DNA of 64,000 bases, taken from Halorhabdus sp. CBA1104. Its GTDB lineage: Archaea > Halobacteriota > Halobacteria > Halobacteriales > Haloarculaceae. The translations under genes and the position numbers were made by a program. Shown one piece after another: positions 1 through 64,000 of this stretch (position 1 is the stretch's first letter; the number at the start of each line of letters is the position of its first letter). Under the pieces are notes generated by a model, which saw nothing but the letters and a program-made list of their open reading frames with translations, made no database searches and had not been told where the DNA came from. The stretch lies in contig NZ_CP033878.1 of assembly GCF_009690625.1 (NCBI RefSeq), forward strand, positions 1,674,001 to 1,738,000. The letters run 5' to 3'.

Positions 1-638
1 GCGCCGACGCCGGGCACGAGGAATGGGAGGTCAGGCACCTGTTCGCGAAGCGTTTCGAGCTCTTCCGGCGCGGTCGCACCGACGACGAGGCCGACGTTAC
101 CGTTCCGATTCCACAGGTCTGCCAACGCGGCCACGCGCTCATAAAGCGTGTCGCCGCCGTCGAGTTCCAGGTCCTGTAGGTCCGCCCCACCCTGATTCGA
201 GGTCCGACAGAGGACGAACACGCCTGCCTCCTGGCGGGAGAGAAACGGCTCCAGAGAGTCCCGGCCGAGATAGGGGTTGACGGTGATTGCATCGGCATCG
301 AGACCCCCACTGTCGAGGGCGCTCGCGTACTTGCGTGCCGTATTCCCGATGTCGGCCCGCTTTGCGTCTAAGAGGACGGGTACATCCTTGCCGTGGGCGT
401 AGGCGATGGTCTCTTCGAGGGCGCGCCAGCCGTCACGGTCCTCGTAGAAGGCGGCGTTGGGCTTGTAGGCCGCGGCGTGTTCGTGGGTCGCGTCGATGAT
501 CCGGCGGTTGAACGCCCAACGGGGAAGGTCGCGATCGGCGAGATGGGCGGGCAGGCGGTCTGGATCGGGATCGAGACCAACCGAAAGAACGCTGTCGACC
601 GCATCGATCCGGGCGGCCAGTCGCTCGAAGAAGTCCAT
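1..638 (-). CDS. pyrF: Orotidine 5'-phosphate decarboxylase, 3' end cut by window edge
   Basis: Decarboxylates OMP to UMP, the last step of de novo pyrimidine synthesis, in the cytoplasm. The protein begins MDFFERLAARIDAVDS and contains DAKRADIGNT, the catalytic Asp-Lys-x-x-Asp block typical of the type 2 OMP decarboxylases. The ITVNPYLG strand follows, and an LVVGATAPEE stretch lies near the visible end. About 212 residues are present of a usual 265-280; the C-terminal part lies beyond base 1. The ATG at 638-636 is the first Met of the conserved N-terminus. The neighbouring HAD gene is divergent, with 99 bases between the two starts. No internal damage is seen. Confidence 0.93.
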   Translation of the reverse strand, partial: MDFFERLAARIDAVDSVLSVGLDPDPDRLPAHLADRDLPRWAFNRRIIDATHEHAAAYKPNAAFYEDRDGWRALEETIAYAHGKDVPVLLDAKRADIGNTARKYASALDSGGLDADAITVNPYLGRDSLEPFLSRQEAGVFVLCRTSNQGGADLQDLELDGGDTLYERVAALADLWNRNGNVGLVVGATAPEELETLREQVPDLPFLVPGVG

Positions 639-737
639 GCGGGGGCAACCGGCCGGGGCGACTCAAGTATTTCCATCGCCCACGCGAGCGGATCGAACGG
701 GAAGACTCAATTACTCACGTCAGGTTAGGCCTATCTG

Positions 738-1397
738 ATGACACTCGCGGCGGTGGTGTTCGACTTAGACGAGACGCTCGCCGTGACGACCCGCGACCGC
801 CAACGATTGCTCGCGGACACGGCGACTGCGGCCGGGTTAGAACCGATCGAGTACGGCACGTACGAACGCGCCCACCGGGAATCCGTGACGGGCGACACTC
901 GCGCGCGGATCTTCGAAACGCTCATCGACGACGAATCGATCGACCCCCACGCCGTCGCCGAGACCTACCGGGGCGTGGTCAACGAGCACTTAGAACCGAT
1001 CGAGGGGGCCGAAGCGTTGCTCACCCAACTCACCACGGGAGCCGGCTACCGCGTCGGCGTCCTGACTGACGGTCCCGAGCGCGCCCAGTGCTCGAAAATC
1101 GAGAAACTAGGATGGGGAGACCTCCTTGACGCGACCGTCGTCACCGGACGTATGGAGACGCGCAAGCCCGATCCGGTCGCCTTCGAAGCGGTGCTTGGGG
1201 CCCTGTCTGTCGACGCCGACCAAGCAGTCTACGTCGGCGACAAGCCGGAAGCTGACGTCGAAGGAGCACTCGACGCCGGCATGCGGGCGATCCAGGTCCT
1301 CTATCAGGGCGGCCCGGACCCCCATCCGCGCGCCGACGCTCACATCGAACGGGAGAATCTCGGCACGGAATTGCCGGCGGTCGTCGAATCACTGTAA
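738..1397 (+). CDS. HAD superfamily hydrolase
   Basis: A 219-residue cytoplasmic phosphatase-like protein of the haloacid dehalogenase superfamily. Motif I is FDLDET near residue 8, with the nucleophile and acid/base aspartates. Motif II is LTDGPE near residue 115. The motif III lysine lies in ETRKPDP near 145, and motif IV is GDKPEADV near 170. The helical insert between motifs I and II marks a C1-cap member of the phosphoglycolate phosphatase/beta-phosphoglucomutase type. The substrate cannot be told from sequence. The gene is monocistronic and convergent with the small gene ending at 1415. Confidence 0.85.
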   Translation: MTLAAVVFDLDETLAVTTRDRQRLLADTATAAGLEPIEYGTYERAHRESVTGDTRARIFETLIDDESIDPHAVAETYRGVVNEHLEPIEGAEALLTQLTTGAGYRVGVLTDGPERAQCSKIEKLGWGDLLDATVVTGRMETRKPDPVAFEAVLGALSVDADQAVYVGDKPEADVEGALDAGMRAIQVLYQGGPDPHPRADAHIERENLGTELPAVVESL

Positions 1398-1414
1398 CGA
1401 ACGGACGGCAGTAC

Positions 1415-1756
1415 TCACGGCAAGCGATCGACGACCGCGACGAGCAGATCGACGGCAGCCTTCGTTTCCGCGGCCGAGTCGACGACGACCACGACTGGGC
1501 CTTCCGTCTCCTCGACTTCGAGACTGGTATGTTCGGCAGCCGATCGAACGGCTGTTGTGCCTTCGGGAAATCGTATCTCGACGCCCGTTTCGCGGGGAAC
1601 TATCTCGGCCAGTGGGCTCTCATCGCAGACGATCGTCGTATCGTCCCCTGTCGCCTCGATCGAGAAGCGTTCGAGGCCGGCCGTCTCGCGGCCGTCGATC
1701 TCCGCACGGAGGACCTCAGCAATGCGGTCGCCGTCGGGAAGCCGATCCCGAACCAT
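1415..1756 (-). CDS. Conserved hypothetical protein, 113 aa
   Basis: I do not recognise this 113-residue acidic protein. It starts MVRDRLPDGDRIAEVLRAEI, has an alternating charged/hydrophobic centre and ends in a hydrophobic VVVVVDSAAETKAAVDLL stretch, suggesting an alpha/beta fold without membrane segments or metal motifs. Its ATG (1756-1754) lies one base after the stop codon of the DUF2240 gene, so the two are almost certainly cotranscribed and translationally linked. Both read away from the ribosomal protein S8e gene. A translation- or RNA-related role would be only guilt by association. Confidence 0.75.
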   Translation of the reverse strand: MVRDRLPDGDRIAEVLRAEIDGRETAGLERFSIEATGDDTTIVCDESPLAEIVPRETGVEIRFPEGTTAVRSAAEHTSLEVEETEGPVVVVVDSAAETKAAVDLLVAVVDRLP

Positions 1757-1757
1757 C

Positions 1758-2198
1758 TCAGCGCCCCTCGATCGCTTGGTTTGGGGCCTCACTGACGTCG
1801 ATACCCTGGCGGCGAGCGTAGAGGACAGCCGCGGCTTCCAGCGTGATCGCGAGGTCTGACTGGAGGCCGTTGATGGCCGCGACGGCTTCCTGTTTGTCGA
1901 TGCCTTCGGCGAGGAGTGCATCGAGAACGCGTTCGAACGTCGAACGCTCCCGGAGGATGGACTCGTCGGGGACGAAATCAGGTGGGACCGTCACCGAAGC
2001 GTGATCGAAGGTGAGTTCGAGGGTCTGTTCTTCGACCGTGAGCAGCCCTTCGCTGGCGGCGACATCGATGAGTCGCTTTGCCTGCTCGGGCGACACCCAG
2101 TCCCGGTCTAAAGAGAGGTCGACGACGAAATCGCTGCGGGGAAGACGATTCGTCCCGGCCTGGACGAACGGGGCAGCGACGGCTGTTCGGAGGCTCAT
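1758..2198 (-). CDS. DUF2240 family protein
   Basis: A 146-residue protein resembling the haloarchaeal DUF2240 family, starting MSLRTAVAAPFVQAGTNRLP. Typical segments are the SLDRDWVSPEQAKRLIDVA helix, which looks like a winged-helix half, and ERVLDALLAEGIDKQEAVAAI near residue 95. The molecular function is unknown. It is the first gene of a two-gene unit and divergent from rps8e, with 90 bases between the starts. An in-frame extension upstream to 2363 would run over the rps8e start and is not needed. The family call rests on remembered similarity, not a search. Confidence 0.75.
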   Translation of the reverse strand: MSLRTAVAAPFVQAGTNRLPRSDFVVDLSLDRDWVSPEQAKRLIDVAASEGLLTVEEQTLELTFDHASVTVPPDFVPDESILRERSTFERVLDALLAEGIDKQEAVAAINGLQSDLAITLEAAAVLYARRQGIDVSEAPNQAIEGR

Positions 2199-2288
2199 TA
2201 CGCCGAGGTGGGCCGCTCGCGCTTCTAAACTTGACGATCGCGGCCCAGATTCGAGGGGTTGAAGTACGCCCTCGCACTTGCTTTCGGT

Positions 2289-2660
2289 ATGAAATTCCAG
2301 GGACGCTCGACGCGCAAGCGCACCGGTGGTCGACGCCGACACGCCCGAAACAAACGCAAACACGAACTCGGTGACGAGCCGACCGAGACGGAAGTCGGCG
2401 AGCAGAAACTCAAGTTCGTCGACGCGCGTGGTGGCACCGAGAAAGTCCGGACCATCGCGACGGACGTCGCCAGCGTGGCGACCGACGACGGGACCATCAG
2501 CGCCGAGATCGAGAACGTCGTCGAGAACCCCGCCAACCCCAACTACGTCCGGCGGAACATCATCACGAAAGGCGCAGTCATCGAGACCAGCGAGGGCGAG
2601 GCCCGCGTAACCTCCCGACCCGGCCAGGACGGCCAGGTCAACGCCGAACTGCTCGAATAA
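2289..2660 (+). CDS. rps8e: 30S ribosomal protein S8e
   Basis: Archaeal/eukaryotic-type small-subunit ribosomal protein, 123 residues. The Arg/Lys-rich N-terminus MKFQGRSTRKRTGGRRRHAR matches the family signature (K-x-x-GRS-x-RK-x-TGGR). NPNYVRRNIITKGAVIET in the second half is the conserved S8e C-terminal block. An upstream in-frame ATG at 2259 adds a hydrophobic stretch foreign to the family, so the ATG at 2289 is chosen. Monocistronic; divergent from the DUF2240 pair and convergent with the hydrolase at 2747. Confidence 0.97.
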   Translation: MKFQGRSTRKRTGGRRRHARNKRKHELGDEPTETEVGEQKLKFVDARGGTEKVRTIATDVASVATDDGTISAEIENVVENPANPNYVRRNIITKGAVIETSEGEARVTSRPGQDGQVNAELLE

Positions 2661-2746
2661 CTGCGACTCGTTTTGTCGAGGCAGACTGTCTCAAGCAGTG
2701 TGCGATTTCGAGGGACAAGACGACGGTTCGACAGTAATGGCGATAC

Positions 2747-3505
2747 TTACCCGAGGAAAGTGTTGAGAGCGTCGCCGACCCGTTCGGGTGCCGCCTCGAT
2801 CCCCATGTGTCCGACGTCGTCGAACGGGATAACGCAGACATCCGAGAGTCGGTCCGAAAGCGCTCCGACGGCGTCCCGAAGGTGGTCCGGCCCGCGTTTA
2901 CCCGTCAAGAGTAGTGTTGGGGCATCGACGACGGGCAGTTCCGAGATCCGGTAGTTCTCGACGGCGCGAGTCTCTCGAACGACGGTCTCGACGCGATCGA
3001 GCGGTGCCTCATCTGGCCACCACGGAAGGGCAGTCACGTCAGGCACCCCGCCGGCTTCTTCGACAAACAACCGGAGTGACTCGCGGCGTTCGCCCGCATC
3101 GAGGCGGTCCTGCATGCGGTTGGCAAGGTCGTTATCCCGATGCTCGCCGACCAGCACGGCCGGTTCATAGAGGACGAGACGCTCGATGGAGAGGTCCGGC
3201 GCGGCCGCCAGCGCGACGAGCCCCCCGAAAGAATGGCCAAATACGGAGGGAGTCCCGTCGACTGCGGCAACGAGAGCGCGCAGATCCTCGATCTCGCGGT
3301 CGAGACTGTAGTGGGATCCGTCCTCGCTGTCACCGCGCCCACGGCGATCTGGGACGATGAGCGTCTGTTCGTCGGCCAGATGGGGAATCAACGGCCGGAA
3401 ACTGTGGCGGTCGGCGCTGGAACCGTGCAGGAGGATAAGCGGCGCTCCCTCACCGCGTCGTTCGTAGGCGATACGTGTACCGTCTGCGGACGTCACCGTT
3501 TGCAT
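2747..3505 (-). CDS. Alpha/beta hydrolase
   Basis: A 252-residue soluble alpha/beta-hydrolase-fold enzyme. It shows the oxyanion strand LILLHGSSADRHSF near residue 24, the DRRGRGDS turn near 53, the nucleophile elbow FGHSFGG near 93 (Ser is the nucleophile) and the catalytic histidine in DVGHMG near 234. The acid probably lies in the TLLLTGKRGPDH region. There is no signal peptide or lid large enough to suggest a lipase. The substrate is unknown; esterase, epoxide hydrolase or haloperoxidase-like activities are all possible. Monocistronic by spacing. Confidence 0.87.
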   Translation of the reverse strand: MQTVTSADGTRIAYERRGEGAPLILLHGSSADRHSFRPLIPHLADEQTLIVPDRRGRGDSEDGSHYSLDREIEDLRALVAAVDGTPSVFGHSFGGLVALAAAPDLSIERLVLYEPAVLVGEHRDNDLANRMQDRLDAGERRESLRLFVEEAGGVPDVTALPWWPDEAPLDRVETVVRETRAVENYRISELPVVDAPTLLLTGKRGPDHLRDAVGALSDRLSDVCVIPFDDVGHMGIEAAPERVGDALNTFLG

Positions 3506-3591
3506 GGATCGATCGCTCGGGGACGGGCGAGACTAAGACTAACTCTCAGTCATGCGGCCATTCAAGTGGGAACAAGAATCCGAGCCGTAGA

Positions 3592-4269
3592 TCACGCATC
3601 CGGGCCATCGAAGTACGTCTCGATCAGTGCGAGTTGGCCTCGTCGGAGTCGCTCGGAGAGCGAGGACGCGCTGATATCGAGACCGGCTGCGATGTCGGCC
3701 AGCGATGCGTCCCTGGGCACGGCGAAGTAGCCCTGTTCCGCGGCCGCGAGAAGTGCCTCGCGCTGGGGCTCGGTCAGCCCGTCAGCTTCTGCATGTGGAC
3801 GTGAGACCGGCTTGATCCGACGGAGGCGGAAGCTACCGTGGCGCTCCCAAAACGACTGAAACTCCGCGAGAGTCGCCCGATCTGCGAAGCAGCCGGACTG
3901 GATCCAGCCGGTCTGTGTCACCCGGATCTCATCGACGAGGGAGTCAGTATCGGCCAGGGCTTTCAGCCCACCCACGTCGAAGTCCTCGGGAAAGTGATCA
4001 CTCATACTCAGGGCTGGCAACACCTTGTACTGCGGTGGCGCATCGGACTCGTCGAGACGTGTGTATCCGGCCACGAACATCGCCTCGTCGAAGGCTTTCT
4101 CAACAGCCGGAGCCGGCCCCTCTTGGACAGTAACGATGAACGGTGTGTATTCGTCCTGGCTGGGAACCAAGCGGACCAGGAGAGTCGCGTCCGGGACCGA
4201 GGCCACCATGGAGACGAACGGCAGGTGCTCGCAGGTAATCTCGTAGGTGGCACGCAGGGCCATGGACAT
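3592..4269 (-). CDS. HTH-10 (bacterio-opsin-activator type) transcriptional regulator
   Basis: Haloarchaeal DNA-binding regulator of the Bat/HTH-10 family, about 225 residues. The C-terminal block LTEPQREALLAAAEQGYF followed by VPRDASLADIAAGLDISA and SLSERLRRGQ is the characteristic sigma-70-region-4-like helix-turn-helix. The N-terminal 160 residues form a ligand-sensing-type domain of unknown specificity. The start is placed at MSMALRATYE (4269); a Met two codons later (4263) is equally possible, and an upstream ATG at 4305 adds a Pro/Gln-rich stretch that looks untranslated. It lies downstream of the AbrB-PhoU gene in the same orientation, about 70 bases away, so cotranscription is possible. 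Confidence 0.83.
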   Translation of the reverse strand: MSMALRATYEITCEHLPFVSMVASVPDATLLVRLVPSQDEYTPFIVTVQEGPAPAVEKAFDEAMFVAGYTRLDESDAPPQYKVLPALSMSDHFPEDFDVGGLKALADTDSLVDEIRVTQTGWIQSGCFADRATLAEFQSFWERHGSFRLRRIKPVSRPHAEADGLTEPQREALLAAAEQGYFAVPRDASLADIAAGLDISASSLSERLRRGQLALIETYFDGPDA

Positions 4270-4341
4270 GTCAGGGCCGGGACGTCCAAATGGCTGTTGA
4301 AACACACCGATAGCTGTCGAAAAACCAGCGGTGTCCGCTTG

Positions 4342-5346
4342 CTACGACGGCCGCGGTGCGGCCTTTTGCAGTGCGCTCTCGGCGATGTTGCTCCCGTAGT
4401 CGGCCGTCCGGGACAACGAGTCGACGATGAGCCCGAGGCGATGGGCACGCTGTGGGTCGTCGAACTCGCGGATGAGATTGTCCACGTCACGGGCCTCTCG
4501 ATCGACCTCTGGGATCCGGCTCCGGGCTTCGTTCGCGAGTTCGACCGCCTCGTCGGAGTCATCGGCCAGCAGCGCGTCCATCGCGGTCTCGGGGACGGAA
4601 ACGGCGATTTCACGGAGTTCGTCGAGCGCTTGTGCCTCCTCTGATGGAACGTCGCCGATCTCGCTGGCGATCCCGGCAATCTTGTCGGCGTGGTCGGCGA
4701 TCCGTTCGAGTTGCCTGGCAGCAGACTGATAGTCGAAAACCGTCTCCCGCGGGAACCCAATCTCGGTGGCGGTGGTCGGATCACGTAGCACCGTCCGAAA
4801 CACCCGCGAGACCATGTACCACAAGCGGTCGACGTCGTCGTCGCGCTCCCTGACGTCCTGGGCGAGATCGGCGTCGTTCTCGACGAGGGCCATCACAGCG
4901 TCCTCGGTCATCGTCAGCGAGACCAACCGCATCCGCGTAATCGCGTTGTGGACCGACAACTCCGACGAATCGAGCAAGTCCTGCAAGACGACCCGCTCGC
5001 CGGTCTCCTCGATGACTTCCAGCCCGACCAGGCCCTGGGTCGCGTCCCGGACGATCCGGCGCTGGGCGGCAGTGATCCGCGCCGCTTCCAGTTCGATGAT
5101 GTCGAACCCACTGACGTACATCGTCATGACCGCCCGTGTCAGTTCGGTCTCGGCCGTCAGCCCGCTCACGTCGAGGACCCCTCGGGTTCGCTCTTCCTCG
5201 TCCCTCGGCGAGAGCAACAGGAAATCCTCCTCAGAGTGGAATTCGACGATGCTGCCCGCACTGACCTCGTTCTCTGTCGCCCATCCTTTGGGAAGCGAGA
5301 CGGTATACGTCGAGCCGCCCGTCACCTGGACCTTGCGGGTCTCCAT
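4342..5346 (-). CDS. Phosphate uptake regulator: AbrB-type DNA-binding domain fused to PhoU
   Basis: A 334-residue fusion. Residues 1-50 (METRKVQVTGGSTYTVSLPK, then GWATENEVSAGSIVEF) form a SpoVT/AbrB swapped-hairpin DNA-binding domain. From about residue 110 a PhoU helical repeat region follows, with a VRERDDDVDRLWYM metal-site motif near 185 and a related LERIADHADKIAGIA helix near 230. This architecture is widespread in haloarchaea next to pst operons and suggests a regulator that reads PstB/Pi status and binds DNA directly. It is divergent from pstS. Its own promoter region carries the AT-rich repeats described at 5387-5658, so autoregulation together with pst control is a reasonable inference. 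A separate stand-alone phoU lies at the end of the pst operon. Confidence 0.9.
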   Translation of the reverse strand: METRKVQVTGGSTYTVSLPKGWATENEVSAGSIVEFHSEEDFLLLSPRDEEERTRGVLDVSGLTAETELTRAVMTMYVSGFDIIELEAARITAAQRRIVRDATQGLVGLEVIEETGERVVLQDLLDSSELSVHNAITRMRLVSLTMTEDAVMALVENDADLAQDVRERDDDVDRLWYMVSRVFRTVLRDPTTATEIGFPRETVFDYQSAARQLERIADHADKIAGIASEIGDVPSEEAQALDELREIAVSVPETAMDALLADDSDEAVELANEARSRIPEVDREARDVDNLIREFDDPQRAHRLGLIVDSLSRTADYGSNIAESALQKAAPRPS

Positions 5347-5714
5347 ATCACGACGTAAGCCGAAGGAGGAATATAAATCATTTCATACCTATATATTTTC
5401 TCCTATAAATAGATATATACTGCTATATGCTGGTATGAAGCCACGAGCACTACAGGAAAGTCCTCCAGCGAGAGTCCGCTTATCCCCCACAAAACACCGT
5501 ATAACGGCGATTCATGGGTAGAGAGATCTGTAGCAGGCGACCTCAGCCAACGGAGTACCCACGAGAGTGACACGCCTATCGGATCGTCGCCGCGTGGCCG
5601 AAGATCGGTCGAGGACGTCCAACGATCGGCGATCCGAATAAATATATAGGTCTATATAGAGATAAGAGAAATAATAGTAGGGTATTTACTCTAATGAGGA
5701 CGGTATTGGAGGTA
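5347..5714. promoter_or_regulatory. Divergent promoter region of the pst operon and the AbrB-PhoU gene
   Basis: A gene-free stretch much richer in A+T than its surroundings. Next to the AbrB-PhoU gene is ACCTATATATTT (5387-5398), then TATAAATAGATATATA-type sequence to about 5420. Near pstS, AAATATATAGGT (5640-5651) is its exact reverse complement. A 16-bp dyad TATATAG-gt-CTATATA occupies 5643-5658. A GGAGGT Shine-Dalgarno-like run at 5708-5713 sits unusually close to the ATG at 5715. The middle part (5440-5630) shows no convincing gene. The symmetric arrangement suggests TATA boxes overlapping one operator type shared by both promoters. Confidence 0.6.
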
Positions 5715-6707
5715 ATGACACGGGATCCAGGTCGAGACGTGTCGCGGCGACAGTTTCTGATCGGAGCCGGAACCGCGAGTGTGAGTTCACTGGCGCTGGC
5801 TGGCTGTACCGAACAAAGCGGAACGACGACCACGGGCGGGAGCTCGCTGTCGGGCGAGTTCAAGATGACCGGTTCGAGTACGGTGTATCCCCTGGCCGTC
5901 GAGGTCATCAACCAGTTCGAAGCAGAGAATCCGGACGTGACCATCCCCATCAACCGGACCGGGAGCGGTGGTGGGTTCAGTAACCACTTCTGTCTCGGAA
6001 ACTCGGTCATCAACAACGCATCCCGACCGATTACCGACAGCGAACAGGATCAGTGCTCTCAGAATGACGTCACGCCTCACGAAATCAAGGTAGCGAGCGA
6101 CGCCGTGACGGTCATCGTCAACAACGACAACGACTGGGTCGAGTGCATGACGGTCGAGCAGCTCGCCGAGATCTGGCGGGAAGACGGTGCCCAGACCTGG
6201 AGCGACGTCGATTCCTCCTGGCCCGACGAGCCGATCAACCGCTTTGGCGCGGCCAGGACCTCCGGCACGTTCGATTACTTCAAGGAGACGATCGTCGGCG
6301 AGGAGACAAACCACACCTCGGACTACTCTGCGACCGAGCGGGACAACGAAATCCTCGCCGGCGTCCAGCGCGACAAGTACGCTATCGGGTACTTCGGATT
6401 CGCCTACTATGCCGACAACCAAGACACAGTGAACGCCGTCTCGATCGACAACGGCGATGGGTGCGTCGAGCCGTCCTTAGAGAACGCCCGGACCGGCGAG
6501 TACCAGCCACTGTCGCGACCCCTGTTCACCTACGTCGCCGAGAGTGCCCTCGAACGGGACGAGGTCGCGGAGTTCTGCCGGTTCTTCGCCGAGGAGAGTA
6601 CGAACCAAGAACTGGTCGCGGATACGGTCGGGTACGTCCCGAATACCGAAGAAGAGAAGGAACGGGAACTCGAGGAACTCGACTCAGCGATCGAGTCGGC
6701 CCAGTAA
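5715..6707 (+). CDS. pstS: Phosphate ABC transporter substrate-binding lipoprotein
   Basis: Extracytoplasmic phosphate-binding component of the Pst importer, 330 residues from this start. The N-terminus has a Tat motif SRRQFLIGAG, a hydrophobic stretch and a lipobox LAGC, so it is a Tat-exported lipoprotein. The phosphate-loop motif KMTGSSTVYPLA follows about residue 50, and TGSGGGFSNHF near 85 is the second binding segment. The ATG at 5715 keeps a normal Tat n-region; an ATG at 5694 (adding seven residues) cannot be excluded and would suit a short-leader transcript. First gene of pstSCAB-phoU, 50 bases before pstC. Confidence 0.93.
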   Translation: MTRDPGRDVSRRQFLIGAGTASVSSLALAGCTEQSGTTTTGGSSLSGEFKMTGSSTVYPLAVEVINQFEAENPDVTIPINRTGSGGGFSNHFCLGNSVINNASRPITDSEQDQCSQNDVTPHEIKVASDAVTVIVNNDNDWVECMTVEQLAEIWREDGAQTWSDVDSSWPDEPINRFGAARTSGTFDYFKETIVGEETNHTSDYSATERDNEILAGVQRDKYAIGYFGFAYYADNQDTVNAVSIDNGDGCVEPSLENARTGEYQPLSRPLFTYVAESALERDEVAEFCRFFAEESTNQELVADTVGYVPNTEEEKERELEELDSAIESAQ

Positions 6708-6757
6708 GATCGTTCCGAGTCGCTTTTCACCCACAGATGAGAACGCACGGACCATAG

Positions 6758-7762
6758 ATGAGTGCTGAAAGGGAATCCCCGGATCTGACCGGCGGTCACG
6801 GAACACGGACAACCCGTGAATCCATTTATCACGCGCTTTTTTTCGCCTCGGCCGTGATATCAATCCTGACGACGGTCGGGATCATCCTCGTATTGACCAT
6901 CGACGCGGCCGGCTTTTTCGGCCAGTACTCTACCGTCGAATTCCTGTCGGGGACGACCTTCAACGTCCAACGCGAAGTGTTCGGCGTCCTCCCGCTGGTG
7001 GTCGGCACGCTCCTGATCACGATCGGAGCGGCAGTCATTGCGATTCCACTGGGCGTGTTGACGGCAATCTACCTTAGCGAGTACGCCAGTCCACGCGTCC
7101 GAGCGATCCTCAAGCCGCTGCTCGAAGTGTTGGCCGGAGTCCCCACGGTCGTCTACGGGTACTTCGCTTTGGTGTATATCACGCCAGCACTCAACGTCGT
7201 TATCGGCTGGCTTAGCGGGATACTTGGTGTCGAGATTCCCACGCTGGGACTGTTCAACGGACTCTCAGCGTCGATCGTCGTGGGAATCCTCATCATTCCG
7301 ATGGTCTCGTCGATCAGCGAGGACGCGATGTCATCCGTGCCGGACTCGCTCCGGCAGGCAGGCTACGGGCTCGGGGCCACGAAATTCAGTGTTTCGACGA
7401 CGATCGTCGTTCCGGCGGCGATCTCGGGCATCGCGTCGGCGTTCATCCTGGCGATCTCCCGGGCTGTCGGTGAGACGATGGCCGTCACCCTGGCAGCGGG
7501 GACGAGTCCGCTGAAACTGCCTGCGACGGAATCGCTGTTCGGCATCCCGTACGTCGCTCCGACAGACATCATCGGTCTATATGCCGACAGCATGGCAACG
7601 ATGACCTCGAAGATGATCGACATCGCCGGTGGGGACCTCGCAGGCGGGTCGATCAGTTACGACGCGATGTACGCGATCGGGCTGACGCTGTTCGTTATCA
7701 CTTTGGCCATGAACGTGTTGAGTGATCGCATCGCGGCGCGGTACAGGGAGGAATACGAGTGA
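6758..7762 (+). CDS. pstC: Phosphate ABC transporter permease PstC
   Basis: Inner-membrane permease subunit of the phosphate importer, 334 residues, six predicted membrane segments. VLAGVPTVVYGYFALVYITP near residue 125 is a conserved PstC/PstA segment. The EAA-type cytoplasmic loop that couples to PstB reads SLRQAGYGLGATKFSVSTTI near residue 195, followed by AISRAVGETMAVTLAAG. The stop codon TGA (7760-7762) shares one base with the pstA ATG, indicating translational coupling. Confidence 0.95.
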   Translation: MSAERESPDLTGGHGTRTTRESIYHALFFASAVISILTTVGIILVLTIDAAGFFGQYSTVEFLSGTTFNVQREVFGVLPLVVGTLLITIGAAVIAIPLGVLTAIYLSEYASPRVRAILKPLLEVLAGVPTVVYGYFALVYITPALNVVIGWLSGILGVEIPTLGLFNGLSASIVVGILIIPMVSSISEDAMSSVPDSLRQAGYGLGATKFSVSTTIVVPAAISGIASAFILAISRAVGETMAVTLAAGTSPLKLPATESLFGIPYVAPTDIIGLYADSMATMTSKMIDIAGGDLAGGSISYDAMYAIGLTLFVITLAMNVLSDRIAARYREEYE

Positions 7763-9444
7763 TGGCGGCCGAATCGAACGCGTCCGGCGGGTCGGCGTTT
7801 GGCGAGGTAAACCGCCTGAGAGGGATCGCGTTCCAGTATCTCTCAGCCGGGGCATCAGTACTGGGGCTGATCGCACTCGCGTCGCTCCTGACGTTCGTGT
7901 TCTGGGACGCCTTCGGCCTCTGGAGTGCCGGCACAGGCTGGTACCTCACCTTCGGGGCGACGGTGCTCGTCCCGACGGCTGCCTTTGGCTGGTACGCGCG
8001 GACACGTCCGGCCGTCGCCGAGGCAGCGCTCGAACTCGTTAGCGGGACGGTCGGCGGTCTGCTCGGGGCTATCGGAACGGTACTCGTCCTCCTCGTCATC
8101 GCAGGGCCAAACGTCTGGTTCGCGTACTTCCTGACGGTTTTTGCGCCCGCCGGGGCGCTGTACGCCTACGGGCGATACGATACTGAAGCGAACTGGACCG
8201 GGCTCGGTATTCTTCTCGTCTTGCTGGGCGGCCCAGTGGTCGGGACGCTCGCCCTCTCCGTGTTGACGAACATCGCCGGCCTGCTCGGTGGGCCCGGGAT
8301 CATGTTCGTCTCGGTCGTGCTCCCTGGGGCAGCGATCCTCGCGTTCGTCCTCCGGTCGCTGTTCGAGTACGGCAAGCGGATGACACTCGGGGCCGCTGTG
8401 GCGCTGCCGGCCGTCGCGATCGCCGGCATCCCGGTGATCGATCGAGTGGCCATCATCTCCCGGACCGTCTGGCTGACACTACTGGTCGTCTTCGCCGTCC
8501 CAGTCGCCGTCGCGGTCACCAACACGATCCGGGATCAGGCCCGCCGGCCTGCCTTTGCCCTTCCGGCGATCCTGTTTGGCGGGTTCGTACTCGGACGGAC
8601 GATCGTCGGCGCGTTTGGCTTCCGCCGACCGGAACCGTGGCTGGACTGGCAGTTTCTCACCAGTGACCCAGTGACGGGCACAGCCGCCAACGCAGGGCTC
8701 TATCCAGCGATCGTCGGCTCAGTGTTCATGATCGTCTTAGTCGCCATCCTCACCTTCGTGCTGGGGGTCGGCGCGGCCATCTACTTAGAGGAGTACGCCC
8801 CTTCCAGCGGACCGCTGGCCGGAATCACGCGAATCATCCAGATCAACATCTCCAACCTCGCGGGCGTTCCCTCCGTCGTCTACGGGTTGCTGGGACTGGG
8901 GATCTTCGTCAACATGCGCCTGGAGTCGCTGACGATCCCCTTTGTGGGAGTCGAAGTCCCGCTTCCGTTCATCTACACCGGGATCGGCGTCGGGACAGTC
9001 CTCACAGCCACGTTCACCCTCTCGTTGCTCATCCTCCCCATCGTCATCATCTCCGCGCAGGAAGCCGTTCGGGCAGTCCCGGGATCGCTTCGACAGGCGT
9101 CCTACGGGATGGGGGCCACGAAATGGCAGACGGTCCGAAACGTGGTGATTCCGGAGGCGTTGCCCGGCATGTTGACGGGGACGATCCTCGCACTGGGGCG
9201 TGCGATCGGGGAGACTGCGCCACTGATCATGGTCGGCGTCGCGACGAGTACGTCGAGTCCACCCAGCGGCTTCTTCTCGAGCGTGAGTGCGATGCCGATG
9301 CAGATCTACACCTGGTCGTCGCTTCCCGGCGATGCGTTCCAACATGGCGTGACCGCGGCGGGCGTCGTCACGTTGTTGATCGTGCTGCTGACGATGAACT
9401 CGGTGGCGATTCTGCTACGAAACAAATACGAAACGGAGGCCTGA
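7762..9444 (+). CDS. pstA: Phosphate ABC transporter permease PstA, long N-terminal membrane extension
   Basis: Second permease subunit, 560 residues. The C-terminal 270 residues are the canonical PstA core, with [19 protein letters not shown] near residue 365 and an EAA loop [19 protein letters not shown] near 440, followed by [16 protein letters not shown]. The first roughly 270 residues add about seven further hydrophobic segments with no transport motif. Long PstA proteins of this kind are common in haloarchaea, whereas bacterial PstA is about 290 residues. The ATG at 7762 overlaps the pstC stop; the GTG three bases earlier is a less likely start. Confidence 0.93.
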
Positions 9445-9446
9445 GG

Positions 9447-10310
9447 ATGTCACAGGAGAACACTTCACCCGACCCAGCATCGAACGACGAGCAACTCATC
9501 TCGACAGCACCCGGCCGTGGCGGCCTCGGTGAAGGGGACGACCCCACGACAGAAGAGAGTCATACCGTCATCGAGACCCGCAACCTGGACGTCCACTACG
9601 GGGAAACACAGGCGATCCAGGAGGTTTCGATGGAGATTCCGTCGAACCGAGTGACCGCGATGATCGGTCCCTCGGGCTGTGGGAAGTCGACGTTCCTGCG
9701 CTGTATCAATCGGATGAACGACCTCATCGACGCCGCCCGGATCGACGGCGAGTTGCGCTTTGAGGGCAAGAACGTCTACGACGACGACGTCGATCCCGTC
9801 GCCCTGCGCCGGAAGATCGGAATGGTCTTCCAGCATCCAAATCCCTTCCCCAAATCGATTTACGATAACGTCGCCTACGGGCTTCGGATTCAAGACGACA
9901 CTGAGAATCTCGATGAACGGGTCGAGACGGCGCTGAAACGCGCCGCACTCTGGGACGAAGTAAAGGATCAACTTGACGAGTCGGCACTTGACCTCTCGGG
10001 CGGCCAACAGCAGCGCCTCTGCATCGCCCGGGCGATCGCCGTCGACCCCGAGGTCATCCTGATGGACGAACCTGCCTCGGCGCTTGACCCGATCGCGACC
10101 TCGAAGATCGAGGACCTCATCGAGGAACTCGCCGAATCCTACACCGTCGTCATCGTCACCCACAACATGCAACAGGCCGCCCGGATATCCGATCAGACGG
10201 CCGTGTTCCTCACCGGTGGAGAACTCGTCGAGTACGACGACACCGACAAAATCTTCGAGAACCCCGAAAACCAGCGCGTCGAGGACTACATCACCGGCAA
10301 GTTCGGGTAA
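9447..10310 (+). CDS. pstB: Phosphate ABC transporter ATP-binding protein PstB
   Basis: ATPase subunit energising PstCA, 287 residues. Walker A is GPSGCGKST near residue 75, and the Q-loop lies in [20 protein letters not shown], a PstB hallmark. The ABC signature is [14 protein letters not shown] near 184, Walker B with catalytic Glu is [13 protein letters not shown], and the switch histidine is in VTHNMQQA. An acidic 40-residue N-terminal extension precedes the ABC domain, typical of halophiles. It starts two bases after the pstA stop; a GAGGCCTGAGG purine-rich stretch precedes it. Confidence 0.97.
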
Positions 10311-10369
10311 CGTTCGCCGACATTGGCCAAAGGACAACACACTTACCGGACACCCACCCACCACCAACC

Positions 10370-11050
10370 ATGCCACGCGAAGAATACCAAGAGCAACTCG
10401 AGGATTTGCGCGAGGACGTCCTCTACATGAGCGAGGTCGTCCACGATCGGCTCACACTCGGGTTGGATGCACTCGAAACGAAAGACGAAGAGCTCGCTCG
10501 AGAAGTCATCGACGGCGACGAGGAGATCAACCAGCTCTATCTCGATCTCGAACGGGAGTGTGTCAACCTGATCGCGCTCCAGCAACCCGTCGCCGGCGAT
10601 CTGCGCTTTATCGCTGCCTCCTTCAAGATCATCACCGATCTCGAGCGCGTCGCCGATCTCGCGGTCAACCTCGGCGAGTACGCCCTCGAAGCCGAACAAG
10701 ACATGTACCCCGACGTCGACGTCCAGGCGATCGGCGAGGAAGTCGTTACGATGAACGAGCAGGCGATGGACGCCTACGCGGAGGAGGACACGGATCTCTG
10801 TTATGCGATCGGCGACCGCGACGACGACGTCGACATGCTGTGTCAAGACGCCTCCGATACCGTCATGCGAAATCTCATCGAGCGGGAGATCGACGCCGAA
10901 ACCGCAGAACAGGAAGTCGAATCCCTCATGCGTGACGTCTCTCGCCTTCTGTTGACGATCCGTGACCTCGAACGCGTCGGCGACCACGCGGTCAACATCG
11001 CCGCCCGGACGCTGTACATGGTCGACAACGACGACGCGCTGATCTACTGA
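10370..11050 (+). CDS. phoU: Phosphate signalling complex protein PhoU
   Basis: A 226-residue all-helical PhoU with two three-helix repeats. ITDLERVADLAVNLGEYA near residue 85 and the repeated LLTIRDLERVGDHAVNIAAR near 190 are the E/D-x-x-x-D metal-binding signatures. It is a negative regulator of Pst transport, bridging the transporter to a regulator. It lacks the AbrB domain of the homologue at 4342-5346, so the locus has both a DNA-binding and a stand-alone PhoU. It follows pstB by 59 bases, close enough for one operon, with room for a secondary promoter. Confidence 0.95.
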   Translation: MPREEYQEQLEDLREDVLYMSEVVHDRLTLGLDALETKDEELAREVIDGDEEINQLYLDLERECVNLIALQQPVAGDLRFIAASFKIITDLERVADLAVNLGEYALEAEQDMYPDVDVQAIGEEVVTMNEQAMDAYAEEDTDLCYAIGDRDDDVDMLCQDASDTVMRNLIEREIDAETAEQEVESLMRDVSRLLLTIRDLERVGDHAVNIAARTLYMVDNDDALIY

Positions 11051-11072
11051 GACCACCTTTTTACTTCGACGG

Positions 11073-11217
11073 GTTCGCAAGCGAACGCGCTCTGCTCACG
11101 GACGCGGAGCGTCCGTTCGCATGGTCAGCGGGACCTCCGGTCCCGCTCGACTCGCAAAAAGCTGGACCAAAAACATCCGAGCGCCTGTGGCGCTCGGCGA
11201 AACGTGGCGCAAGCGCC
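11073..11217. repeat. Cluster of five short GC-rich perfect hairpins
   Basis: Between phoU and the convergent methyltransferase lie five successive stem-loops with tiny loops. GTTCGC-aa-GCGAAC is at 11073-11086. CGGACGC-gga-GCGTCCG is at 11099-11115. A 9-bp stem with tcc loop is at 11127-11147, a 9-bp stem with tgt loop at 11177-11197, and GGCGC-aa-GCGCC at 11206-11217. The stems differ in sequence, so these are not copies of one repeat. They may act as bidirectional terminator or transcript-stabilising structures. A CCTTTTTAC run just before them (11058-11064) could end the pst transcript. Confidence 0.6.
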
Positions 11218-11232
11218 GCGTATGCTCACCTA

Positions 11233-11969
11233 TTACTCATCCTTCTCCAGCATCGCGGTGTACAGCCCGTCGTCGCCCTCCCACGTCTCCGTTCGTGTCC
11301 AGCCGGTCGCTTCGAGAACGTGGTCCATCTCCGTCGGCGAGACGAGCAGATAGTCGAACCACGGCGTCGCATAGGTCTTGTAGCGCGTTCGCATCCGAAG
11401 CGCTCCGGGTAGGCGGCCCCGCTCCCGGTTGAAGGCATGATACTCGCGATGGTGTGGCTCGTCAGTGTCGTGTGGATCACGACTCTGGGCCAAAATGCGG
11501 CCACGGTCGGTCGTGACCGTCGCCAGGGCCCCAAGCACGTCCGGCGCGGTCTCGGCAGTGCCGACCAGTCCGAAATTGGTCCCGAGCATGAGCACAGTCT
11601 CGAACGTGTCGGCGGCGAACGCATCCTCAACCTCAGCGACGTCACACTGCTCGACACATTCGAGGCCACGGGCACGACTCACTTCGACTGCGCCCGGCGA
11701 GACGTCGATCCCCGTCACGTCGTGGCCCTGGCGCTGTGCGTACAGGGCGTGTCGCCCGGCCCCACAGCCAACGTCGAGAACCGACCCCTGGAGATGACCG
11801 AGTGCAGTCTGTTCGTCTGCTCCCCACTCGTCGTATTCCGAGAAGTAGGTGGCCGGGCCGGACGACGGCGCGACGAATCCATCGTCGCGTTCGATGATCT
11901 CGAAACCCTCCTCGCCCCCTCGTCGTAGTCACGAATCGCCTGTCCGTAGGCGTCTTCCGCAGCGTCCAT
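11233..11969 (-). pseudogene. SAM-dependent methyltransferase with one frameshift
   Basis: Class I SAM-dependent methyltransferase of about 245 residues if one base is restored. The first frame gives MDAAEDAYGQAIRDYDEG. The second gives GEEGFEIIERDDGFVAP, then the SAM-binding motif SVLDVGCGAGRHALYA, GHDVTGIDVSPGAVEV and the C-terminal substrate domain. The frames meet at a run of five C on the plus strand (11915-11919); six would restore one open frame. Everything on both sides is conserved, so a sequencing error or a very recent mutation is likely. The substrate is unknown. It lies 50 bases downstream of radB in the same direction. Confidence 0.75.
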
Positions 11970-12019
11970 TGTACCGGCCACAACGGGCCTGGACAAAAAT
12001 CCGCCGGGTCCGGGCGACG

Positions 12020-12703
12020 CTACGCGTCCTCGATACCGGAAAGGCCCGCGTCCGTAATCTGAAAGCGTGCGGTGTCACCCGTCGCTTTGGCGTGGTGTTT
12101 CTCCAGGGTTGCCCGGCGCTTGCCGCCCCGAAACCGATCGAGTCGGAGGACCACCGACGACCAGTGGTTGAGTGTGTGGCCACCGAGGGCACGAATTTGA
12201 TCGCTCTCGGGGTCGGAAAACACTTGATTGGTAAACGCGACCGCGAGATCGTGTTTGCGGGCCAGGCTGAGCAAGTGCGTGATCTGGCGGGCAACCGCCC
12301 GCAACGCTTCGCCGTCTTCCTGTTCGGTCCGTTCCAGGCGATAAAAGCCCGTCGCGCTATCGAGGACGATCAGGTCGACTTGCTCGCCGAACTCCTCGGC
12401 GTCACGGACGGCCTCCTGCTGTTCCTCGAAGGTGTGGGCGTCGGTGAGGATGATCCGGGAGGCAAGCTCCTCGACGTCGCCGCGGGCGTCGGCCAGTTGC
12501 TGCATGCGATCGATCGAGACACCCTCCGTGTCGAGATAGAGTGCTGACTCTCCGGCTACGGCCGTCTCGACGGCCGCCCCGAGTGCGAGGTTCGTCTTCC
12601 CCGCCGCAGGCGGGCCGTAGATCTGGGTGACGGCACCGCGTTCGAGGCCGCCGCCAAGCAGGTCGTCGACGGCCCTACAGCCAGTTGAGATCGGGTCGCT
12701 CAC
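12020..12703 (-). CDS. radB: DNA repair and recombination protein RadB
   Basis: Archaeal RecA/RadA paralogue of 227 residues, close to the normal family length, lacking the N-terminal helix-hairpin-helix domain of RadA. It acts as a recombination mediator with RadA in homologous recombination. Walker A is GPPAAGKT near residue 31, SALYLDTEG near 54 matches the RadA core, and Walker B is VDLIVLDSATGF near 108. AFTNQVFSDPE near 155 is the L2-region segment, and ALGGHTLNHWSSVVLRLD follows. First gene of a short unit that continues into the methyltransferase. Confidence 0.95.
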   Translation of the reverse strand: MSDPISTGCRAVDDLLGGGLERGAVTQIYGPPAAGKTNLALGAAVETAVAGESALYLDTEGVSIDRMQQLADARGDVEELASRIILTDAHTFEEQQEAVRDAEEFGEQVDLIVLDSATGFYRLERTEQEDGEALRAVARQITHLLSLARKHDLAVAFTNQVFSDPESDQIRALGGHTLNHWSSVVLRLDRFRGGKRRATLEKHHAKATGDTARFQITDAGLSGIEDA

Positions 12704-12807
12704 TGCCCGGACGTACTGGCGGCCCGTGCAAAAACCCCGCGGATCGCCCCCTGTCCGGTCGAGTGTCCCTGAACAAGAGCTGACTGCGTGCTACCGAAAG
12801 GGACGAA

Positions 12808-13701
12808 TCAGCGGGCCCGGTCACTGCCGGAAACGTATCGTTCGAGATCCTCACGGACAGTTTCCGCGTCATCGAGATCGGACCAGGCACAGTATATTGG
12901 CGGCCGCCACCAACCACGTCGTCGGATGACGAGCGTCGTTTCGGTCTTCTCGACGCTTACGATCCGACCCCAACGCTCCAGCCGACGGATCACAGACCTC
13001 GTCCGCTCCAGTCCAGACGGTCTAACCCGGTAGGTCCAAGGCTGCCCGAAGTTCAGCAGGGCCGAACCGGACACATAACCGATGCCGCCGAGGACTGCAA
13101 CGGCGGTGCCACCGGGGGCTGAATCAAGGAACGTGACGAGCCCGAGGGTCATCAACGCCAGGCCAGTCCCCCAAGCACCGATCTGCCACCGCCGCGGCCA
13201 CCCAGCCGCCCACTCAGATTCAATCGGCTCGTCGACAACGACTGCGTCGACATATCGTGCCCGGGACATCGCCGCCAGCAAGAGCCCGAACAAGCCACCG
13301 ACAACAGCGACGACGAACGCGGCCAGGAATGTCGTCTCGAATGGGAAGCCAACCACTCCGCCGACGGCGATGTAACCGCCCGCTGTGATGCCAGCCACCG
13401 CGACGAAGGCCCACTGGCGTAGCGATCGCCCAACCCATTCGGGTACTCCCGCCAGCCGACAGACGATGAAGGCAGACCCGATCGTGGTCACGGTGACGAG
13501 AGTAAGAAACGCGACGTACAGTGCCGCCGCGTCGTCGAGCCCTGCGTATCCCACCAGAGCGAGAGCCCCCGGAGTCACTAGCCCAGCCACGTACAGTCCA
13601 CTCGCGAGGGCGTACGTCGTGTCGACGCGTTCCGCGACTGCAACACCGGACGCGGCCGTCGGGTCCGACCGACGTGAGTCTGATCGGCCGAACTGATCCA
13701 T
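12808..13701 (-). CDS. Membrane protein of unknown function
   Basis: I do not recognise this 297-residue protein. About 25 hydrophilic residues are followed by six hydrophobic segments: near 32-55, 60-80, 92-115, 120-145, and a pair between 175 and 215. The soluble C-terminal domain of about 75 residues has alternating beta-type strands, with ETTLVIRRRGWWRPPIYCAW near residue 265, like the PH-type domains of archaeal membrane proteins. It may be a stress- or envelope-related protein. Monocistronic, upstream of radB by about 100 bases in the same direction. Confidence 0.7.
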   Translation of the reverse strand: MDQFGRSDSRRSDPTAASGVAVAERVDTTYALASGLYVAGLVTPGALALVGYAGLDDAAALYVAFLTLVTVTTIGSAFIVCRLAGVPEWVGRSLRQWAFVAVAGITAGGYIAVGGVVGFPFETTFLAAFVVAVVGGLFGLLLAAMSRARYVDAVVVDEPIESEWAAGWPRRWQIGAWGTGLALMTLGLVTFLDSAPGGTAVAVLGGIGYVSGSALLNFGQPWTYRVRPSGLERTRSVIRRLERWGRIVSVEKTETTLVIRRRGWWRPPIYCAWSDLDDAETVREDLERYVSGSDRAR

Positions 13702-13903
13702 ACGGGGCAGTAAACAGCCGAAAGACTAACATTTTTCGTACGGGGGTCGTGAGGAGTCGAATAGGTCGACGGAGAACTCACCAGGGGGCTGTCTGGGCCT
13801 GCCACAGCTGACCACCTGACGGTGTAACTAATGCTATCATGTCACACGGTACTCGTTGTCACATTTCAGATATACTTATTTTCAGCCACCCGATCGGCAG
13901 TAC

Positions 13904-14424
13904 ATGGCGGACCCGTTCGGGCAGGCACTCCTGGCTCATCACCGCGACGAGCGAGAACAGCCGCTGTTCTAGTGGACGGCGAGGCGGGCCAGGCACACCC
14001 GATCGGGGAACTGTACTTCGGTGACCCCGACCGGGAATGGCTCACGGCGACGTTCGAACCGCCGGTACTCGACGTGGGGGCAGGTGCCGGCCGGGACACG
14101 CTCGTCCTGCAGGAAACGGGCGAAACAGTCGCTATCGAGGTCAGCGAGTCGCTCGTGACGCTCCTGGGGGAACGCGGAGTCGAAGATGCCCGACAGGTGG
14201 ACATGTTCGAACTCCGCGATACGTTCGAGCGCGATCGGTTCCGGTCGGTCCTCGTGGTCGGCACGCAAGTGGGACTGGCCAGCTCGATGGCCGGCGTCCG
14301 GGAGCTCCTCGCGGACCTCGCATACGTGACGGCTGACGAGGCGACGGCGGTGCTCGACAGTTACGATCCCACTGCCGAGACGACAGCCGAATTACTCGGG
14401 TCTCAAAGAGGTTGGTGTGCCTGA
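13904..14424 (+). pseudogene. Decayed class I SAM methyltransferase, frameshifted and C-terminally truncated
   Basis: The promoter looks intact: TATACTTATT at 13871-13880, about 30 bases before ATG 13904, as expected for a leaderless gene. The reading starts MADPFGQALLAHHRDEREQP and hits TAG at 13970-13972. The family continues in another frame with VDGEAGQAHPIGELYFGD, the SAM motif VLDVGAGAGRDTLVLQ, EVSESLVTLLGERGVEDA and VVGTQVGLASSMAGVRELL. It stops at AELLGSQRGWCA, where relatives as I remember them continue for about 80 residues. Both ends of the defect argue for real decay rather than a read error. The toxin gene begins 23 bases downstream on the other strand. Confidence 0.72.
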
Positions 14425-14446
14425 AGCGCCGCGTCGTGGAAGGGGA

Positions 14447-14800
14447 TCACTCGAGTCCGAGACTCAGCGCCAGCGCATCGTCGATCTCGCTCATCGTGTC
14501 TCTGTCTAACTGCCCAAGCACCGAGTGAATCCGCTTTTCGATCGAAACGACGCGGATCTGGTCAAGTCGGATCGAGGAATCCTTCTCGAACGGCGAGTCC
14601 GTTGCCTCGACAAGCACTTCGAAGGGGTAGCCCCGATAGGTTCCCGTTGCCGGCGCGACGATTGTGGTACTCGAATTCGCGTTCCCGACATCGTTCTGGA
14701 CGACGACGGCGGGCCGCGTTTTCGTCATCTCGTGACCCTCGGCGGGATCGAGTCGAACGACGACAACATCGCCTCGTCGAACCTCGGGCGCGTCGCTCAT
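14447..14800 (-). CDS. MazF/PemK-type endoribonuclease toxin
   Basis: A 117-residue toxin of the type II MazF/PemK family, predicted to cleave mRNA. The N-terminal RRGDVVVVRLDPAEGHEMTK followed by TRPAVVVQND is the family signature, with the catalytic Arg in K-T-R-P-A-V. TTIVAPATGT and SSIRLDQIRVVS are the later core strands. The ATG at 14800 overlaps the antitoxin stop codon (shared bases 14797-14800), the usual antitoxin-first coupling. The pair sits beside a truncated methyltransferase, consistent with an accessory insertion. Toxin activity is inferred from family only. Confidence 0.88.
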   Translation of the reverse strand: MSDAPEVRRGDVVVVRLDPAEGHEMTKTRPAVVVQNDVGNANSSTTIVAPATGTYRGYPFEVLVEATDSPFEKDSSIRLDQIRVVSIEKRIHSVLGQLDRDTMSEIDDALALSLGLE

Positions 14801-15033
14801 TCGTCGATTTCTCGCCAGGCCTCTGTCGACGCTTCGTCCCACTGCTCGGCAAGGTCGTCGGCGGCGTCCGACGCCTCGCGGTACGCGGCCGCCAGTTCGT
14901 CCTCGTCAGGGCCGTCGGATTCGACATCGACGACGGCGACGGTGACCCGCTTGTTCGCGTACTCGGTTCCGAGATAGATCCGGCCCCGGTCGTCCGTCTC
15001 GTTGGTCTGGAGTTCGTCGGCGTCAACGTTCAT
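14797..15033 (-). CDS. AbrB-like antitoxin partner of the MazF-type toxin
   Basis: A 78-residue acidic protein. Residues 1-40 (TDDRGRIYLGTEYANKRVTV) look like a SpoVT/AbrB swapped-hairpin DNA-binding domain. The C-terminal half (AAYREASDAADDLAEQWD) is a helical, charged tail of the kind that wraps the toxin. Its position before the toxin with a 4-base overlap supports the antitoxin role and autoregulation of the operon. The ATG at 15033 follows an AT-rich patch, CATATTACCCACTATAACCC (15031-15050), that can serve as promoter in both directions. Confidence 0.75.
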   Translation of the reverse strand: MNVDADELQTNETDDRGRIYLGTEYANKRVTVAVVDVESDGPDEDELAAAYREASDAADDLAEQWDEASTEAWREIDE

Positions 15034-15132
15034 ATTACCCACTATAACCCACGGTCGTATGAAGGTTGCTGTATCACGCCGGGATACGACAGGTATCGAG
15101 CCTCCCAAGTACACCCGTCCCGATGGGCAACC

Positions 15133-15870
15133 GTGATCGTCGTCGCCACCGCGGACTTCGAACTGTACCACGGCGTGGTCACGGAACTGCGCGACCGCGG
15201 CGTGACGTTCACGACGATCGAGCCCGACGAGCCACTGCCCGACCGAACGGAGGCAGTCGTCGTCGGCCCCGAGGAGGCCGTCGATCCGCCAGCCGACATC
15301 GCGGTAGTCGAGGCCGCCCCCGCCGAGCCGAGGCGGGCCGTCGAGGACCTACTTGCGATCATGCGGGGGGACGCCGGCCGGGTGATCGTCGGGATCGATC
15401 CCGGCGAGAAGCCCGGGATCGCCGTCCTCGCGGGTGATGTGGTGATCGGCGCGTTTCAGGTCCCGGCCGATCAGGTGGGTGCAGTAGTTCGACGGGAAAT
15501 CGAGGGAGCGACCGACCCACTGGTTCGGATCGGCGACGGCGCGCGTCTGGTCGGCTCCCGCGTGGTCGACGACCTCGAAGACGTCCCAGTCGAAGTAGTC
15601 GACGAAACGGGGACAACGCCGTATCTCGGGACGGGAGCGCGAGGGATGGGTGACGTACTCGCGGCCGTCAACATCGCTCGCATCGAGGGCGAACGCGTCG
15701 ATTCGATCGACATCGAACCGACCGCTGGGGAACTCCAGCGGATCACGGATCGGTCCCGAGAGGCCGGTGACGATAATCGAGCGATCGACGAGCAACTGGC
15801 CCGCCGGGTCGCAAGCGGGGAGTTGGATATCGAAGAGGCCCTGGCCGAACACCGCGAGCGGACCGAGTGA
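15133..15870 (+). CDS. RNase H-fold (RuvC/YqgF-like) protein of unknown function
   Basis: A 245-residue protein, read from a GTG. Residues 1-70 form a Rossmann-like alpha/beta half (VIVVATADFELYHGVV, EAVVVGPEEAVDP). Residues 80-190 carry VIVGIDPGEKPGIAVLAG, the first-strand signature of RuvC/YqgF-type nucleases with its acidic residue. LVRIGDGARLVGS, PVEVVDETGTTPYL and GARGMGDVLAAVNIA follow, as expected for later strands and the helix carrying further acids. The C-terminal 50 residues are helical. Homologues seem confined to haloarchaea as far as I recall, with no assigned role. A nuclease or Holliday-junction role is inference from the fold motif. Confidence 0.7.
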   Translation: MIVVATADFELYHGVVTELRDRGVTFTTIEPDEPLPDRTEAVVVGPEEAVDPPADIAVVEAAPAEPRRAVEDLLAIMRGDAGRVIVGIDPGEKPGIAVLAGDVVIGAFQVPADQVGAVVRREIEGATDPLVRIGDGARLVGSRVVDDLEDVPVEVVDETGTTPYLGTGARGMGDVLAAVNIARIEGERVDSIDIEPTAGELQRITDRSREAGDDNRAIDEQLARRVASGELDIEEALAEHRERTE

Positions 15871-15952
15871 CGCGCGGCGACCATCGTCGGACGGATCGTG
15901 CACGCCAGTCGATACCGAAACCCGTTTGCCGGCTCTGTCTGGACAGTCACCT

Positions 15953-16705
15953 ATGAGCGAATCCCCCGCTATCGAGACCGACTCCCTCCGGAAAGAGTAC
16001 GGCGAGGCAATCGCCGTCCGGAGTCTGGATCTGACCGTCCCACAGGGTGCCGTCTATGGCTTTCTGGGCCCCAACGGTGCCGGCAAGACCTCGACGATCC
16101 AGATACTGACGACGCTCCAGGAACCGACATCCGGCACGGCGACCGTCGCGGGCGAGTCGATCGGCCGCCGCGAGCGCGTCACGCCACACATCGGGTATCT
16201 GCCCGAGGAACCGCCGGTCTACCCGGAACTGACCGGGCGCGAAAATCTGGAGTACGTCGCCGGATTGCGCGGCATCGAGGCCGACGAGCGTATCGAGTCA
16301 TTGCTCGACCGATTTGGACTCACTGATGGGGCCGACCGTGCCGTCTCGGGCTACTCGAAAGGGATGAAACAGAAGCTGGGGCTGATCGGCGCACTGCTCC
16401 ACGAGCCAGATGTCCTGTTCCTGGACGAACCGACCGCCGGCCTGGATCCACGCGCAGCGCGGGCGGTCAAAGACACGATCGCCGACGTCTCCGATCGCGG
16501 CGTGACAGTGTTTCTCTCGACACACATCCTGCCCGTCGTCGAGGAACTTGGCGATCAAGTCGGCGTGCTACAGGACGGCCGTCTCGTCGCCGAGGGCCCA
16601 CCGGACGAGTTGGGCGAGATGACCGGCGAAGGCGCTGATCTGGAGGACGTATTCCTGAACGTGACTCGCTCGCGATCGAGCGTCGCCGCGCCAGCCGACC
16701 AATGA
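15953..16705 (+). CDS. ABC transporter ATP-binding protein
   Basis: A 250-residue ATPase of the ABC-2/drug-exporter type. Walker A is GPNGAGKTST near residue 39, the Q-loop is in IGYLPEEPPVYPELTGRE, and the signature motif is VSGYSKGMKQKLGL near 132. Walker B is VLFLDEPTAGLDP near 155, and the switch is STHIL. The variant signature (SGYSKGMKQK) is typical of NatA/CcmA-like exporters. It forms an operon with the permease, whose ATG overlaps this stop codon (16702-16705). The substrate is unknown. Confidence 0.92.
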   Translation: MSESPAIETDSLRKEYGEAIAVRSLDLTVPQGAVYGFLGPNGAGKTSTIQILTTLQEPTSGTATVAGESIGRRERVTPHIGYLPEEPPVYPELTGRENLEYVAGLRGIEADERIESLLDRFGLTDGADRAVSGYSKGMKQKLGLIGALLHEPDVLFLDEPTAGLDPRAARAVKDTIADVSDRGVTVFLSTHILPVVEELGDQVGVLQDGRLVAEGPPDELGEMTGEGADLEDVFLNVTRSRSSVAAPADQ

Positions 16706-18312
16706 CCCGCGAGCCCAGACAGCAGGCGGCCGCGGCGATACTGGTCGCCCGGACGGAGGTGAGACGGACCTGGCGGCGACTGCGGACCAGCGAGTCCAAC
16801 AAGCTGGTCGCCGGCGTGGCCGTGGGACTGTTCTACAGTCTCATCGGCGGTGTTATGGGGTTCTTCCTGGGTTCGCTCGTGGCCGAGGACGGGCTGGCGA
16901 CGATGACCCAGCCGCGTCTCGGCGCGCTGGCAGTGCTGGTGTTCGGGACCTTTCTCGCCGCCCAACGAACCGTCAAGCGAAGCGGCTCGCTCGACGCCCC
17001 AGGGGCAGTGCTGACCGCGACCTCGCCGGCGGCGGTCGCGGTGGGTGTGATGGGCGCGGAAGCCGTCCGCGGGCTCCTGTTTCTCGGCCTGCCCGCCGCG
17101 GTGACCATCCTCGCGTTCGGTCTCGGCACGGGCGCCCCAGTAGCGGCGGTGGTCCTGGCCGCAGTCGCACTCTGTGTCCTCGCGCTGGTGGTAGCCGTCG
17201 GGTTCGCCGTCGGGATGGCGTTCAGATACGTCTCGATGCGATCGACGTTCGTCACGCGCAACCGCGGCAAGCTGGGCGTCGTCGGGACGTTCCTGGCGTT
17301 CGGGGGCTACATGTTCTTCCTGGAGGGCCACGCCCTCTCTCGGGCGATCGTCGACCCACTGCTCGCGCTGCCGCCCGCCTGGCTCGGCGATCTCGCCCTC
17401 GCCGGGACGCCGAACGTCGCCCCGCAGTCGATCCACCTGCTGGGTGCCCTCGGCGTCCTCGGGTTCGGTGTGCCGGTCGTCGCCGGTGGGGGAGCGAGGC
17501 TGGCGCGGCGAGTCTGGTTCGGCGAGCGTGTCCGGCCCGCGGAGCGAGCGGACACGACGGTGGCGGGAACGGACCTCCTGGGCTGGCTTCCCGAGACACG
17601 CCTATCGAGGGCTACGCGAGCCGTCGCCCGAAAATCCGTCCTGCGCGCCCGGCGGTCGCCGTTTATCGTCCAGTACGGACTGCTGCCGTACTTCGCGCTG
17701 GCGATGCTCGGCGTGCAGTTCGCCATTCAGGACGGGACGATCCCGCCGTGGCTCCCCCACGGGGCCGCGGCCGCCGGTGTCGTCACGACGGGGACGGCCT
17801 TCGCGCTGAATCCGATCGGCGGCGAAGAAGGACTGCTCCCGATTACGCTGACGGCCGGCGTCGACGCGCGGTCGTTTCTCGCCGGGCTCGTCGTCGCCGG
17901 CTGGCTGGTCGGGCTTCCGGCAACCATCGGCGGGACGGTCGTCCTCGGCGCACTGCTGGGGACGCCCCCGCTGACGATCCTTGCCCTGGCGATCGTCGGT
18001 AGCGGGATGGCCCTGGGCGCGCCGGGAATCGCCCTGGCCGCCGGCATCGTCTTCCCGTCGGTCGAAACGCAGTCGATCCCCGGCGCATCGGAGACGGTCG
18101 AGCCGAGTACGTTCGCTGTCGTCCTGTTCGTGATCGTGCTCGGCGTGGCATCGTTACCAGCCCTGATCGGAGTGGGAGGCGGCGCAGGGACGATGGCGCT
18201 CTCCGGGGCCGCCCTCCTCAGTGTCGTCTTGACCTGGCTGTTCGGGTGGCTCGGATTTCGATACGCGGGGAGGCAGTTCGATGGATACGTCCCAGCGGCC
18301 GAACTGCTCTGA
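16702..18312 (+). CDS. ABC exporter permease, multi-pass membrane protein
   Basis: A 536-residue integral membrane protein with about 11-12 hydrophobic segments and little else conserved. The N-terminal QQAAAAILVARTEVRRTWRR is the amphipathic lead-in typical of ABC-2-type permeases, and a matching segment, RAVARKSVLRARRSPFIVQY, occurs near residue 300. This suggests two tandem half-permeases in one chain. It is coupled to the ATPase gene by a 4-base overlap. The transported substrate (antibiotic, lipid or peptide) cannot be inferred. Confidence 0.85.
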   Translation: MTREPRQQAAAAILVARTEVRRTWRRLRTSESNKLVAGVAVGLFYSLIGGVMGFFLGSLVAEDGLATMTQPRLGALAVLVFGTFLAAQRTVKRSGSLDAPGAVLTATSPAAVAVGVMGAEAVRGLLFLGLPAAVTILAFGLGTGAPVAAVVLAAVALCVLALVVAVGFAVGMAFRYVSMRSTFVTRNRGKLGVVGTFLAFGGYMFFLEGHALSRAIVDPLLALPPAWLGDLALAGTPNVAPQSIHLLGALGVLGFGVPVVAGGGARLARRVWFGERVRPAERADTTVAGTDLLGWLPETRLSRATRAVARKSVLRARRSPFIVQYGLLPYFALAMLGVQFAIQDGTIPPWLPHGAAAAGVVTTGTAFALNPIGGEEGLLPITLTAGVDARSFLAGLVVAGWLVGLPATIGGTVVLGALLGTPPLTILALAIVGSGMALGAPGIALAAGIVFPSVETQSIPGASETVEPSTFAVVLFVIVLGVASLPALIGVGGGAGTMALSGAALLSVVLTWLFGWLGFRYAGRQFDGYVPAAELL

Positions 18313-18317
18313 GGCAG

Positions 18318-19613
18318 TCACTCCCGGAGGGAACGCTCGGCTCGATCGATAATCTCCCTGACCGGCCGGCCAGTCTCCTGGGCGACGGACAAGGCATCCT
18401 CGTATTCGGCACTCGCGTCGAGCCACGTTCCCTCGCGGTCGCTGGCGACTTTGACGTCGATGGCGTAGGTGTCGCCAGCGATTTCGATTTCGACCGTGCG
18501 TGTCTCGCGATCGGCGACCCAGCGGTGGCCGGCACCGTGCTCGCGCACGCCGAGTGTTCCGGTCTCTTCGGCGAGTTTTCGCGCCACCCGGTCGGCGTCC
18601 GCGGGCTTTGTGATCACTTTGATGAGGTGGCCCGGCCGGGCTTTCTTCATCGTCGCCGGCAAGATCGAGACATCCCGAGCACCGACCGCTGTGAGCGTCT
18701 CCTGGAGGCTGCCCAGTACTTCCGGCGTCGCGTCGTCGACGTTCGTCTCCAAGACGGTGATCGCCTCGCGACGGAGGTCTCCATCCGTCTCGCCAACGAC
18801 AGCCCGGAGTGCATTAGCCCGATCGCCGGTATCGTGATCGCCCGCGCCGTATCCGGATGTCGTCACGTCCATCGTGGGCAACGACTCGGCGCCCTCGGCG
18901 ATCTCGGCGAGAATGGCCGCCCCGGTCGGCGTCAGGAGTTCCCGCTCGAGTGGCCCGCCCTGGATCGCATAGTCGGCGTCGGCGGCGATCTGGACGACGG
19001 CTGGCGCGGGAACGCTCGCGGTACCGTGGGCCATCTCGACCTCGCCGCTACCGGTCGAGAGCGGCGTGGTGACGGTCCGATCGAGAGCGAGGTCATCGAG
19101 CAACAGCACCGCCCCAACCACATCGGCGATGGCGTCGTCGGCCCCGACTTCGTGGAAGTGCGTCGCGTCGAGATCGGTCCCGTGAACGGCTGCCTCTGCC
19201 TCGCCCAGGCGCTCGAAGATAGCGAGCGCCCGGTTCTGGACAGTATCGGGGAGCTCCATCGCCTCAACGATCGCCACGACTTCCGGATAGGTCCGCGTCG
19301 GGCCGTGCCCTTCCGCACTGTCGCCAGCGTGATCGTGGGCGTGAGCATCGTCGGACTCGTGTGGCTGGTCGTCCTGGCTGTGAGAGTGCTCGTCTCCAGA
19401 CCCGGAAGGGTGGCTGTCGGCGTCGGCCACGTACCGGACATCGACCGTCGTCGCGTCGATCCCGCCGGTCGTCGTCCGGTCGATGGTGTATTCGACATCC
19501 AGGGCTTCCTCGACCGGTGTGAGGACGGCGGGATCGGCCCCGGCATCGAGCAACGCGGCCAGGAGCATGTCGCCGCTTGCCCCCATCGAGCCGTCGAACG
19601 CGAGTGTGTACAT
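18318..19613 (-). CDS. larC: Nickel-pincer cofactor chelatase LarC
   Basis: Pyridinium-3,5-bisthiocarboxylic acid mononucleotide nickel chelatase (DUF111 family), 431 residues. It inserts nickel into the pincer cofactor of lactate racemase and related LarA enzymes, using CTP. The N-terminus AFDGSMGASGDMLLAALLDA is diagnostic. A His/Asp-rich linker (residues about 75-115, with HSHSQDDQPHESDDAHAHDH) precedes TRTYPEVVAIVEAMELPD. Further hallmarks are ATHFHEVGADDAIADVVGA and the C-terminal LETNVDDATPEVLG and MKKARPGHLIKVI. The ATG at 19613 begins the conserved N-terminus. larA, larB and larE are not in this window. Divergent from cdc48. Confidence 0.94.
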   Translation of the reverse strand: MYTLAFDGSMGASGDMLLAALLDAGADPAVLTPVEEALDVEYTIDRTTTGGIDATTVDVRYVADADSHPSGSGDEHSHSQDDQPHESDDAHAHDHAGDSAEGHGPTRTYPEVVAIVEAMELPDTVQNRALAIFERLGEAEAAVHGTDLDATHFHEVGADDAIADVVGAVLLLDDLALDRTVTTPLSTGSGEVEMAHGTASVPAPAVVQIAADADYAIQGGPLERELLTPTGAAILAEIAEGAESLPTMDVTTSGYGAGDHDTGDRANALRAVVGETDGDLRREAITVLETNVDDATPEVLGSLQETLTAVGARDVSILPATMKKARPGHLIKVITKPADADRVARKLAEETGTLGVREHGAGHRWVADRETRTVEIEIAGDTYAIDVKVASDREGTWLDASAEYEDALSVAQETGRPVREIIDRAERSLRE

Positions 19614-19731
19614 ACCCCGAAGACGGCCGTCGGCGAAGAAAAGTCCGCGGGTGTCGGGACTCACGAACCCAACCCCCCGGTAGCAAAAAACATATCTCCC
19701 GGGATGCCCGAGTGTGACACACTCCACGCCT

Positions 19732-21959
19732 ATGAACGAAGTTCAACTTGAGGTCGCGAAGGCCTACCCGAACGACTCGGGCCGGGGAATCGCGCGCCTC
19801 GACCCCGATACCCTGCTTCACCTCAAGCTCTCTCCCGGCGACATCATCGAGATCGAGGGTGCAGAGCAGACCGCCGCGAAGGTCTGGCGGGCCGACCGGC
19901 AGGACTGGAACACCGACACCGTCCGCATCGACGGGTTCACGCGCCAAAACGCCGACGTGGGGATCGGCGAGCGCGTCGAGATCCGCAAAGCTGAAGCCGA
20001 GAAGGCCGACTCGCTCGTGTTGGCCCCGCCCGAGGAGGCAAGCGTCCAGTTTGGCTCCGATGCAGCTGGCATGGTCAAACGCCAGATCCTGAAGCGGCCC
20101 GTCGTCGAGCGCGATATCGTTCCCGTGATGTCCTCGACGAACCACCCCTTCATGCGCTCGCCAGGGCAGGCGATCCCGCTGATCGCCGTCGAGACCGAAC
20201 CCGAGGGCGTCGTCCTCATCACCGAGGACACCGACGTCGAGTTGCGCGAGGAACCCATCTCGGGCTACGAGAAGACCGGCGGGGGCATCACCTACGAGGA
20301 CATCGGCGGCCTGGAAAACGAGATCCAGCGCGTCCGCGAGATGGTCGAGTTGCCGATGAAACACCCCCAGATCTTCAAGAAGCTGGGGATCGAACCGCCC
20401 TCGGGCGTTCTCCTGCATGGGCCGCCCGGGACGGGCAAGACGCTGCTGGCGAAAGCCGTCGCCAACGAGACCTCCGCGAACTTCTTCTCTATTGCCGGCC
20501 CGGAGATCATCTCGAAGTACTACGGCGAGTCCGAACAGCAGTTGCGTGAGATCTTCGAGGACGCCACCGAGGATGCCCCCTCGATCATCTTCATCGACGA
20601 ACTCGACTCGATCGCACCCAAACGCGAAGACGTCACCGGCGAGGTCGAGCGCCGGGTTGTCGCCCAACTGCTGACGATGATGGACGGCCTGGAATCACGG
20701 GGCCAGGTCGTCGTCATCGCCGCGACCAACCGCGTCGATTCGGTCGACCCCGCGTTGCGTCGGCCAGGTCGATTCGACCGCGAAATCGAGATCGGCGTCC
20801 CCGACGAGACCGGCCGCGAGGAGATCCTTCAGATCCACACCCGCGGGATGCCCCTGAGCGACGACGTGAACCTGGGCCGGATGGCCGAGGACACCCACGG
20901 CTTCGTCGGTGCGGACATCGAGTCCCTGACGAAAGAAGCGGCGATGAAGGCCCTGCGGCGGTACCTCCCCGAGATCGACTTAGACGAAGAGGACATCCCG
21001 CCGAGTCTCATCGACCGGATGATCATCAAGCGCGACGACTTCAAAGGTGCGCTCAACGAGGTCTCACCCTCGGCGATGCGGGAAGTCCTCGTCGAGTTGC
21101 CGAAGGTCTCCTGGGACCACGTTGGCGGCCTGGAGACGGCCAAAAACGAGGTCCAAGAGTCCGTCGAGTGGCCCATGTCAAGTCCGGAGAAGTTCACGCG
21201 CATGGGCGTCTCCCCACCCAGCGGCGTCCTGCTGTACGGGCCACCCGGACGGGCAAGACCCTGATGGCCAAGGCCGTCGCCAACGAGACTGACGCCAACT
21301 TCATCAGCGTTCGGGGCCCCCAATTGCTCAGCAAGTGGGTCGGCGAGAGCGAGAAAGCCATCCGCCAGACGTTCCGGAAGGCAAAGCAGGTCGCCCCGAC
21401 GGTCGTGTTCTTCGACGAACTCGACTCTCTGGCCCCTGGTCGTGGCGGGCAGGGCTCGGGTTCGAACGTCTCCGAACGCGTCGTCAACCAGTTGCTGACC
21501 GAGATGGACGGTCTCGAAGACATGGAAGAAGTCATGGTCATTGGCGCGACCAACCGTCCGGACATGATCGACCCCGCCCTCATTCGCTCGGGCCGGTTCG
21601 ATCGGCTGGTGTACATCGGCGAGCCAGACGTCGAGGGTCGCGAGGAAATCCTCAAGATCCACACTGACGACTCGCCGCTCTCACCGGACGTCTCCCTGCG
21701 CGAACTCGCCGAGATCACCGAGGGATACGTCGGCAGCGACCTCGAATCGATCGGCCGCGAGGCCGCGATCCACGCCCTCCGAGAGAACGAAGACGCCGAG
21801 GAGATCGGCATGAGTCACTTCCGGGCTGCCCTCGAAGACGTCCGCCCGACCGTCGACGACGACATTCGAGAGTACTTCCAGCAGATGGAAGAAGAGTTCA
21901 AAGGCGGCGGTCCCGAGCCCGAGCGTCGCCGTGGCACCGACCGGATCGGCTTCCAGTAG
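19732..21959 (+). pseudogene. cdc48: Cdc48/VCP-like AAA ATPase with a frameshift in the D2 P-loop
   Basis: An archaeal Cdc48 unfoldase, about 742 residues when corrected. The N domain ([20 protein letters not shown]) carries the double-psi barrel. D1 has Walker [14 protein letters not shown], Walker [16 protein letters not shown] and the [11 protein letters not shown] arginine finger. D2 has Walker [15 protein letters not shown] and RSGRFDR. In D2 Walker A the bases read CCCGGACGGGCAAG (21244-21257); one additional G after CCCGG would give GPPGTGKT and a single open frame. As read, translation ends at 21264, shortly after the break. The deletion falls in a short G run in a very conserved gene, so sequencing error is the leading explanation. 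Divergent from larC by 118 bases. Confidence 0.85.
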
Positions 21960-22122
21960 ACCCGACCGTTTTCGAGTGCAGATAGGATCGCTTCGTTCGT
22001 CTCCTACCCCAGAAGGCGCGACGAAGGCCGCCCTCGTCGAGTGACACTCCGCTCGAGTGGAAACGCGGCGCTCACCACGTGCACAAAAGCATGGCCCACG
22101 CGGGTAAAGCGAGTGGGGGCTC

Positions 22123-22178
22123 GGGAGAGGTCACTCTCCCAGTGATCAAAAGGCTCGACCCCACTCTGTGCGGTCGAG
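22123..22178. terminator. Stem-loops between convergent cdc48 and CBS genes
   Basis: Two perfect hairpins lie in the 234-base gap between convergent genes. GGGAGAG (22123-22129) pairs with CTCTCCC (22134-22140) across a 4-base loop. CTCGACC (22154-22160) pairs with GGTCGAG (22172-22178) across 11 bases. They sit 16 bases and more from the CBS gene stop. A role as a transcription or processing boundary for both genes is inferred. No tRNA or other RNA gene was recognised in this gap. Confidence 0.4.
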
Positions 22179-22193
22179 TCCGAGGCGAGAGCC

Positions 22194-23339
22194 TTACAGC
22201 TCGCCGAGCTTCCGGAGTAGCTGGCCGCGGTACTCTTCGTCGCTCTCGACGCCTTTGCGTTCGAGGACGTTGCGCTGGAGTTTATCGAGGGCGACGTTAA
22301 AGCCCGTCTTGGCGCCGTAGCCTTCGCCGGTGCCGGCAACCTGGCCTTTGTTCGTCCGGAGGCGAATCTGACAGCTGATCAGCGGGGTACCCCGGAGTTT
22401 CTCCTTGTGCTCTTGGAAGCGAACGTGGGCGTGCTGGACCTGCATCGCCTGGTATTTGTCGGCGACCTCTTCGATACCGACGCGGATGTCTTGCCGGGAG
22501 ATCGTATCAAGCAGCTTGATGTTCGTGATCTGGACGTCCATGTGCTCTTGCTCGGTGAAGGTCAGCGCGCGGAGGACGTCGGTCTTGGTGACGATCCCAG
22601 CGACCAGGGAGTCGTCGCGCTCGGGCGTGACCACGAGGCCAGCGTAGTCGTTTTCGAGCATGCGCCGAACAGCCGATTCGACGCTCTCATCGACGGTCGT
22701 GGTCGCGACGGGACTGGACATGACATCGTAGATCGGGAGATCGAGAATGCGGTCGACGTCGCCGGCACGCTCGCCGGTCGTCGCCTTATCCATATCTCGG
22801 ACGACCACGTCGACGATGTCGTGGCGAGTCACCATGCCCGTCAAGCTGCCGTCATCGTCGTCAAGAACCGGGAGCCTAGAGATACCGTGTTCCCGCAGAT
22901 GGTTGATCGCCTGGCCGATCTGCGTGTCCTCGGTGGCCGTGACCACATCAGTCGTGTAGATGTCCTCGACGGTGAGTGCGTCGAGGTTGTCGAGGACGGC
23001 CCGGAGGATATCGTCATCAGTGATGACGCCCCAGAGCTTGTTCGCCTCGAAAACGGGCGCGATCTTGGTCCCGCTCTCGACGAGGACACGAGCCGTCTCT
23101 CTGACGTCGGCCGTTCGCTCGACTTTCGGTGCGTGTTGCATCAGCGCCGTCGCCTTCGCACGGTCCTCGACGTGAGATTGGACCAGTTGCTTCTGCGTGA
23201 TGACGCCGGCGTAGCCCTCGTCATCGAGAACGATTACCCCCTTGGGGTTCTTGCGTTCGAAGATCGATCGGATCTTACCCAGTCGTTCGTCCGCGTCAAC
23301 CTCGATGTAATCGCGGGTAGCGATATCAGCAATATCCAT
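22194..23339 (-). CDS. Four-CBS-domain protein fused to a ribosome hibernation factor-like domain
   Basis: A 381-residue protein. Four CBS motifs fill residues about 5-265: NPKGVIVLDDEGYAGVIT, KIAPVFEANKLWGVITDDD, HGISRLPVLDDDDGSLTGMV and YAGLVVTPERDDSLVAGIV. CBS pairs bind adenine nucleotides. Residues about 275-381 (HAHVRFQEHKEKLRG, ISCQIRLRTNKGQVAGTG and FNVALDKLQRNVLERKG) resemble the HPF/RaiA/S30EA ribosome-inactivating fold. The combination suggests an energy-sensing ribosome-binding protein, but this is inference. The start at 23339 (MDIADIATRDYIEV) is preferred over an in-frame upstream start near 23432. Monocistronic. Confidence 0.82.
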   Translation of the reverse strand: MDIADIATRDYIEVDADERLGKIRSIFERKNPKGVIVLDDEGYAGVITQKQLVQSHVEDRAKATALMQHAPKVERTADVRETARVLVESGTKIAPVFEANKLWGVITDDDILRAVLDNLDALTVEDIYTTDVVTATEDTQIGQAINHLREHGISRLPVLDDDDGSLTGMVTRHDIVDVVVRDMDKATTGERAGDVDRILDLPIYDVMSSPVATTTVDESVESAVRRMLENDYAGLVVTPERDDSLVAGIVTKTDVLRALTFTEQEHMDVQITNIKLLDTISRQDIRVGIEEVADKYQAMQVQHAHVRFQEHKEKLRGTPLISCQIRLRTNKGQVAGTGEGYGAKTGFNVALDKLQRNVLERKGVESDEEYRGQLLRKLGEL

Positions 23340-23467
23340 CGTCACGTTTGCACTTGGATGGCAAGGATTATCAAACTTGGTTCGACTGCGGAGGCTCACA
23401 CCAGTCGAGCGACTGGCGTATCTCCGAAACAACGACCGGCAAGACGGCGTGGTTGCTAGAGGCCAGC

Positions 23468-23920
23468 TTACAGACGACGGAGAACTCGAAGGAGGGCAGC
23501 GGTCGCCGCCGGAAGGGCGCCGGAAACAGCGGGGCTGAATCGCTCGCCGAACTCGGTCGTCGCTGGCTGGATGCCGAAAAGACGGACCGACGCGGGCGCG
23601 TCCCCGATCCTGTCGGCGATATCGAGAAACGCTTCCGGGTCGGCGTCATGCGTCGCGCCGTTTTCACCGAGCGTCGTGGTCTCGTCAGGATCGAAGACGA
23701 TATACTCGCCGGGATCACCACCGAAGCGGACGGCGTCGACGATCACGACAGCCTCGTAGTCCGTGAGGACGTGCACCAGTTCGAATCCGGCGTCACCGAG
23801 ATCGAGCAGGTCCGTCGACGGGAGGTCCTGCGCGGCCAATCTGTCGATCAACGCGGGACCGACGCCGTCGTCACGACGGTAGGGGTTGCCCAGTCCGACG
23901 ACCGCGCGCTCACTCGCCAT
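23468..23920 (-). CDS. [NiFe]-hydrogenase maturation protease
   Basis: A 150-residue endopeptidase of the HycI/HupD/FrxA family. It removes the C-terminal peptide of the hydrogenase large subunit after nickel insertion. The N-terminal VVGLGNPYRRDDGVGPALID holds the family motif, with the nickel-sensing acidic residue in the DDGVG turn. AVVIVDAVRFGGDPGEY near residue 60 holds the second metal-ligand Asp, and LFGIQPATTEFGERFSP near 115 matches the later conserved block. It starts inside the end of the large-subunit gene (11-base overlap), so it belongs to the hydrogenase operon. An upstream ATG at 23941 is possible. Confidence 0.92.
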   Translation of the reverse strand: MASERAVVGLGNPYRRDDGVGPALIDRLAAQDLPSTDLLDLGDAGFELVHVLTDYEAVVIVDAVRFGGDPGEYIVFDPDETTTLGENGATHDADPEAFLDIADRIGDAPASVRLFGIQPATTEFGERFSPAVSGALPAATAALLRVLRRL

Positions 23921-25232
23921 CGCTCCCGACGAATTCGACATCCAGATAGTGGGTCGAACAGGAGATACAAGGGTCGTAGGCCCGGACCAGCATTTCTAGG
24001 GTGTGCTCGATCTGGGTGTCAGGCTGGTCGATGATCGCCGGGACCAGTTCCTCCATGTCCTGCTGGATGTTGGCGTGATTCTGGTTGGTGGGGATCACGC
24101 AGTTGCCCTCGACGGCTGTGCCCTCCTCGTCGAGGGTGTAGTCATGGAAGAGGATGCCACGCGGCGCTTCGATCGCACCGACACCTTGCCCCGCCGTCAC
24201 GTCGACGTCGGGTTTGTGGTAATCGGATTGCTCGTCGAGCCCGGATTCGAGTAACGAGTCGATCAACTCGATCGAATGCTCGATGAGATGGGCTGTCTCG
24301 ACGAGCTGGGCCACGTTGTTCAGATAAGGGTTGTGACAGACTGACTCGAGACCGAACGCCTCGGCGATGTCTTTGGCCTTCGGAGAGAGCTGGTCGTAGT
24401 TGTTGTTGAACCGAGCCAGCGCCCCGACCATGTACGACTCACGATTGTGCTTGGTGAACTTCGCCGTCGACTGTTCGACGACGTGTTCGTTGACGATATC
24501 CCTGTATTCGGCGAGGTCGAGTTCGCCCGTGTCCGAAGAATACGGCACGCCATCGTAAAGGGCGTACTCGTCGGAATCAGCCAGCGAGATGTATTCCGTC
24601 TCGCGAGTGAAATCGGGGAATTCGTCCGCGAGCGACAGGACGAGATCTACGACCGTCTCGACGTCGCTCCAGGACCCTTCCAACGAGGTCCGGCGGTCCT
24701 GGAGTTCAGCCTCGCTGGGAATCTGCGAGAAGCCGCCGGGGATCGTTCGCTGGGCGTGCGTCGACCGCCCGGCGACGGTCTCGATCAACTCGTTGCCGAG
24801 TTTGTGCAGCCGGACGACCGTCTTGACTTCCTCCTCGTGGGTCTGGGCCATCGGCACGACGGATTTCTGGCCGACGAGGTCAGGCAAGGCGAGATAGCCC
24901 AGGTGTAGGACGTGGCTCTGGAGCGTCTCCCCGGCCAGTGCGAGTTTCCGGAGCATGACGTCTTGCTCGGACAGTTCCACGTCCATAGCGTCCTCGACGG
25001 CTTTCAGTCCGGCCATCGTGTGCGTGACCGAACAGATGCCACAGATCCGGGAGACGATATGGTGAATCTCGTCCCAGCTCCGGCCAACGACCATCGACTC
25101 GAAAAACCGAGGCGATTCGACCACTTGCCATTCGCACTCTTCGAGCTGGCCGTCAACAGCGTTGACGACGAGTTCACCGTGCCCTTCGACGCGCGTGAGG
25201 AGGTCACCCTCGATGTTGATGTTTTCACTCAT
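23910..25232 (-). CDS. hydA: [NiFe]-hydrogenase large (alpha) subunit, group 3b type
   Basis: Catalytic nickel-iron subunit, 440 residues. The N-terminal ligand motif RICGICSVTH has C64 and C67. The C-terminal motif DPCISCSTH has C422 and C425, followed by a 12-residue tail, YLDVEFVGSDGE, expected to be removed by the adjacent protease after His428. All four active-site cysteines are present, so the subunit should be functional. Gene order B-G-D-A with the FAD and iron-sulfur partners upstream matches cytoplasmic NADP-linked sulfhydrogenases of Thermococcales (group 3b). Its ATG overlaps the delta-subunit stop by 4 bases. Confidence 0.95.
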   Translation of the reverse strand: MSENINIEGDLLTRVEGHGELVVNAVDGQLEECEWQVVESPRFFESMVVGRSWDEIHHIVSRICGICSVTHTMAGLKAVEDAMDVELSEQDVMLRKLALAGETLQSHVLHLGYLALPDLVGQKSVVPMAQTHEEEVKTVVRLHKLGNELIETVAGRSTHAQRTIPGGFSQIPSEAELQDRRTSLEGSWSDVETVVDLVLSLADEFPDFTRETEYISLADSDEYALYDGVPYSSDTGELDLAEYRDIVNEHVVEQSTAKFTKHNRESYMVGALARFNNNYDQLSPKAKDIAEAFGLESVCHNPYLNNVAQLVETAHLIEHSIELIDSLLESGLDEQSDYHKPDVDVTAGQGVGAIEAPRGILFHDYTLDEEGTAVEGNCVIPTNQNHANIQQDMEELVPAIIDQPDTQIEHTLEMLVRAYDPCISCSTHYLDVEFVGSDGE

Positions 25233-26032
25233 TGTTCTATCCCCTGCGCTTTGGCCTGGGGCCCGTGTTCACGCTGCCAGCTCCAGTAGAGCGTGAACTC
25301 GTTGACCAGTTCGTCGGTGGTCACTCCGTACTCCTGAAGCACCTCGCTGTAGGCGTTTTCGGCTGGATTGTCGACCATCCCTCGACAGCCCCAACAGCGG
25401 GTGCCCTGGGAGACGCAGGTCGCATCGCAGCCGCCGCCACGCGTGATCGGGCCGAGACAGATTTCACCCCGGTCGAACGCGCAAGTGTTCTCCGCGAGTT
25501 TGCAGTCGACGCAGACGGGGTGGTTCGCCAACGACGGATCGCCACCCTGCAGGATGGCGGTGAGCGTCTGGATGAACTCCTCGCTGTCGATTGGACAGCC
25601 AGGGATCTCGTATTCGACGTCGACGAACGCCTTGGCGGGCTGGGCTTGCTCGAAGGAGTCGAACAATTCGGCGTCCGGGTCGTCGAACATCGCCGCGTCC
25701 GCGCCGTAGGCCCGCTCTTTGACCGTCTGGAAGTCCTGTTCGTTCCGAATCGAGTTGATGCCGCCAAACGCCGAACAGGATCCGATCGAAATGACGATGT
25801 TGGCGTTCGAGCGCACTGCTTCGAGCCGTTCGACGTCGTGGGGTGTCGTGATCGAGCCCTCGACGAACGCGATGTCGTAGTCCTCGCTGTGTTCGGACAT
25901 CGCCTCCCGGAAGCTGACCACCTCGACGACCTCGACGAGGTCGAGCAGGCGCTCCTCGAGGTTGACAATTTCGAGTTGATCGCCCTCGCACCCGGCGAAG
26001 TCGAAAAAGGCGGCCGTTGGTTTCTCACTCAT
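25229..26032 (-). CDS. hydD: [NiFe]-hydrogenase small (delta) subunit
   Basis: Iron-sulfur electron-transfer subunit of 267 residues, lacking a Tat signal and so cytoplasmic. The proximal cluster ligands lie in AGCEGDQLEI (residue 15), GSCSAFGG (near 93) and IPGCPID (near 145). Additional clusters are indicated by CVDCKLAENTC, EICLGPITRGGGC and RCWGCRG. This three-cluster pattern matches the small subunits of group 3 hydrogenases. It is translationally coupled on both sides: the gamma-subunit stop overlaps its ATG (26029-26032), and its stop overlaps the hydA ATG. Confidence 0.95.
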   Translation of the reverse strand: MSEKPTAAFFDFAGCEGDQLEIVNLEERLLDLVEVVEVVSFREAMSEHSEDYDIAFVEGSITTPHDVERLEAVRSNANIVISIGSCSAFGGINSIRNEQDFQTVKERAYGADAAMFDDPDAELFDSFEQAQPAKAFVDVEYEIPGCPIDSEEFIQTLTAILQGGDPSLANHPVCVDCKLAENTCAFDRGEICLGPITRGGGCDATCVSQGTRCWGCRGMVDNPAENAYSEVLQEYGVTTDELVNEFTLYWSWQREHGPQAKAQGIEQ

Positions 26033-26889
26033 ACTTCAGCCTCCTCTTTGTCGCGAACCTCTGGATAGTGGAATACCGGGCCGTCCGTACAGACGTACAG
26101 TTCGTTGATCTGGCAGTGCCCACAGAGACCGCGACCACAGTGCATGTTGCGTTCCAGCGAGAGGTAGATGTGCTCGTCCGGGACGCCCATGTCATCCAGT
26201 TCCTGGAGCACGAACTGGTACATCACCGGCGGGCCACAAACCAGCACGTTCGTCGTCTCGACGTCGATGTCGACCTCCGGGATGATCGTCGTGATAACTC
26301 CCGTCTGACCGTCCCACTCTTGGTCCTCTGGACACTGATCGACTGTCTCCAGGTACTCCATCTCGTCACCGTCGGCCCATTCCTCGATTTCGTCCGGGTA
26401 TAGCTGCTCTGCTGGCTCTTTGCAGCCATAAACTGTCGTCAGTTCCCCAAACCGCTCGCGTTCGTCAAGCGTGTAGTTGATGATCGACCGCAGTGGTGCC
26501 AGACCGATGCCGCCGGCAATGAACAGGATGTCCTCCCTTTCGAGCACCGCGGGATCGAAGCCAGTCCCGTAAGGGCCACGAACGCCAACCGTGTCGCCTG
26601 GTTCCAAGTTGTGTATCGCCTTCGTCACGTTGCCGACAGACCGGACAGTTAGCTCGAACGGCCCTGGTTTCGTCGGCGAGGACGTGATAGAGAACGGCGC
26701 TTCGCCGACACCCGGAACCAGTAGCTGGACGAACTGCCCTGGCTGATGGCCGAGTTCTTCGCCGTCCGGGAGCTGAATCTCGTAGAGTTTGTCGTCGCCG
26801 GTGAAGGACTTGGCCCTGGTGATGAGCCCATTGACCGGCTCATATTCGTTTTCGCCGATGTCGAATTTGCCCGTCGTACTACTGTGCAT
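26029..26889 (-). CDS. hydG: Hydrogenase/sulfur reductase gamma subunit, FAD/NAD(P)-binding
   Basis: A 286-residue flavoprotein of the ferredoxin-NADP reductase family. The FAD-binding barrel holds HQPGQFVQLLVPGVGEAPFS. VRGPYGTGFDPAVLE follows, then the NAD(P)-binding part with FIAGGIGLAPLRSI near residue 130. VLVCGPPVMYQFV precedes a C-terminal [2Fe-2S] site, NMHCGRGLCGHCQINELYVC. It connects the hydrogenase to NAD(P)H. The ATG at 26889 lies 11 bases inside the end of hydB; a longer in-frame extension upstream would overlap hydB by over 200 bases and is rejected. Confidence 0.94.
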   Translation of the reverse strand: MHSSTTGKFDIGENEYEPVNGLITRAKSFTGDDKLYEIQLPDGEELGHQPGQFVQLLVPGVGEAPFSITSSPTKPGPFELTVRSVGNVTKAIHNLEPGDTVGVRGPYGTGFDPAVLEREDILFIAGGIGLAPLRSIINYTLDERERFGELTTVYGCKEPAEQLYPDEIEEWADGDEMEYLETVDQCPEDQEWDGQTGVITTIIPEVDIDVETTNVLVCGPPVMYQFVLQELDDMGVPDEHIYLSLERNMHCGRGLCGHCQINELYVCTDGPVFHYPEVRDKEEAEV

Positions 26890-27927
26890 GGGCCTGTTCC
26901 TCCTGATGAAGTTTATTATAGACGTCACATGGATCGGCAACGTCGGCGACACACCCCGAGGTGCAGCGCCCACAGCCGATACAGGCGATGTCGCCGTATC
27001 GTTCGTAAATGTACCACCCTTTCCGCATGAACCGATGGCGGTGGCGCTGGGCGACCTCCTCCCGGAAATTCTCGTCTCCAGCGACCGACGCGAAGTCTTC
27101 AAGCAGGCAGCCGTCCCACCGTCGAGTCTCGCGACCGCTGTTTTCGCCGAGATCGCGGCTCATATCCACGCTGAAGCAGTAACACGTCGGACAGACCATG
27201 TTGCAGGTGCCACAGGACAAACAGTTCTCGGAGTAGTCCTCCCAAAAGTCCATGTTATCGTAGTTTTCTTCTAAAATCGTCGGTAACAATGCCGGCGAAA
27301 ATTCGAGTTCCTTCTCGAAGAGGTCGGGGACCACTTCGTCTTCGATTCGTTCTACTTCTTGGATCTCCGCGGCGGAGGCCTTTCTGACGTCTGCCGAATT
27401 GAGGAACTCTTTGCCTTCTAGCGTCCCGATGTTGACGGCGAATCGATCCCCCAGGTCGGTCAGCATGAGATCGTACCCCGTGTCGGTCGTGGCCGTCCCC
27501 ATGCTGGCGGCGAAAGCCGTCTCGCTTGCGTCCTGCATGTTCACCCCGATGAGCAGGGAATTCTCCCGTTTTTGCCGGTATGGCTCGTCACGGAGTGTGT
27601 CGATGAAGATTTTGTCGAGTTGTTCGATTGCGAAAAGATCGTACGGATGAATGCCGACGATGACTTTGCCCTCCGGCTCGGCCTTGGCACGCATCTCGAA
27701 ATTTTCCTCGGTCTCGCGATATTCGAGAATCGTCTCACGCTGTGGCATGAGGTACTTTTTGGGGAGAGCATCGTCACGTCGTACTCGAAATCGAGATCCG
27801 CCGCCGATCGAAGCTCGTCGAAAATATATTTGTTCCCGTCGTCCTGTACGCCGACCACCTCTCGCTGCCCAGCCGAAATTGTTTCGTCTATTAACGTTTC
27901 AAAGTCCGATCGGTCGATGATTTTCAT
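26879..27927 (-). pseudogene. hydB: Hydrogenase beta subunit, 4Fe-4S protein, one frameshift
   Basis: First gene of the hydrogenase operon, about 349 residues when corrected. It starts MKIIDRSDFETLIDETISAG and reads to VTMLSPK, where the frame breaks. The second frame continues KYLMPQRETILEYRETEENF and ends after two ferredoxin-type motifs, CLSCGTCNMVCPTC near residue 235 and CIGCGRCTSGC near 325, which hold 4Fe-4S clusters that carry electrons between HydG and HydD. The break is at T5 (27756-27760, plus strand); six bases would restore one frame. Both halves are conserved and the rest of the operon is intact, so a read error is likely. Confidence 0.85.
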
Positions 27928-28022
27928 GGCCTCGTCTCCGTTCGACCGGTGTATTCGGTCTCTCGGTCAAACAGAGGTCGACTGGGGGCCTAAGAATGCC
28001 AGTGTATTCCCAGTTTATGAGA

Positions 28023-28044
28023 ATCGTTAATTATAATTTTCGAT
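28023..28044. promoter_or_regulatory. AT-rich 22-bp palindrome between hydB and the arginine decarboxylase gene
   Basis: ATCG-tt-AATTATAATT-tt-CGAT is a dyad with only the two tt pairs mismatched. It lies 96 bases before the hydB start and 73 before the divergent gene at 28117. The core could serve as a TATA element for either promoter, and the CGAT arms suggest a bound dimeric regulator. No regulator gene is adjacent. The rest of the 189-base gap shows nothing further. Confidence 0.4.
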
Positions 28045-28116
28045 AGGAGTCATTCGGGACAACGGCCTGGAGCCCGAACGAAGGACTTTAGCGTTCCCTC
28101 GGCGGATTTTCGGGAA

Positions 28117-28590
28117 ATGGGAACGATTCGGATCGTCAGCGGCACGGGCACCGGCCCGACGCCGACGGCCGCCTACGACGCCGCCTTGGCCGAAGCCGGC
28201 GTCCACAATTACAATCTGATTACGCTCTCGTCAGTGATTCCGGCGAACGCGACCATCGAGGCCGGAGTCGACGTGCCGAATCTCGGCCCGCCCGGCCAAG
28301 GACTACCCGTCGTCGAGGCCGAGGCAACGACCGACAGCGACGAGGAGGTCGCAGCGGCGATCGGCTGGACGCGTGAACCCGAGGGTCCAGGCATCTTCTA
28401 TGAAGTCTCGGGGGCCGACGAGGAGACCGTCCGAAACGACGTCCACGCGGGCCTCGAAGCCGGTCGCGGCCTCCGAGAGTGGTCGTTTGGCGAGGAGAAT
28501 CTCGTCATCGAAACGACAGACGCGACCGAGGAAGAATACGCGACTGCGATTGTCCTCGCCGTGTACGGGCAGAGCCACGCGCTCGTCTGA
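28117..28590 (+). CDS. pdaD: Pyruvoyl-dependent arginine decarboxylase
   Basis: A 157-residue proenzyme that converts arginine to agmatine, the first step towards agmatine-modified tRNA-Ile2 and polyamines in archaea. Self-cleavage is expected at the Ser38-Ser39 bond in ITLSSVIPANATIE, giving a small beta chain and an alpha chain with an N-terminal pyruvoyl group. TGTGPTPTAAYDAALAEAG at the N-terminus, GLPVVEAEATT and EGPGIFYEVSG are family segments. The length is normal. Monocistronic; divergent from the hydrogenase operon without an evident functional link. Confidence 0.92.
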   Translation: MGTIRIVSGTGTGPTPTAAYDAALAEAGVHNYNLITLSSVIPANATIEAGVDVPNLGPPGQGLPVVEAEATTDSDEEVAAAIGWTREPEGPGIFYEVSGADEETVRNDVHAGLEAGRGLREWSFGEENLVIETTDATEEEYATAIVLAVYGQSHALV

Positions 28591-28649
28591 GCGACTCACT
28601 GCCGGCAGTGCGTGACAGCCAACAGAGAGGATTGGCCGCAGCCGGCGGG

Positions 28650-28656
28650 TTTATAC
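28650..28656 (+). promoter_or_regulatory. TATA element of the DUF5811 gene
   Basis: TTTATAC lies 31-37 bases before the ATG at 28687, the spacing expected when transcription begins at or just before the start codon. It supports that ATG over an in-frame upstream start at 28612, which lies before the box. Confidence 0.5.
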
Positions 28657-28686
28657 GTTCCAGTGGCCTACGATCACCAACAGTTC

Positions 28687-29043
28687 ATGTATGGAAATAC
28701 GTCGTTCTCGGGCACGTCCGGGACTGTAGTCGAGCTGTCGCCGGAAGACCGGCGCGCGATCCGAAGTGACCTCTCGCGCGTCGCCGCCAAGACCCGCGAC
28801 CTCTTGCCCGGCGAGTACGCCGTCGGCGCGGAGCTGACGACCAGTTCCGAGGGGCCAGAAGCGATGGTCGCCGTCCAGCCGCCGGTCGGCTCGCCCGTCA
28901 GTGCTGGCTATCGGCCCGAATCCGAGACGGATCTACGGATCGACGACGAAGAGTGTTCGGAGCTCGCCCGCGGGCTCGCGGCCAGTGCCGCCCTGCAGGT
29001 CAAACAGGCGATGGGCGACGCGAGCGCAGCACCCGCACAATAA
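28687..29043 (+). CDS. DUF5811 family protein
   Basis: A 118-residue haloarchaeal protein starting MYGNTSFSGTSGTVVELSPE. Conserved-looking segments are LLPGEYAVGAELTTSSEGPE, AMVAVQPPVGSPVSAGYRPE and ARGLAASAALQVKQAMGD. It is soluble and acidic, without metal or catalytic motifs; the function is unknown. The family name is from memory of similar haloarchaeal proteins. Downstream, 24 bases separate its stop from the infB fragment on the other strand. Confidence 0.72.
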   Translation: MYGNTSFSGTSGTVVELSPEDRRAIRSDLSRVAAKTRDLLPGEYAVGAELTTSSEGPEAMVAVQPPVGSPVSAGYRPESETDLRIDDEECSELARGLAASAALQVKQAMGDASAAPAQ

Positions 29044-29067
29044 GAACTTCTGCGAACAACGGTTTCG

Positions 29068-29130
29068 TTACTTGCCCCAGAAGGGGACCTTGTTCCGCCG
29101 CTTGTCCAGATACATCGACAGCGCCTCGCG
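29068..29130 (-). pseudogene. Detached copy of the infB (aIF5B) 3' end
   Basis: Read on the minus strand, this gives [21 protein letters not shown] plus TAA, nearly the last 20 residues of the intact initiation factor at 30308-32128, whose tail is [20 protein letters not shown]. At DNA level 29071-29130 matches 30311-30370 at 53 of 60 positions, in the same orientation. No upstream part of the gene is present: the match ends about 10 bases before the stop of the next gene. It is therefore a scar, not a gene, and forms a direct repeat flanking the module between 29131 and 30307. Confidence 0.8.
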
Positions 29131-29141
29131 CTTGCCGCCCC

Positions 29142-29762
29142 TTAATCCAGCCGAGGAAGATCTCCTCGCCGCTCACGATGCATGATCTCCCCCACGAATC
29201 GCCGAAGCATGGCCACGAGTTCGTCCTCGCTCTCGTAGGTCGCAACTCGTAGATCCCACCGGACCGACGCCGACCGGATCATCGCACTCGTCACGTCGTC
29301 CTCGTGAACGAAGATCACTCGCTCGCCGTGCGTTTCGGCGACGTTCTCAAGGACGCTCCCAGCTTCTTCGCCGACACCGAAATTGTGGCCAAGGAACGGA
29401 ACCACGAACACCGTCGCATTGCTACGCCGGGTATATTCGATACTCTGTGTCACCGCATCCACGTCCTCGGTATCGATGTCTGCGTCGATGGCGAGAAACG
29501 CATTCACGCCCGGATCCGCCCGGAGTTTCCCTTGCACGCGTCGGAGAAGTGCCTGGGCTTCGTCGATGTCGTCCTTGTTACGAAAGAGGCGGCGCAAAGG
29601 ACCAGGAAGGTCGTCGATGTCAATGTCCCGCCGTTCTTCCTCGCTGAGGACGTAATTGAGGTTGAACTACTTGTACGGCCCCATCAGGTAGAAGAGAAAG
29701 CGATCGTACGTTACGTCCCCGAGTCGATCGGTGAGCAGTTCGCGCGTGATCTTTGCAGTCAT
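29142..29762 (-). pseudogene. DUF7509-like haloarchaeal protein with in-frame amber codon
   Basis: 206 codons in one frame from ATG 29762 (MTAKITRELLTDRLGDVTYD) to TAA 29142, interrupted once by TAG at 29669-29667, codon 32. The context is YLMGPYK, TAG, FNLNYVLSEEE; relatives as I remember them have Ser here, and TCG to TAG is one change. The remainder (RVQGKLRADPGVNAFLAIDA, TQSIEYTRRSNATVFVVPFL, GHNFGVGEEAGSVLENVAE) is undamaged and uses normal high-GC codons, so the stop is recent, erroneous or read through. The function is unknown. It is divergent from the HTH gene at 29862. Confidence 0.7.
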
Positions 29763-29861
29763 GACTGCCTTTGTTCGCGGGCAAATATTTAAAGAACAGT
29801 ATTTTTGAGAGATGCTGGCTCGACAACGACTAAGCGTCTCCCGGTCGTAGTACGAGTTACA

Positions 29862-30272
29862 ATGGCAACGGATCAGACGCGGACGGCCGGCAGTGATGTC
29901 CCGGACGATCCGGGGGACCTGCTGCCCGAGGACAGCGTCCTCACGCTCGAGGAGTACCTCGACATGCACGCCACCGTCGGCCACCGCACGCGCTACGAGA
30001 TCCTCTATCGGCTCGTTCACGGCGGCGAGATGAGCCCAAAAGAACTCGAATCGGCGCTCGATGTCGACGACAGTACGCTCCATTACCACCTCAACGAACT
30101 CCTCGACGTCGGCCTCGTCGAGAAACGACAGCGTACCGAACGAGGCCAGGACGGACTGTACACGTACTACCGGGCGACCGTCTTCGGCGAGGTAACGCTC
30201 ACTGACGGCGTTGAGTCGTTAATCCGCGGCGAAGGGGAGTTCGACGCGATGTACGACAGTTCGAGCCGCTAA
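29862..30272 (+). CDS. ArsR-like winged-helix transcriptional regulator
   Basis: A 136-residue DNA-binding protein. After an acidic 35-residue leader comes a winged helix: GHRTRYEILYRLVHGGEMSP, KELESALDVDDSTLHYHLNE (recognition helix) and LLDVGLVEKRQRTE, with a YRATVFGE wing and C-terminal dimerisation tail. No cysteine pair for metal sensing is seen. The ATG at 29862 is preferred to an upstream start at 29805. It is divergent from the DUF7509-like gene, which may be its target. Both lie between the two infB 3'-end copies. Confidence 0.85.
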   Translation: MATDQTRTAGSDVPDDPGDLLPEDSVLTLEEYLDMHATVGHRTRYEILYRLVHGGEMSPKELESALDVDDSTLHYHLNELLDVGLVEKRQRTERGQDGLYTYYRATVFGEVTLTDGVESLIRGEGEFDAMYDSSSR

Positions 30273-30307
30273 TCGTTCCGGTCGTCCGGAAACGCCGGTC
30301 GAAACAC

Positions 30308-32128
30308 CTACTTCCCCCAGAACGGATCCTTGTTCCGTCGCTTGTCCAGATACATCGACAGCGCTTCACGCTCGTCGGCGGTGATCTCCTCGGTCAGCTC
30401 CTGTTCTAAGATCTTGGCGTGTTTTTCGGGCAGTTCGATCCAGAGTTCGTCACCCTCCTCGATGTCCCGGCCGACCGTCGGGCCGTCGATCGAGACGGCG
30501 ACGCGCTCGCCCGCTCGGGACTGATCGACGTCCTCGCCCTCGTCCTGGATGCCCTTCAACTGGCCGACGCGCTCCGGTTCAGCGCCGTCGAAGCGAACGA
30601 CGTTGCTGTTGCGGACGACGGTCCCCGAAAGCACTTCGACGCCGACGACCGCGGGGTCAGATTGGCGGAACGTATGGTCATCGAGGATGTGAAACCGCGC
30701 CGGCCGGGTGATGTTGTCCAAGATCTGCTCCTGTTGGGACTCCTCGATGGCTGCGACGTGATCCTGGTAGTCCTCTACCAGCTGGTAGATGACGTCGTGC
30801 TGGAAAATCTGGACATCCTCTTGTTCGGCCAGCGTCCGGGCGTCCTCTAAGATGTCGGTCCCAAAGGCCAGTATCGCCCGGTTGATCGGCTCGCCGGCCG
30901 TCTCGGCGACGCGAACGTCACGGGGCGCGACATCGCCGACGTCCGCGCGCATGATCGGAATTTCCTCCTCTTCGAGCGTCCCGGAGATGGCTTCTAGACT
31001 GCCGAGCGTATCGGCCTTGACGACGACGCCTTCCTCCTCGGTCGACACTTCGATCTCCGCGAGTTCGGCCTCGACCTCGGCGATAACTTCCTCGACGGGC
31101 CGATCACGCACGACACGGATCGGGGCGCCAGCCATCGCGTCGTCCAGATCGGGCGCGGCGATTTTCACCCCGGCGGCTGCCGCGACCGAATCGACCTTCT
31201 CGAACTCTTTTTCGGTGCGAATTTCGGCCAGTGGGCGTGGCTGGAGGAGCGCCCGGACGTCGGTAACGATCGGTTCCTCCAGCCCGCCGACGACGATCTG
31301 ATCGTCGGCGCTGACGGTGCCGTCGTAGATGACGGCATCGACAGTCGTCCCGAACCCGCGTTCGTCGGTCACTTCGAGCACGGTGCCGGCACCCGACCCC
31401 GCGACATCGATGGCCATCTCTTCTTTGAGATAGCGCTGGGAGAGGCCCATCAATACGGTCAGCAGGTCCGGGACGCCTTCGCCAGTCAGTGCCGACAGCG
31501 GAACGACGCCGATGTTGTTCTGGAAGTTCTGGACCCGCCAGTAGAAGTCCGCAGAGAAGCCCTCGTCGCTCAACTGGCCGATAAGTTCGTACAGGCGCTC
31601 GTCTAGGTCGGACTGGACGCGATCGGCCTGGTGCTCTTTGGTCACTTGAATCGGCTGCTCGTCGTTGGGATTCCAGCCCGGGATCGTGTCGACCTTGTTG
31701 GCGGCGACGACGAACGGCGTCTGGGTCCGTTTGAGAATATCCAGGGCCTCTTCGGTCTGTGGCTGGAAGCCGTCGGTCACGTCGACGACGACGATTGCGA
31801 TATCGGCGAGTGCGCCACCACGAGACCGGAGCGTCGAAAAGGAGTGATGGCCCGGCGTATCGATGAAAAGAAGGCCGGGGAGGTCGAAATCGGCTGGATC
31901 GACGAGATCACCGGCCATCTTGCCGATTACGTCGAGTGGGACAGCGGTCGAACCGATGTGCTGGGTGATCGCGCCAGCTTCACCTTCGGTGACGGCCGAG
32001 CCACGAATCGTGTCCAGCAGCGTCGTCTTGCCGTGGTCGACGTGGCCCAACACGGCGACGATGGGGGTTCGAAGCGATTGGACGTCTTCAGCAGGGGTCG
32101 TCTCGGCGTCGGGATCTGAGTCGGACAT
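30308..32128 (-). CDS. infB: Translation initiation factor IF-2 (aIF5B)
   Basis: GTPase promoting ribosomal subunit joining, 606 residues, normal for archaea. G1 is [14 protein letters not shown] near residue 25, G3 is [10 protein letters not shown] near 91, and G4 is [13 protein letters not shown] near 143. Domain II contains [20 protein letters not shown]. Later domains include [19 protein letters not shown] and the C-terminal barrel with [20 protein letters not shown]. The last helix, [20 protein letters not shown], is the one duplicated at 29068. Start at ATG 32128 ([15 protein letters not shown]). Divergent from the PRC-nob1 pair. Confidence 0.97.
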
Positions 32129-32221
32129 GAGTACCACCAGAAACGGATCGTTAGTACCTGGGAGCCGTGCGCGGTAGTTAAGTGCATCGTCCTGTTGCGG
32201 GCGTCAGACGGCCCCGTGGCG

Positions 32222-32228
32222 TTTATGT
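32222..32228 (+). promoter_or_regulatory. TATA element of the PRC-nob1 operon
   Basis: TTTATGT lies 24-30 bases before the ATG at 32252, the spacing of a leaderless haloarchaeal transcript. The gene it serves continues directly into nob1 without a gap. Confidence 0.5.
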
Positions 32229-32251
32229 AACAGGACCGGGTACACGGCGGT

Positions 32252-32491
32252 ATGGCAGAAATACTCGCCGAGAACCTCTCCGGGAAGGCCGTCATGGGGT
32301 CCGACGGAGCGGAACTTGGCATGCTGTACAACATCACGATGGACATCGAGTCGGGACGGCTCGTCGATCTCGTCATCGAGCCCGACGAGAGTCTCGGCGA
32401 CACGAGCTTCGATATGGACGACGCGGGCCGGTTACACGTCCCCGTCGGTCGCGTACAGGCCGTCAAAGACCGTATGATTATCCAGCGTTAA
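32252..32491 (+). CDS. PRC-barrel domain protein
   Basis: A 79-residue single-domain PRC barrel. The characteristic pattern is LSGKAVMGSDGAELGMLYNI, MDIESGRLVDLVIEP and HVPVGRVQAVKDRMII. PRC barrels are found in RimM and in photosynthetic reaction centre subunit H, and stand-alone archaeal versions are tied to RNA metabolism or cell division. Its stop codon is followed immediately by the nob1 ATG, so a role beside rRNA maturation is plausible here. Confidence 0.9.
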   Translation: MAEILAENLSGKAVMGSDGAELGMLYNITMDIESGRLVDLVIEPDESLGDTSFDMDDAGRLHVPVGRVQAVKDRMIIQR

Positions 32492-32956
32492 ATGAACGTT
32501 CTCGACGCGTCTGCCTTTATCAACGAGTATCACACCGACGAGCGAGTCGCGACGATCCCGCTCGTCCGCGAGGAACTCGAAGACGAGAGCGCCTATCGCT
32601 TCGACGCCCTCGAAGGATCAGGGATGCACTTACACATCCCCGACGAGGAGACTGTCGAGCAGATCCAACGGGCTGCCGACGAGACCGGCGACCTCGAAGA
32701 GCTATCCAGGACGGACACCAGGCTCGTCGCAGCTGCGTTCGAACTCGACGGGCAACTGGTCACCGACGACTACGCGATGCAAAACGTCGCCGAGAAGTTG
32801 GAGATCGGTGTCGAGGTGATCGCCCGGGACGGCATCGAGGAACAACGCGAGTGGCACTTCCAGTGTCAGGGCTGTGGCCGGGAGTTCGACGAGCAACACG
32901 AGCGCTGTCCGATCTGTGGCAGCCCCCTCTCACGGAAGAACCCCTCAAGCGCCTAG
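32492..32956 (+). CDS. nob1: rRNA maturation endonuclease Nob1
   Basis: A 154-residue PIN-domain nuclease expected to cleave the 3' end of pre-16S rRNA. The PIN acids are in MNVLDASAFINEYHTDERVA (Asp5), LSRTDTRLVAAAFEL and LVTDDYAMQNVA. A C-terminal zinc ribbon has CQGCGREFDEQHERCPICGS. The length and layout match archaeal Nob1. The start abuts the PRC gene. The stop codon TAG shares the palindrome CTAG (32953-32956) with the stop of the convergent small gene. Confidence 0.94.
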   Translation: MNVLDASAFINEYHTDERVATIPLVREELEDESAYRFDALEGSGMHLHIPDEETVEQIQRAADETGDLEELSRTDTRLVAAAFELDGQLVTDDYAMQNVAEKLEIGVEVIARDGIEEQREWHFQCQGCGREFDEQHERCPICGSPLSRKNPSSA

Positions 32957-33141
32957 ACGCTCGTCTCGTCGCTCTCGGCCGGCCGCGAGCCGTCTGGCTC
33001 TTCTCCGACCGCGACCGCCTCGAGGCCGAGACCGAGTAACTGCCGGAGGACGGCCTCCTCAGTCAACTCGTTTTCTCGGGCCAACGCTTCGACTTCACGC
33101 GCCCGCGCGTCGTCCAACACAACTGAGAACCGAGTCGGCAT
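32953..33141 (-). CDS. Small ribbon-helix-helix-like protein
   Basis: A 62-residue protein starting MPTRFSVVLDDARAREVEAL followed by ARENELTEEAVLRQLLGLGL. The short N-terminal strand with two helices fits a CopG/Arc ribbon-helix-helix DNA-binding domain. The C-terminal 17 residues are acidic and disordered. It has its own TATA-like AGTATAAATCC at about 33162-33172. Its stop overlaps that of nob1 by 4 bases in tail-to-tail orientation. No toxin partner is adjacent. The target is unknown. Confidence 0.7.
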   Translation of the reverse strand: MPTRFSVVLDDARAREVEALARENELTEEAVLRQLLGLGLEAVAVGEEPDGSRPAESDETSV

Positions 33142-33278
33142 ACGTCGTGGTAGTCGTTAGCACAGTATAAATCCTCGTCAGACTTCCGTCGGACGACGGA
33201 GAGTCGGCACACGACCAGGCGAGTCAGTGACAGAGGCTGGGTGACGACCACGGTCCAGACGAGAGCTACCACTCGGCA

Positions 33279-34052
33279 TCACGGGAGAGAGACGAGTCCA
33301 GTCGTCGAAATATCGCTCGTGTAGACGAGGTATTGGCCCAGAAACTGGAACGCGTTGAACGCCCCGTGAACGAGAATCGGGACCACGAGATTGTGGGTCC
33401 GCCGGTAACTTTCCCCCAACACGAGGGCTAAGACGAACAGAATCGGCAGTGTCGTCACCAGCGGCGCGAGCCCGCTGGTGAGATACGCCGGAACGTGGAC
33501 CAACGCGAAAATGGCGCTGGCGATGAGCACAGCGTGCAGCCGGGTAAAACGGGGATACAGTGACTTCTGGACGATATTCCGGTAAAAGATCTCTTCGGCT
33601 GGCGCGATCACCAGAAACGAAAGTGGGACGAGCATCAAGAAAATCTCGGGACTGTTGTTCTCACTGACAGTCTGGATGACGCTGTGGTCGGCCGTCGAGA
33701 TATCGAGCGATTGAATGACGAGATTAATGACCATCAGCCCGCCCAGGAGAACGAAGAATCCGAGCAGGCTGTACCCGAGATCGCGCGGGCTCGGGAGCGA
33801 AACGTCAAGGAACGACAGATCGAGGTCGTGACGCCACAGATAGATCCCGGCCAGCACGACAAATCCGATACCACTCCCGATCGTTATCGCGGCGTACTCG
33901 TGTGTAGGCGTCACTGGGTCGATCACGAGCAACAGCGGTGAGGCAAACAGGAGTGCCAGCAGCTGGCTGCCAAACAGCCCGATCAGGGCCCAGAATCCGG
34001 CTCGAAGGACAAGCGACAGACGCTGCCGATCGGTCTCGTCGATCGCGACCAT
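33279..34052 (-). CDS. CPBP family intramembrane glutamic endopeptidase
   Basis: A 257-residue polytopic membrane protein with about eight hydrophobic segments. CPBP (Rce1/Abi-like) motifs are present in order: the paired glutamates and Arg in APAEEIFYRNIVQ, FALVHVPAYL, and LVHGAFNAFQFLG. It probably cleaves a membrane-associated substrate; the substrate is unknown. ATG 34052 is preferred to a TTG nine codons earlier. It is divergent from the membrane protein at 34169. The 137-base gap downstream (33142-33278) holds the promoter of the ribbon-helix-helix gene and nothing else evident. Confidence 0.87.
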   Translation of the reverse strand: MVAIDETDRQRLSLVLRAGFWALIGLFGSQLLALLFASPLLLVIDPVTPTHEYAAITIGSGIGFVVLAGIYLWRHDLDLSFLDVSLPSPRDLGYSLLGFFVLLGGLMVINLVIQSLDISTADHSVIQTVSENNSPEIFLMLVPLSFLVIAPAEEIFYRNIVQKSLYPRFTRLHAVLIASAIFALVHVPAYLTSGLAPLVTTLPILFVLALVLGESYRRTHNLVVPILVHGAFNAFQFLGQYLVYTSDISTTGLVSLP

Positions 34053-34168
34053 GAACGCATTGAGGGCCGGCAGCGTCAAAGGGGCTGCGTTCCCTGCGGT
34101 AGCGGCCGGGACTCGAACGGGTGTCCGGAATCGGGGCGTTTATTCGATGACGCTCGGTACGAACACTC

Positions 34169-34705
34169 GTGACGGACGACGATGCCTACAGTGGCGTGGT
34201 GGGAGCAATTCCCTACGCCTTTCGCTCGACTGACTCACGGCTCTGTCGATGGTACATCGTCGTCGGCGGTCTCGTCGGGGGCCTCATTACGCTCGTCTTT
34301 ACCCTCGCCGTCCTCTCGCTGGTCGGCGGAACCGTCAGGACAGCCGGGGGCATGCTCACGAGTTCGCGTGCCTTCTACGTCCTCGTCGGGCTGTGTCTCG
34401 TCGGTCCCTTGCTTGCCCCGATGCTCCTGGTCGCCCGCAGCCATCGACACGGCAACGACGACACCCACTACGATCGCGCACTGGCGGGGACGGGCTTTCT
34501 GTTCGTCTGCTCGATTTATTTTGGGCTGGTCGCGTCGATGCCGCCGACGTTCCAGTTGAACGGCGAGACAGTTTCGCGCCCGCCCGCCGAAGGGCTCTTC
34601 GGCCCGATCGTCGAGTTCTTCTACGCCATTCCCGAGCCAGCCTGGCCGGTCGTTCCGGCCACCGCGGCGGCGATCATGATTGTCGTCCACCGGTTGTATC
34701 GGTGA
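34169..34705 (+). CDS. Four-helix membrane protein of unknown function
   Basis: A 178-residue protein read from GTG, with hydrophobic segments near residues 28-52, 68-88, 105-125 and 155-173. No catalytic motif is seen; a short extracytoplasmic loop includes QLNGETVSRPPAEG. The GTG start gives a plausible soluble N-terminus, MTDDDAYSGVVGAIPYAF. TTTATTC lies about 30 bases before it. It is followed by the DUF5812 gene in the same direction after 73 bases. I do not recognise a family. Confidence 0.65.
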   Translation: MTDDDAYSGVVGAIPYAFRSTDSRLCRWYIVVGGLVGGLITLVFTLAVLSLVGGTVRTAGGMLTSSRAFYVLVGLCLVGPLLAPMLLVARSHRHGNDDTHYDRALAGTGFLFVCSIYFGLVASMPPTFQLNGETVSRPPAEGLFGPIVEFFYAIPEPAWPVVPATAAAIMIVVHRLYR

Positions 34706-34778
34706 AGGTCCACGATCCAGACCGGCGACTGCCGCCAGAACCGACGACGAAAAGGGCGTTGGACCCCTTGTTGGAGAT

Positions 34779-35246
34779 ATGAGCGAGAAGACGGGGACAT
34801 TCGTAGTCACGAACGTCGACGAGGCCTCGGCAGTGGTAACCGACGTCGAAGACGCCCAGGTGCACACCCTCGCCGAGCACCCGGACTTGGAGCGAGACGA
34901 GATTCTCGAGGCGACGATTCGTCCCGAACCGCCGATGGACGTGACCTGGGAGCTGGTAGCGATTCACGATCGCCGGACCATTCCCGTCGAACACAATCCA
35001 GAAACGCCCACCAAACAGGCCCGGGAGCTCGCCACAGAGCAGTCCGTCGGTGACGTGACGCGGCGCGAACGGGCGGGCACGGGAGAGTTGCACGTGTTGA
35101 CAGTCCCGCCCGAGCAAACGGCACAAGCGGTTACCGACGTCCGCGAAGACGACGCGACCCGCCGACAAGCCGCCAGACTGGGCGTCGATCGCGTCGAGAT
35201 CCGTGCCGACGACGGTGTCCTCAGCGTACGATATCTTCCTGACTAA
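34779..35246 (+). CDS. DUF5812 family protein
   Basis: A 155-residue acidic soluble protein starting MSEKTGTFVVTNVDEASAVV. Segments such as LERDEILEATIRPEPPMDVT, TKQARELATEQSVGDVTRRE and LHVLTVPPEQTAQAVTDV resemble haloarchaeal DUF5812 proteins; the name is from memory. No enzymatic motif is visible. ATG 34779 is preceded by GGAG at 34773-34776, and in-frame starts further upstream fall within the previous gene. It is convergent with the IMP dehydrogenase-like gene, 51 bases apart. Confidence 0.7.
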   Translation: MSEKTGTFVVTNVDEASAVVTDVEDAQVHTLAEHPDLERDEILEATIRPEPPMDVTWELVAIHDRRTIPVEHNPETPTKQARELATEQSVGDVTRRERAGTGELHVLTVPPEQTAQAVTDVREDDATRRQAARLGVDRVEIRADDGVLSVRYLPD

Positions 35247-35297
35247 CACCCAACAAGCGCCAGCCGCGCCCACGGTGAGATTGTGTTGCCGGCGTCT

Positions 35298-36362
35298 TCA
35301 GTCACTGCCAGTGCCGACAACGCTCTCCCAGTCGTGATCGAAGTGGGCACCTTCACGCTCGCGGGCGCTGGCTTCGACGGCGATGAACTCGGCGTTCTCA
35401 CGGGCTTGCGGGATCGTGTGGCCGCCACAGTAGCTGAGTCCCGACCGGATGCCGGCCGCAAAGCGGTCGGCAACGTCCTCTAGAGGGCCGCTGTAGGGCG
35501 TCAGGCCTTCGACACCCTCGTCGGCGTCGGGGCCGTCGGTCTCCTTGTCGGTGCGGTCCTCGGCGGCGGCGGTCGTCGCCATCCCGCGTGAGCGTTTGTA
35601 CTGCTCGCCGTCGACGTCGATTACCTCGCCGGGCGACTGGTCGGTCCCGGCGAACAGACTTCCCATCATCACGGTATCGGCACCGGCCATCAGTGCCTTG
35701 ACGGCGTCACCCGAAGATCGAATGCCACCATCGGCGATGACGGGCATATCGAGGGCGGCAGCGGCGTCGGCACAGCGGTCGACGGCCGTGAGTTGCGGGA
35801 CGCCGGCACCGGCGACTTTTCTGGTCGTACAGTGACTACCCGGCCCGACGCCGACTTTGACGGTGTCGGCACCGATGGCGTGGAGGTCCTCGACTGCTTG
35901 GGGAGTGGCCACGTTGCCGACGATCAGATTGTCGGGATCGTACTCGGCGACGAGCGTCTCGACGGCGTCGAGACACCGTTCCAGGTGGGCGTGGGCCACG
36001 TCGAGGACAATGGCATCAGCGCCGGCTTCGAGTGCCCGTTCGGTGCGTTCGAGATACCCCTCGGCGATCCCGACGGCCGCGCCGACGCGTTCACCGGCCT
36101 CGACGACCGCGCGAATCTCGGCTGCCTGTTCGTCGATCGCCAGGAAGCGATGGATCGTCCCGAACCCGCCCGCTCGGGAGATCGCAATCGCCGTCTCGCG
36201 TTCGGTGACGGAGTCCATCGGTGCCGAAAGCAGTGGTCGCTCGAGTTCGATACGCGGAGTCAACGGCGTCGAGAGGTCCACGTCGTCCCGGCTATCGACA
36301 GGGGAACGCTGTGGAACGAGCAAGACGTCCCCGTAGGAACGTCCAGTCGTGAGATCGTTCAT
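35298..36362 (-). CDS. IMP dehydrogenase/GMP reductase family enzyme without CBS domains
   Basis: A 354-residue TIM-barrel nucleotide oxidoreductase. The N-terminal [20 protein letters not shown] and [17 protein letters not shown] are family hallmarks. The catalytic loop is [20 protein letters not shown] with its cysteine, followed by [20 protein letters not shown] and the flap [18 protein letters not shown]. The CBS pair of classical IMP dehydrogenase is absent, so it could be a short IMP dehydrogenase or a GMP reductase. Haloarchaea commonly carry such a short paralogue besides a CBS-containing one. It acts in guanine nucleotide supply. The gene symbol is left open because the direction of reaction is unclear. 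Confidence 0.88.
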
Positions 36363-36470
36363 TCCGAGCTATCGTTGGGACGATGCCACATAACGTCGTC
36401 GTTACGGGAGTGGTGGCGTCGCCGGGACGCTTTAGGAAGGCTTATTCAGGGCCGTACCACACCCACGGCC

Positions 36471-37331
36471 ATGGTCGAGTTCGAGGTCCCGGAAATCGAT
36501 TACACCCGGTACTCAAACCGGCAGCTTATGGCCGTGCCGCTGGCCGTATTGGCCGTCGCATTGGCCGTGCTGGCCGGCGCGTGGGTACTTACGGGGTCGC
36601 CGGTCGCACTCGGTATCGACTTTACCGGTGGATCCCAGATGACAGTACAGTCGACGATGTCGACAGCGGAACTGCAAAGTACGTTTTCGCCCGAACCGGT
36701 CTCCGTCCAGACAGTCCAATCGCAGGCCGACAGATATGTGCTGACGTTCGATCAATCGAATATCAATGAGCTGCGCGAGCAGGCTCAAACAGCCGGCATC
36801 TCCGTTCGAGGCAGCGGGTCGACACCTGCCTCGTTCGGCGCAGATAGCATGCGTATCGGGCTGGTAGGGATCGGAGTTGCGTTCTTGGGAATGAGCATCC
36901 TGGCGTTCGCCCTCTTTCGAACGTTCGTGCCGAGCATCGCGATCGTCATTTCGGCGTTCTCGGACCTGATGATCCCGCTTGCCGTGCTCAGTCTCCTGGG
37001 CGTGAAGCTCTCTCTCGGGACGATCGCGGGGCTCCTCATGCTGATCGGGTATAGCGTCGACTCGGATATCCTGTTGAACAACCACATCCTCAGGAGACGG
37101 GGTGAATTCTACGAGAGCACCTACCAGGCGATGCAAACGGGTGTGACGATGACGTTGACGTCGCTGGTGGCCATGCTCGTCATGGCAATCATGGCGACGT
37201 ACTTCAACATTCAGATCATGGCACAGATCGGGTTCGTGCTCGTCATCGGTCTGGCCGCTGACTTGATGAATACGTACATGCTCAATCTGAGTCTCCTTCG
37301 CTGGTACAAGTTCCGCGGGGTGAACAAATGA
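36471..37331 (+). CDS. secF: Protein translocase subunit SecF
   Basis: A 286-residue membrane protein with six membrane segments that, with SecD, uses ion motive force to aid Sec-dependent export. After the first membrane helix comes ALGIDFTGGSQMTVQ, the SecF D1 signature. Later blocks are FRTFVPSIAIVISAFSDLMI and GTIAGLLMLIGYSVDSDILL, then a transmembrane pair ending in TYMLNLSLLRW. The archaeal order secF-secD is seen, with a 4-base overlap. Divergent from the IMP dehydrogenase-like gene. Confidence 0.95.
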   Translation: MVEFEVPEIDYTRYSNRQLMAVPLAVLAVALAVLAGAWVLTGSPVALGIDFTGGSQMTVQSTMSTAELQSTFSPEPVSVQTVQSQADRYVLTFDQSNINELREQAQTAGISVRGSGSTPASFGADSMRIGLVGIGVAFLGMSILAFALFRTFVPSIAIVISAFSDLMIPLAVLSLLGVKLSLGTIAGLLMLIGYSVDSDILLNNHILRRRGEFYESTYQAMQTGVTMTLTSLVAMLVMAIMATYFNIQIMAQIGFVLVIGLAADLMNTYMLNLSLLRWYKFRGVNK

Positions 37332-38851
37332 ATATCCGCGACAACTGGCGGATCGTCCTCCTGGCCGTCTTCGTTATCGGAAGTGGCGTTGCCCTGTTCG
37401 GGCCGGTTGCCGGTGGCGCGAGCGACGGCGGGGGACTGACTAACCTCCAGTACGGGATCCAACTCGACGGCGGGACGAGCCTGCAGGCGCCAGCAGTCGG
37501 AACGACAGCAGAAGGGGTAAACGTGAGTGTGGAAGACGAAACCACGCTTGCACAGAACGTTTCGGCTGCGGTGTCGGCCGATGCGATCGACGTCCGTGTC
37601 TCAGCGAGGTCACAAACGGTCGAAGTGTTCACGCGGAACGTCACCCAGGATCAGCTTCGAGACGCCCTCCTCGCCGAGGGCTATCAGCCCGAGACCGTCC
37701 GGGATGGCGTCACAGAGCAGACCCGCAAAGATATGGTGCGGGTCATCCAGGACAAGGTGCGAGAGTCCGCACTCAGTGGCGGGAGCGTCTCGACGATCAA
37801 CGGCATCGAGGGGACGTTCATCTCGATTACGGCACCGGACCGAGACCAAGAAGAACTGGAAAGCCTCCTCGATGAACGTGGTGTCGTGCGCATCTATGCT
37901 GTGCATCCGGACAGTAACGGAACGTTCGTCCAGGATCAAGTACTCGAACAAGACGACTTCAAGAGCATTGGATTTGCACGGAAAGACCAGAGCGAAGCAG
38001 TCGTGCCCGTGACGATCCGGAATTCGGTCGCCGAGCGGTTCCAACAGGAGATGGTCGAGCACGGATTCGGACAGGCCCGCCGGTGTGGCGTCAATCGGGA
38101 TACAGTGTCGAACATCTCGGAGGTAGACGACTACTGTCTGGTGACGACGTTGAACGATGAGGTCGTGTTCTCTGGCGGCGTCGAGCGAAATCTCGCCACC
38201 TCCTTTGCCAACGGTGAGTTCGCCAACGATCCGAACTTCCGGATGACCACCGGCCAAAATATGACCCAGGCGGAGGACCTCGAGATTAGCCTCCGGGCCG
38301 GGCGGCTACCCGCACCGCTCGACTTCGAGAACGCCAGGAGTCAGAGCCTCGAACCATCGATGGGCGAGGAGTTCCGTACCGACTCGCTGATTATCGGAAT
38401 CATGGCTGTGCTGTCTGTGAGTGGCATGATCTACTTCCGGTACCGTGACCTGCGGGTCGCTTTGCCGATGATCGTCACGGCACTCTCGGAGGTGTTCGTC
38501 CTGCTCGGGTTCGTCGCGCTCGTCCAGTATCCGCTGAACCTCTCACACATCGCCGGCTTCATCGCCGTCGTCGGGACGGGGGCCGACGACCTGATCATCA
38601 TCGCCGACGAGATCCTCCAGCGAGAGGAGATCACGACCGATCGGGCCTTCCAGAACAGATTCCGGAAGGCATTCTGGGTGATCGGGGCCGCGGCAGCGAC
38701 GACGATCATCGCCATGAGTCCGCTGACGGTCCTCTCGCTCGGTGATCTGAGTGGGTTCGCCATCATCACGATCGTCGGCGTGCTGATCGGTGTGTTCATC
38801 ACGCGGCCGGCTTACGGTGACATCCTCCGGAGCCTCATCTTAGACGAATAG
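37328..38851 (+). CDS. secD: Protein translocase subunit SecD
   Basis: A 507-residue partner of SecF. One N-terminal helix precedes LQYGIQLDGGTSLQAPA (the SecD D1 motif). Then follow a large extracytoplasmic P1 domain of about 320 residues, DLEISLRAGRLPAPLDF, and a five-helix C-terminal bundle with HIAGFIAVVGTGADDLIIIA. The first base of its ATG lies inside the SecF stop region (overlap 37328-37331). The abundance of exported surface proteins downstream makes the local presence of SecDF functionally sensible, though the genes are standard housekeeping. Confidence 0.95.
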   Translation: MNIRDNWRIVLLAVFVIGSGVALFGPVAGGASDGGGLTNLQYGIQLDGGTSLQAPAVGTTAEGVNVSVEDETTLAQNVSAAVSADAIDVRVSARSQTVEVFTRNVTQDQLRDALLAEGYQPETVRDGVTEQTRKDMVRVIQDKVRESALSGGSVSTINGIEGTFISITAPDRDQEELESLLDERGVVRIYAVHPDSNGTFVQDQVLEQDDFKSIGFARKDQSEAVVPVTIRNSVAERFQQEMVEHGFGQARRCGVNRDTVSNISEVDDYCLVTTLNDEVVFSGGVERNLATSFANGEFANDPNFRMTTGQNMTQAEDLEISLRAGRLPAPLDFENARSQSLEPSMGEEFRTDSLIIGIMAVLSVSGMIYFRYRDLRVALPMIVTALSEVFVLLGFVALVQYPLNLSHIAGFIAVVGTGADDLIIIADEILQREEITTDRAFQNRFRKAFWVIGAAAATTIIAMSPLTVLSLGDLSGFAIITIVGVLIGVFITRPAYGDILRSLILDE

Positions 38852-38915
38852 CTCACCACGCTTGGGGGCAGTCGCGTCCGTATGCTTTTCCCCGCGGCTT
38901 GTGAACGACTGGCCA

Positions 38916-39086
38916 ATGGTCGAAGACAGCGACCACTTCTACTGTGAGACCTGTGATCGTGAGGTCGCCCAGTCCGACGTGATTCGAACCAAGACGATGG
39001 GTGGCCTGGACCCCGACAACTGGCAGACGTTTTGCTGTCCCGAGTGTGGCAACCGCTTACAGACAGTGTTTGTCGGCGGCGAATGA
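38916..39086 (+). CDS. Small zinc-ribbon protein
   Basis: A 56-residue protein with two CxxC pairs, HFYCETCDREVAQ and FCCPECGNRL, spaced as a classical zinc ribbon. Such tiny zinc-finger proteins are abundant in haloarchaea; some affect stress response or lipid and biofilm phenotypes, but this one has no assigned function. ATG 38916 gives MVEDSDHFYCE. It lies 64 bases after secD and is convergent with rnhB, 12 bases apart. Confidence 0.8.
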   Translation: MVEDSDHFYCETCDREVAQSDVIRTKTMGGLDPDNWQTFCCPECGNRLQTVFVGGE

Positions 39087-39098
39087 GTCAGCGCCCCC

Positions 39099-39836
39099 TC
39101 AAAAGTCGTCGAGGGCAGCCTGATCGTCACCCGCCGCGTCACCCGGCTGGTCGGATCCACGCTGGAAGTCGTCGAGAGCAGCCTGATCAGCCTGAACCAG
39201 GACATCCTGACAGGTCTGCCAGCACTCGCGGGCACAGTCGGGTAAGTGGCCGTTCGTGTCGACGTACGATTCCAGAAACGCCCGTGTCGTTTCGTCGCCC
39301 GGATAGCCACTCCCGACAGCGCCGTATTCGTCTGCCAGGTCCGCGACGTGGGCGTCGCGTTCGACTTTGGCGACGATACTAGCTGCGCCGACGATCGGAT
39401 AGCGCTCGTCAGCCCCGTGTTCGGCCCGGAGATCGGGTTCGGTATCGAGCCGATCGGCCACGCGGCGCTCGAACCGGACGGCGTTCGTGTCACCAGCGTC
39501 GAGGTGGGTTTCGAGGTCGTCGCTGGCGACTGGCGAGAGTGCCTCGGCGTGAGCAGCGACGGTGAGTGTGTTCATATCCGTTGCGGGGTCGTCGATCCGC
39601 TCGACGGTGATCTCGCTGACGGCGACCGCCTCGGCCCGCTCACGGATCGTCGCCGCGAGCGTCTCGCGTCGCTCCGCCGAGAGTGCCTTCGAATCGTCGA
39701 CGTCCTCGGGAAGGGCGGCCGGATCGGCGACGACGCAGGCCGCGAACATCGACCCGAGGACCGGGCCTTTCCCGGCTTCGTCGACACCTGCCCGGAGACC
39801 CGCCTCGGCGTCTTCGGGTGTGTCGGTCCCGGTCAT
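39099..39836 (-). CDS. rnhB: Ribonuclease HII with two C-terminal PIP-box-like motifs
   Basis: A 245-residue RNase HII that nicks RNA-DNA hybrids and single ribonucleotides in DNA. Catalytic acids lie in AGVDEAGKGPVLG (Asp19, Glu20); other family segments are VDDSKALSAERRETL, YPIVGAASIVAKVERD and GSGYPGDETTRAFLE. The C-terminus carries QAALDDFQ near residue 220 and again QAALDDF at the very end, both fitting the PCNA-interaction pattern Q-x-x-L-x-x-F and separated by a Gly/Asp linker. Its ATG overlaps the pus10 stop (39833-39836), so the two genes are coupled. Confidence 0.94.
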   Translation of the reverse strand: MTGTDTPEDAEAGLRAGVDEAGKGPVLGSMFAACVVADPAALPEDVDDSKALSAERRETLAATIRERAEAVAVSEITVERIDDPATDMNTLTVAAHAEALSPVASDDLETHLDAGDTNAVRFERRVADRLDTEPDLRAEHGADERYPIVGAASIVAKVERDAHVADLADEYGAVGSGYPGDETTRAFLESYVDTNGHLPDCARECWQTCQDVLVQADQAALDDFQRGSDQPGDAAGDDQAALDDF

Positions 39837-41122
39837 TCCGTTTCGGCGTCTCGCAGGAACCGGTCTTCGATGAACGGTTCGTCCTCGCCTTCGACGGTGA
39901 GGACGTCAAGCGCCGTGACTTCGGCGTCGACGCCAAGGAGACCGGCGAGACTCGGCTCGGTTCGCCCTTCGTCACCGGAGACGAGTTCCTTGACGTAGAG
40001 GCCGCCTTCGCCGTGGATCTCGATCGTGGCGTGGGTATCGTCGTCGAGTTCCCCGTCGATATCGTAGACGTCACGCGTCCGCACGATGTCGCCGCGACGA
40101 TGAGCGACGCGGTTGGGCGTGCGTTGCTCGATCGTCGCCCCGTCGAGGTCGGCGAGGGCATTCTGGAGGGCCACCGGATCGACCGACGCGGCGAACTCGA
40201 CGTCCATCCGGTAGGTCTTGCTCGCGTCCAGTTCTTTGACGCGTTCGACCATCCCGTGGGTGACCGCTTCCAGCCCCTCGACCTCGACTTTGCCGTCGGC
40301 GAAGTCGTTGATCTCGGTCTGGAGTGACTCGACGTCGACCGCCCGGGTTCGTGGCTCTTTGACTTCGATCACGAACGGGCGACCCGCCCCGAGCATGAGG
40401 GCGTCGACGTCCTCGCGGCCGGCGCCGTGGAAGACCGCCTCACGCCCGTCCATCGCGTCGGCAACGACCGGCGCGGTCAGCTCCTCGACGCTCTCGTCGT
40501 AGCGATAGCCCGTTCCGTCACAGCCATCGCAGGGCTCACCGTCGACTGTGCCCGTGGCGTTGCAGTCGTTGCAGGGCCACTCAGTCTGGGGAATATCGCG
40601 TTCGAGCTTTCGGTAGCGACCGTAGACGAACGCGGAGTTGACTTGCACGTCGACGCTGTCGGCATCGAGATCGACGAGCAGTTGGACGTCGGGACGCTCG
40701 AAGCCCACCTCGGCGTCGACGCGAGCGCCGACGCGCTTGCCGACCTCGCGGTTGACTTCCCGCTTGAGCGGTTCGCCAGCGTCGTCCTCGAGGCCGGCGT
40801 CATCGCGAAGCAGCGAGGCGTTCTCCTCGAGGAGTGGCGGAACGCGGGTCCCGACCTGGTAGGTGTCGAACTCGTACGGTTCGAGGGCGTCGACGATTCG
40901 GTCGGCCCACTCGTCGAAGCCCGCACAGACTCCTTCACAGACCCAGCAGTCTTCGGGCGGCTCGAAGGGGTCGTCCGCGGCGAGGGCGAGTGCCGTCCGC
41001 AGGCCCCGGCCTCGCTCGGCGTTGGTGAGACCGAAGCTCCGGTCGGCGACCGGCCGCCCCAGACAGGCATCACACAGCGGCCCCGTCGCCAGCGCGTCGC
41101 GAGCGTAGGAAAGTACGTCCAT
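39833..41122 (-). CDS. pus10: tRNA pseudouridine synthase Pus10
   Basis: A 429-residue enzyme forming pseudouridine at positions 54/55 of archaeal tRNA. An N-terminal zinc site includes CDACLGRPVADR and CWVCEGVC. A THUMP-like region follows, and the catalytic domain has FHGAGREDVDALMLGAGRPF with the active-site Asp. KELDASKTYRMDVEF and GLYVKELVSGDEGRTEPSLA are conserved C-terminal blocks. Near residue 195 there is an insertion with two CxxC pairs, WPCNDCNATGTVDGEPCDGC, resembling a DnaJ-type zinc finger. The ATG at 41122 starts the conserved MDVLSYARDALATGPLC. Confidence 0.94.
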   Translation of the reverse strand: MDVLSYARDALATGPLCDACLGRPVADRSFGLTNAERGRGLRTALALAADDPFEPPEDCWVCEGVCAGFDEWADRIVDALEPYEFDTYQVGTRVPPLLEENASLLRDDAGLEDDAGEPLKREVNREVGKRVGARVDAEVGFERPDVQLLVDLDADSVDVQVNSAFVYGRYRKLERDIPQTEWPCNDCNATGTVDGEPCDGCDGTGYRYDESVEELTAPVVADAMDGREAVFHGAGREDVDALMLGAGRPFVIEVKEPRTRAVDVESLQTEINDFADGKVEVEGLEAVTHGMVERVKELDASKTYRMDVEFAASVDPVALQNALADLDGATIEQRTPNRVAHRRGDIVRTRDVYDIDGELDDDTHATIEIHGEGGLYVKELVSGDEGRTEPSLAGLLGVDAEVTALDVLTVEGEDEPFIEDRFLRDAETE

Positions 41123-41272
41123 ACGCCACCTGTAGCGAGGGGGCCGTAATTTCCTTTCGAGTCCGGTGGCCAAACGTGGCGCCTGTGTCGAGAAGAGCGA
41201 CCGGCCGGTCACTCCACAACGGAGCGAATCGCTTTTGACCCGGAACGGACTGGCGACCGTAGACACAGATCC

Positions 41273-41406
41273 GTGAGTGACAGCGACGACGTCCCCGAAG
41301 GGGAACGCCAAGCCTTTTTCAGATCGGCCACGGCGCAGTCGTGACCTCGAGCGGTGTCTCCGTCCAGCGCGCTCTGGCAACGGCGACGGAGTTCGACCGC
41401 GCTTGA
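41273..41406 (+). CDS. Possible small protein, frameshifted as read
   Basis: The gap between pus10 (41122) and cheF (41552) holds a coding-like stretch. From GTG 41273 it reads VSDSDDVPEGERQAFF. If the run of five T at 41315-41319 is given one more base, it continues QIGHGAVVTSSGVSVQRALA and TATEFDRA to TGA 41404-41406, 44 residues. Both parts prefer G/C at third positions like real genes here. I know no family, and there is no independent evidence of expression. As read, the frame stops after 23 codons. The remaining gap sequence shows only promoter-like AT patches. Confidence 0.3.
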
Positions 41407-41508
41407 GGTGGCGCGGCCCCGTCAGACGCGGACCCACGGACAAGCGTTTGGCGGGTCCGGTCGCGCATGGTGACGATCGCGTCCACGAAAGATGCTGTCG
41501 GTGAGAAC

Positions 41509-41516
41509 ATATATGC
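41509..41516 (+). promoter_or_regulatory. TATA-like element of cheF (first copy)
   Basis: CATATATG stands out in GC-rich DNA 36-43 bases before the ATG at 41552. The distance leaves a leader of about 10-15 bases. No Shine-Dalgarno sequence is evident. Confidence 0.4.
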
Positions 41517-41551
41517 CAGTCACCCGCCAACGTTCGGCCACGTAGGCGGTC

Positions 41552-42412
41552 ATGAGCGACGACGAACGGAAGCTGCTGGATACGGCCGGAGACTACCGGT
41601 ACGCGGTCCGAGACGGAACGGAAGTCTCTGCGTCCGACTGGCAGTCCTGTCGGTTAGTGGTGACCAACAAGCGACTGGTACTGGCCGCCAATGGGTCGAA
41701 TCAGACGCTCCCGCACGGGCGCGTGACGATTCCCGACGACCCCGAGGAGTTCGTCAGCGACGTGGGCGAGACCATCCCGCTGCGGATGGGGTCGAACGTG
41801 ATTGTGGCTTCTGCGGCGGACGATCCGGCGTTCATCCAGACGTACTGTCGGGCGAACGTCGGTGGCGAAGTGGTACTCGTCAGGCACCCGGCAGTCGTGG
41901 GTGGCGTCGTTCAGGAGGAGAGCGACTGGTCGAAAGCCCGATTCGTGATCGACGACGAGCGCTTCAGCCTACAGTTTCCCGATGGCGAAACGGTCGCGTG
42001 TGGGCTCGACGATATCGGGACAGTCGAGACAGAATCCCGGACGGTCATGGGCGAACAACGCGACGTCGTAGAAGTCGAACACACCGATAGCGATGACCGG
42101 AGCGTCGAAACTCACCTCTCGGGGACCGCTCGACACACCTCCGTCCTCCGGACGTTGTTCGATCACCTCGTCGAAGATCGCGACGGCGAGTACGAACTCA
42201 CCGACACCGAAAGTCAAGTCCTGATGGCGCTGTACTCGGGCGTTTCGCCGTTCGAGATGGCTGACTTCGTGGGGATCAGCGTCGATGAAGTCGAGGAGAT
42301 CTACCAGAAACTCCTGGAGGTTGGGGCCGTCGACGAGGTCCGGACGCGGACGGAAGTGTCGTTGAACGCCCAGGGCCGGAACATGGCGAGTGAAGCCATG
42401 AACGAGCAGTGA
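41552..42412 (+). CDS. cheF: Taxis protein CheF, first paralogue
   Basis: A 286-residue archaea-specific CheF (DUF439) protein. CheF proteins link the chemotaxis response regulator CheY and CheC/CheD to the archaellum motor. The protein opens MSDDERKLLDTAGDYRYAVR, has the SDWQSCRLVVTNKRLVL strand pair, VLVRHPAVVGGVVQEESDWS near residue 110, and a C-terminal winged-helix-like part, SQVLMALYSGVSPFEMADFV. A second, clearly related copy is at 55296-56162 (matching HPAVxGGVVQ and SGVSPF blocks). No other che or archaellum genes are in the window. Confidence 0.88.
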   Translation: MSDDERKLLDTAGDYRYAVRDGTEVSASDWQSCRLVVTNKRLVLAANGSNQTLPHGRVTIPDDPEEFVSDVGETIPLRMGSNVIVASAADDPAFIQTYCRANVGGEVVLVRHPAVVGGVVQEESDWSKARFVIDDERFSLQFPDGETVACGLDDIGTVETESRTVMGEQRDVVEVEHTDSDDRSVETHLSGTARHTSVLRTLFDHLVEDRDGEYELTDTESQVLMALYSGVSPFEMADFVGISVDEVEEIYQKLLEVGAVDEVRTRTEVSLNAQGRNMASEAMNEQ

Positions 42413-42629
42413 TGGACCGTTCTACGCAGCACGCGATTCTTGGCTTCATAGCCGAACCGTCTCGGCACTAGATCCGAGTCATTTCGGAGAATGCCAATAA
42501 GAATGGAATGCCACAGCTGAATATTGGTAAGTCAAGTATTCACCCATCAGTAACCGTGAGATCACCTGCTGTTATCAGAACTGATTCCAGAGCGGAACGG
42601 TTAGGCTTCACAGTCGCCTAATAGTCTAT

Positions 42630-45353
42630 ATGTATCGTCACCGGGGGTTTGGATACCTGATTGTAATCGTCTCAGTGATCGCGGTTACGCTGTTGCTCCT
42701 CGTGAACCCCATTGGATCCGCGGCAGGTCAGCAACCGGTGACGACAGTCGAAGATGCGGACAATGCAACCGGGAGTAACGTCGCTTCCGAGCGTGTTTCG
42801 GTAATCGTCGAGTTCAAAAATACATCGGCACGAGAACAGGCGACGATTCCGGGAGAAGTCTCCGTAACGGGTGGGCAAAACATCACGTTCATGCCAGTGT
42901 TGTTTATGCAAGGACCGAGATCCGCTTTTGAAGCCCTCGAAGACCGGGCTAGCGTCATCGCAGTCAAAAGGGATTCCAGGGTCGCTGTTGAGCCCCCTCA
43001 GGCCACGGATCCGAGTGTGTCGACAAGTGAACAGGTATCGGCGGCAAACCAGGTTGTTCCATGGGGGGCCGACCGGATTTCCGCGCAGGACGGAAGAGAG
43101 GCCGTTTCTGAGACAGCCATCGGAGACGTCGACGTCGCAGTACTCGATACTGGAATCGATTATACGCACAGTGACCTAGAAACAGTTCGGTGGGGTGCAA
43201 ACTTCTCGAACGGTGTCACGAGGTTCGGTCGCTCGACAGCACTGGACAATCAGGGACATGGAACCGCCGTGGCTGGCGTCGTCGCTGCAGCCGACGACGA
43301 GGACGACGTCGTCGGTGTTGCACCCGGAGTGGATCTGTACGCGATTAAAGTGATGAACCGATCCGGCGAAGGACGCCTCAGTTGGGTTATCAACGGCATC
43401 GATGCGGCCCTGAAAGGTGCAGACGGCGAACTCGGCACCAACGACGACGCGGAGGTACTGTCGTTGAGTCTCGGTTCGGCCACGGGTGCGAGTTCTTTAC
43501 AGGACGCAATCAATGCAGCGAGCGACCACGCCGTTGTCGTCGCCGCGGCAGGGAATGGCGGAGACGGAGACGTGTCGACTGATGAGGTCACATACCCGGC
43601 CAGATACGACGGTGCGATAGCTGTCGCGGCCACCGATCGATCGGACGAGACGCCGGCGTTCAGTGCCGAGGGGGCGGCTGTCGAACTGGCAGCGCCTGGC
43701 GTCGACGTCACGACAACGTGGCTGGGTGGCGGGACGATCACCGCCTCAGGAACCTCTCTCGCGACGCCACACGTCGCAGGGACAGCGGCGATCGTGATTG
43801 CACAGGACCTCGAAGACGGTGATCGGGATCGATCGCCCAACGACGTTCGGACGGGGTTACAGGAGACAGCGATAGATATCGAGGGGGACGGGATCGACAA
43901 ACGGAGTGGATACGGCCTGGTGAACGTGACTGCGGCCCTGGGGATCAAGCCCGCCGAACCGGCCACGTTCTCGATTGAGTCTCTCTCGCCAGGACCCGTC
44001 TCTATCGTCCACGGCGAGTCGGTCACCGTTTCGGCTACGATCACGAATACAGGTGGACAAGCCGGCACGGAGACGGTTGCGCTCCGACTCAACGGTTCGG
44101 TGATCGCTGAGCGATCGGTGACCCTAGATACCAACGAGTCCGAGACGATCACCATTGGAAATGTCTTTGCGGATTTGAGTCCAAATGACTACGAGTACAG
44201 TCTCTCTACCGGGAGTGAAAGCGTAACTGCATTGCTGACCGTCCAGAATCCCGCCCAGTTTGTCGTCAGGGAACTCTCGCCGGGCAACGTTTCGATTTCG
44301 TCAGGGGACACGGTGACGATCAATGGAAGTGTCAAAAACACTGGCGACGTGGCAGGAGCGCAAGTAGTCTCGGTCTGGTTCGACGACGAGGTGTTGACAG
44401 AGCGTAACCTATCATTGTCTGCTGGTGAAACCCAGGCGATACCGATCACTGACACCGAAGTGAGTGATTTCGATCCAGGATCGTACTCCTACGGGGTGAA
44501 GACTGAAAACGACAGTCGTTGGGCGACGCTTCGAATACGCCCGCACGACATCGCTGTCGTGACTCCGATCCGAGTCGTCCCGGGACGCAATGCAACAGTG
44601 AGCTACACGATATCAAACGACGATGCCGAAGTCGCCCAGAACGTCTCGCTCGCGGTCGAAGCGCAGTCTGCCGGCGTAACCGTGCGTCCGACGAATCAGT
44701 CCCTGCCGGATGGACTGCCAGCCGGCGCTGTCTGGACAACGAACGTCACGCTGGCAGTGGATCGTGACGTCCATCGAGGGGAGGTACGCGTTACTGGTGT
44801 CGCAACGCTCGATGGCGAGAGCGTGCGTGTGAACAAAACAGTCCCAGTGTCACGGACCGACGTGACGCTACATGCTCCGGATCGACTCACGACGACGCCC
44901 GGATCATCGGTAAACATTAGCTATACACTGGCAAACACGGGCCTTACCCAGCCGTCTGCGGGTGCGATCTCTCTCCCGTCGGTGACCGATCCGCTTTCGG
45001 TAAACGGATCCGACGCCGCGTTCCTTGGCCTCGGATCGCCGGTGCCAGCGCCCGGAGAATCGGTCGAGCACACCTTCCGACTTGACGTTCCAGCGTCGAC
45101 ACCATCCGGGACGTATGCGATCACCGGACAGGGGAATCTTGGTTCCGATGTTGCCGAGCAGACGAACACGACCATCGTCGTTCGCGACGGGATCGACCGG
45201 TTCGATCAGTACGAACCATCCGGTGAGATCGGTCTCCAGGACGTCCTGGCCACGATCAACGCGTACAACAACGGTGACCAGATCGGTGACGACGAAGTGA
45301 GTATCAGGGATGTCCTGGACGTGATTAGTGCGTATAATGACAGGAGTGACTAG
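42630..45353 (+). CDS. Secreted S8 subtilisin-like protease with CARDB-type repeats and C-terminal dockerin
   Basis: A 907-residue exoprotein. Residues 7-33 form an N-terminal hydrophobic signal. The S8 domain has catalytic Asp173 (VLDTGIDYTHSD), His210 (NQGHGTAVAGVVAA), oxyanion Asn309 (AAAGNGGDG) and Ser376 (SGTSLATPHVAGTAAI). Four Ig-like CARDB/NEW3-type domains follow between about 445 and 850, rich in N-x-S/T sequons. The last 55 residues are a dockerin-type pair, FDQYEPSGEIGLQDVLATIN and DEVSIRDVLDVISAYN. It is predicted to be active outside the cell. Its stop shares CTAG (45350-45353) with the convergent gene. The 217-base gap before it holds CTATATGT near the start as a probable promoter element. 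Confidence 0.92.
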   Translation: MYRHRGFGYLIVIVSVIAVTLLLLVNPIGSAAGQQPVTTVEDADNATGSNVASERVSVIVEFKNTSAREQATIPGEVSVTGGQNITFMPVLFMQGPRSAFEALEDRASVIAVKRDSRVAVEPPQATDPSVSTSEQVSAANQVVPWGADRISAQDGREAVSETAIGDVDVAVLDTGIDYTHSDLETVRWGANFSNGVTRFGRSTALDNQGHGTAVAGVVAAADDEDDVVGVAPGVDLYAIKVMNRSGEGRLSWVINGIDAALKGADGELGTNDDAEVLSLSLGSATGASSLQDAINAASDHAVVVAAAGNGGDGDVSTDEVTYPARYDGAIAVAATDRSDETPAFSAEGAAVELAAPGVDVTTTWLGGGTITASGTSLATPHVAGTAAIVIAQDLEDGDRDRSPNDVRTGLQETAIDIEGDGIDKRSGYGLVNVTAALGIKPAEPATFSIESLSPGPVSIVHGESVTVSATITNTGGQAGTETVALRLNGSVIAERSVTLDTNESETITIGNVFADLSPNDYEYSLSTGSESVTALLTVQNPAQFVVRELSPGNVSISSGDTVTINGSVKNTGDVAGAQVVSVWFDDEVLTERNLSLSAGETQAIPITDTEVSDFDPGSYSYGVKTENDSRWATLRIRPHDIAVVTPIRVVPGRNATVSYTISNDDAEVAQNVSLAVEAQSAGVTVRPTNQSLPDGLPAGAVWTTNVTLAVDRDVHRGEVRVTGVATLDGESVRVNKTVPVSRTDVTLHAPDRLTTTPGSSVNISYTLANTGLTQPSAGAISLPSVTDPLSVNGSDAAFLGLGSPVPAPGESVEHTFRLDVPASTPSGTYAITGQGNLGSDVAEQTNTTIVVRDGIDRFDQYEPSGEIGLQDVLATINAYNNGDQIGDDEVSIRDVLDVISAYNDRSD

Positions 45354-48300
45354 TTGGTCGTATAAGCCGAAATCAAGTCGAGGACCTCTCGAATACTAAC
45401 CTGTTCCCCGCCAATCGGTTCACCTTCATTGTATGCACTTATCGCATCAAGAACCTCTCCGACCTCGATATTCCCGTCGTTATCCGTGTCAAACCGAGCG
45501 ATATCGGCAGGTAGTTCGGGTTCAGGCCCAGCAGGTTTCTGAATATCATCGTCGTTGATGGTTGTAGAAACTTGCCCAGACCCTTCTGGATCGTCAGCAG
45601 TGAATTCAACTTCCGATGTCTCCTCAGGATACGCAATGTGTCCGATTATGACACCATCAACAACAGTGGTTTCTCCGTTCCGAGCCACTGCCTTCGCTTT
45701 AGTTGGTACTGTCTGCTCGGTGATCGTAGACCCATCAGCATCTTTGACTTGGACTGCCACTCCGCTATCAGCACCCGTTGTTCTCACCTTCGCGTTAGTC
45801 TCTTGAAGTATCGAGAATTCAAACCCATCACTTTTGATTTGACCGACGGCAGAGAACGTCGAAGCGTCCGGGTGTTTATTGACCGGGTTATGTGGCGGCG
45901 TAGGCTTAAAAGGACCGTCATCTTCCATCAACAAACGGGTTGTCACTGCATCGGCCCAAGGATCAGGTTCATATGACATATACGAAGGAGTATTCCGTTC
46001 AATAAAGCTGGAGGAAAAATCTAATTCTGTGTTGAACTTTGTCGATACGATATCCCCTTGCATGTGCATAGGACCCTGTCCATCTCCCTCATCCTTGGCT
46101 AGTTGTCCATCAAATGGCTCGCCCAGGAAGTGATGCCCAGCTTCATGAATGACAGTATCTTCACGGGCATCAATCGTTGCCATTGCCGCAATTCTCGGCT
46201 GAAGCATCCCCGTTCCCAGAGGGGAGTTTATGTGTAGACCCGTTGTATCTGGCTTGTCGCGTACCACGGCAAAGTAATCATCCGGGACTACCGCAATGGT
46301 GACGTCAAACCCGTTAATATCTGGATTGTCGTTTTCGTTCACAAACCCATCAGTCACACTTCCGATCTGATCCGTGTCAAGCCCAGTGACAAAGCTCTGA
46401 TCAATCGAAAGTTGGGCTGCGGTCATATCCGCCGAAATTGCAGCGATCTCCGCACTTGCGCTTCCCGGAACGTATTCCGGGGGACCAGGGATCGCACCTG
46501 CTTGGAGGCCCTCTGCATGGGGCTTTCGATACCAATTAACTTGTGATGTCGGTGCGACACGTTGTGCATATCGCACCCATTCTTTGACTTTTTGCTGATA
46601 CTGCTCTTCAGCAACTGTCCCATAATCCCGCTCGTTGTTCTTATCGTGAACTACTGTAAATCCGATATCTAACGTCGGCATGTCAGTAACACTGAAATCT
46701 GCCGACGAGAGTGACACAGATTTCCTCTCGATAGCCGAATCTTTCGGGTTGACACTCAATTCAACTGACGACAAAGAAGTCGTCGCATCAAAGGTAGGGT
46801 AGGGGCTTTCAAACCGATCCACGATCACATCATCAGGGCCATCAGCGAACGACAGTGGGCGACGAGCGAACTCATCAAGAAGTGACGAGCCTGAAACGAC
46901 CTCATTGAGAACTTCCCCATGGAGTTCTGTAGTGTGTGTTTGAGGACTTCCAGTCGAATCCTCCGTGACTGTTACTTCAACATTGCTTTCGAAAGTCAGT
47001 TCCTGATTCGATTCGAGGTCAAAAACGACTGCAGTCTTACGACCCTCTACTAAATCAGGGTCTGTGGCTTCGATATCATTCGGTGCATCCCCTATCTCCG
47101 AATCGTCCGCTGTTTCCGAGTTGCCAATACGCGTGTTCTCTACGGTCTGCACTAATCTCGGGTTAGTGATCTGTACTTCCCCTCCAGCCTCACTCTCTTC
47201 AATAGTCACTGTTTCAGTGACAGAAACTTGCCCTACTTTCACGGTGATTTCATCTGTTCCGGAATCACTGGTCTGTGTGTTCCATGTGAGCGAAACGTCC
47301 GTCGATTCACCGGCACCGAGGTGAATAGATGCAGCAGGAGTGATCTGATTACCATCGAAATCGTAGAGTGAAACGACATCGGTCTTCGTCTCGTTCGAAA
47401 TGTTGGTCACTGTTGCCTCAACTTCGAGTGTCTCACCGGCGTTGATCGGATCGTTCACTGACGTGATCGAGAGATCGTAGTTACCCTGCGTGACAGTGAA
47501 CTCCTCAGTCACGGCGACGTCTCGTGCCCCACACATTTTCTCGACAGTCAATCGAGCTTCGTAGGTTCCGGCCGACGTATACGTGTGCGTCGCTTGCTCG
47601 CCGGTCGCATCAGTCACGCCGTTGTTATCGAAGTCCCACATGTAGGCGACTAAACTGCCACCGTTGGGGGTACTCGGTGACCCATCGAACGAGACGGGCT
47701 GTCCGACGACCGCGCTCGTCGGAGGGCTATCGAACCGTGCCGTCGGAAGCGGCGCACACGGGGCCTCGTACGTTCCAGTGTCAGAGCCGCTATCGCCGTT
47801 ATAGTTCGCTGTGACCGTGACGTCCCGGATGGTTCCGTCAGTCGCGGTGTTCGTCGTCTCGTAAGTAATCTCGTACTCGTCGGCGATGCTCTGACTGATA
47901 CGATCGTAAATCGTCGCAAGATCCGAGCTGTCCGGTGCGAAATGATAGGTGCCGCCAGTGTCGTTCGCAAGCGTCTGTAGATCAGATTCGTCAGCGTCTG
48001 AACCGAGTCCGATCGTATACACTGGGACGTTGCTCTCCTGGGCAGCGGTGATTGCCTCGTTCAACGTCGTTGATTTTGTGTTTTTGCCATCTGTGAGAAC
48101 GACGACAGCCGATCGTCCGACACGTGGAGCAGCTTGTTCGACACCCCTCTTCGTGGCCCCCCAGAGATTCGTCCCTCCGCCGGCACTGATCGTGTCGATA
48201 GCACCAGTCAACTCCGATTCGTCCTTCGACCAACGTTCTTTGAACTCAATCGTGTCGTGAAAGGCAATGATCTGCCCTTCGTCCTCAACCTGGAATTGTT

Positions 48301-48724
48301 GGACGAAGTCTTTTGCAGCGGCACGGGCATCGCTGATTTTCGTCCCAGCCATACTGCCACTGCGATCGATGACGATCGAGACGCTAACGTCCGAAGTGTT
48401 GCTACTTTCAGGCGCAACAAGCGACTCAATCGACTGCGTAGTACCGTCCTCTGCGACCGAAAAGGCACTTGACGAGAGGCCCGTGACCGGATTGTTGTTC
48501 GAATCAGTAACGCTCGCGTATACCTTCACCGTGGGGAACTTTGGGTCCGTTCTGGCGACGATCTGTCGTACGTCGACGTTCAGATTGCCGTTGGCGGCGA
48601 TAGCCTCCGAAACGAGCGTCGTGGATCCGAACGCCCCCGCCCCGGCGAGTTGCAACACGCGACGGCGATCGAGCGACATCGTCGACAAATCGAGTTCGTC
48701 GTTGCCAGACTCTTTGTCCGACAT
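45350..48724 (-). CDS. Tat-exported VWA / PKD / zincin-like multidomain protein with C-terminal dockerin
   Basis: A 1124-residue exoprotein. The Tat signal is LDRRRVLQLAGAGAFG (residues 18-33). A von Willebrand factor A domain has the MIDAS sequence VIDRSGSMAGTKI (Asp120, Ser122, Ser124). A PKD domain near 370-450 has AYMWDFDNNGVTDATGEQAT, and a CARDB-like domain follows. The region around 860 has VIHEAGHHFLGEPFD, an HExxH zinc-protease motif with a nearby Glu, so a metallopeptidase is likely. The C-terminal ARFDTDNDGNIEVGEVLDAI and EQVSIREVLDLISAY form a dockerin pair. Codon use in the middle looks more AT-rich than its neighbours, hinting at acquisition. Start at ATG 48724. Confidence 0.88.
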   Translation of the reverse strand: MSDKESGNDELDLSTMSLDRRRVLQLAGAGAFGSTTLVSEAIAANGNLNVDVRQIVARTDPKFPTVKVYASVTDSNNNPVTGLSSSAFSVAEDGTTQSIESLVAPESSNTSDVSVSIVIDRSGSMAGTKISDARAAAKDFVQQFQVEDEGQIIAFHDTIEFKERWSKDESELTGAIDTISAGGGTNLWGATKRGVEQAAPRVGRSAVVVLTDGKNTKSTTLNEAITAAQESNVPVYTIGLGSDADESDLQTLANDTGGTYHFAPDSSDLATIYDRISQSIADEYEITYETTNTATDGTIRDVTVTANYNGDSGSDTGTYEAPCAPLPTARFDSPPTSAVVGQPVSFDGSPSTPNGGSLVAYMWDFDNNGVTDATGEQATHTYTSAGTYEARLTVEKMCGARDVAVTEEFTVTQGNYDLSITSVNDPINAGETLEVEATVTNISNETKTDVVSLYDFDGNQITPAASIHLGAGESTDVSLTWNTQTSDSGTDEITVKVGQVSVTETVTIEESEAGGEVQITNPRLVQTVENTRIGNSETADDSEIGDAPNDIEATDPDLVEGRKTAVVFDLESNQELTFESNVEVTVTEDSTGSPQTHTTELHGEVLNEVVSGSSLLDEFARRPLSFADGPDDVIVDRFESPYPTFDATTSLSSVELSVNPKDSAIERKSVSLSSADFSVTDMPTLDIGFTVVHDKNNERDYGTVAEEQYQQKVKEWVRYAQRVAPTSQVNWYRKPHAEGLQAGAIPGPPEYVPGSASAEIAAISADMTAAQLSIDQSFVTGLDTDQIGSVTDGFVNENDNPDINGFDVTIAVVPDDYFAVVRDKPDTTGLHINSPLGTGMLQPRIAAMATIDAREDTVIHEAGHHFLGEPFDGQLAKDEGDGQGPMHMQGDIVSTKFNTELDFSSSFIERNTPSYMSYEPDPWADAVTTRLLMEDDGPFKPTPPHNPVNKHPDASTFSAVGQIKSDGFEFSILQETNAKVRTTGADSGVAVQVKDADGSTITEQTVPTKAKAVARNGETTVVDGVIIGHIAYPEETSEVEFTADDPEGSGQVSTTINDDDIQKPAGPEPELPADIARFDTDNDGNIEVGEVLDAISAYNEGEPIGGEQVSIREVLDLISAYTTN

Positions 48725-49213
48725 GGGCACACACGACACAACGAACCCCTTTAGTCGTTGCGGGTGACACAATATTACCAGCCAAGACGAGAACAACTGA
48801 GCCAGTCCGGGTGCACGCGCGAAGGATCCCCAGCCTCTGAACCCACTGTCTGACGCACGCGACGAGATGCACCGGATAGGAAAGAAGGGGGTGGTAGAGG
48901 GGGTAATAAATGCTTTGTGGCAGCCGTCAGATCGAAAAGGCTTCAAACGGGTGAATCTGGGGGGCAGGGAAACTGAGAATCCATTTGGAGGGGGTTGCCA
49001 AACCCGGGGTGAACCAGAAAGCATTTACCACATTCGGTAGATTGGTTCGAACGTGAACCGTCAGTACCCAGTCGCCTCACTCACACTCCTCACGAGCGAG
49101 TGGGATGGACTGAGGGACCTGACGGTCCAAAATATGGATCAGCGTACTACACTTCAATTAGGCAACGGGTCGTATCGGGCGACGAACGACGACCACGCAA
49201 CAATCAATAACAC
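48725..49213. other. Long divergent intergenic region between two exoprotein genes
   Basis: 489 bases without a convincing gene. It contains a GGGTAATAAATGCTTT patch (48901-48916) and, 101 bases on, the exact reverse complement of its 10-base core (AAAGCATTTA, 49018-49027). A CAAAATATGGATC patch (49129-49141) and CAATAACACATG before the start at 49214 are the AT-rich elements closest to the S-layer-like gene. A long 5' leader, as known for S-layer genes in some haloarchaea, is possible but not shown. Confidence 0.4.
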
Positions 49214-52200
49214 ATGACAGGAAATTCAACACCAACTGAGAAGGCAAGGGCACTATTCCTTGCCGCTCTCATGGTGCTGTCCGTCTTTGCCGCGACCGCA
49301 GCGTTTGCGGGCTCGGCAGCGGCGGCAGTAAACACTGGTCAAGCCGACACCATTGATCTTGACAGTGATACGGTCACTGAAGGGACCAATGCCAGTGGTA
49401 CCGTGAACGTATCGGACAACTCAACAGACGTGCAAGTCTGGATTGACGTCGACGACAATGGTCAGTATGATTCTACGGAACCGAACGTTACTGTCGATAA
49501 TAGTACGTTCGAAACTGAAACTGACCCAATTGACGTAGCCTTCGACGGCCTGAATACAACAGGGCTGGAGACAGGTACCTACAACGTCTCGGTCAACCAG
49601 ACTGACACGATCTCAACCGGAACGCTGGCCACAGCGAACGAGAGCCTCGATGTCGAACAGGTTCTCGTCACTGACCTGAGCGCGCCGCGCGTGGCTCCGA
49701 ACGCCTCTGACATCACTATCGAGGCGACCATTGAGAACGTCGGGGCGTCCGCTCAGGAAGTCAACGTCACGCTGGGTGCCGCTAACAACAGCGGCAACGT
49801 GGAAGCTGGCTCTCCTGAAGTCGAGATCGCCTACGACAACCAGACTGAACTCGCCAGTGGTGACAGTTTCACTGTCGAGTTCACGCCGAACAGCTACTAC
49901 AACTACACTGCGAATAACATCAACCAGTCGGAAGACGTCTATCACGGCGTCTACGTCCTGAACAACGACACTGCGAATACCTTCCAGGATGGAGCAGAAG
50001 CTCCGTTCTTCATTGGCGGGAGTGACATTCGTGGTGCCGTTGAGGCCGAGGTCACTAACGACAATGGTAATCCGATTGAGGATGCCAACGTCAGCCTGTA
50101 CATCAACAGTGTTGACCCGACTAATCTGGTCGACAGAGGAGTCGCATCCGGAGGTAACGATGGCAACTTCATCCGGTTCACTGATCTCGCGATCGGTAAC
50201 GATCAGAACACCGGTGTCCAGTACATTGTCCGAGCGAATCAGGAAACGTTCCAGGCGGACAACCGTGGCGCACTGCTCCACGAGAACAACGTCGAGGAAA
50301 CGGTTTCCCCGACCCTCATCTCCAACCTGGACGCCCAGGGTATAGAGATCGTCCGTGCTGATGACCTCACCGACAAGAGCAACGCGACGTTGCTCGCGGA
50401 CGGGAACTCGGACAACACGGCCGAGTTCGCCGTGATCACGCAGAACCAAATCAACGAAAGTATCTCCGGTTCGTTGGACGTGAACCTCGCGTTCAACGAT
50501 GCGGTGAACTCGTCTGGTGACTTCATCAACAACGATGCGATAGACCGCTCGACGACGGTCACCATCAGCGGTAGTAACACGGCATCGATCGACGAATCGG
50601 TCGGTGACGTGAACGCTGGTGAAGTGAGCTACACGACCTTCGAAGTCACCGCGGACAACGCGACCGCCGAACGGTTGCAGAGTCTCGGTGACGATCCGAT
50701 CGGCACGTACCTCTTCGACGCGGAAGCGACGAACGAGAGTACCACCCTCACGGACACGGCATCCGTCGACTACGTCCTTGAAGGCAACGACGTCCTGACT
50801 GGGGATGTCCGGACGCCTGAGGACCTCGACATGGAAGACGTGACCCTGTGGGCAGCGTACGAAGGCCAATCCAACCAGAGCCTTGAGTTCATCCAGGACA
50901 CCTTCGTCAACGCTGAAGGCGATGCCTTCCTGGTTAAAACGAGCGCAGAAGGTGGCTACATGATTGACGGGATCGCGCTGAACGAGACCGTCAATACCGA
51001 TATCCGCCTCTACGCGGTTGCCTCCGAAGAGGCCTACAATAACCTCAACATGACCGATCAGAACGTCGGTCAGTTCGTTGCTTTCGAGGCAACCGTCAAC
51101 ACCTCAGAGTGGCAGGACGTCTCTGATGGCACGCTCAAACAGGCTGAACAGAACGTCAACATCTTCGAAGAGGATGTCGACTTCGAATACCGGATGGATA
51201 TCGAAGTCGAAGACGCTGAGGGTGCTCTTGTCAAGAGCACCGATGTTGCACAGGACGAATCCCGCGAAGTCACTGTTACGGTCGAGAAGCGACCGATCGA
51301 CCGTCAGGGCGAGTGGAGTAGCGATACGGTCGAAGACGGCAAAGAAGTGACCGTCAGTCTTACCGACGACACGCAGGGTAGTCTCGCGGAGACGACTCTG
51401 ACGGTGGAAGACGGTCAGGCAACCACAACGTTCACCGCTGCGTCCGCGGCGGACGGAACGACGAATGTCTCGGCCGAAACCGAGAACGATCTCGGTGAGA
51501 TCAACGCGACATCCGGATCGGACGAAGCCGAGATCAACGTCTTCGGTCCGGCTGCGATCACCGGTGACGTGGTGAACGAAGACAGCCAGAACCTGCCAGG
51601 CGCAACAGTCACACTGTTCGCAGGTGACGACACCGATCTATCGGATCCGTTGACCTCCGTAACGGCTGGGGACGAAGGTTCCTACACCATTTCCGAGGTC
51701 GATGGTCAGCGTCTCCAGAGTGGTGAAGACTACATCGTTGAGGCGGAGTTCAACGGTGAAACGGAGACGCGAACGTTCACCGACTTGTCGGCTGGTACGA
51801 ACGACGGCGACATCGCGATCATCGGTGTCACGCCGCAGGTTGCCGAGTTCGACATCACGAACGTCGATCCCGCTGCCAACGTCAGTGTCGCACCTGGTGA
51901 CACGGTCTCTGTCGACGTGACTGTCGAGAACGTCGGTGACGAGCTCGGCACGAAAGACGTCGAGTTCGTCTTCGACGGGAGTGTCGTTGCCAGTGAATCG
52001 GTCGAACTCAGCGGCGACCAGAACACGACGGTCACGTTCGATGTCACCGCCCCTGACACGGAAGGTGACTACTCGTGGAATGTCCAGACTGAAGACGCTA
52101 CGTCCGACACCTGGACACTGACCGTCGAAGAGAGTGGAAACAACAACGGAACGTCCGATCTGGCCCGCTTCGATGCGGACGGCAGCGGTCAGATCGAGAT

Positions 52201-52321
52201 CGGTGAAGCGCTTGACGCCCTCACGGCGTACAACGAAGGCGGCACGATCGACGGCGACGCAGTGTCCATTGAGGACGTGCTCGCGGTCATCACCGCCTAC
52301 AACGAAGACAGCCAAGTCTAA
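49214..52321 (+). CDS. S-layer-like surface glycoprotein ending in a dockerin domain
   Basis: A 1035-residue exported protein. The signal peptide EKARALFLAALMVLSVFAAT followed by AAFAGSAAAAV is of the haloarchaeal S-layer glycoprotein kind. The body is a chain of Ig-like domains (for example TDLSAPRVAPNASDITIEAT; DIRGAVEAEVTNDNGNPIED; AITGDVVNEDSQNLPGATVT), with many N-x-S/T sequons suited to AglB. The last CARDB-type domain (DITNVDPAANVSVAPGDTVS) precedes a dockerin pair, ARFDADGSGQIEIGEALDAL and DAVSIEDVLAVITAYN. No PGF-CTERM anchor is present, unlike standard S-layer proteins. It is followed 14 bases later by the PGF-CTERM gene, probably one operon. Confidence 0.88.
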   Translation: MTGNSTPTEKARALFLAALMVLSVFAATAAFAGSAAAAVNTGQADTIDLDSDTVTEGTNASGTVNVSDNSTDVQVWIDVDDNGQYDSTEPNVTVDNSTFETETDPIDVAFDGLNTTGLETGTYNVSVNQTDTISTGTLATANESLDVEQVLVTDLSAPRVAPNASDITIEATIENVGASAQEVNVTLGAANNSGNVEAGSPEVEIAYDNQTELASGDSFTVEFTPNSYYNYTANNINQSEDVYHGVYVLNNDTANTFQDGAEAPFFIGGSDIRGAVEAEVTNDNGNPIEDANVSLYINSVDPTNLVDRGVASGGNDGNFIRFTDLAIGNDQNTGVQYIVRANQETFQADNRGALLHENNVEETVSPTLISNLDAQGIEIVRADDLTDKSNATLLADGNSDNTAEFAVITQNQINESISGSLDVNLAFNDAVNSSGDFINNDAIDRSTTVTISGSNTASIDESVGDVNAGEVSYTTFEVTADNATAERLQSLGDDPIGTYLFDAEATNESTTLTDTASVDYVLEGNDVLTGDVRTPEDLDMEDVTLWAAYEGQSNQSLEFIQDTFVNAEGDAFLVKTSAEGGYMIDGIALNETVNTDIRLYAVASEEAYNNLNMTDQNVGQFVAFEATVNTSEWQDVSDGTLKQAEQNVNIFEEDVDFEYRMDIEVEDAEGALVKSTDVAQDESREVTVTVEKRPIDRQGEWSSDTVEDGKEVTVSLTDDTQGSLAETTLTVEDGQATTTFTAASAADGTTNVSAETENDLGEINATSGSDEAEINVFGPAAITGDVVNEDSQNLPGATVTLFAGDDTDLSDPLTSVTAGDEGSYTISEVDGQRLQSGEDYIVEAEFNGETETRTFTDLSAGTNDGDIAIIGVTPQVAEFDITNVDPAANVSVAPGDTVSVDVTVENVGDELGTKDVEFVFDGSVVASESVELSGDQNTTVTFDVTAPDTEGDYSWNVQTEDATSDTWTLTVEESGNNNGTSDLARFDADGSGQIEIGEALDALTAYNEGGTIDGDAVSIEDVLAVITAYNEDSQV

Positions 52322-52326
52322 GGAGG
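52322..52326 (+). promoter_or_regulatory. Strong Shine-Dalgarno sequence before the PGF-CTERM gene
   Basis: GGAGG, nine bases before ATG 52336, directly after the stop codon of the previous gene. A clear internal ribosome binding site in a genome with many leaderless starts supports cotranscription of the two surface proteins with independent, strong initiation on the second. Confidence 0.7.
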
Positions 52327-52335
52327 AAAAACAAA

Positions 52336-55116
52336 ATGACACAGCTACCATCGAAGCTCACGGCAGTCGGCCTGACACTGCTGATGGTGCTTTCGGTCCT
52401 CGCAGTGCCCGTCGCGGCACAGCCGTCAGCCACCCTCACAGCGTCAGATGCGCCGGACTCCGTGAGTCCCGGACAGACGTTTGACGTAACGTATACATTG
52501 ACTAACAACGGTGACGAAGCAGCCAGTAGTGGCGCTATCGAAGTCTCGCTTCCCGACGGAGTCTCCGTCGAGAACGTGGAAGGAGCCGGATCGGGATCGC
52601 CCACCCGGTTCTTCCTGAGTCCGCCTGCTGCAGGCGAATCGGTTGACGTAACCTACACGTTCGCCGTCGCGAGCGACGCGAGCGGCGACCTTAGCATCGA
52701 CGCGGAAGCCACGCTCGGCGACAGCTCCAGCACCGCCACGACCGACGTCACTGTCCAAGCGGACGACGGTGGCGACGGTGACGACGGTGACGAATCCACG
52801 GGGGTCGACGCCGACGCTGAATTCACGAAAGAGCAGCTGAACAACAACCCCGTCGTCTTCCAGGGACAGGTCGTTGCAGTGTCCGGATTCAACGGGCTCG
52901 ATGAGGTTCAGCTCCGCTCGGGCAGCCCCGACGATGGCTCTTTCGAGGAGTACCTCACTCCGAACGATAATGGCATTGTCACCGTCGATACGTCCGAATA
53001 CGGTGACAGCCTCTTCATCCGCGCACAGGGAACGAACTACGGTCCCTTCGAGGTTGGCACGCAGAACGTCGACTTCGAGTTCGCAGAGGACACGGTGAAC
53101 CAGGGCGCCTCGACGACGCTCGACTTCACTGACGACAACCGCGGCGCTGCCGTCGCAGTTGACGTGAGTGCAGACGGGCTCGACGAGGACGATCTCCTGT
53201 CGATCTTCCCCAGCGCGACCGAAGGCGCTGAGGCGGACGACGGAACGGTCCGAGTCGCTGACTTCACCGAAGAGGAGAGCCGCGATGCGAACTTCGACGG
53301 CATCGACACCGGTGACTACGAATTCGCGATCTCGGTCGTTGACACGACCGCAGAAGACACGGCTTCGATCACGGTCGAATCGTCGAGTGTCGGTCAGGCT
53401 CAGTTCACCCAGACCGTCTTCGAGGAAGAGCGTGGTGACGTCGCTGACATGGTCGTCGAGTTCACCGGTGACGGTGAAACGGCGAACATCACGCTCGGTA
53501 GCGAAGAAGCTGGCTACATGGCGAACCTCGAAGTAGCAGACGGTAACGACGACGATCAGGTCACGGTTGAGTGGAACACCTACACCGCTAACGGAGCCGG
53601 TGAATTCTCTGTTGCAGAAGGTGATGACTCCCTGACCGTCAACTCCATCGAGACAGATATCGGTGGTGGCCCTGACGACGTCATCGAAACGGGCAACTAC
53701 GACCTTGAGGCAGACGGTCCTGACGCAGACACGGATGTCGAGACTGTCTCCACGGTGTCGGTCCAACCGCGCTCGACCGACGGAGCAAGCCTCTGGACTG
53801 CGCCCCGAGATACTGACTTCGAAGAGGTCGACGACATCACGAGTGCGATTGACGAGGGTACGCTGACGCAGGACTCCTCGATCGCCGCACAGGACAAACT
53901 CGTCGTCCAACTCGAGGCAAGCGGCCTCGAAGGCGGTCTCGCTGAGTACGACTCGTTCGTTGACTTCGTCAGCAGTTCGGATGCCGTCTCGATGGCAGTC
54001 GAACAGACGAACCCCGTCATGAACTCCCAGCCGAAGACGATCCCGCTCGACGACAACGGCGTGTCGACGATCACCAACGCCGATGACAACGAGTACTTCA
54101 TCGTCTTCGATCTGTCGACCGCTGGGCCCAACGGAACGCCGAGTGACTTCGACACGCGTGACGAGTACGAAACGAAGTTCACAGTCAACGAGAACGAAGA
54201 CGGACTGGCCGAAAGCGATCAGACCGTCAGCGCCGCGTGGGACTACGATGCCCGCACGGCCACCGTTGACACGGGCGAAAATGATATGGTGCAGGTATCA
54301 GCTGCCTCCGACCAGGTAGTCTCCGGGACCACCACGGTCGCAGCTGGTTCCGAGATCAGCCTTCGCGTGCGGAGTACGTCAGACGCTGAGTCCTTCCTCT
54401 TCCCAGCAACGACAACTGTCGAAGCTGGTGAGAACGGACAGAACGTCTGGTCACACAGCTTCGACTTCAGTGAGAAGAAAACGGACACGTCCTTTACGAT
54501 CAATGTCCGCGACTCTCAGTCCACGCAGCTGACTGACGGAAAAGTCGATGGCAAAATCGTCGCAGCACCGACTGCGTCGGTCACCTTCGACGACCAAGAG
54601 ACGACCAGCGGTGAAATCGTCGTCCTGTCGTCCGCTGAGCTCAGCCGCGGAGGCTTCGTCGCCATCCACAACGCTGACGGCGACATCGTCGGCACGACTG
54701 GATACCTCAACGCCGGCGAAGAGCACACCAACGTGCGCGTGCTCCTCAACGAGCCGATGTCGGAGGGTGCTGAACTCACCGCCATGCCGCACATGGATGA
54801 GGACAACAACGCGCAGTTCGATGCGAGCACCGACGGCCCGTACATGGCCGATGGCTCGCCCGTGACGGACTCCGCGCAGGTCGCGCTCCCGACAGAGACC
54901 GCGACGGAAACGGCAACCGAGACGGCAACCGAGACGGCAACCGAGACGGCAACCGAGACGGCAACCGAGACGGCAACCGAGACGGAGACCGCAACCATGA
55001 CGGAAACCGAAACGGAAACCGAGACGACCACCACTAGCGGGCCTGGCTTCACGGCTGTGCTCGCTGTGCTGGCGCTGATCGGCGCTGCACTGCTCGCGGT
55101 CCGCCGCGACCAGTAA
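52336..55116 (+). CDS. PGF-CTERM anchored surface glycoprotein with DUF7282-like domain
   Basis: A 926-residue exported protein. Its signal peptide TAVGLTLLMVLSVLAVPVAA is followed by a CARDB/DUF11-type domain (APDSVSPGQTFDVTYTLTNN, residues 36-135) and an acidic linker. A long beta-rich region comes next (NNNPVVFQGQVVAVSGFNG; VNQGASTTLDFTDDNRGAAV). Residues about 730-850 (ASVTFDDQETTSGEIVVLSS; GGFVAIHNADGDIVGTTGYL) look like a DUF7282 domain. A Thr/Glu repeat linker leads to the PGF-CTERM signal SGPGFTAVLAVLALIGAALL, then VRRDQ, implying archaeosortase A processing and lipid anchoring. It may be the wall-bound partner of the dockerin proteins, but no cohesin is certain. Confidence 0.88.
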   Translation: MTQLPSKLTAVGLTLLMVLSVLAVPVAAQPSATLTASDAPDSVSPGQTFDVTYTLTNNGDEAASSGAIEVSLPDGVSVENVEGAGSGSPTRFFLSPPAAGESVDVTYTFAVASDASGDLSIDAEATLGDSSSTATTDVTVQADDGGDGDDGDESTGVDADAEFTKEQLNNNPVVFQGQVVAVSGFNGLDEVQLRSGSPDDGSFEEYLTPNDNGIVTVDTSEYGDSLFIRAQGTNYGPFEVGTQNVDFEFAEDTVNQGASTTLDFTDDNRGAAVAVDVSADGLDEDDLLSIFPSATEGAEADDGTVRVADFTEEESRDANFDGIDTGDYEFAISVVDTTAEDTASITVESSSVGQAQFTQTVFEEERGDVADMVVEFTGDGETANITLGSEEAGYMANLEVADGNDDDQVTVEWNTYTANGAGEFSVAEGDDSLTVNSIETDIGGGPDDVIETGNYDLEADGPDADTDVETVSTVSVQPRSTDGASLWTAPRDTDFEEVDDITSAIDEGTLTQDSSIAAQDKLVVQLEASGLEGGLAEYDSFVDFVSSSDAVSMAVEQTNPVMNSQPKTIPLDDNGVSTITNADDNEYFIVFDLSTAGPNGTPSDFDTRDEYETKFTVNENEDGLAESDQTVSAAWDYDARTATVDTGENDMVQVSAASDQVVSGTTTVAAGSEISLRVRSTSDAESFLFPATTTVEAGENGQNVWSHSFDFSEKKTDTSFTINVRDSQSTQLTDGKVDGKIVAAPTASVTFDDQETTSGEIVVLSSAELSRGGFVAIHNADGDIVGTTGYLNAGEEHTNVRVLLNEPMSEGAELTAMPHMDEDNNAQFDASTDGPYMADGSPVTDSAQVALPTETATETATETATETATETATETATETATETETATMTETETETETTTTSGPGFTAVLAVLALIGAALLAVRRDQ
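54912..54983 (+). repeat. Six perfect 12-bp tandem repeats inside the surface glycoprotein gene
   Basis: GGCAACCGAGAC repeated six times without mismatch, encoding the (Ala-Thr-Glu-Thr) stalk before the PGF-CTERM segment; degenerate units continue on both sides. Perfect identity of synonymous positions indicates recent slippage or unequal exchange, so stalk length probably varies between strains. Confidence 0.9.
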
Positions 55117-55143
55117 CGCACCTGATCGGCACTAACGACGACT

Positions 55144-55188
55144 AACCGCCGAAAGCGGTTCCGATTTGCCGCGCGGTTTTTCATTTTT
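55144..55188 (+). terminator. Terminator after the surface glycoprotein operon
   Basis: AACCGC (55144-55149) pairs with GCGGTT (55155-55160) across cgaaa. It is followed by T-rich stretches GGTTTTTC (55176-55182) and TTTTTT (55184-55189). It lies 28 bases after the stop codon of the PGF-CTERM gene, as expected for intrinsic-type archaeal termination. Confidence 0.6.
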
Positions 55189-55295
55189 TGACCCACACGA
55201 GCGACGGCACCCGGCAGCGTGTCGGGACGGTCGCCCGCGAAGTGGCCGTAAGTCCTAATCCACTGGCCAGCATAGCGCCGCGTACGAACCCGGGC

Positions 55296-56162
55296 ATGAG
55301 TGAAGGCGAACGGAAATTGATGGACGACCGGGGCCAGTTTCTGGAAGCAGTCCAGAATGGGCGTGACGTCCAGGACGCCGACTGGACGCAATGTCGGATC
55401 GTGATTACGACGGCCCGGATCGTCCTCGTCACCGACGAGAAGCGGACGATTCCACTGGACGCGATCAGCGATGTCGGTGGCCGATACGACGTCAACCAGA
55501 ACGCAGCCGGCGTCGCCAGTTACGTGACCGTGCGAATCGAAAACGACGACGTCCTCCTCCTGCGCGCCCCGGAACAAGACGAGTTCGAGACCGATCTCTA
55601 TCGCGCCTTCATCGACAACACGATCCTGTACGTCCAGCACCCGGCAGTCAAAGGCGGCGTCGTACAGGGGACCGAATGGCAGCGGGCGAAGGTGAAACTC
55701 ACCGACGGAGCGATCCAACTGGCGATAGAAGATGGCCAGTACGTCACGATCGGCCGGGACGATATCGGCGACGTCGAGAGCGACGACCAGCAGGTCAATG
55801 GGACAGAACGGCGCGTGTTCGAGGTCGAGCATACCGACGAAGACGGCACGAGTGTCGAGACCCACCTCACGGGCGAGGCCAAGCAGGTCACGATTCTTCA
55901 AGAGGTACTCCAAGAGGGTGCAGAACGCAACCAGGCGAATCTCGACCTTTCTCCGGTCGAACAGCAAGTTATCATGGCGCTGCACTCGGGTGTCTCCCCG
56001 TTCGATCTGCCGGATTTCGTCGAGACGGATGTCGAAGAGGTCGAAGAGATCTTCGACCGGTTGATCGAACTCGACGTCATCGAGACGGTTCGGGAACGGA
56101 CGGAAGTCGAGATGACCTCGCGAGGGCGCCAGGTTGCAAGCGAAGAGATGGGCAATCAGTAG
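55296..56162 (+). CDS. cheF: Taxis protein CheF, second paralogue
   Basis: A 288-residue CheF/DUF439 homologue of the protein at 41552-42412. It opens MSEGERKLMDDRGQFLEAVQ and shares DADWTQCRIVITTARIVLV, YVQHPAVKGGVVQGTEWQRA, VEVEHTDEDGTSVETHLTGE-like sequence and QQVIMALHSGVSPFDLPDFV in the same order. Haloarchaea with two cheF copies use them in archaellum switching and phototaxis/chemotaxis. Its isolation from che genes and its position on the far side of the surface-protein cluster are unusual. Monocistronic, 54 bases before the nucleotidyltransferase gene. Confidence 0.88.
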   Translation: MSEGERKLMDDRGQFLEAVQNGRDVQDADWTQCRIVITTARIVLVTDEKRTIPLDAISDVGGRYDVNQNAAGVASYVTVRIENDDVLLLRAPEQDEFETDLYRAFIDNTILYVQHPAVKGGVVQGTEWQRAKVKLTDGAIQLAIEDGQYVTIGRDDIGDVESDDQQVNGTERRVFEVEHTDEDGTSVETHLTGEAKQVTILQEVLQEGAERNQANLDLSPVEQQVIMALHSGVSPFDLPDFVETDVEEVEEIFDRLIELDVIETVRERTEVEMTSRGRQVASEEMGNQ

Positions 56163-56216
56163 GAGTGAGGTGTCCGTACCCAGAACGTTCAAACGGGAGC
56201 CACGCTTGCCACCGGC

Positions 56217-57410
56217 ATGAGCAGGCAGACGGCAGTCGTCCTCGCGGCCGGCGAAGGGACCCGACTGCGCCCGCTGACGCGCAACCGGCCAAAACCAATG
56301 TTACCGGCGGGAAACCGCCCGATCCTCGAACACGTTCTGGATGGGCTCGTCGAGACGGGGGTCGAAGAGATCGTCCTCGTCGTCGGGTACAAACGCGACC
56401 GGGTCCAAAATCACTTCGGCCCCAGCTATCGCGGTCGGCCGATTACCTACGTTCGACAGGACAAACAACTCGGGAGCGGGCACGCGCTCTTAGAAGCGAA
56501 AGCGGCTGTCGGAGGGTCGTTCCTCGTCGTCAACGGCGATACGCTGATCGATCCGTCGATCGTCCAAGCTGTCAGTACTGCCTTCGAGACCAGTCAGGCA
56601 CTCGGGACACTGGCCGTCTTGGACGGTCCGAATCCCCACGAGTACGGTGCCGTCGAAGTCGACGGAGAAATAGTCACTGATATTGTCGAAAAGCCCGACG
56701 CCGACGACTATCGACTGATCAACGCAGGCGTCTATGCGTTCGAACAGGATATTTTCGACATCATCGAATCGACGCCCCGGACCCACGGTGAACTGGGCCT
56801 GACCGAGCCCCTCAGTCACGTACTCGAGGACGAACGAATAGAGGCAGTCGAAACGGACGGGAGTTGGGTCGACGCCACGTATCCGTGGGATCTCCTCGAG
56901 TTGACAGGGGAAGTGTTGAGAAGAGGTATCTCCGCTCTCCCCGAGCAAAGACGGGGTGTCTGGATCGCAGACAGCGCCCGCGTCCACGAAACGGCGACTG
57001 TCCGGCCACCGGCGGTGATTGGCCCGGACAGCGAAGTCGGGCCAGGCGCAGTGCTCGGGCCGACAGTGGCACTCGGCCGGAACGTTACCGTGGAAGCGAA
57101 CGCGACAGTCGGTCGGTCCGTCCTCGATGACGATACGCGCGTCGGCCCCGGTAGCACGCTACTCGACACCGTCACCGGCCAGAACGTGCAAGTGGGGGCT
57201 GGCAGCGTCGTCCCTGGCGGTCCCGGATCGGTCGAGGTCGGCGACGAAATCTTCCGTGATCGGCCGCTCGGTGCGCTGCTTGCCGACCGTGTACAGGCCG
57301 ACGGCGGGGTGACAGTCGATCCCGGCACGCTGGTCGGGCCGAATGCCTATCTGGCAACCGGCGTCACCGTCAGCGGTCGCGTGCCCGCAAACGCGGAGGT
57401 GCGTCGGTAA
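56217..57410 (+). CDS. Bifunctional sugar-1-phosphate nucleotidylyltransferase/acetyltransferase (GlmU-like)
   Basis: A 397-residue enzyme activating a sugar-1-phosphate to an NDP-sugar. The N-terminal nucleotidyltransferase has AVVLAAGEGTRLRPLTRNRP, then KPMLPAGNRP and FLVVNGDTLIDPS. The second half is a left-handed beta-helix (TATVRPPAVIGPDSEVGPGA, VLGPTVALGRNVTVEANATV) with hexapeptide repeats, the acetyl-CoA-dependent acetyltransferase fold. With glmS immediately downstream (one-base overlap TAATG), the likely product is UDP-N-acetylglucosamine for glycan synthesis. A glucose- or other sugar-specific enzyme is also possible. Confidence 0.9.
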   Translation: MSRQTAVVLAAGEGTRLRPLTRNRPKPMLPAGNRPILEHVLDGLVETGVEEIVLVVGYKRDRVQNHFGPSYRGRPITYVRQDKQLGSGHALLEAKAAVGGSFLVVNGDTLIDPSIVQAVSTAFETSQALGTLAVLDGPNPHEYGAVEVDGEIVTDIVEKPDADDYRLINAGVYAFEQDIFDIIESTPRTHGELGLTEPLSHVLEDERIEAVETDGSWVDATYPWDLLELTGEVLRRGISALPEQRRGVWIADSARVHETATVRPPAVIGPDSEVGPGAVLGPTVALGRNVTVEANATVGRSVLDDDTRVGPGSTLLDTVTGQNVQVGAGSVVPGGPGSVEVGDEIFRDRPLGALLADRVQADGGVTVDPGTLVGPNAYLATGVTVSGRVPANAEVRR

Positions 57411-59215
57411 TGTGTGGGATCATCGGGTGCGTGGGCCACGGCGCCGACACGACCGACGTGTTGCTCGAAGGACTCTCGACCCTGGAGTACCGTGGATACG
57501 ACTCGGCAGGCGTCGCCGTCGCCAACGGCAGTGTCGATGTCGTCAAACAGGCAGGGACGATCGACGAGCTCGTTGCGACCGTGCAAGGAAACACGCCGGA
57601 CGGAGCGGTCGGGATCGGCCATACGCGCTGGAGTACCCACGGTCCGCCGACCGACGAGAACGCCCATCCCCACGTCGACTGTACTGGCGACGTCGCCGTT
57701 GTCCACAATGGAATCATCGAGAACTACCAGGCACTGCGGGAGCAACTCGAGGCCGAGGGCCACACCTTCGAGAGCGACACTGACACCGAAGTTGTGCCCC
57801 ATCTGATCGAGACGGAACTCGCGGGCGGGGACGCACCCGAGGCGGCCGTCAGGCGGGCCGTCGATCACCTGGAGGGGAGCTTCGCTGTAGCGGCCGTGAT
57901 CAGTGGGTGTGACGCGATCTTTGCCGCCAGACACGACTCGCCGCTCGTACTGGGACTCGACGAGACTGCGGGGGGCGACCACCATTATTACCTGGCCAGT
58001 GACGTCCCGGCGTTCCGAGAACACACTGATCGGGTGGTGTACCTGAACGACGGCGAGTTCACTCGTCTCGAACCCGACGGGTGGACCGTGACGACCCTGG
58101 CCGGCGAGCCCGTCGAGAAGGCCGTCGATACCGTCGAGTGGGATCCCGAGGAGACGGGCAAAGCCGGCTACGACCACTTCATGCAAAAGGAGATCAACGA
58201 GCAACCCAGGGCGTTGCGACAGTGTCTTTCGGAACGAGTCGACGAACTCGACGGTACGGTCGATATCGGTGATCTGGCGTATCTCAACCCACATGGCGTC
58301 CACCTCGTCGCCGCGGGAACGAGCTACCACGCGGCGCTGTACGGCGCGCAGTTGTTCCGGGCCGCAGGCGTTCCGGCCCAGGCGTACCTGGCTCACGAAT
58401 ATGCGACCGGGACGCCACCGATCGGTGACGAACTGGTGATCGGGGTGACCCAGAGTGGGGAGACAGCCGATACGCTGTCGGCACTGCGTGGGGCACGCGC
58501 CCGCGGTGCGCGGACACTCGCAGTGACGAACGTCGTCGGGTCGACCGCCGCCCGGGAGTGTGACGATGCCTTCTACATCAAAGCCGGCCCGGAGATCGGC
58601 GTCGCCGCGACCAAGACCTTCGCCTCCCAGCTCGTGGCGCTGAACACACTGTCGATCGGCATGGCCCCAAGCAAGGACGATCGAGAGGCGATCGCGGCGT
58701 TGCGGGACGTCCCCGCTGACGTCCAGCAAGTCCTCGATGAGTCCAACGTAGCGGCCGTCGCCGAACAGTATCTCGACAGCGAGGCCTATTTCTTCATCGG
58801 GCGTGGCCACCAGTATCCGGTCGCCCTGGAAGGGGCACTGAAGATGAAAGAGATCACGTACAAACACGCCGAAGGGTTTGCGGCCGGGGAGTTGAAACAC
58901 GGCCCCCTGGCGCTCGTAACGAGTGAGACACCCGTCTTCGCCGTGGTGACCGGTGAGGACGAACGCGCCCAAAAGACGATCGGGAACGTCAAAGAGGTCG
59001 AAGCGCGGGGCGCGCCCGTCGTCGCAGTAACCGACGGGGTGAGCGACGTCTCCCGGTACGCCGATCACGTCCTCTCGATTCCCGAAAGCTCGCCCCAGAC
59101 CGCGGCCGTGGTAGCGAACGTCCAGCTCCAGCTTGCGGCCTACCACACCGCCGCGAAACTGGGCCGGCCGATCGACAAACCGCGGAACCTGGCCAAGAGC
59201 GTAACTGTGGAGTAG
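57410..59215 (+). CDS. glmS: Glutamine--fructose-6-phosphate aminotransferase (isomerizing)
   Basis: A 601-residue enzyme making glucosamine-6-phosphate. The N-terminal glutaminase has the Cys2 nucleophile in MCGIIGCVGHGADTTD, with STLEYRGYDSAGVAVANG and IGHTRWSTHGPPTDENAHPH. Two SIS domains follow, with VHLVAAGTSYHAALYGAQLF, GVTQSGETADTLSALRGARA and FIGRGHQYPVALEGALKMKE, ending PIDKPRNLAKSVTVE. The length is normal. It is coupled to the GlmU-like gene and precedes the glycan epimerase genes, so it supplies amino sugars for surface glycans. Confidence 0.96.
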   Translation: MCGIIGCVGHGADTTDVLLEGLSTLEYRGYDSAGVAVANGSVDVVKQAGTIDELVATVQGNTPDGAVGIGHTRWSTHGPPTDENAHPHVDCTGDVAVVHNGIIENYQALREQLEAEGHTFESDTDTEVVPHLIETELAGGDAPEAAVRRAVDHLEGSFAVAAVISGCDAIFAARHDSPLVLGLDETAGGDHHYYLASDVPAFREHTDRVVYLNDGEFTRLEPDGWTVTTLAGEPVEKAVDTVEWDPEETGKAGYDHFMQKEINEQPRALRQCLSERVDELDGTVDIGDLAYLNPHGVHLVAAGTSYHAALYGAQLFRAAGVPAQAYLAHEYATGTPPIGDELVIGVTQSGETADTLSALRGARARGARTLAVTNVVGSTAARECDDAFYIKAGPEIGVAATKTFASQLVALNTLSIGMAPSKDDREAIAALRDVPADVQQVLDESNVAAVAEQYLDSEAYFFIGRGHQYPVALEGALKMKEITYKHAEGFAAGELKHGPLALVTSETPVFAVVTGEDERAQKTIGNVKEVEARGAPVVAVTDGVSDVSRYADHVLSIPESSPQTAAVVANVQLQLAAYHTAAKLGRPIDKPRNLAKSVTVE

Positions 59216-59332
59216 CTGCCCACGACAGCGGCTTCAACGAGGTTCATTGTGTGGGGGCAGTGCTCCGCACGCCCATTCCGTGTCGCCCCGAAGCCCGGAC
59301 GGAGCCCCCGAACGGGAAGACTTATGCAGATA

Positions 59333-59353
59333 GTTACTCACGCCATGAGTAAC
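59333..59353. promoter_or_regulatory. TrmB operator over the start of the sulfoquinovose synthase-like gene
   Basis: An exact 8-base inverted repeat GTTACTCA-cgcca-TGAGTAAC, ending two bases before ATG 59356. It contains TACT-N8-GAGTA (59335-59351), which matches the published Halobacterium TrmB consensus TACT-N7-8-GAGTA. A TATA-like CTTATGC at 59321-59327 lies upstream, so the operator overlaps the expected transcription start, a position associated with repression. A TrmB-family gene is at 62540-63385. Confidence 0.75.
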
Positions 59354-59355
59354 AT

Positions 59356-60531
59356 ATGACGATACTCGTCACCGGCGGCGACGGCTACCTCGGGTGGCCG
59401 ACCGCCCTGCGGATCACGACTCGAAGCGACGACCGCGTACTCATCGTGGACAACTTCGCGCGCCGCGAATGGGTCGAAGAGGTCGGCGCTGTCAGTGGCG
59501 TCCCGATCGCGTCCATCGACGAGCGCATCGAGGCCGCCGAAGCTGTCCACGGCGTGCAGAATCTCTCCTTTGTCGAGGGCGATCTCACCGAGAAATCCTT
59601 CGTCGAGGAACTGCTCGCCGTCCACGAACCCGATGCGATCGTGCACACGGCGGCCCAGCCCTCCGCACCCTACTCCCAGATCAACGGCGAGCGGGCCAAC
59701 TACACCCAACACAACAACATGCAGGCGACGCGAAACCTGCTGTGGGGCCTGGAGGAAGCCGATCTAACTGACACCCACTTCATCGAAACGACGACCACCG
59801 GCGTCTACGGCGCTCCCGAGTTCCCGATCCCCGAGGGCGGAGCGACGATGGAAAATCAGGGCGAGGAAGACGAGGTGCCCTTCCCGGCGATGGCGGGCAG
59901 CTGGTACCACCTCACGAAGTCACACGACGCAGCAAACATGCGCCTGGCCCACTCCCAGTTCGACATCCCCATCTCGGACGTCCGAACGGCGATTACCTAC
60001 GGGACCGAGACTGAGGAGACCGCCGCCGACCCGCGGCTTGCCACGCGCTTTGACTTCGATTACTACTTCGGCGTCGTCGCCCACCGCTTTGCCGCCCAGG
60101 CGATCGCGGGCTATCCGATGACCGTCTACGGCAAAGGCGAGCAACGAAAGCCCTTCATCGCCCTGGAAGACGCCGTCGAGGGCCTGGCACGACTCGCGCT
60201 CGCCGATCCCGACGAGCGACCCGACGATCACGTCGTCTACAACCAGGTGACGCGGGCGATCTCGATCGTCGAAGTAGCCGAGACGATCGCCGAGGTAGCC
60301 GGCGAGTACGAGCTGGACGTCGCCGTCGAGCACTTCGAGAACCCGCGTGACGAGGACGAGACCCACAAGATGGAGATCGAGAACGACCGCTACGCCGACC
60401 TGATCGACGGTCAGGGCACGACCTTCGAAGAGGGCGTCCGGTCGATCCTCGGGACGCTCCTCGAGTACGACGACCGGATTGGGGCCCACGAAGATCGGTT
60501 CCTCCCGGGCGTGTTGACCGACGATGAGTGA
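59356..60531 (+). CDS. agl3: UDP-sulfoquinovose synthase-like NAD-dependent epimerase (SQD1/Agl3 type)
   Basis: A 391-residue extended short-chain dehydrogenase. The NAD motif TILVTGGDGYLGWPTALRI is near the N-terminus. HTAAQPSAPYSQINGERANY followed by TQHNNMQATRNLLWG, the ETTTTGVYGAPEF strand, GSWYHLTKSHDAANM (YxxxK catalytic pair) and GYPMTVYGKGEQRKPFIALE follow plant SQD1 block by block. It should convert UDP-glucose plus sulfite to UDP-sulfoquinovose, a sugar of some archaeal N-glycans and of sulfolipids. First gene of a three-epimerase operon, overlapping the next by 8 bases, with a TrmB site at its start. Confidence 0.82.
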   Translation: MTILVTGGDGYLGWPTALRITTRSDDRVLIVDNFARREWVEEVGAVSGVPIASIDERIEAAEAVHGVQNLSFVEGDLTEKSFVEELLAVHEPDAIVHTAAQPSAPYSQINGERANYTQHNNMQATRNLLWGLEEADLTDTHFIETTTTGVYGAPEFPIPEGGATMENQGEEDEVPFPAMAGSWYHLTKSHDAANMRLAHSQFDIPISDVRTAITYGTETEETAADPRLATRFDFDYYFGVVAHRFAAQAIAGYPMTVYGKGEQRKPFIALEDAVEGLARLALADPDERPDDHVVYNQVTRAISIVEVAETIAEVAGEYELDVAVEHFENPRDEDETHKMEIENDRYADLIDGQGTTFEEGVRSILGTLLEYDDRIGAHEDRFLPGVLTDDE

Positions 60532-61483
60532 GCCCCGGGACGTCCTCGTGACCGGCGGGCTGGGATACGTCGGGAGTGCGCTACTCCCGCTGCTCGCCGA
60601 CGCCGAGGACGTCGGCCAGATTGTGGTGCTTGACTCCCTTGCAAGCGGGTCGCCACGCCACTTACTCGAAGCCCACGTCGACGGCGACCTGTCGTTCCGG
60701 CGTGGTGACGTCCGGGAGTACGGCGACGTCGAGAGCGCGATGCGTGGCGTCGATCGCGTGATTCACCTCGCGGCGATCACCGGCGCGGCGAGCACCCACG
60801 ACCGCCGCGAGGAGACGATGGCAGTCAACTTCGAGGGGACGGAAAACGTCGTCACTGCGGCCCGGAAACTCGGCGTCGAGAACCTCGTCTTTGCCTCCTC
60901 GTGTAACAACTACGGCCGCGCCGCCAGCACCGACATCGACGAACGGACCGACCCGGACCCGCTGAATCCCTACGCCGAAGCGAAAGTCGCCGCCGAGAAA
61001 CTCGTTGCCGAGTTCGCCAACGAAAACGGCGCGAGCGCGACAGCCCTGCGAATGAGTACCAACTACGGGTACGCCCCCGGGGTGCGCTTCAATCTCGTGG
61101 TCAACCACTTCGTCTTCCGGGCGCTGACCGGGCGGCCGCTGACAGTCTACGGCGACGGGAGCAACTGGCGACCGTTCATCCACGTCAGAGACGCCGCCCG
61201 CGCGTTCGGCCACGCCGCCCGCCACCCCGAGGCCTGGCCACAGACCGTCTACAACGTCGGCAGTGAAGACGGCAACTACCGCATCAGCGAGATCGCCGAG
61301 ATCGTCAGCGAGGAGGTCGCACCCGTCGACGTAACCTACCTCGAAGACGAACACCCCGGTCCCTCCTATCACGTGAACTTCGACCGCCTGGCCGAGACTG
61401 GCTTCGAGCCCGAATGGACGCTCCGGGAGGGCGTCCGGGATCTCGCCGCCGTCCTTCGCGACCGACAGGAGATCAACCCATGA
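60524..61483 (+). CDS. NAD-dependent sugar epimerase/dehydratase, first of two
   Basis: A 319-residue extended SDR. RDVLVTGGLGYVGSALLPLL binds NAD, VDRVIHLAAITGAASTHDRR follows, and the active site is LVFASSCNNYGRA with YAEAKVAAEKLVAEF (Tyr/Lys pair). GRPLTVYGDGSNWRPFIHVR is the usual nucleotide-sugar segment. The substrate is probably a UDP-hexose (4-epimerase or 4,6-dehydratase), but specificity cannot be read from the sequence. It overlaps the preceding gene by 8 bases and the next by 4, hence cotranslated in the glycan operon. Confidence 0.87.
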   Translation: MSEPRDVLVTGGLGYVGSALLPLLADAEDVGQIVVLDSLASGSPRHLLEAHVDGDLSFRRGDVREYGDVESAMRGVDRVIHLAAITGAASTHDRREETMAVNFEGTENVVTAARKLGVENLVFASSCNNYGRAASTDIDERTDPDPLNPYAEAKVAAEKLVAEFANENGASATALRMSTNYGYAPGVRFNLVVNHFVFRALTGRPLTVYGDGSNWRPFIHVRDAARAFGHAARHPEAWPQTVYNVGSEDGNYRISEIAEIVSEEVAPVDVTYLEDEHPGPSYHVNFDRLAETGFEPEWTLREGVRDLAAVLRDRQEINP

Positions 61484-62478
61484 CTGAAGCGAGCGATTTC
61501 GACCCTGAAGAACCGCTTTCGATCGCCGTGACGGGCGCGGCCGGCTTCATTGGCTCGCGCGTCGTCGATCGATTACAGGCCGCCCATCCCGACTGGGAAC
61601 TCACGGCGATCGATAACTTCTATCTCGGCACCGTCCGGGAGATCGGGGACGTGACCGTCCAGCACGTCGACGTCCGCGATCGACGGCGACTGGAAGACAC
61701 TCTCTCGGGGAGCGACATCGTGATGCACCTGGCAGCGATCAGTGGCGTCGACGACTGCGGGGAGCAGGCCGACCTGGCCTACGAGACCAACGTCTACGGG
61801 ACCGAGAACGTCGCCTGGTTCTGCCGGAAACACGGGGCAGCGCTGATCTTCCCGTTCAGTATGGCCGTCCTCGGTACCCCCGAGTCGTTCCCGATCACCG
61901 CCGACCATCCCCGCGACCCGATGAACTGGTATGGCCGCTCGAAGCTCCTCAACGAGCGCGCGATCGAGACCTACGCCGAGGGGGCGTTCCCGGCCCATCT
62001 CTTCTTGAAATCGAACCTCTATGGCAGCCACGCGGTTGGCCAGCAGGTCGTCTCGAAGGGAACCGTGATCAACTTCTTCCTCGATCGGGCGCTCGCCGAC
62101 GAGACGCTGACGGTCTACGAACCGGGAACCCAGGCGCGCAACTACATCCACGTCAAGGACATCGCGCGAGCCTACGTTCGGAGTGCCGAGCGACTGGCCG
62201 ACCAGTTGGCGGCAGGCGAGACCGGCGTCGAAACCTACGAACTCGCCAGCGAGGAGGACCCGAGCGTCCGGACGGTCGCAGAACGGGTGCAGGCGATCGC
62301 CCGGGAGTACGGCTTCGATCCCGCTGTCGAACTCGTCGAGAATCCGCGAGCCGGCGAGGAAACCCTCGTAGAGGAGTTCGGCGTCGATACGTCGGCTGCC
62401 CGCAACATGCTAGGCTGGGAAGTTCGACACTCGATCGATGAGACAGTTCGAGACGCTGTGGAACGCGAAGCCGAGTGA
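61480..62478 (+). CDS. NAD-dependent sugar epimerase/dehydratase, second of two
   Basis: A 332-residue extended SDR starting MTEASDFDPEEPLSIAVTGA, with AGFIGSRVVDRLQ for NAD binding. IVMHLAAISGVDDCGEQADL follows, with the active site FPFSMAVLGTPE and WYGRSKLLNERAIETYA (Tyr/Lys). AARNMLGWEVRHSIDETVRD is a typical C-terminus. The Ser/Met-rich active-site strand differs from the preceding paralogue, so the two probably act on different sugars. Last gene of the operon; 61 bases separate it from the convergent TrmB gene. Confidence 0.87.
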   Translation: MTEASDFDPEEPLSIAVTGAAGFIGSRVVDRLQAAHPDWELTAIDNFYLGTVREIGDVTVQHVDVRDRRRLEDTLSGSDIVMHLAAISGVDDCGEQADLAYETNVYGTENVAWFCRKHGAALIFPFSMAVLGTPESFPITADHPRDPMNWYGRSKLLNERAIETYAEGAFPAHLFLKSNLYGSHAVGQQVVSKGTVINFFLDRALADETLTVYEPGTQARNYIHVKDIARAYVRSAERLADQLAAGETGVETYELASEEDPSVRTVAERVQAIAREYGFDPAVELVENPRAGEETLVEEFGVDTSAARNMLGWEVRHSIDETVRDAVEREAE

Positions 62479-62539
62479 GGGTTTTCGATAGGATACAGTC
62501 CGTCATCACTCCGAAATCCCCTGCTGGCCGTTTGTACAC

Positions 62540-63385
62540 TCACGTGACGGGCGTACTGTCGTGGCCCCAGATCAACTCGAAGTATCGACCCAGACCGGCG
62601 ACGAACGAACCGTTCTCGGTGACGGCCGCCTGGCGCATCGACAGCGGAACGTCTTTTTCCTCGACGAGGACGATCGCCGTCCCGGTCTCGTAGTCCATGC
62701 TCGGATCGACGAGCGTCCCGCGCCAGGGAAGGGCCTCGTTGCTGAATCGTACCTCGACGGCCGGGTACTCACTCTGGAGTCGGTCGATGACAGCAGCTTG
62801 AATGTCTCGGTTGGTCTCAGAGAGGGAGGCCGGATCGAGCAAGAGCACGCGTATCGAGACGTCACGCGCGTAGGCGTCGGCGAAGGCCGGTTCGATCGCC
62901 TCGAAGTACTCAAAGCCCTTGGTGAGGACACAGATTTCGTCCTCGGCATCGGCATAAAGTTGGCGCGTTTCGGTTTCGCTTGGCTGGCCGACGTCGACGA
63001 CGTGAAAGAGGTCCTCCGTGGGCGTGACGTCCCCGCTGGCTCGTTCGTAGAGTGGGCCGAATTCCTCGAGGAAGGGGGCACGGAGGGACTGAACGTCCTC
63101 CCGGAACGTCTCGAAGGATTGCCGGCGATTCTCGATGGCCCGCTCGACGATCGTTTCGGGGTGTTTGGCCTCGAACTCCTTGGGACGGCCGGGGATCTCC
63201 GTGACGTACCCGGCGTCTGCGAGAGTGGACAGTACCTCGTAGATCCGGGCCCGCGGGATCCCCGTTGCCTCCGCGAGATTCGGGGCCGTCGTCCGCCCGA
63301 CCGTGAGCAGCTGTCGCAAGGCCGTGGCCTCGTACTCCCGGAGGTCGAGGCGATCGAACAGCTGTTGGGCGCTGTCGTCGGTCAT
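62540..63385 (-). CDS. trmB: TrmB family transcriptional regulator
   Basis: A 281-residue sugar-sensing regulator. The N-terminal winged helix has LREYEATALRQLLTVGRTTA, APNLAEATGIPRARIYEVLS and TLADAGYVTEIPGRPKEFEA, the TrmB DNA-binding signature, followed by a coiled linker. The C-terminal effector domain includes ADAEDEICVLTKGFEYFEAI and IRVLLLDPASLSETNRDI. TrmB in Halobacterium controls gluconeogenesis and cofactor genes in response to sugar and binds TACT-N7-8-GAGTA. Such a site lies before the operon that converges on this gene. Whether this is the orthologous global TrmB or a local paralogue is unclear. Confidence 0.88.
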   Translation of the reverse strand: MTDDSAQQLFDRLDLREYEATALRQLLTVGRTTAPNLAEATGIPRARIYEVLSTLADAGYVTEIPGRPKEFEAKHPETIVERAIENRRQSFETFREDVQSLRAPFLEEFGPLYERASGDVTPTEDLFHVVDVGQPSETETRQLYADAEDEICVLTKGFEYFEAIEPAFADAYARDVSIRVLLLDPASLSETNRDIQAAVIDRLQSEYPAVEVRFSNEALPWRGTLVDPSMDYETGTAIVLVEEKDVPLSMRQAAVTENGSFVAGLGRYFELIWGHDSTPVT

Positions 63386-63553
63386 TGGCGGAGCGTTTGC
63401 CCGGACGGCAATTAAGGGTACGCTCGCGCGGTGGTGTGCAGGTCCAGGACGGCAGGTATGTCCGGATAGGGATTCGTGTCGAGGAAAGGTTATTCTGAAA
63501 GCCCCCGCTTGACCGTCGGGGCCTCGCTGTGCACGCTCCCAACGCTCGCGTGC

Positions 63554-64000
63554 TCAAGTCGTCCGGAGCAGACGACCGCCCCCAGCGTGATGGCGGCGTT
63601 GAATTGCGAGCACCACGAGACCGTAGGCTGTCAGACTGAGCCAGAGATAGTCGAACGCGTGGTGGTCGGCAAAGCCGAGCATGGTTCGGAACGCGTGTGC
63701 AGGCGTGATAGCGAGGAGGAGGACAGCCGCGATGCCGATCCGGCGATCCGCGGTGAGTCGAACACTCAGCAGATAGACGAGAAACGCAGACCCGACGCCA
63801 ACGAGTGGCGGATACCAGGCGAGAATTCGACCGGCGACGTCGGGTGCCCCGCCGACCAGCGCACTCGCCCACCACAGCACGACGACTGTCAGTGTGTCCC
63901 GTGTGTATCCCCTCGTCGGCAGTTCCGAAAACGCCCCGAAATCGAACGCACTGCTCGTACGGAGCAGTTCCTCAACCCAGTACAGGTACCCGTAGGGGTC
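63554..64000 (-). CDS. aglB: Dolichyl-monophosphooligosaccharide--protein glycotransferase AglB, 5' end outside window, 3' end apparently truncated
   Basis: N-terminal membrane part of an STT3/AglB oligosaccharyltransferase. DPYGYLYWVEELLRTSSAFD is at the window edge, then hydrophobic segments, and AFRTMLGFADHHAFDYLWL, the conserved D-H-H loop. About 148 codons are visible, and then the frame ends with VVLAIQRRHHAGGGRLLRTT at TGA 63556-63554. Full AglB runs to 800-1000 residues with a C-terminal WWDYG catalytic domain, which is not present in the window. A frame change or an inserted element near 63600 is likely, so this copy may be nonfunctional. The 168 bases between this stop and trmB hold a small hairpin (63503-63521) and no gene. 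Confidence 0.78.
   Translation of the reverse strand, partial: DPYGYLYWVEELLRTSSAFDFGAFSELPTRGYTRDTLTVVVLWWASALVGGAPDVAGRILAWYPPLVGVGSAFLVYLLSVRLTADRRIGIAAVLLLAITPAHAFRTMLGFADHHAFDYLWLSLTAYGLVVLAIQRRHHAGGGRLLRTT

Follow-up and report, generated by a model that had tools for sequence, protein, structure and literature searches.

Pairs of type I dockerins and cohesins are not confined to cellulosomes, and non-cellulosomal pairs, including archaeal ones from ANME, have been described (PMC9012536; Peer et al. 2009, as cited in PMC9012536). Three further systems bear on the organization of archaeal cell coats. The two-component S-layer of the Sulfolobales is encoded by two adjacent genes, one for the unanchored SlaA and the other for the membrane-anchored SlaB, and the N-terminal Ig-like domains of the anchored member face its unanchored partner (PMC10903991). 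A protease of the subtilisin family, STABLE, is carried on the S-layer of Staphylothermus marinus, which is built of tetrabrachion (PMC5744192). Haloarchaeal S-layer glycoproteins (csg) are represented by the HVO_2072 family, and additional N- or C-terminal Ig-like domains have been noted in haloarchaeal S-layer proteins, with no link being drawn to a tag (PMC8640222). Here, we describe a haloarchaeal gene cluster that would work in the manner of a dockerin-cohesin pair, resembles SlaA/SlaB in gene layout and, through a subtilase predicted to be held on the S-layer, recalls STABLE. In the literature searched, which covered few subscription journals, we found no earlier description of a dockerin-tagged haloarchaeal S-layer.

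A surface protein cluster in Halorhabdus

The window analysed, a stretch of 64,000 nucleotides, is part of the single 2,628,395-base contig that makes up the 2.63-Mb genome of Halorhabdus sp. CBA1104 (G000 among the haloarchaeal genomes compared, which are denoted by G-numbers). Four genes, P1 to P4, which had been delineated in a first-pass annotation of the sequence, were recovered with the same boundaries (Table 1).

Table 1. Genes and domains of the surface protein cluster and its flanks, in positions of the window
Feature	Position	Strand	Evidence or remark
Flanking CheF-arch gene, locus boundary	41552..42412	+	Profile match; kept in G003 locus
P1, 907 aa: secreted subtilase (S8) with CARDB and NEW3-like domains, two of each, and a dockerin-like tag at its C-terminus	42630..45353	+	Pfam S8, 1.8e-47, over cut-off
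P1 dockerin-like tag	45192..45350	+	First Ca loop interrupted, second lost
P2: Tat-exported VWA/PKD protein, 1124 aa, C-terminal dockerin-like tag	45350..48724	-	Pfam VWA, PKD
P2 dockerin-like tag	45353..45511	-	First Ca loop intact, second lost; AF2 model, pLDDT 88
P3, 1035 aa: S-layer-like protein without an anchor; CARDB domain and dockerin-like tag at C-terminus	49214..52321	+	Profile matches; kept as tandem partner of P4
P3 CARDB (Ig-like) domain	51815..52138	+	Top PDB match 3idu (CARDB); site of false sub-cut-off cohesin match
P3 dockerin-like tag	52160..52318	+	Alignment and profile
P4: S-layer glycoprotein-type protein, 926 aa, DUF7827, DUF7282, PGF-CTERM anchor	52336..55116	+	Profile matches; homologues at same position
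P4 extra N-terminal Ig-like (DUF11/NEW3/CARDB-type) domain, predicted receptor of tag	52420..52761	+	Profile matches; covariation
P4 PGF-CTERM archaeosortase signal	55027..55110	+	TIGR04126, 37.8 bits (cut-off 24.5)
Second flanking CheF-arch gene, locus boundary	55296..56162	+	Profile match; kept in G003 locus

Direct reading of the translations revealed the catalytic motifs DTG, GHGT and GTSLATPHVAG in P1, and a Tat-type N-terminus together with a zincin-type HEAGH motif (HExxH) in P2. Among seven congeners searched, P1 orthologues are present only in genomes that also encode P3; for P2, no full-length orthologue was found in 14 other genomes searched. P3 starts with a haloarchaeal surface-glycoprotein signal peptide and aligns with the N-terminal portion of the model for S-layer glycoproteins. 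The cluster sits between two CheF-arch paralogues, and so does its counterpart in G003 (L104), where the locus between the two CheF genes carries orthologues of P1, P3 and P4. Genes for a sugar nucleotidyltransferase, GlmS and epimerase-type proteins follow the cluster (56217-60531) and are possibly involved in S-layer glycosylation.

P3 and P4 as a pair of S-layer-type genes

P3 and P4 are the sole substantial matches to S-layer glycoprotein models in the genome, and P4 ends in the PGF-CTERM anchor characteristic of haloarchaeal S-layer glycoproteins. With 225.6 of the 1100 bits demanded by NF041335, P4 of the window falls far under the equivalog cut-off, and its S-layer role therefore rests on its homologues and on the absence of another candidate. 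With the S-layer glycoprotein model TIGR04216 (cut-off 400), the homologue in Haloarcula pelagica reaches 975.7 bits and that in Halarchaeum 766.7 bits. Given these scores over the cut-off, and a match that begins only at residue 182 and 188, respectively, the S-layer glycoprotein is complete and the N-terminal domain ahead of it is an addition. On the H. pelagica plasmid, the gene downstream of the P3-like gene is annotated csg by NCBI.

The gene order is conserved as well. A P3 gene is followed on the same strand by a PGF-CTERM P4 gene after a gap of 14-80 bp in G000, G003, G004, G380, G230, G040, G219, G392, G080 and G099, and the tandem recurs, again with P3 first and a gap within this range, on the H. 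pelagica plasmid; in Salinadaptatus, G122, G179, G229 and G247, P4 lies near P3 without being directly adjacent. Tandem P3-like and P4-like genes were seen across several families, and the arrangement of adjacent genes for an unanchored and an anchored S-layer protein is that of a two-component S-layer. We also considered that the pair might be a split S-layer gene, P3 and P4 matching different halves of NF041335, yet the homologues of P4 are complete S-layer glycoproteins, which makes P3 an additional protein rather than the missing half of one. Among phage records, none matched P3.

When four profiles of the P4 N-terminal domain were compared with the S-layer proteins of the congeners that have no P3 (G001, G002, G006 and G005), no match was obtained. 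That the domain is present only alongside P3 is suggestive only, because the S-layer proteins of G002 and G005 start with other N-terminal stretches, which are unclassified.

A dockerin-like tag at the C-termini of P1, P2 and P3

The first-pass annotation had reported that three exoproteins, unrelated over the rest of their length, share a C-terminal segment of about 50 residues, and the alignment bears this out, at 48-52% identity. A profile built from the three sequences retrieved exactly three copies from the 2.63-Mb genome, with E below 1e-29 and the next best hit no better than E 0.4. As these three copies all lie inside the cluster, within 7.1 kb, the sharing of the tag is not due to chance.

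The segment had further been interpreted as a dockerin-type pair of calcium-loop/helix units, which agrees better with the predicted fold than with the loops. Both helices are predicted, and the AlphaFold model of the P2 tag is a two-helix unit (pLDDT 88). Dockerins take the first four places among its VIA matches (Z 3.1-4.5, aligned over 48-50 of 57 residues); a Foldseek search with the same model returned nothing significant. Of the first loops, those of P2 (DTDNDGNIEVGE) and P3 (DADGSGQIEIGE) are intact and of the EF-hand/dockerin kind, and that of P1 (DQYEPSGEIGLQD) is interrupted, whereas the calcium ligands of the second loop are gone in all three. The two calcium loops of Pfam Dockerin_1 (PF00404) are thus found in none of the tags, the first being intact only in P2 and P3, and a search of the genome with this model matched none of the three at E up to 1. 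Weak matches to EF-hand or dockerin models were found for 2 of 20 members of the tag family. Judging from its modelled structure, the tag is dockerin-like and lies outside the Pfam dockerin family; we prefer this label to family membership because dockerins are the best VIA matches but Dockerin_1 misses the tags. A profile of 20 tag sequences identified relatives in 27 of 391 haloarchaeal genomes, mostly at the extreme C-termini of unrelated secreted proteins.

Tail types within and between genomes

Each of the 19 intact members of the P3 family that were recovered first has a duplicated loop-helix tail at its end, as has the 20th, encoded on the plasmid. These tails fall into different sequence types between genomes, and the type of P3 is usually common to neighbouring exoproteins of the same genome, often S8 proteases. 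For 15 of 21 tail-bearing neighbours, at 12 P3 loci, the P3 tail of the own genome was the best match among the 19, against ~1 expected. S8 subtilases are among these neighbours in G000, G003, G004, Salinadaptatus, G122, G179, G114, G300 and G229; PQQ-propeller, beta-helix and GLUG proteins are found as well. The matching of tails within a genome is illustrated by P1, which is 57% identical to its G004 orthologue over the body but 23% over the tail, the tail of the G004 protein being 46% identical to that of its own P3. Exceptions are G229, in which the protease tail is unlike that of P3, and G104, which has 11 such tails and no recognised P3.

Several loci are of interest in their own right. 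An 88-kb contig of G104 (G104:C7, L106) carries about ten related tails of the NLDVLxAVNAAN type amid transposase-like genes, with no recognised P3. In G247, a 1778-aa ORF (L177:11526-16862) combines an ABC transporter with a long C-terminal part that ends in the tag of its P3, and is possibly a tagged transporter. The P3 homologue of Halonotius pteroides (L132:2267-6013) has an abnormal C-terminus, adjoins an integrase-like ORF and looks truncated by insertion.

Covariation of the tail with the P4 N-terminal domain

Across 17 genomes, the pairwise similarity of P3 tails correlated with that of the P4 N-terminal domain (r 0.53, permutation p 0.0002; the domain was taken as residues 1-130 of the mature protein), whereas the other five segments of P4 gave r of -0.06 to 0.10; phylogeny enters the permutation tests only through internal controls, namely the remaining segments of these proteins. 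The partial r was 0.52 (p 0.0004) with the remainder of P4 and both the core and the N-terminus of P3 controlled for. The correlation had first been found with 14 genomes, and leaving out one genome at a time from a set of 15 gave r of 0.49-0.62. In two same-genus pairs, G165/G040 and G071/G099, the P4 cores are similar while tail and N-terminal domain have both changed, and in G165 and G071, which were added later, the two resemble those of G004 and G080. Tails of proteins other than P3 also followed the P4 N-terminal domain, in a small set of 10 genomes (r 0.38, p 0.03). As an exception, G003 has the tail type of the window together with another type of P4 N-terminal domain.

These results make P4, the adjacent PGF-CTERM protein that had been proposed as the anchored partner, the best candidate for this part, and we consider it probable that the S-layer is decorated, with the tag docking P3, P1 and P2 onto the P4 N-terminal domain. 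From sequence comparison and modelling we infer the docking itself, the location of P3 in the lattice and the role of the protease.

Alternatively, the tags might pair with each other (P1 with P3 and P2 with P3), P3 being held in the S-layer by other contacts and the enzymes attaching to P3. Such self-pairing would equally require tail types to be common within a genome and suits a genome with no over-cut-off cohesin, but we regard it as unlikely, as it leaves unexplained both why tails track the N-terminal domain of P4 and no other segment, and why the P4 N-terminal domain of Salinadaptatus is cohesin-like (see below).

The main caveat to docking on P4 is linkage. In most genomes, the 3' end of P3 adjoins the 5' end of P4, at a distance of 14-80 bp, so that one recombination tract could swap both without any binding; the tail could then be a small, stabilising C-terminal cap devoid of a partner, which is exchanged together with the P4 N-terminal domain through DNA adjacency and spread to neighbouring genes by local recombination. 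Matching nevertheless persists where P3 and P4 are separated (by type in G179 and G229, and in G247) and for proteins other than P3, and neither the CARDB domain of P3 just upstream of the tail nor the P4 segment just downstream of the N-terminal domain covaries. Although few, the non-P3 tails and the loci in which another gene separates P3 from P4 appear to argue against linkage, and we rate a partnerless cap as distinctly unlikely.

A further possibility is that the tail is a signal recognised by a machinery for secretion or processing, in the manner of T9SS C-terminal domains, and does not serve the mature protein as a docking module. Its position, nearly always at the extreme C-terminus and in place of a membrane anchor, would be that of such a signal, yet tail carriers use Sec-type and Tat-type signals alike, the predicted fold resembles dockerins, and a sorting enzyme would not account for covariation with the P4 N-terminal domain, which renders this explanation very improbable.

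Cohesins and cohesin-like domains

No cohesin over the Pfam cut-off (PF00963) was found in the 2.63-Mb genome, nor was a cellulosome-type scaffoldin with cohesin repeats. The best match of the genome, a sub-cut-off hit inside P3 (E 9e-4), was rejected, because the structure match places it in the CARDB domain. Absence of cohesins from the genome had been named in the first-pass annotation as grounds for abandoning dockerin-mediated assembly; the absence is real for Pfam cohesins but not decisive, as the receptor predicted here is another kind of Ig-like domain. Among 391 haloarchaeal genomes, canonical dockerins and cohesins are found together more often than expected (107 genomes versus 78.7, p 8e-9), in keeping with assembly of the classical kind, on a scaffold of cohesins whose gene lies elsewhere. 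The window's own tail type, however, is not associated with cohesins (9 genomes observed versus 11.7 expected) and its genome has no over-cut-off cohesin, so that such assembly is extremely improbable here.

In profile searches, the N-terminal domain of the window's P4 matches NEW3, DUF11 and CARDB, not cohesin, and by sequence it is not a member of PF00963. Other types of the domain show a remote likeness to cohesins (70-85% hhalign probability). The domain of Salinadaptatus P4, aligned with its Haloarcula relatives, reaches 92-94% against Pfam-recognised haloarchaeal cohesins, compared with 11-15% for CARDB, and the tails of the P3 and the protease of Salinadaptatus are canonical-dockerin-like. 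With Pfam, no cohesin match was obtained for this domain, and phmmer found no PDB relative; the apparent cohesin likeness is remote and comes only from profile-profile comparison with relatives.

Dockerins and cohesins or cohesin-like domains were encountered in other haloarchaeal settings. Tat-exported GH10 proteins with dockerin tails are encoded in S-layer loci (L104:3922-9452, L136:2529-5456 and L137:8419-11316); the tails are Pfam-recognised in G003 and G006 and assigned by the same tail sequence in G005, and these three genomes have no over-cut-off cohesin. On a plasmid of Haloarcula sp. JP-L23 (L189:6879-11715), one protein contains repeated, remotely cohesin-like and CARDB domains and adjoins a Pfam-dockerin protein with the same domains, which makes it a scaffoldin-like haloarchaeal candidate. 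Large clusters, each with about a dozen cohesins and many dockerins, are present in G072 (C1:470-492 kb) and G224 (C1:77-110 kb), which belong to one haloarchaeal genus.

Discussion

The cluster had initially been described as a dockerin-assembled proteolytic surface complex. This cellulosome-like description gives way to that of a decorated, possibly two-component S-layer, because P4 belongs by type with the S-layer glycoproteins and its main client would be P3 rather than the proteases. P4 would be an ArtA-type, lipid-anchored S-layer glycoprotein with one extra N-terminal Ig-like domain, and P3 a second, unanchored S-layer-like protein that may be held as a second component of the coat. The dockerin-like tag of P3, P1 and P2 is predicted to bind the N-terminal domain of P4; if the latter indeed receives the tag, P3, the protease and P2 would be held on the S-layer, P1 and P2 as enzymes or adaptors. 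The tag and its receptor would exist in several lineage-specific versions, exchanged as matched modules, and the protease may turn over surface proteins, mature them or supply peptides as food.

Like type I dockerins, the tag is a duplicated loop-helix C-terminal module with a dockerin-like predicted fold, found on unrelated exoproteins, and its predicted binding site is a beta-sandwich domain of an anchored protein. Unlike them, it has lost the second calcium loop, does not reach the Pfam dockerin model and comes in many lineage-specific versions; there is no recognised cohesin in the genome, and the predicted receptor is one extra domain of an S-layer glycoprotein. With SlaA/SlaB, the cluster shares two adjacent genes, one for an unanchored S-layer protein and the other for a membrane-anchored one, which has Ig-like structure at its N-terminus that would face the partner. 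The proteins are not homologous, however: the anchored member, P4, belongs to the csg type, which forms the lattice itself, and a dockerin-like tag would provide the link. As in the case of STABLE, a subtilisin-family protease, here P1, is predicted to reside on an archaeal S-layer, but this one is haloarchaeal and its attachment would be through a tag common to other S-layer proteins. Finally, the P4 homologues are csg proteins with a PGF-CTERM anchor, as in the HVO_2072 family; what sets them apart from the proteins previously described is that the extra N-terminal domain is accompanied by a partner gene whose product has a dockerin-like tail, and that the domain and this tail covary.

Extended beyond this locus, these observations hint, with odds that we put slightly better than even, at an exchangeable lock-and-key code in haloarchaeal S-layers, whereby an added N-terminal domain takes the dockerin-like tag of a second coat protein, of subtilases and of other enzymes, yielding a two-component, enzyme-bearing S-layer in which lock and key are swapped together between lineages. 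If so, the code would explain how haloarchaeal exoenzymes that have no anchor stay on the cell, and what the additional Ig-like domains reported for S-layer proteins of haloarchaea (PMC8640222) are for. It would also offer natural orthogonal pairs for surface display, and the archaeal cell coat would be a docking board for enzymes.
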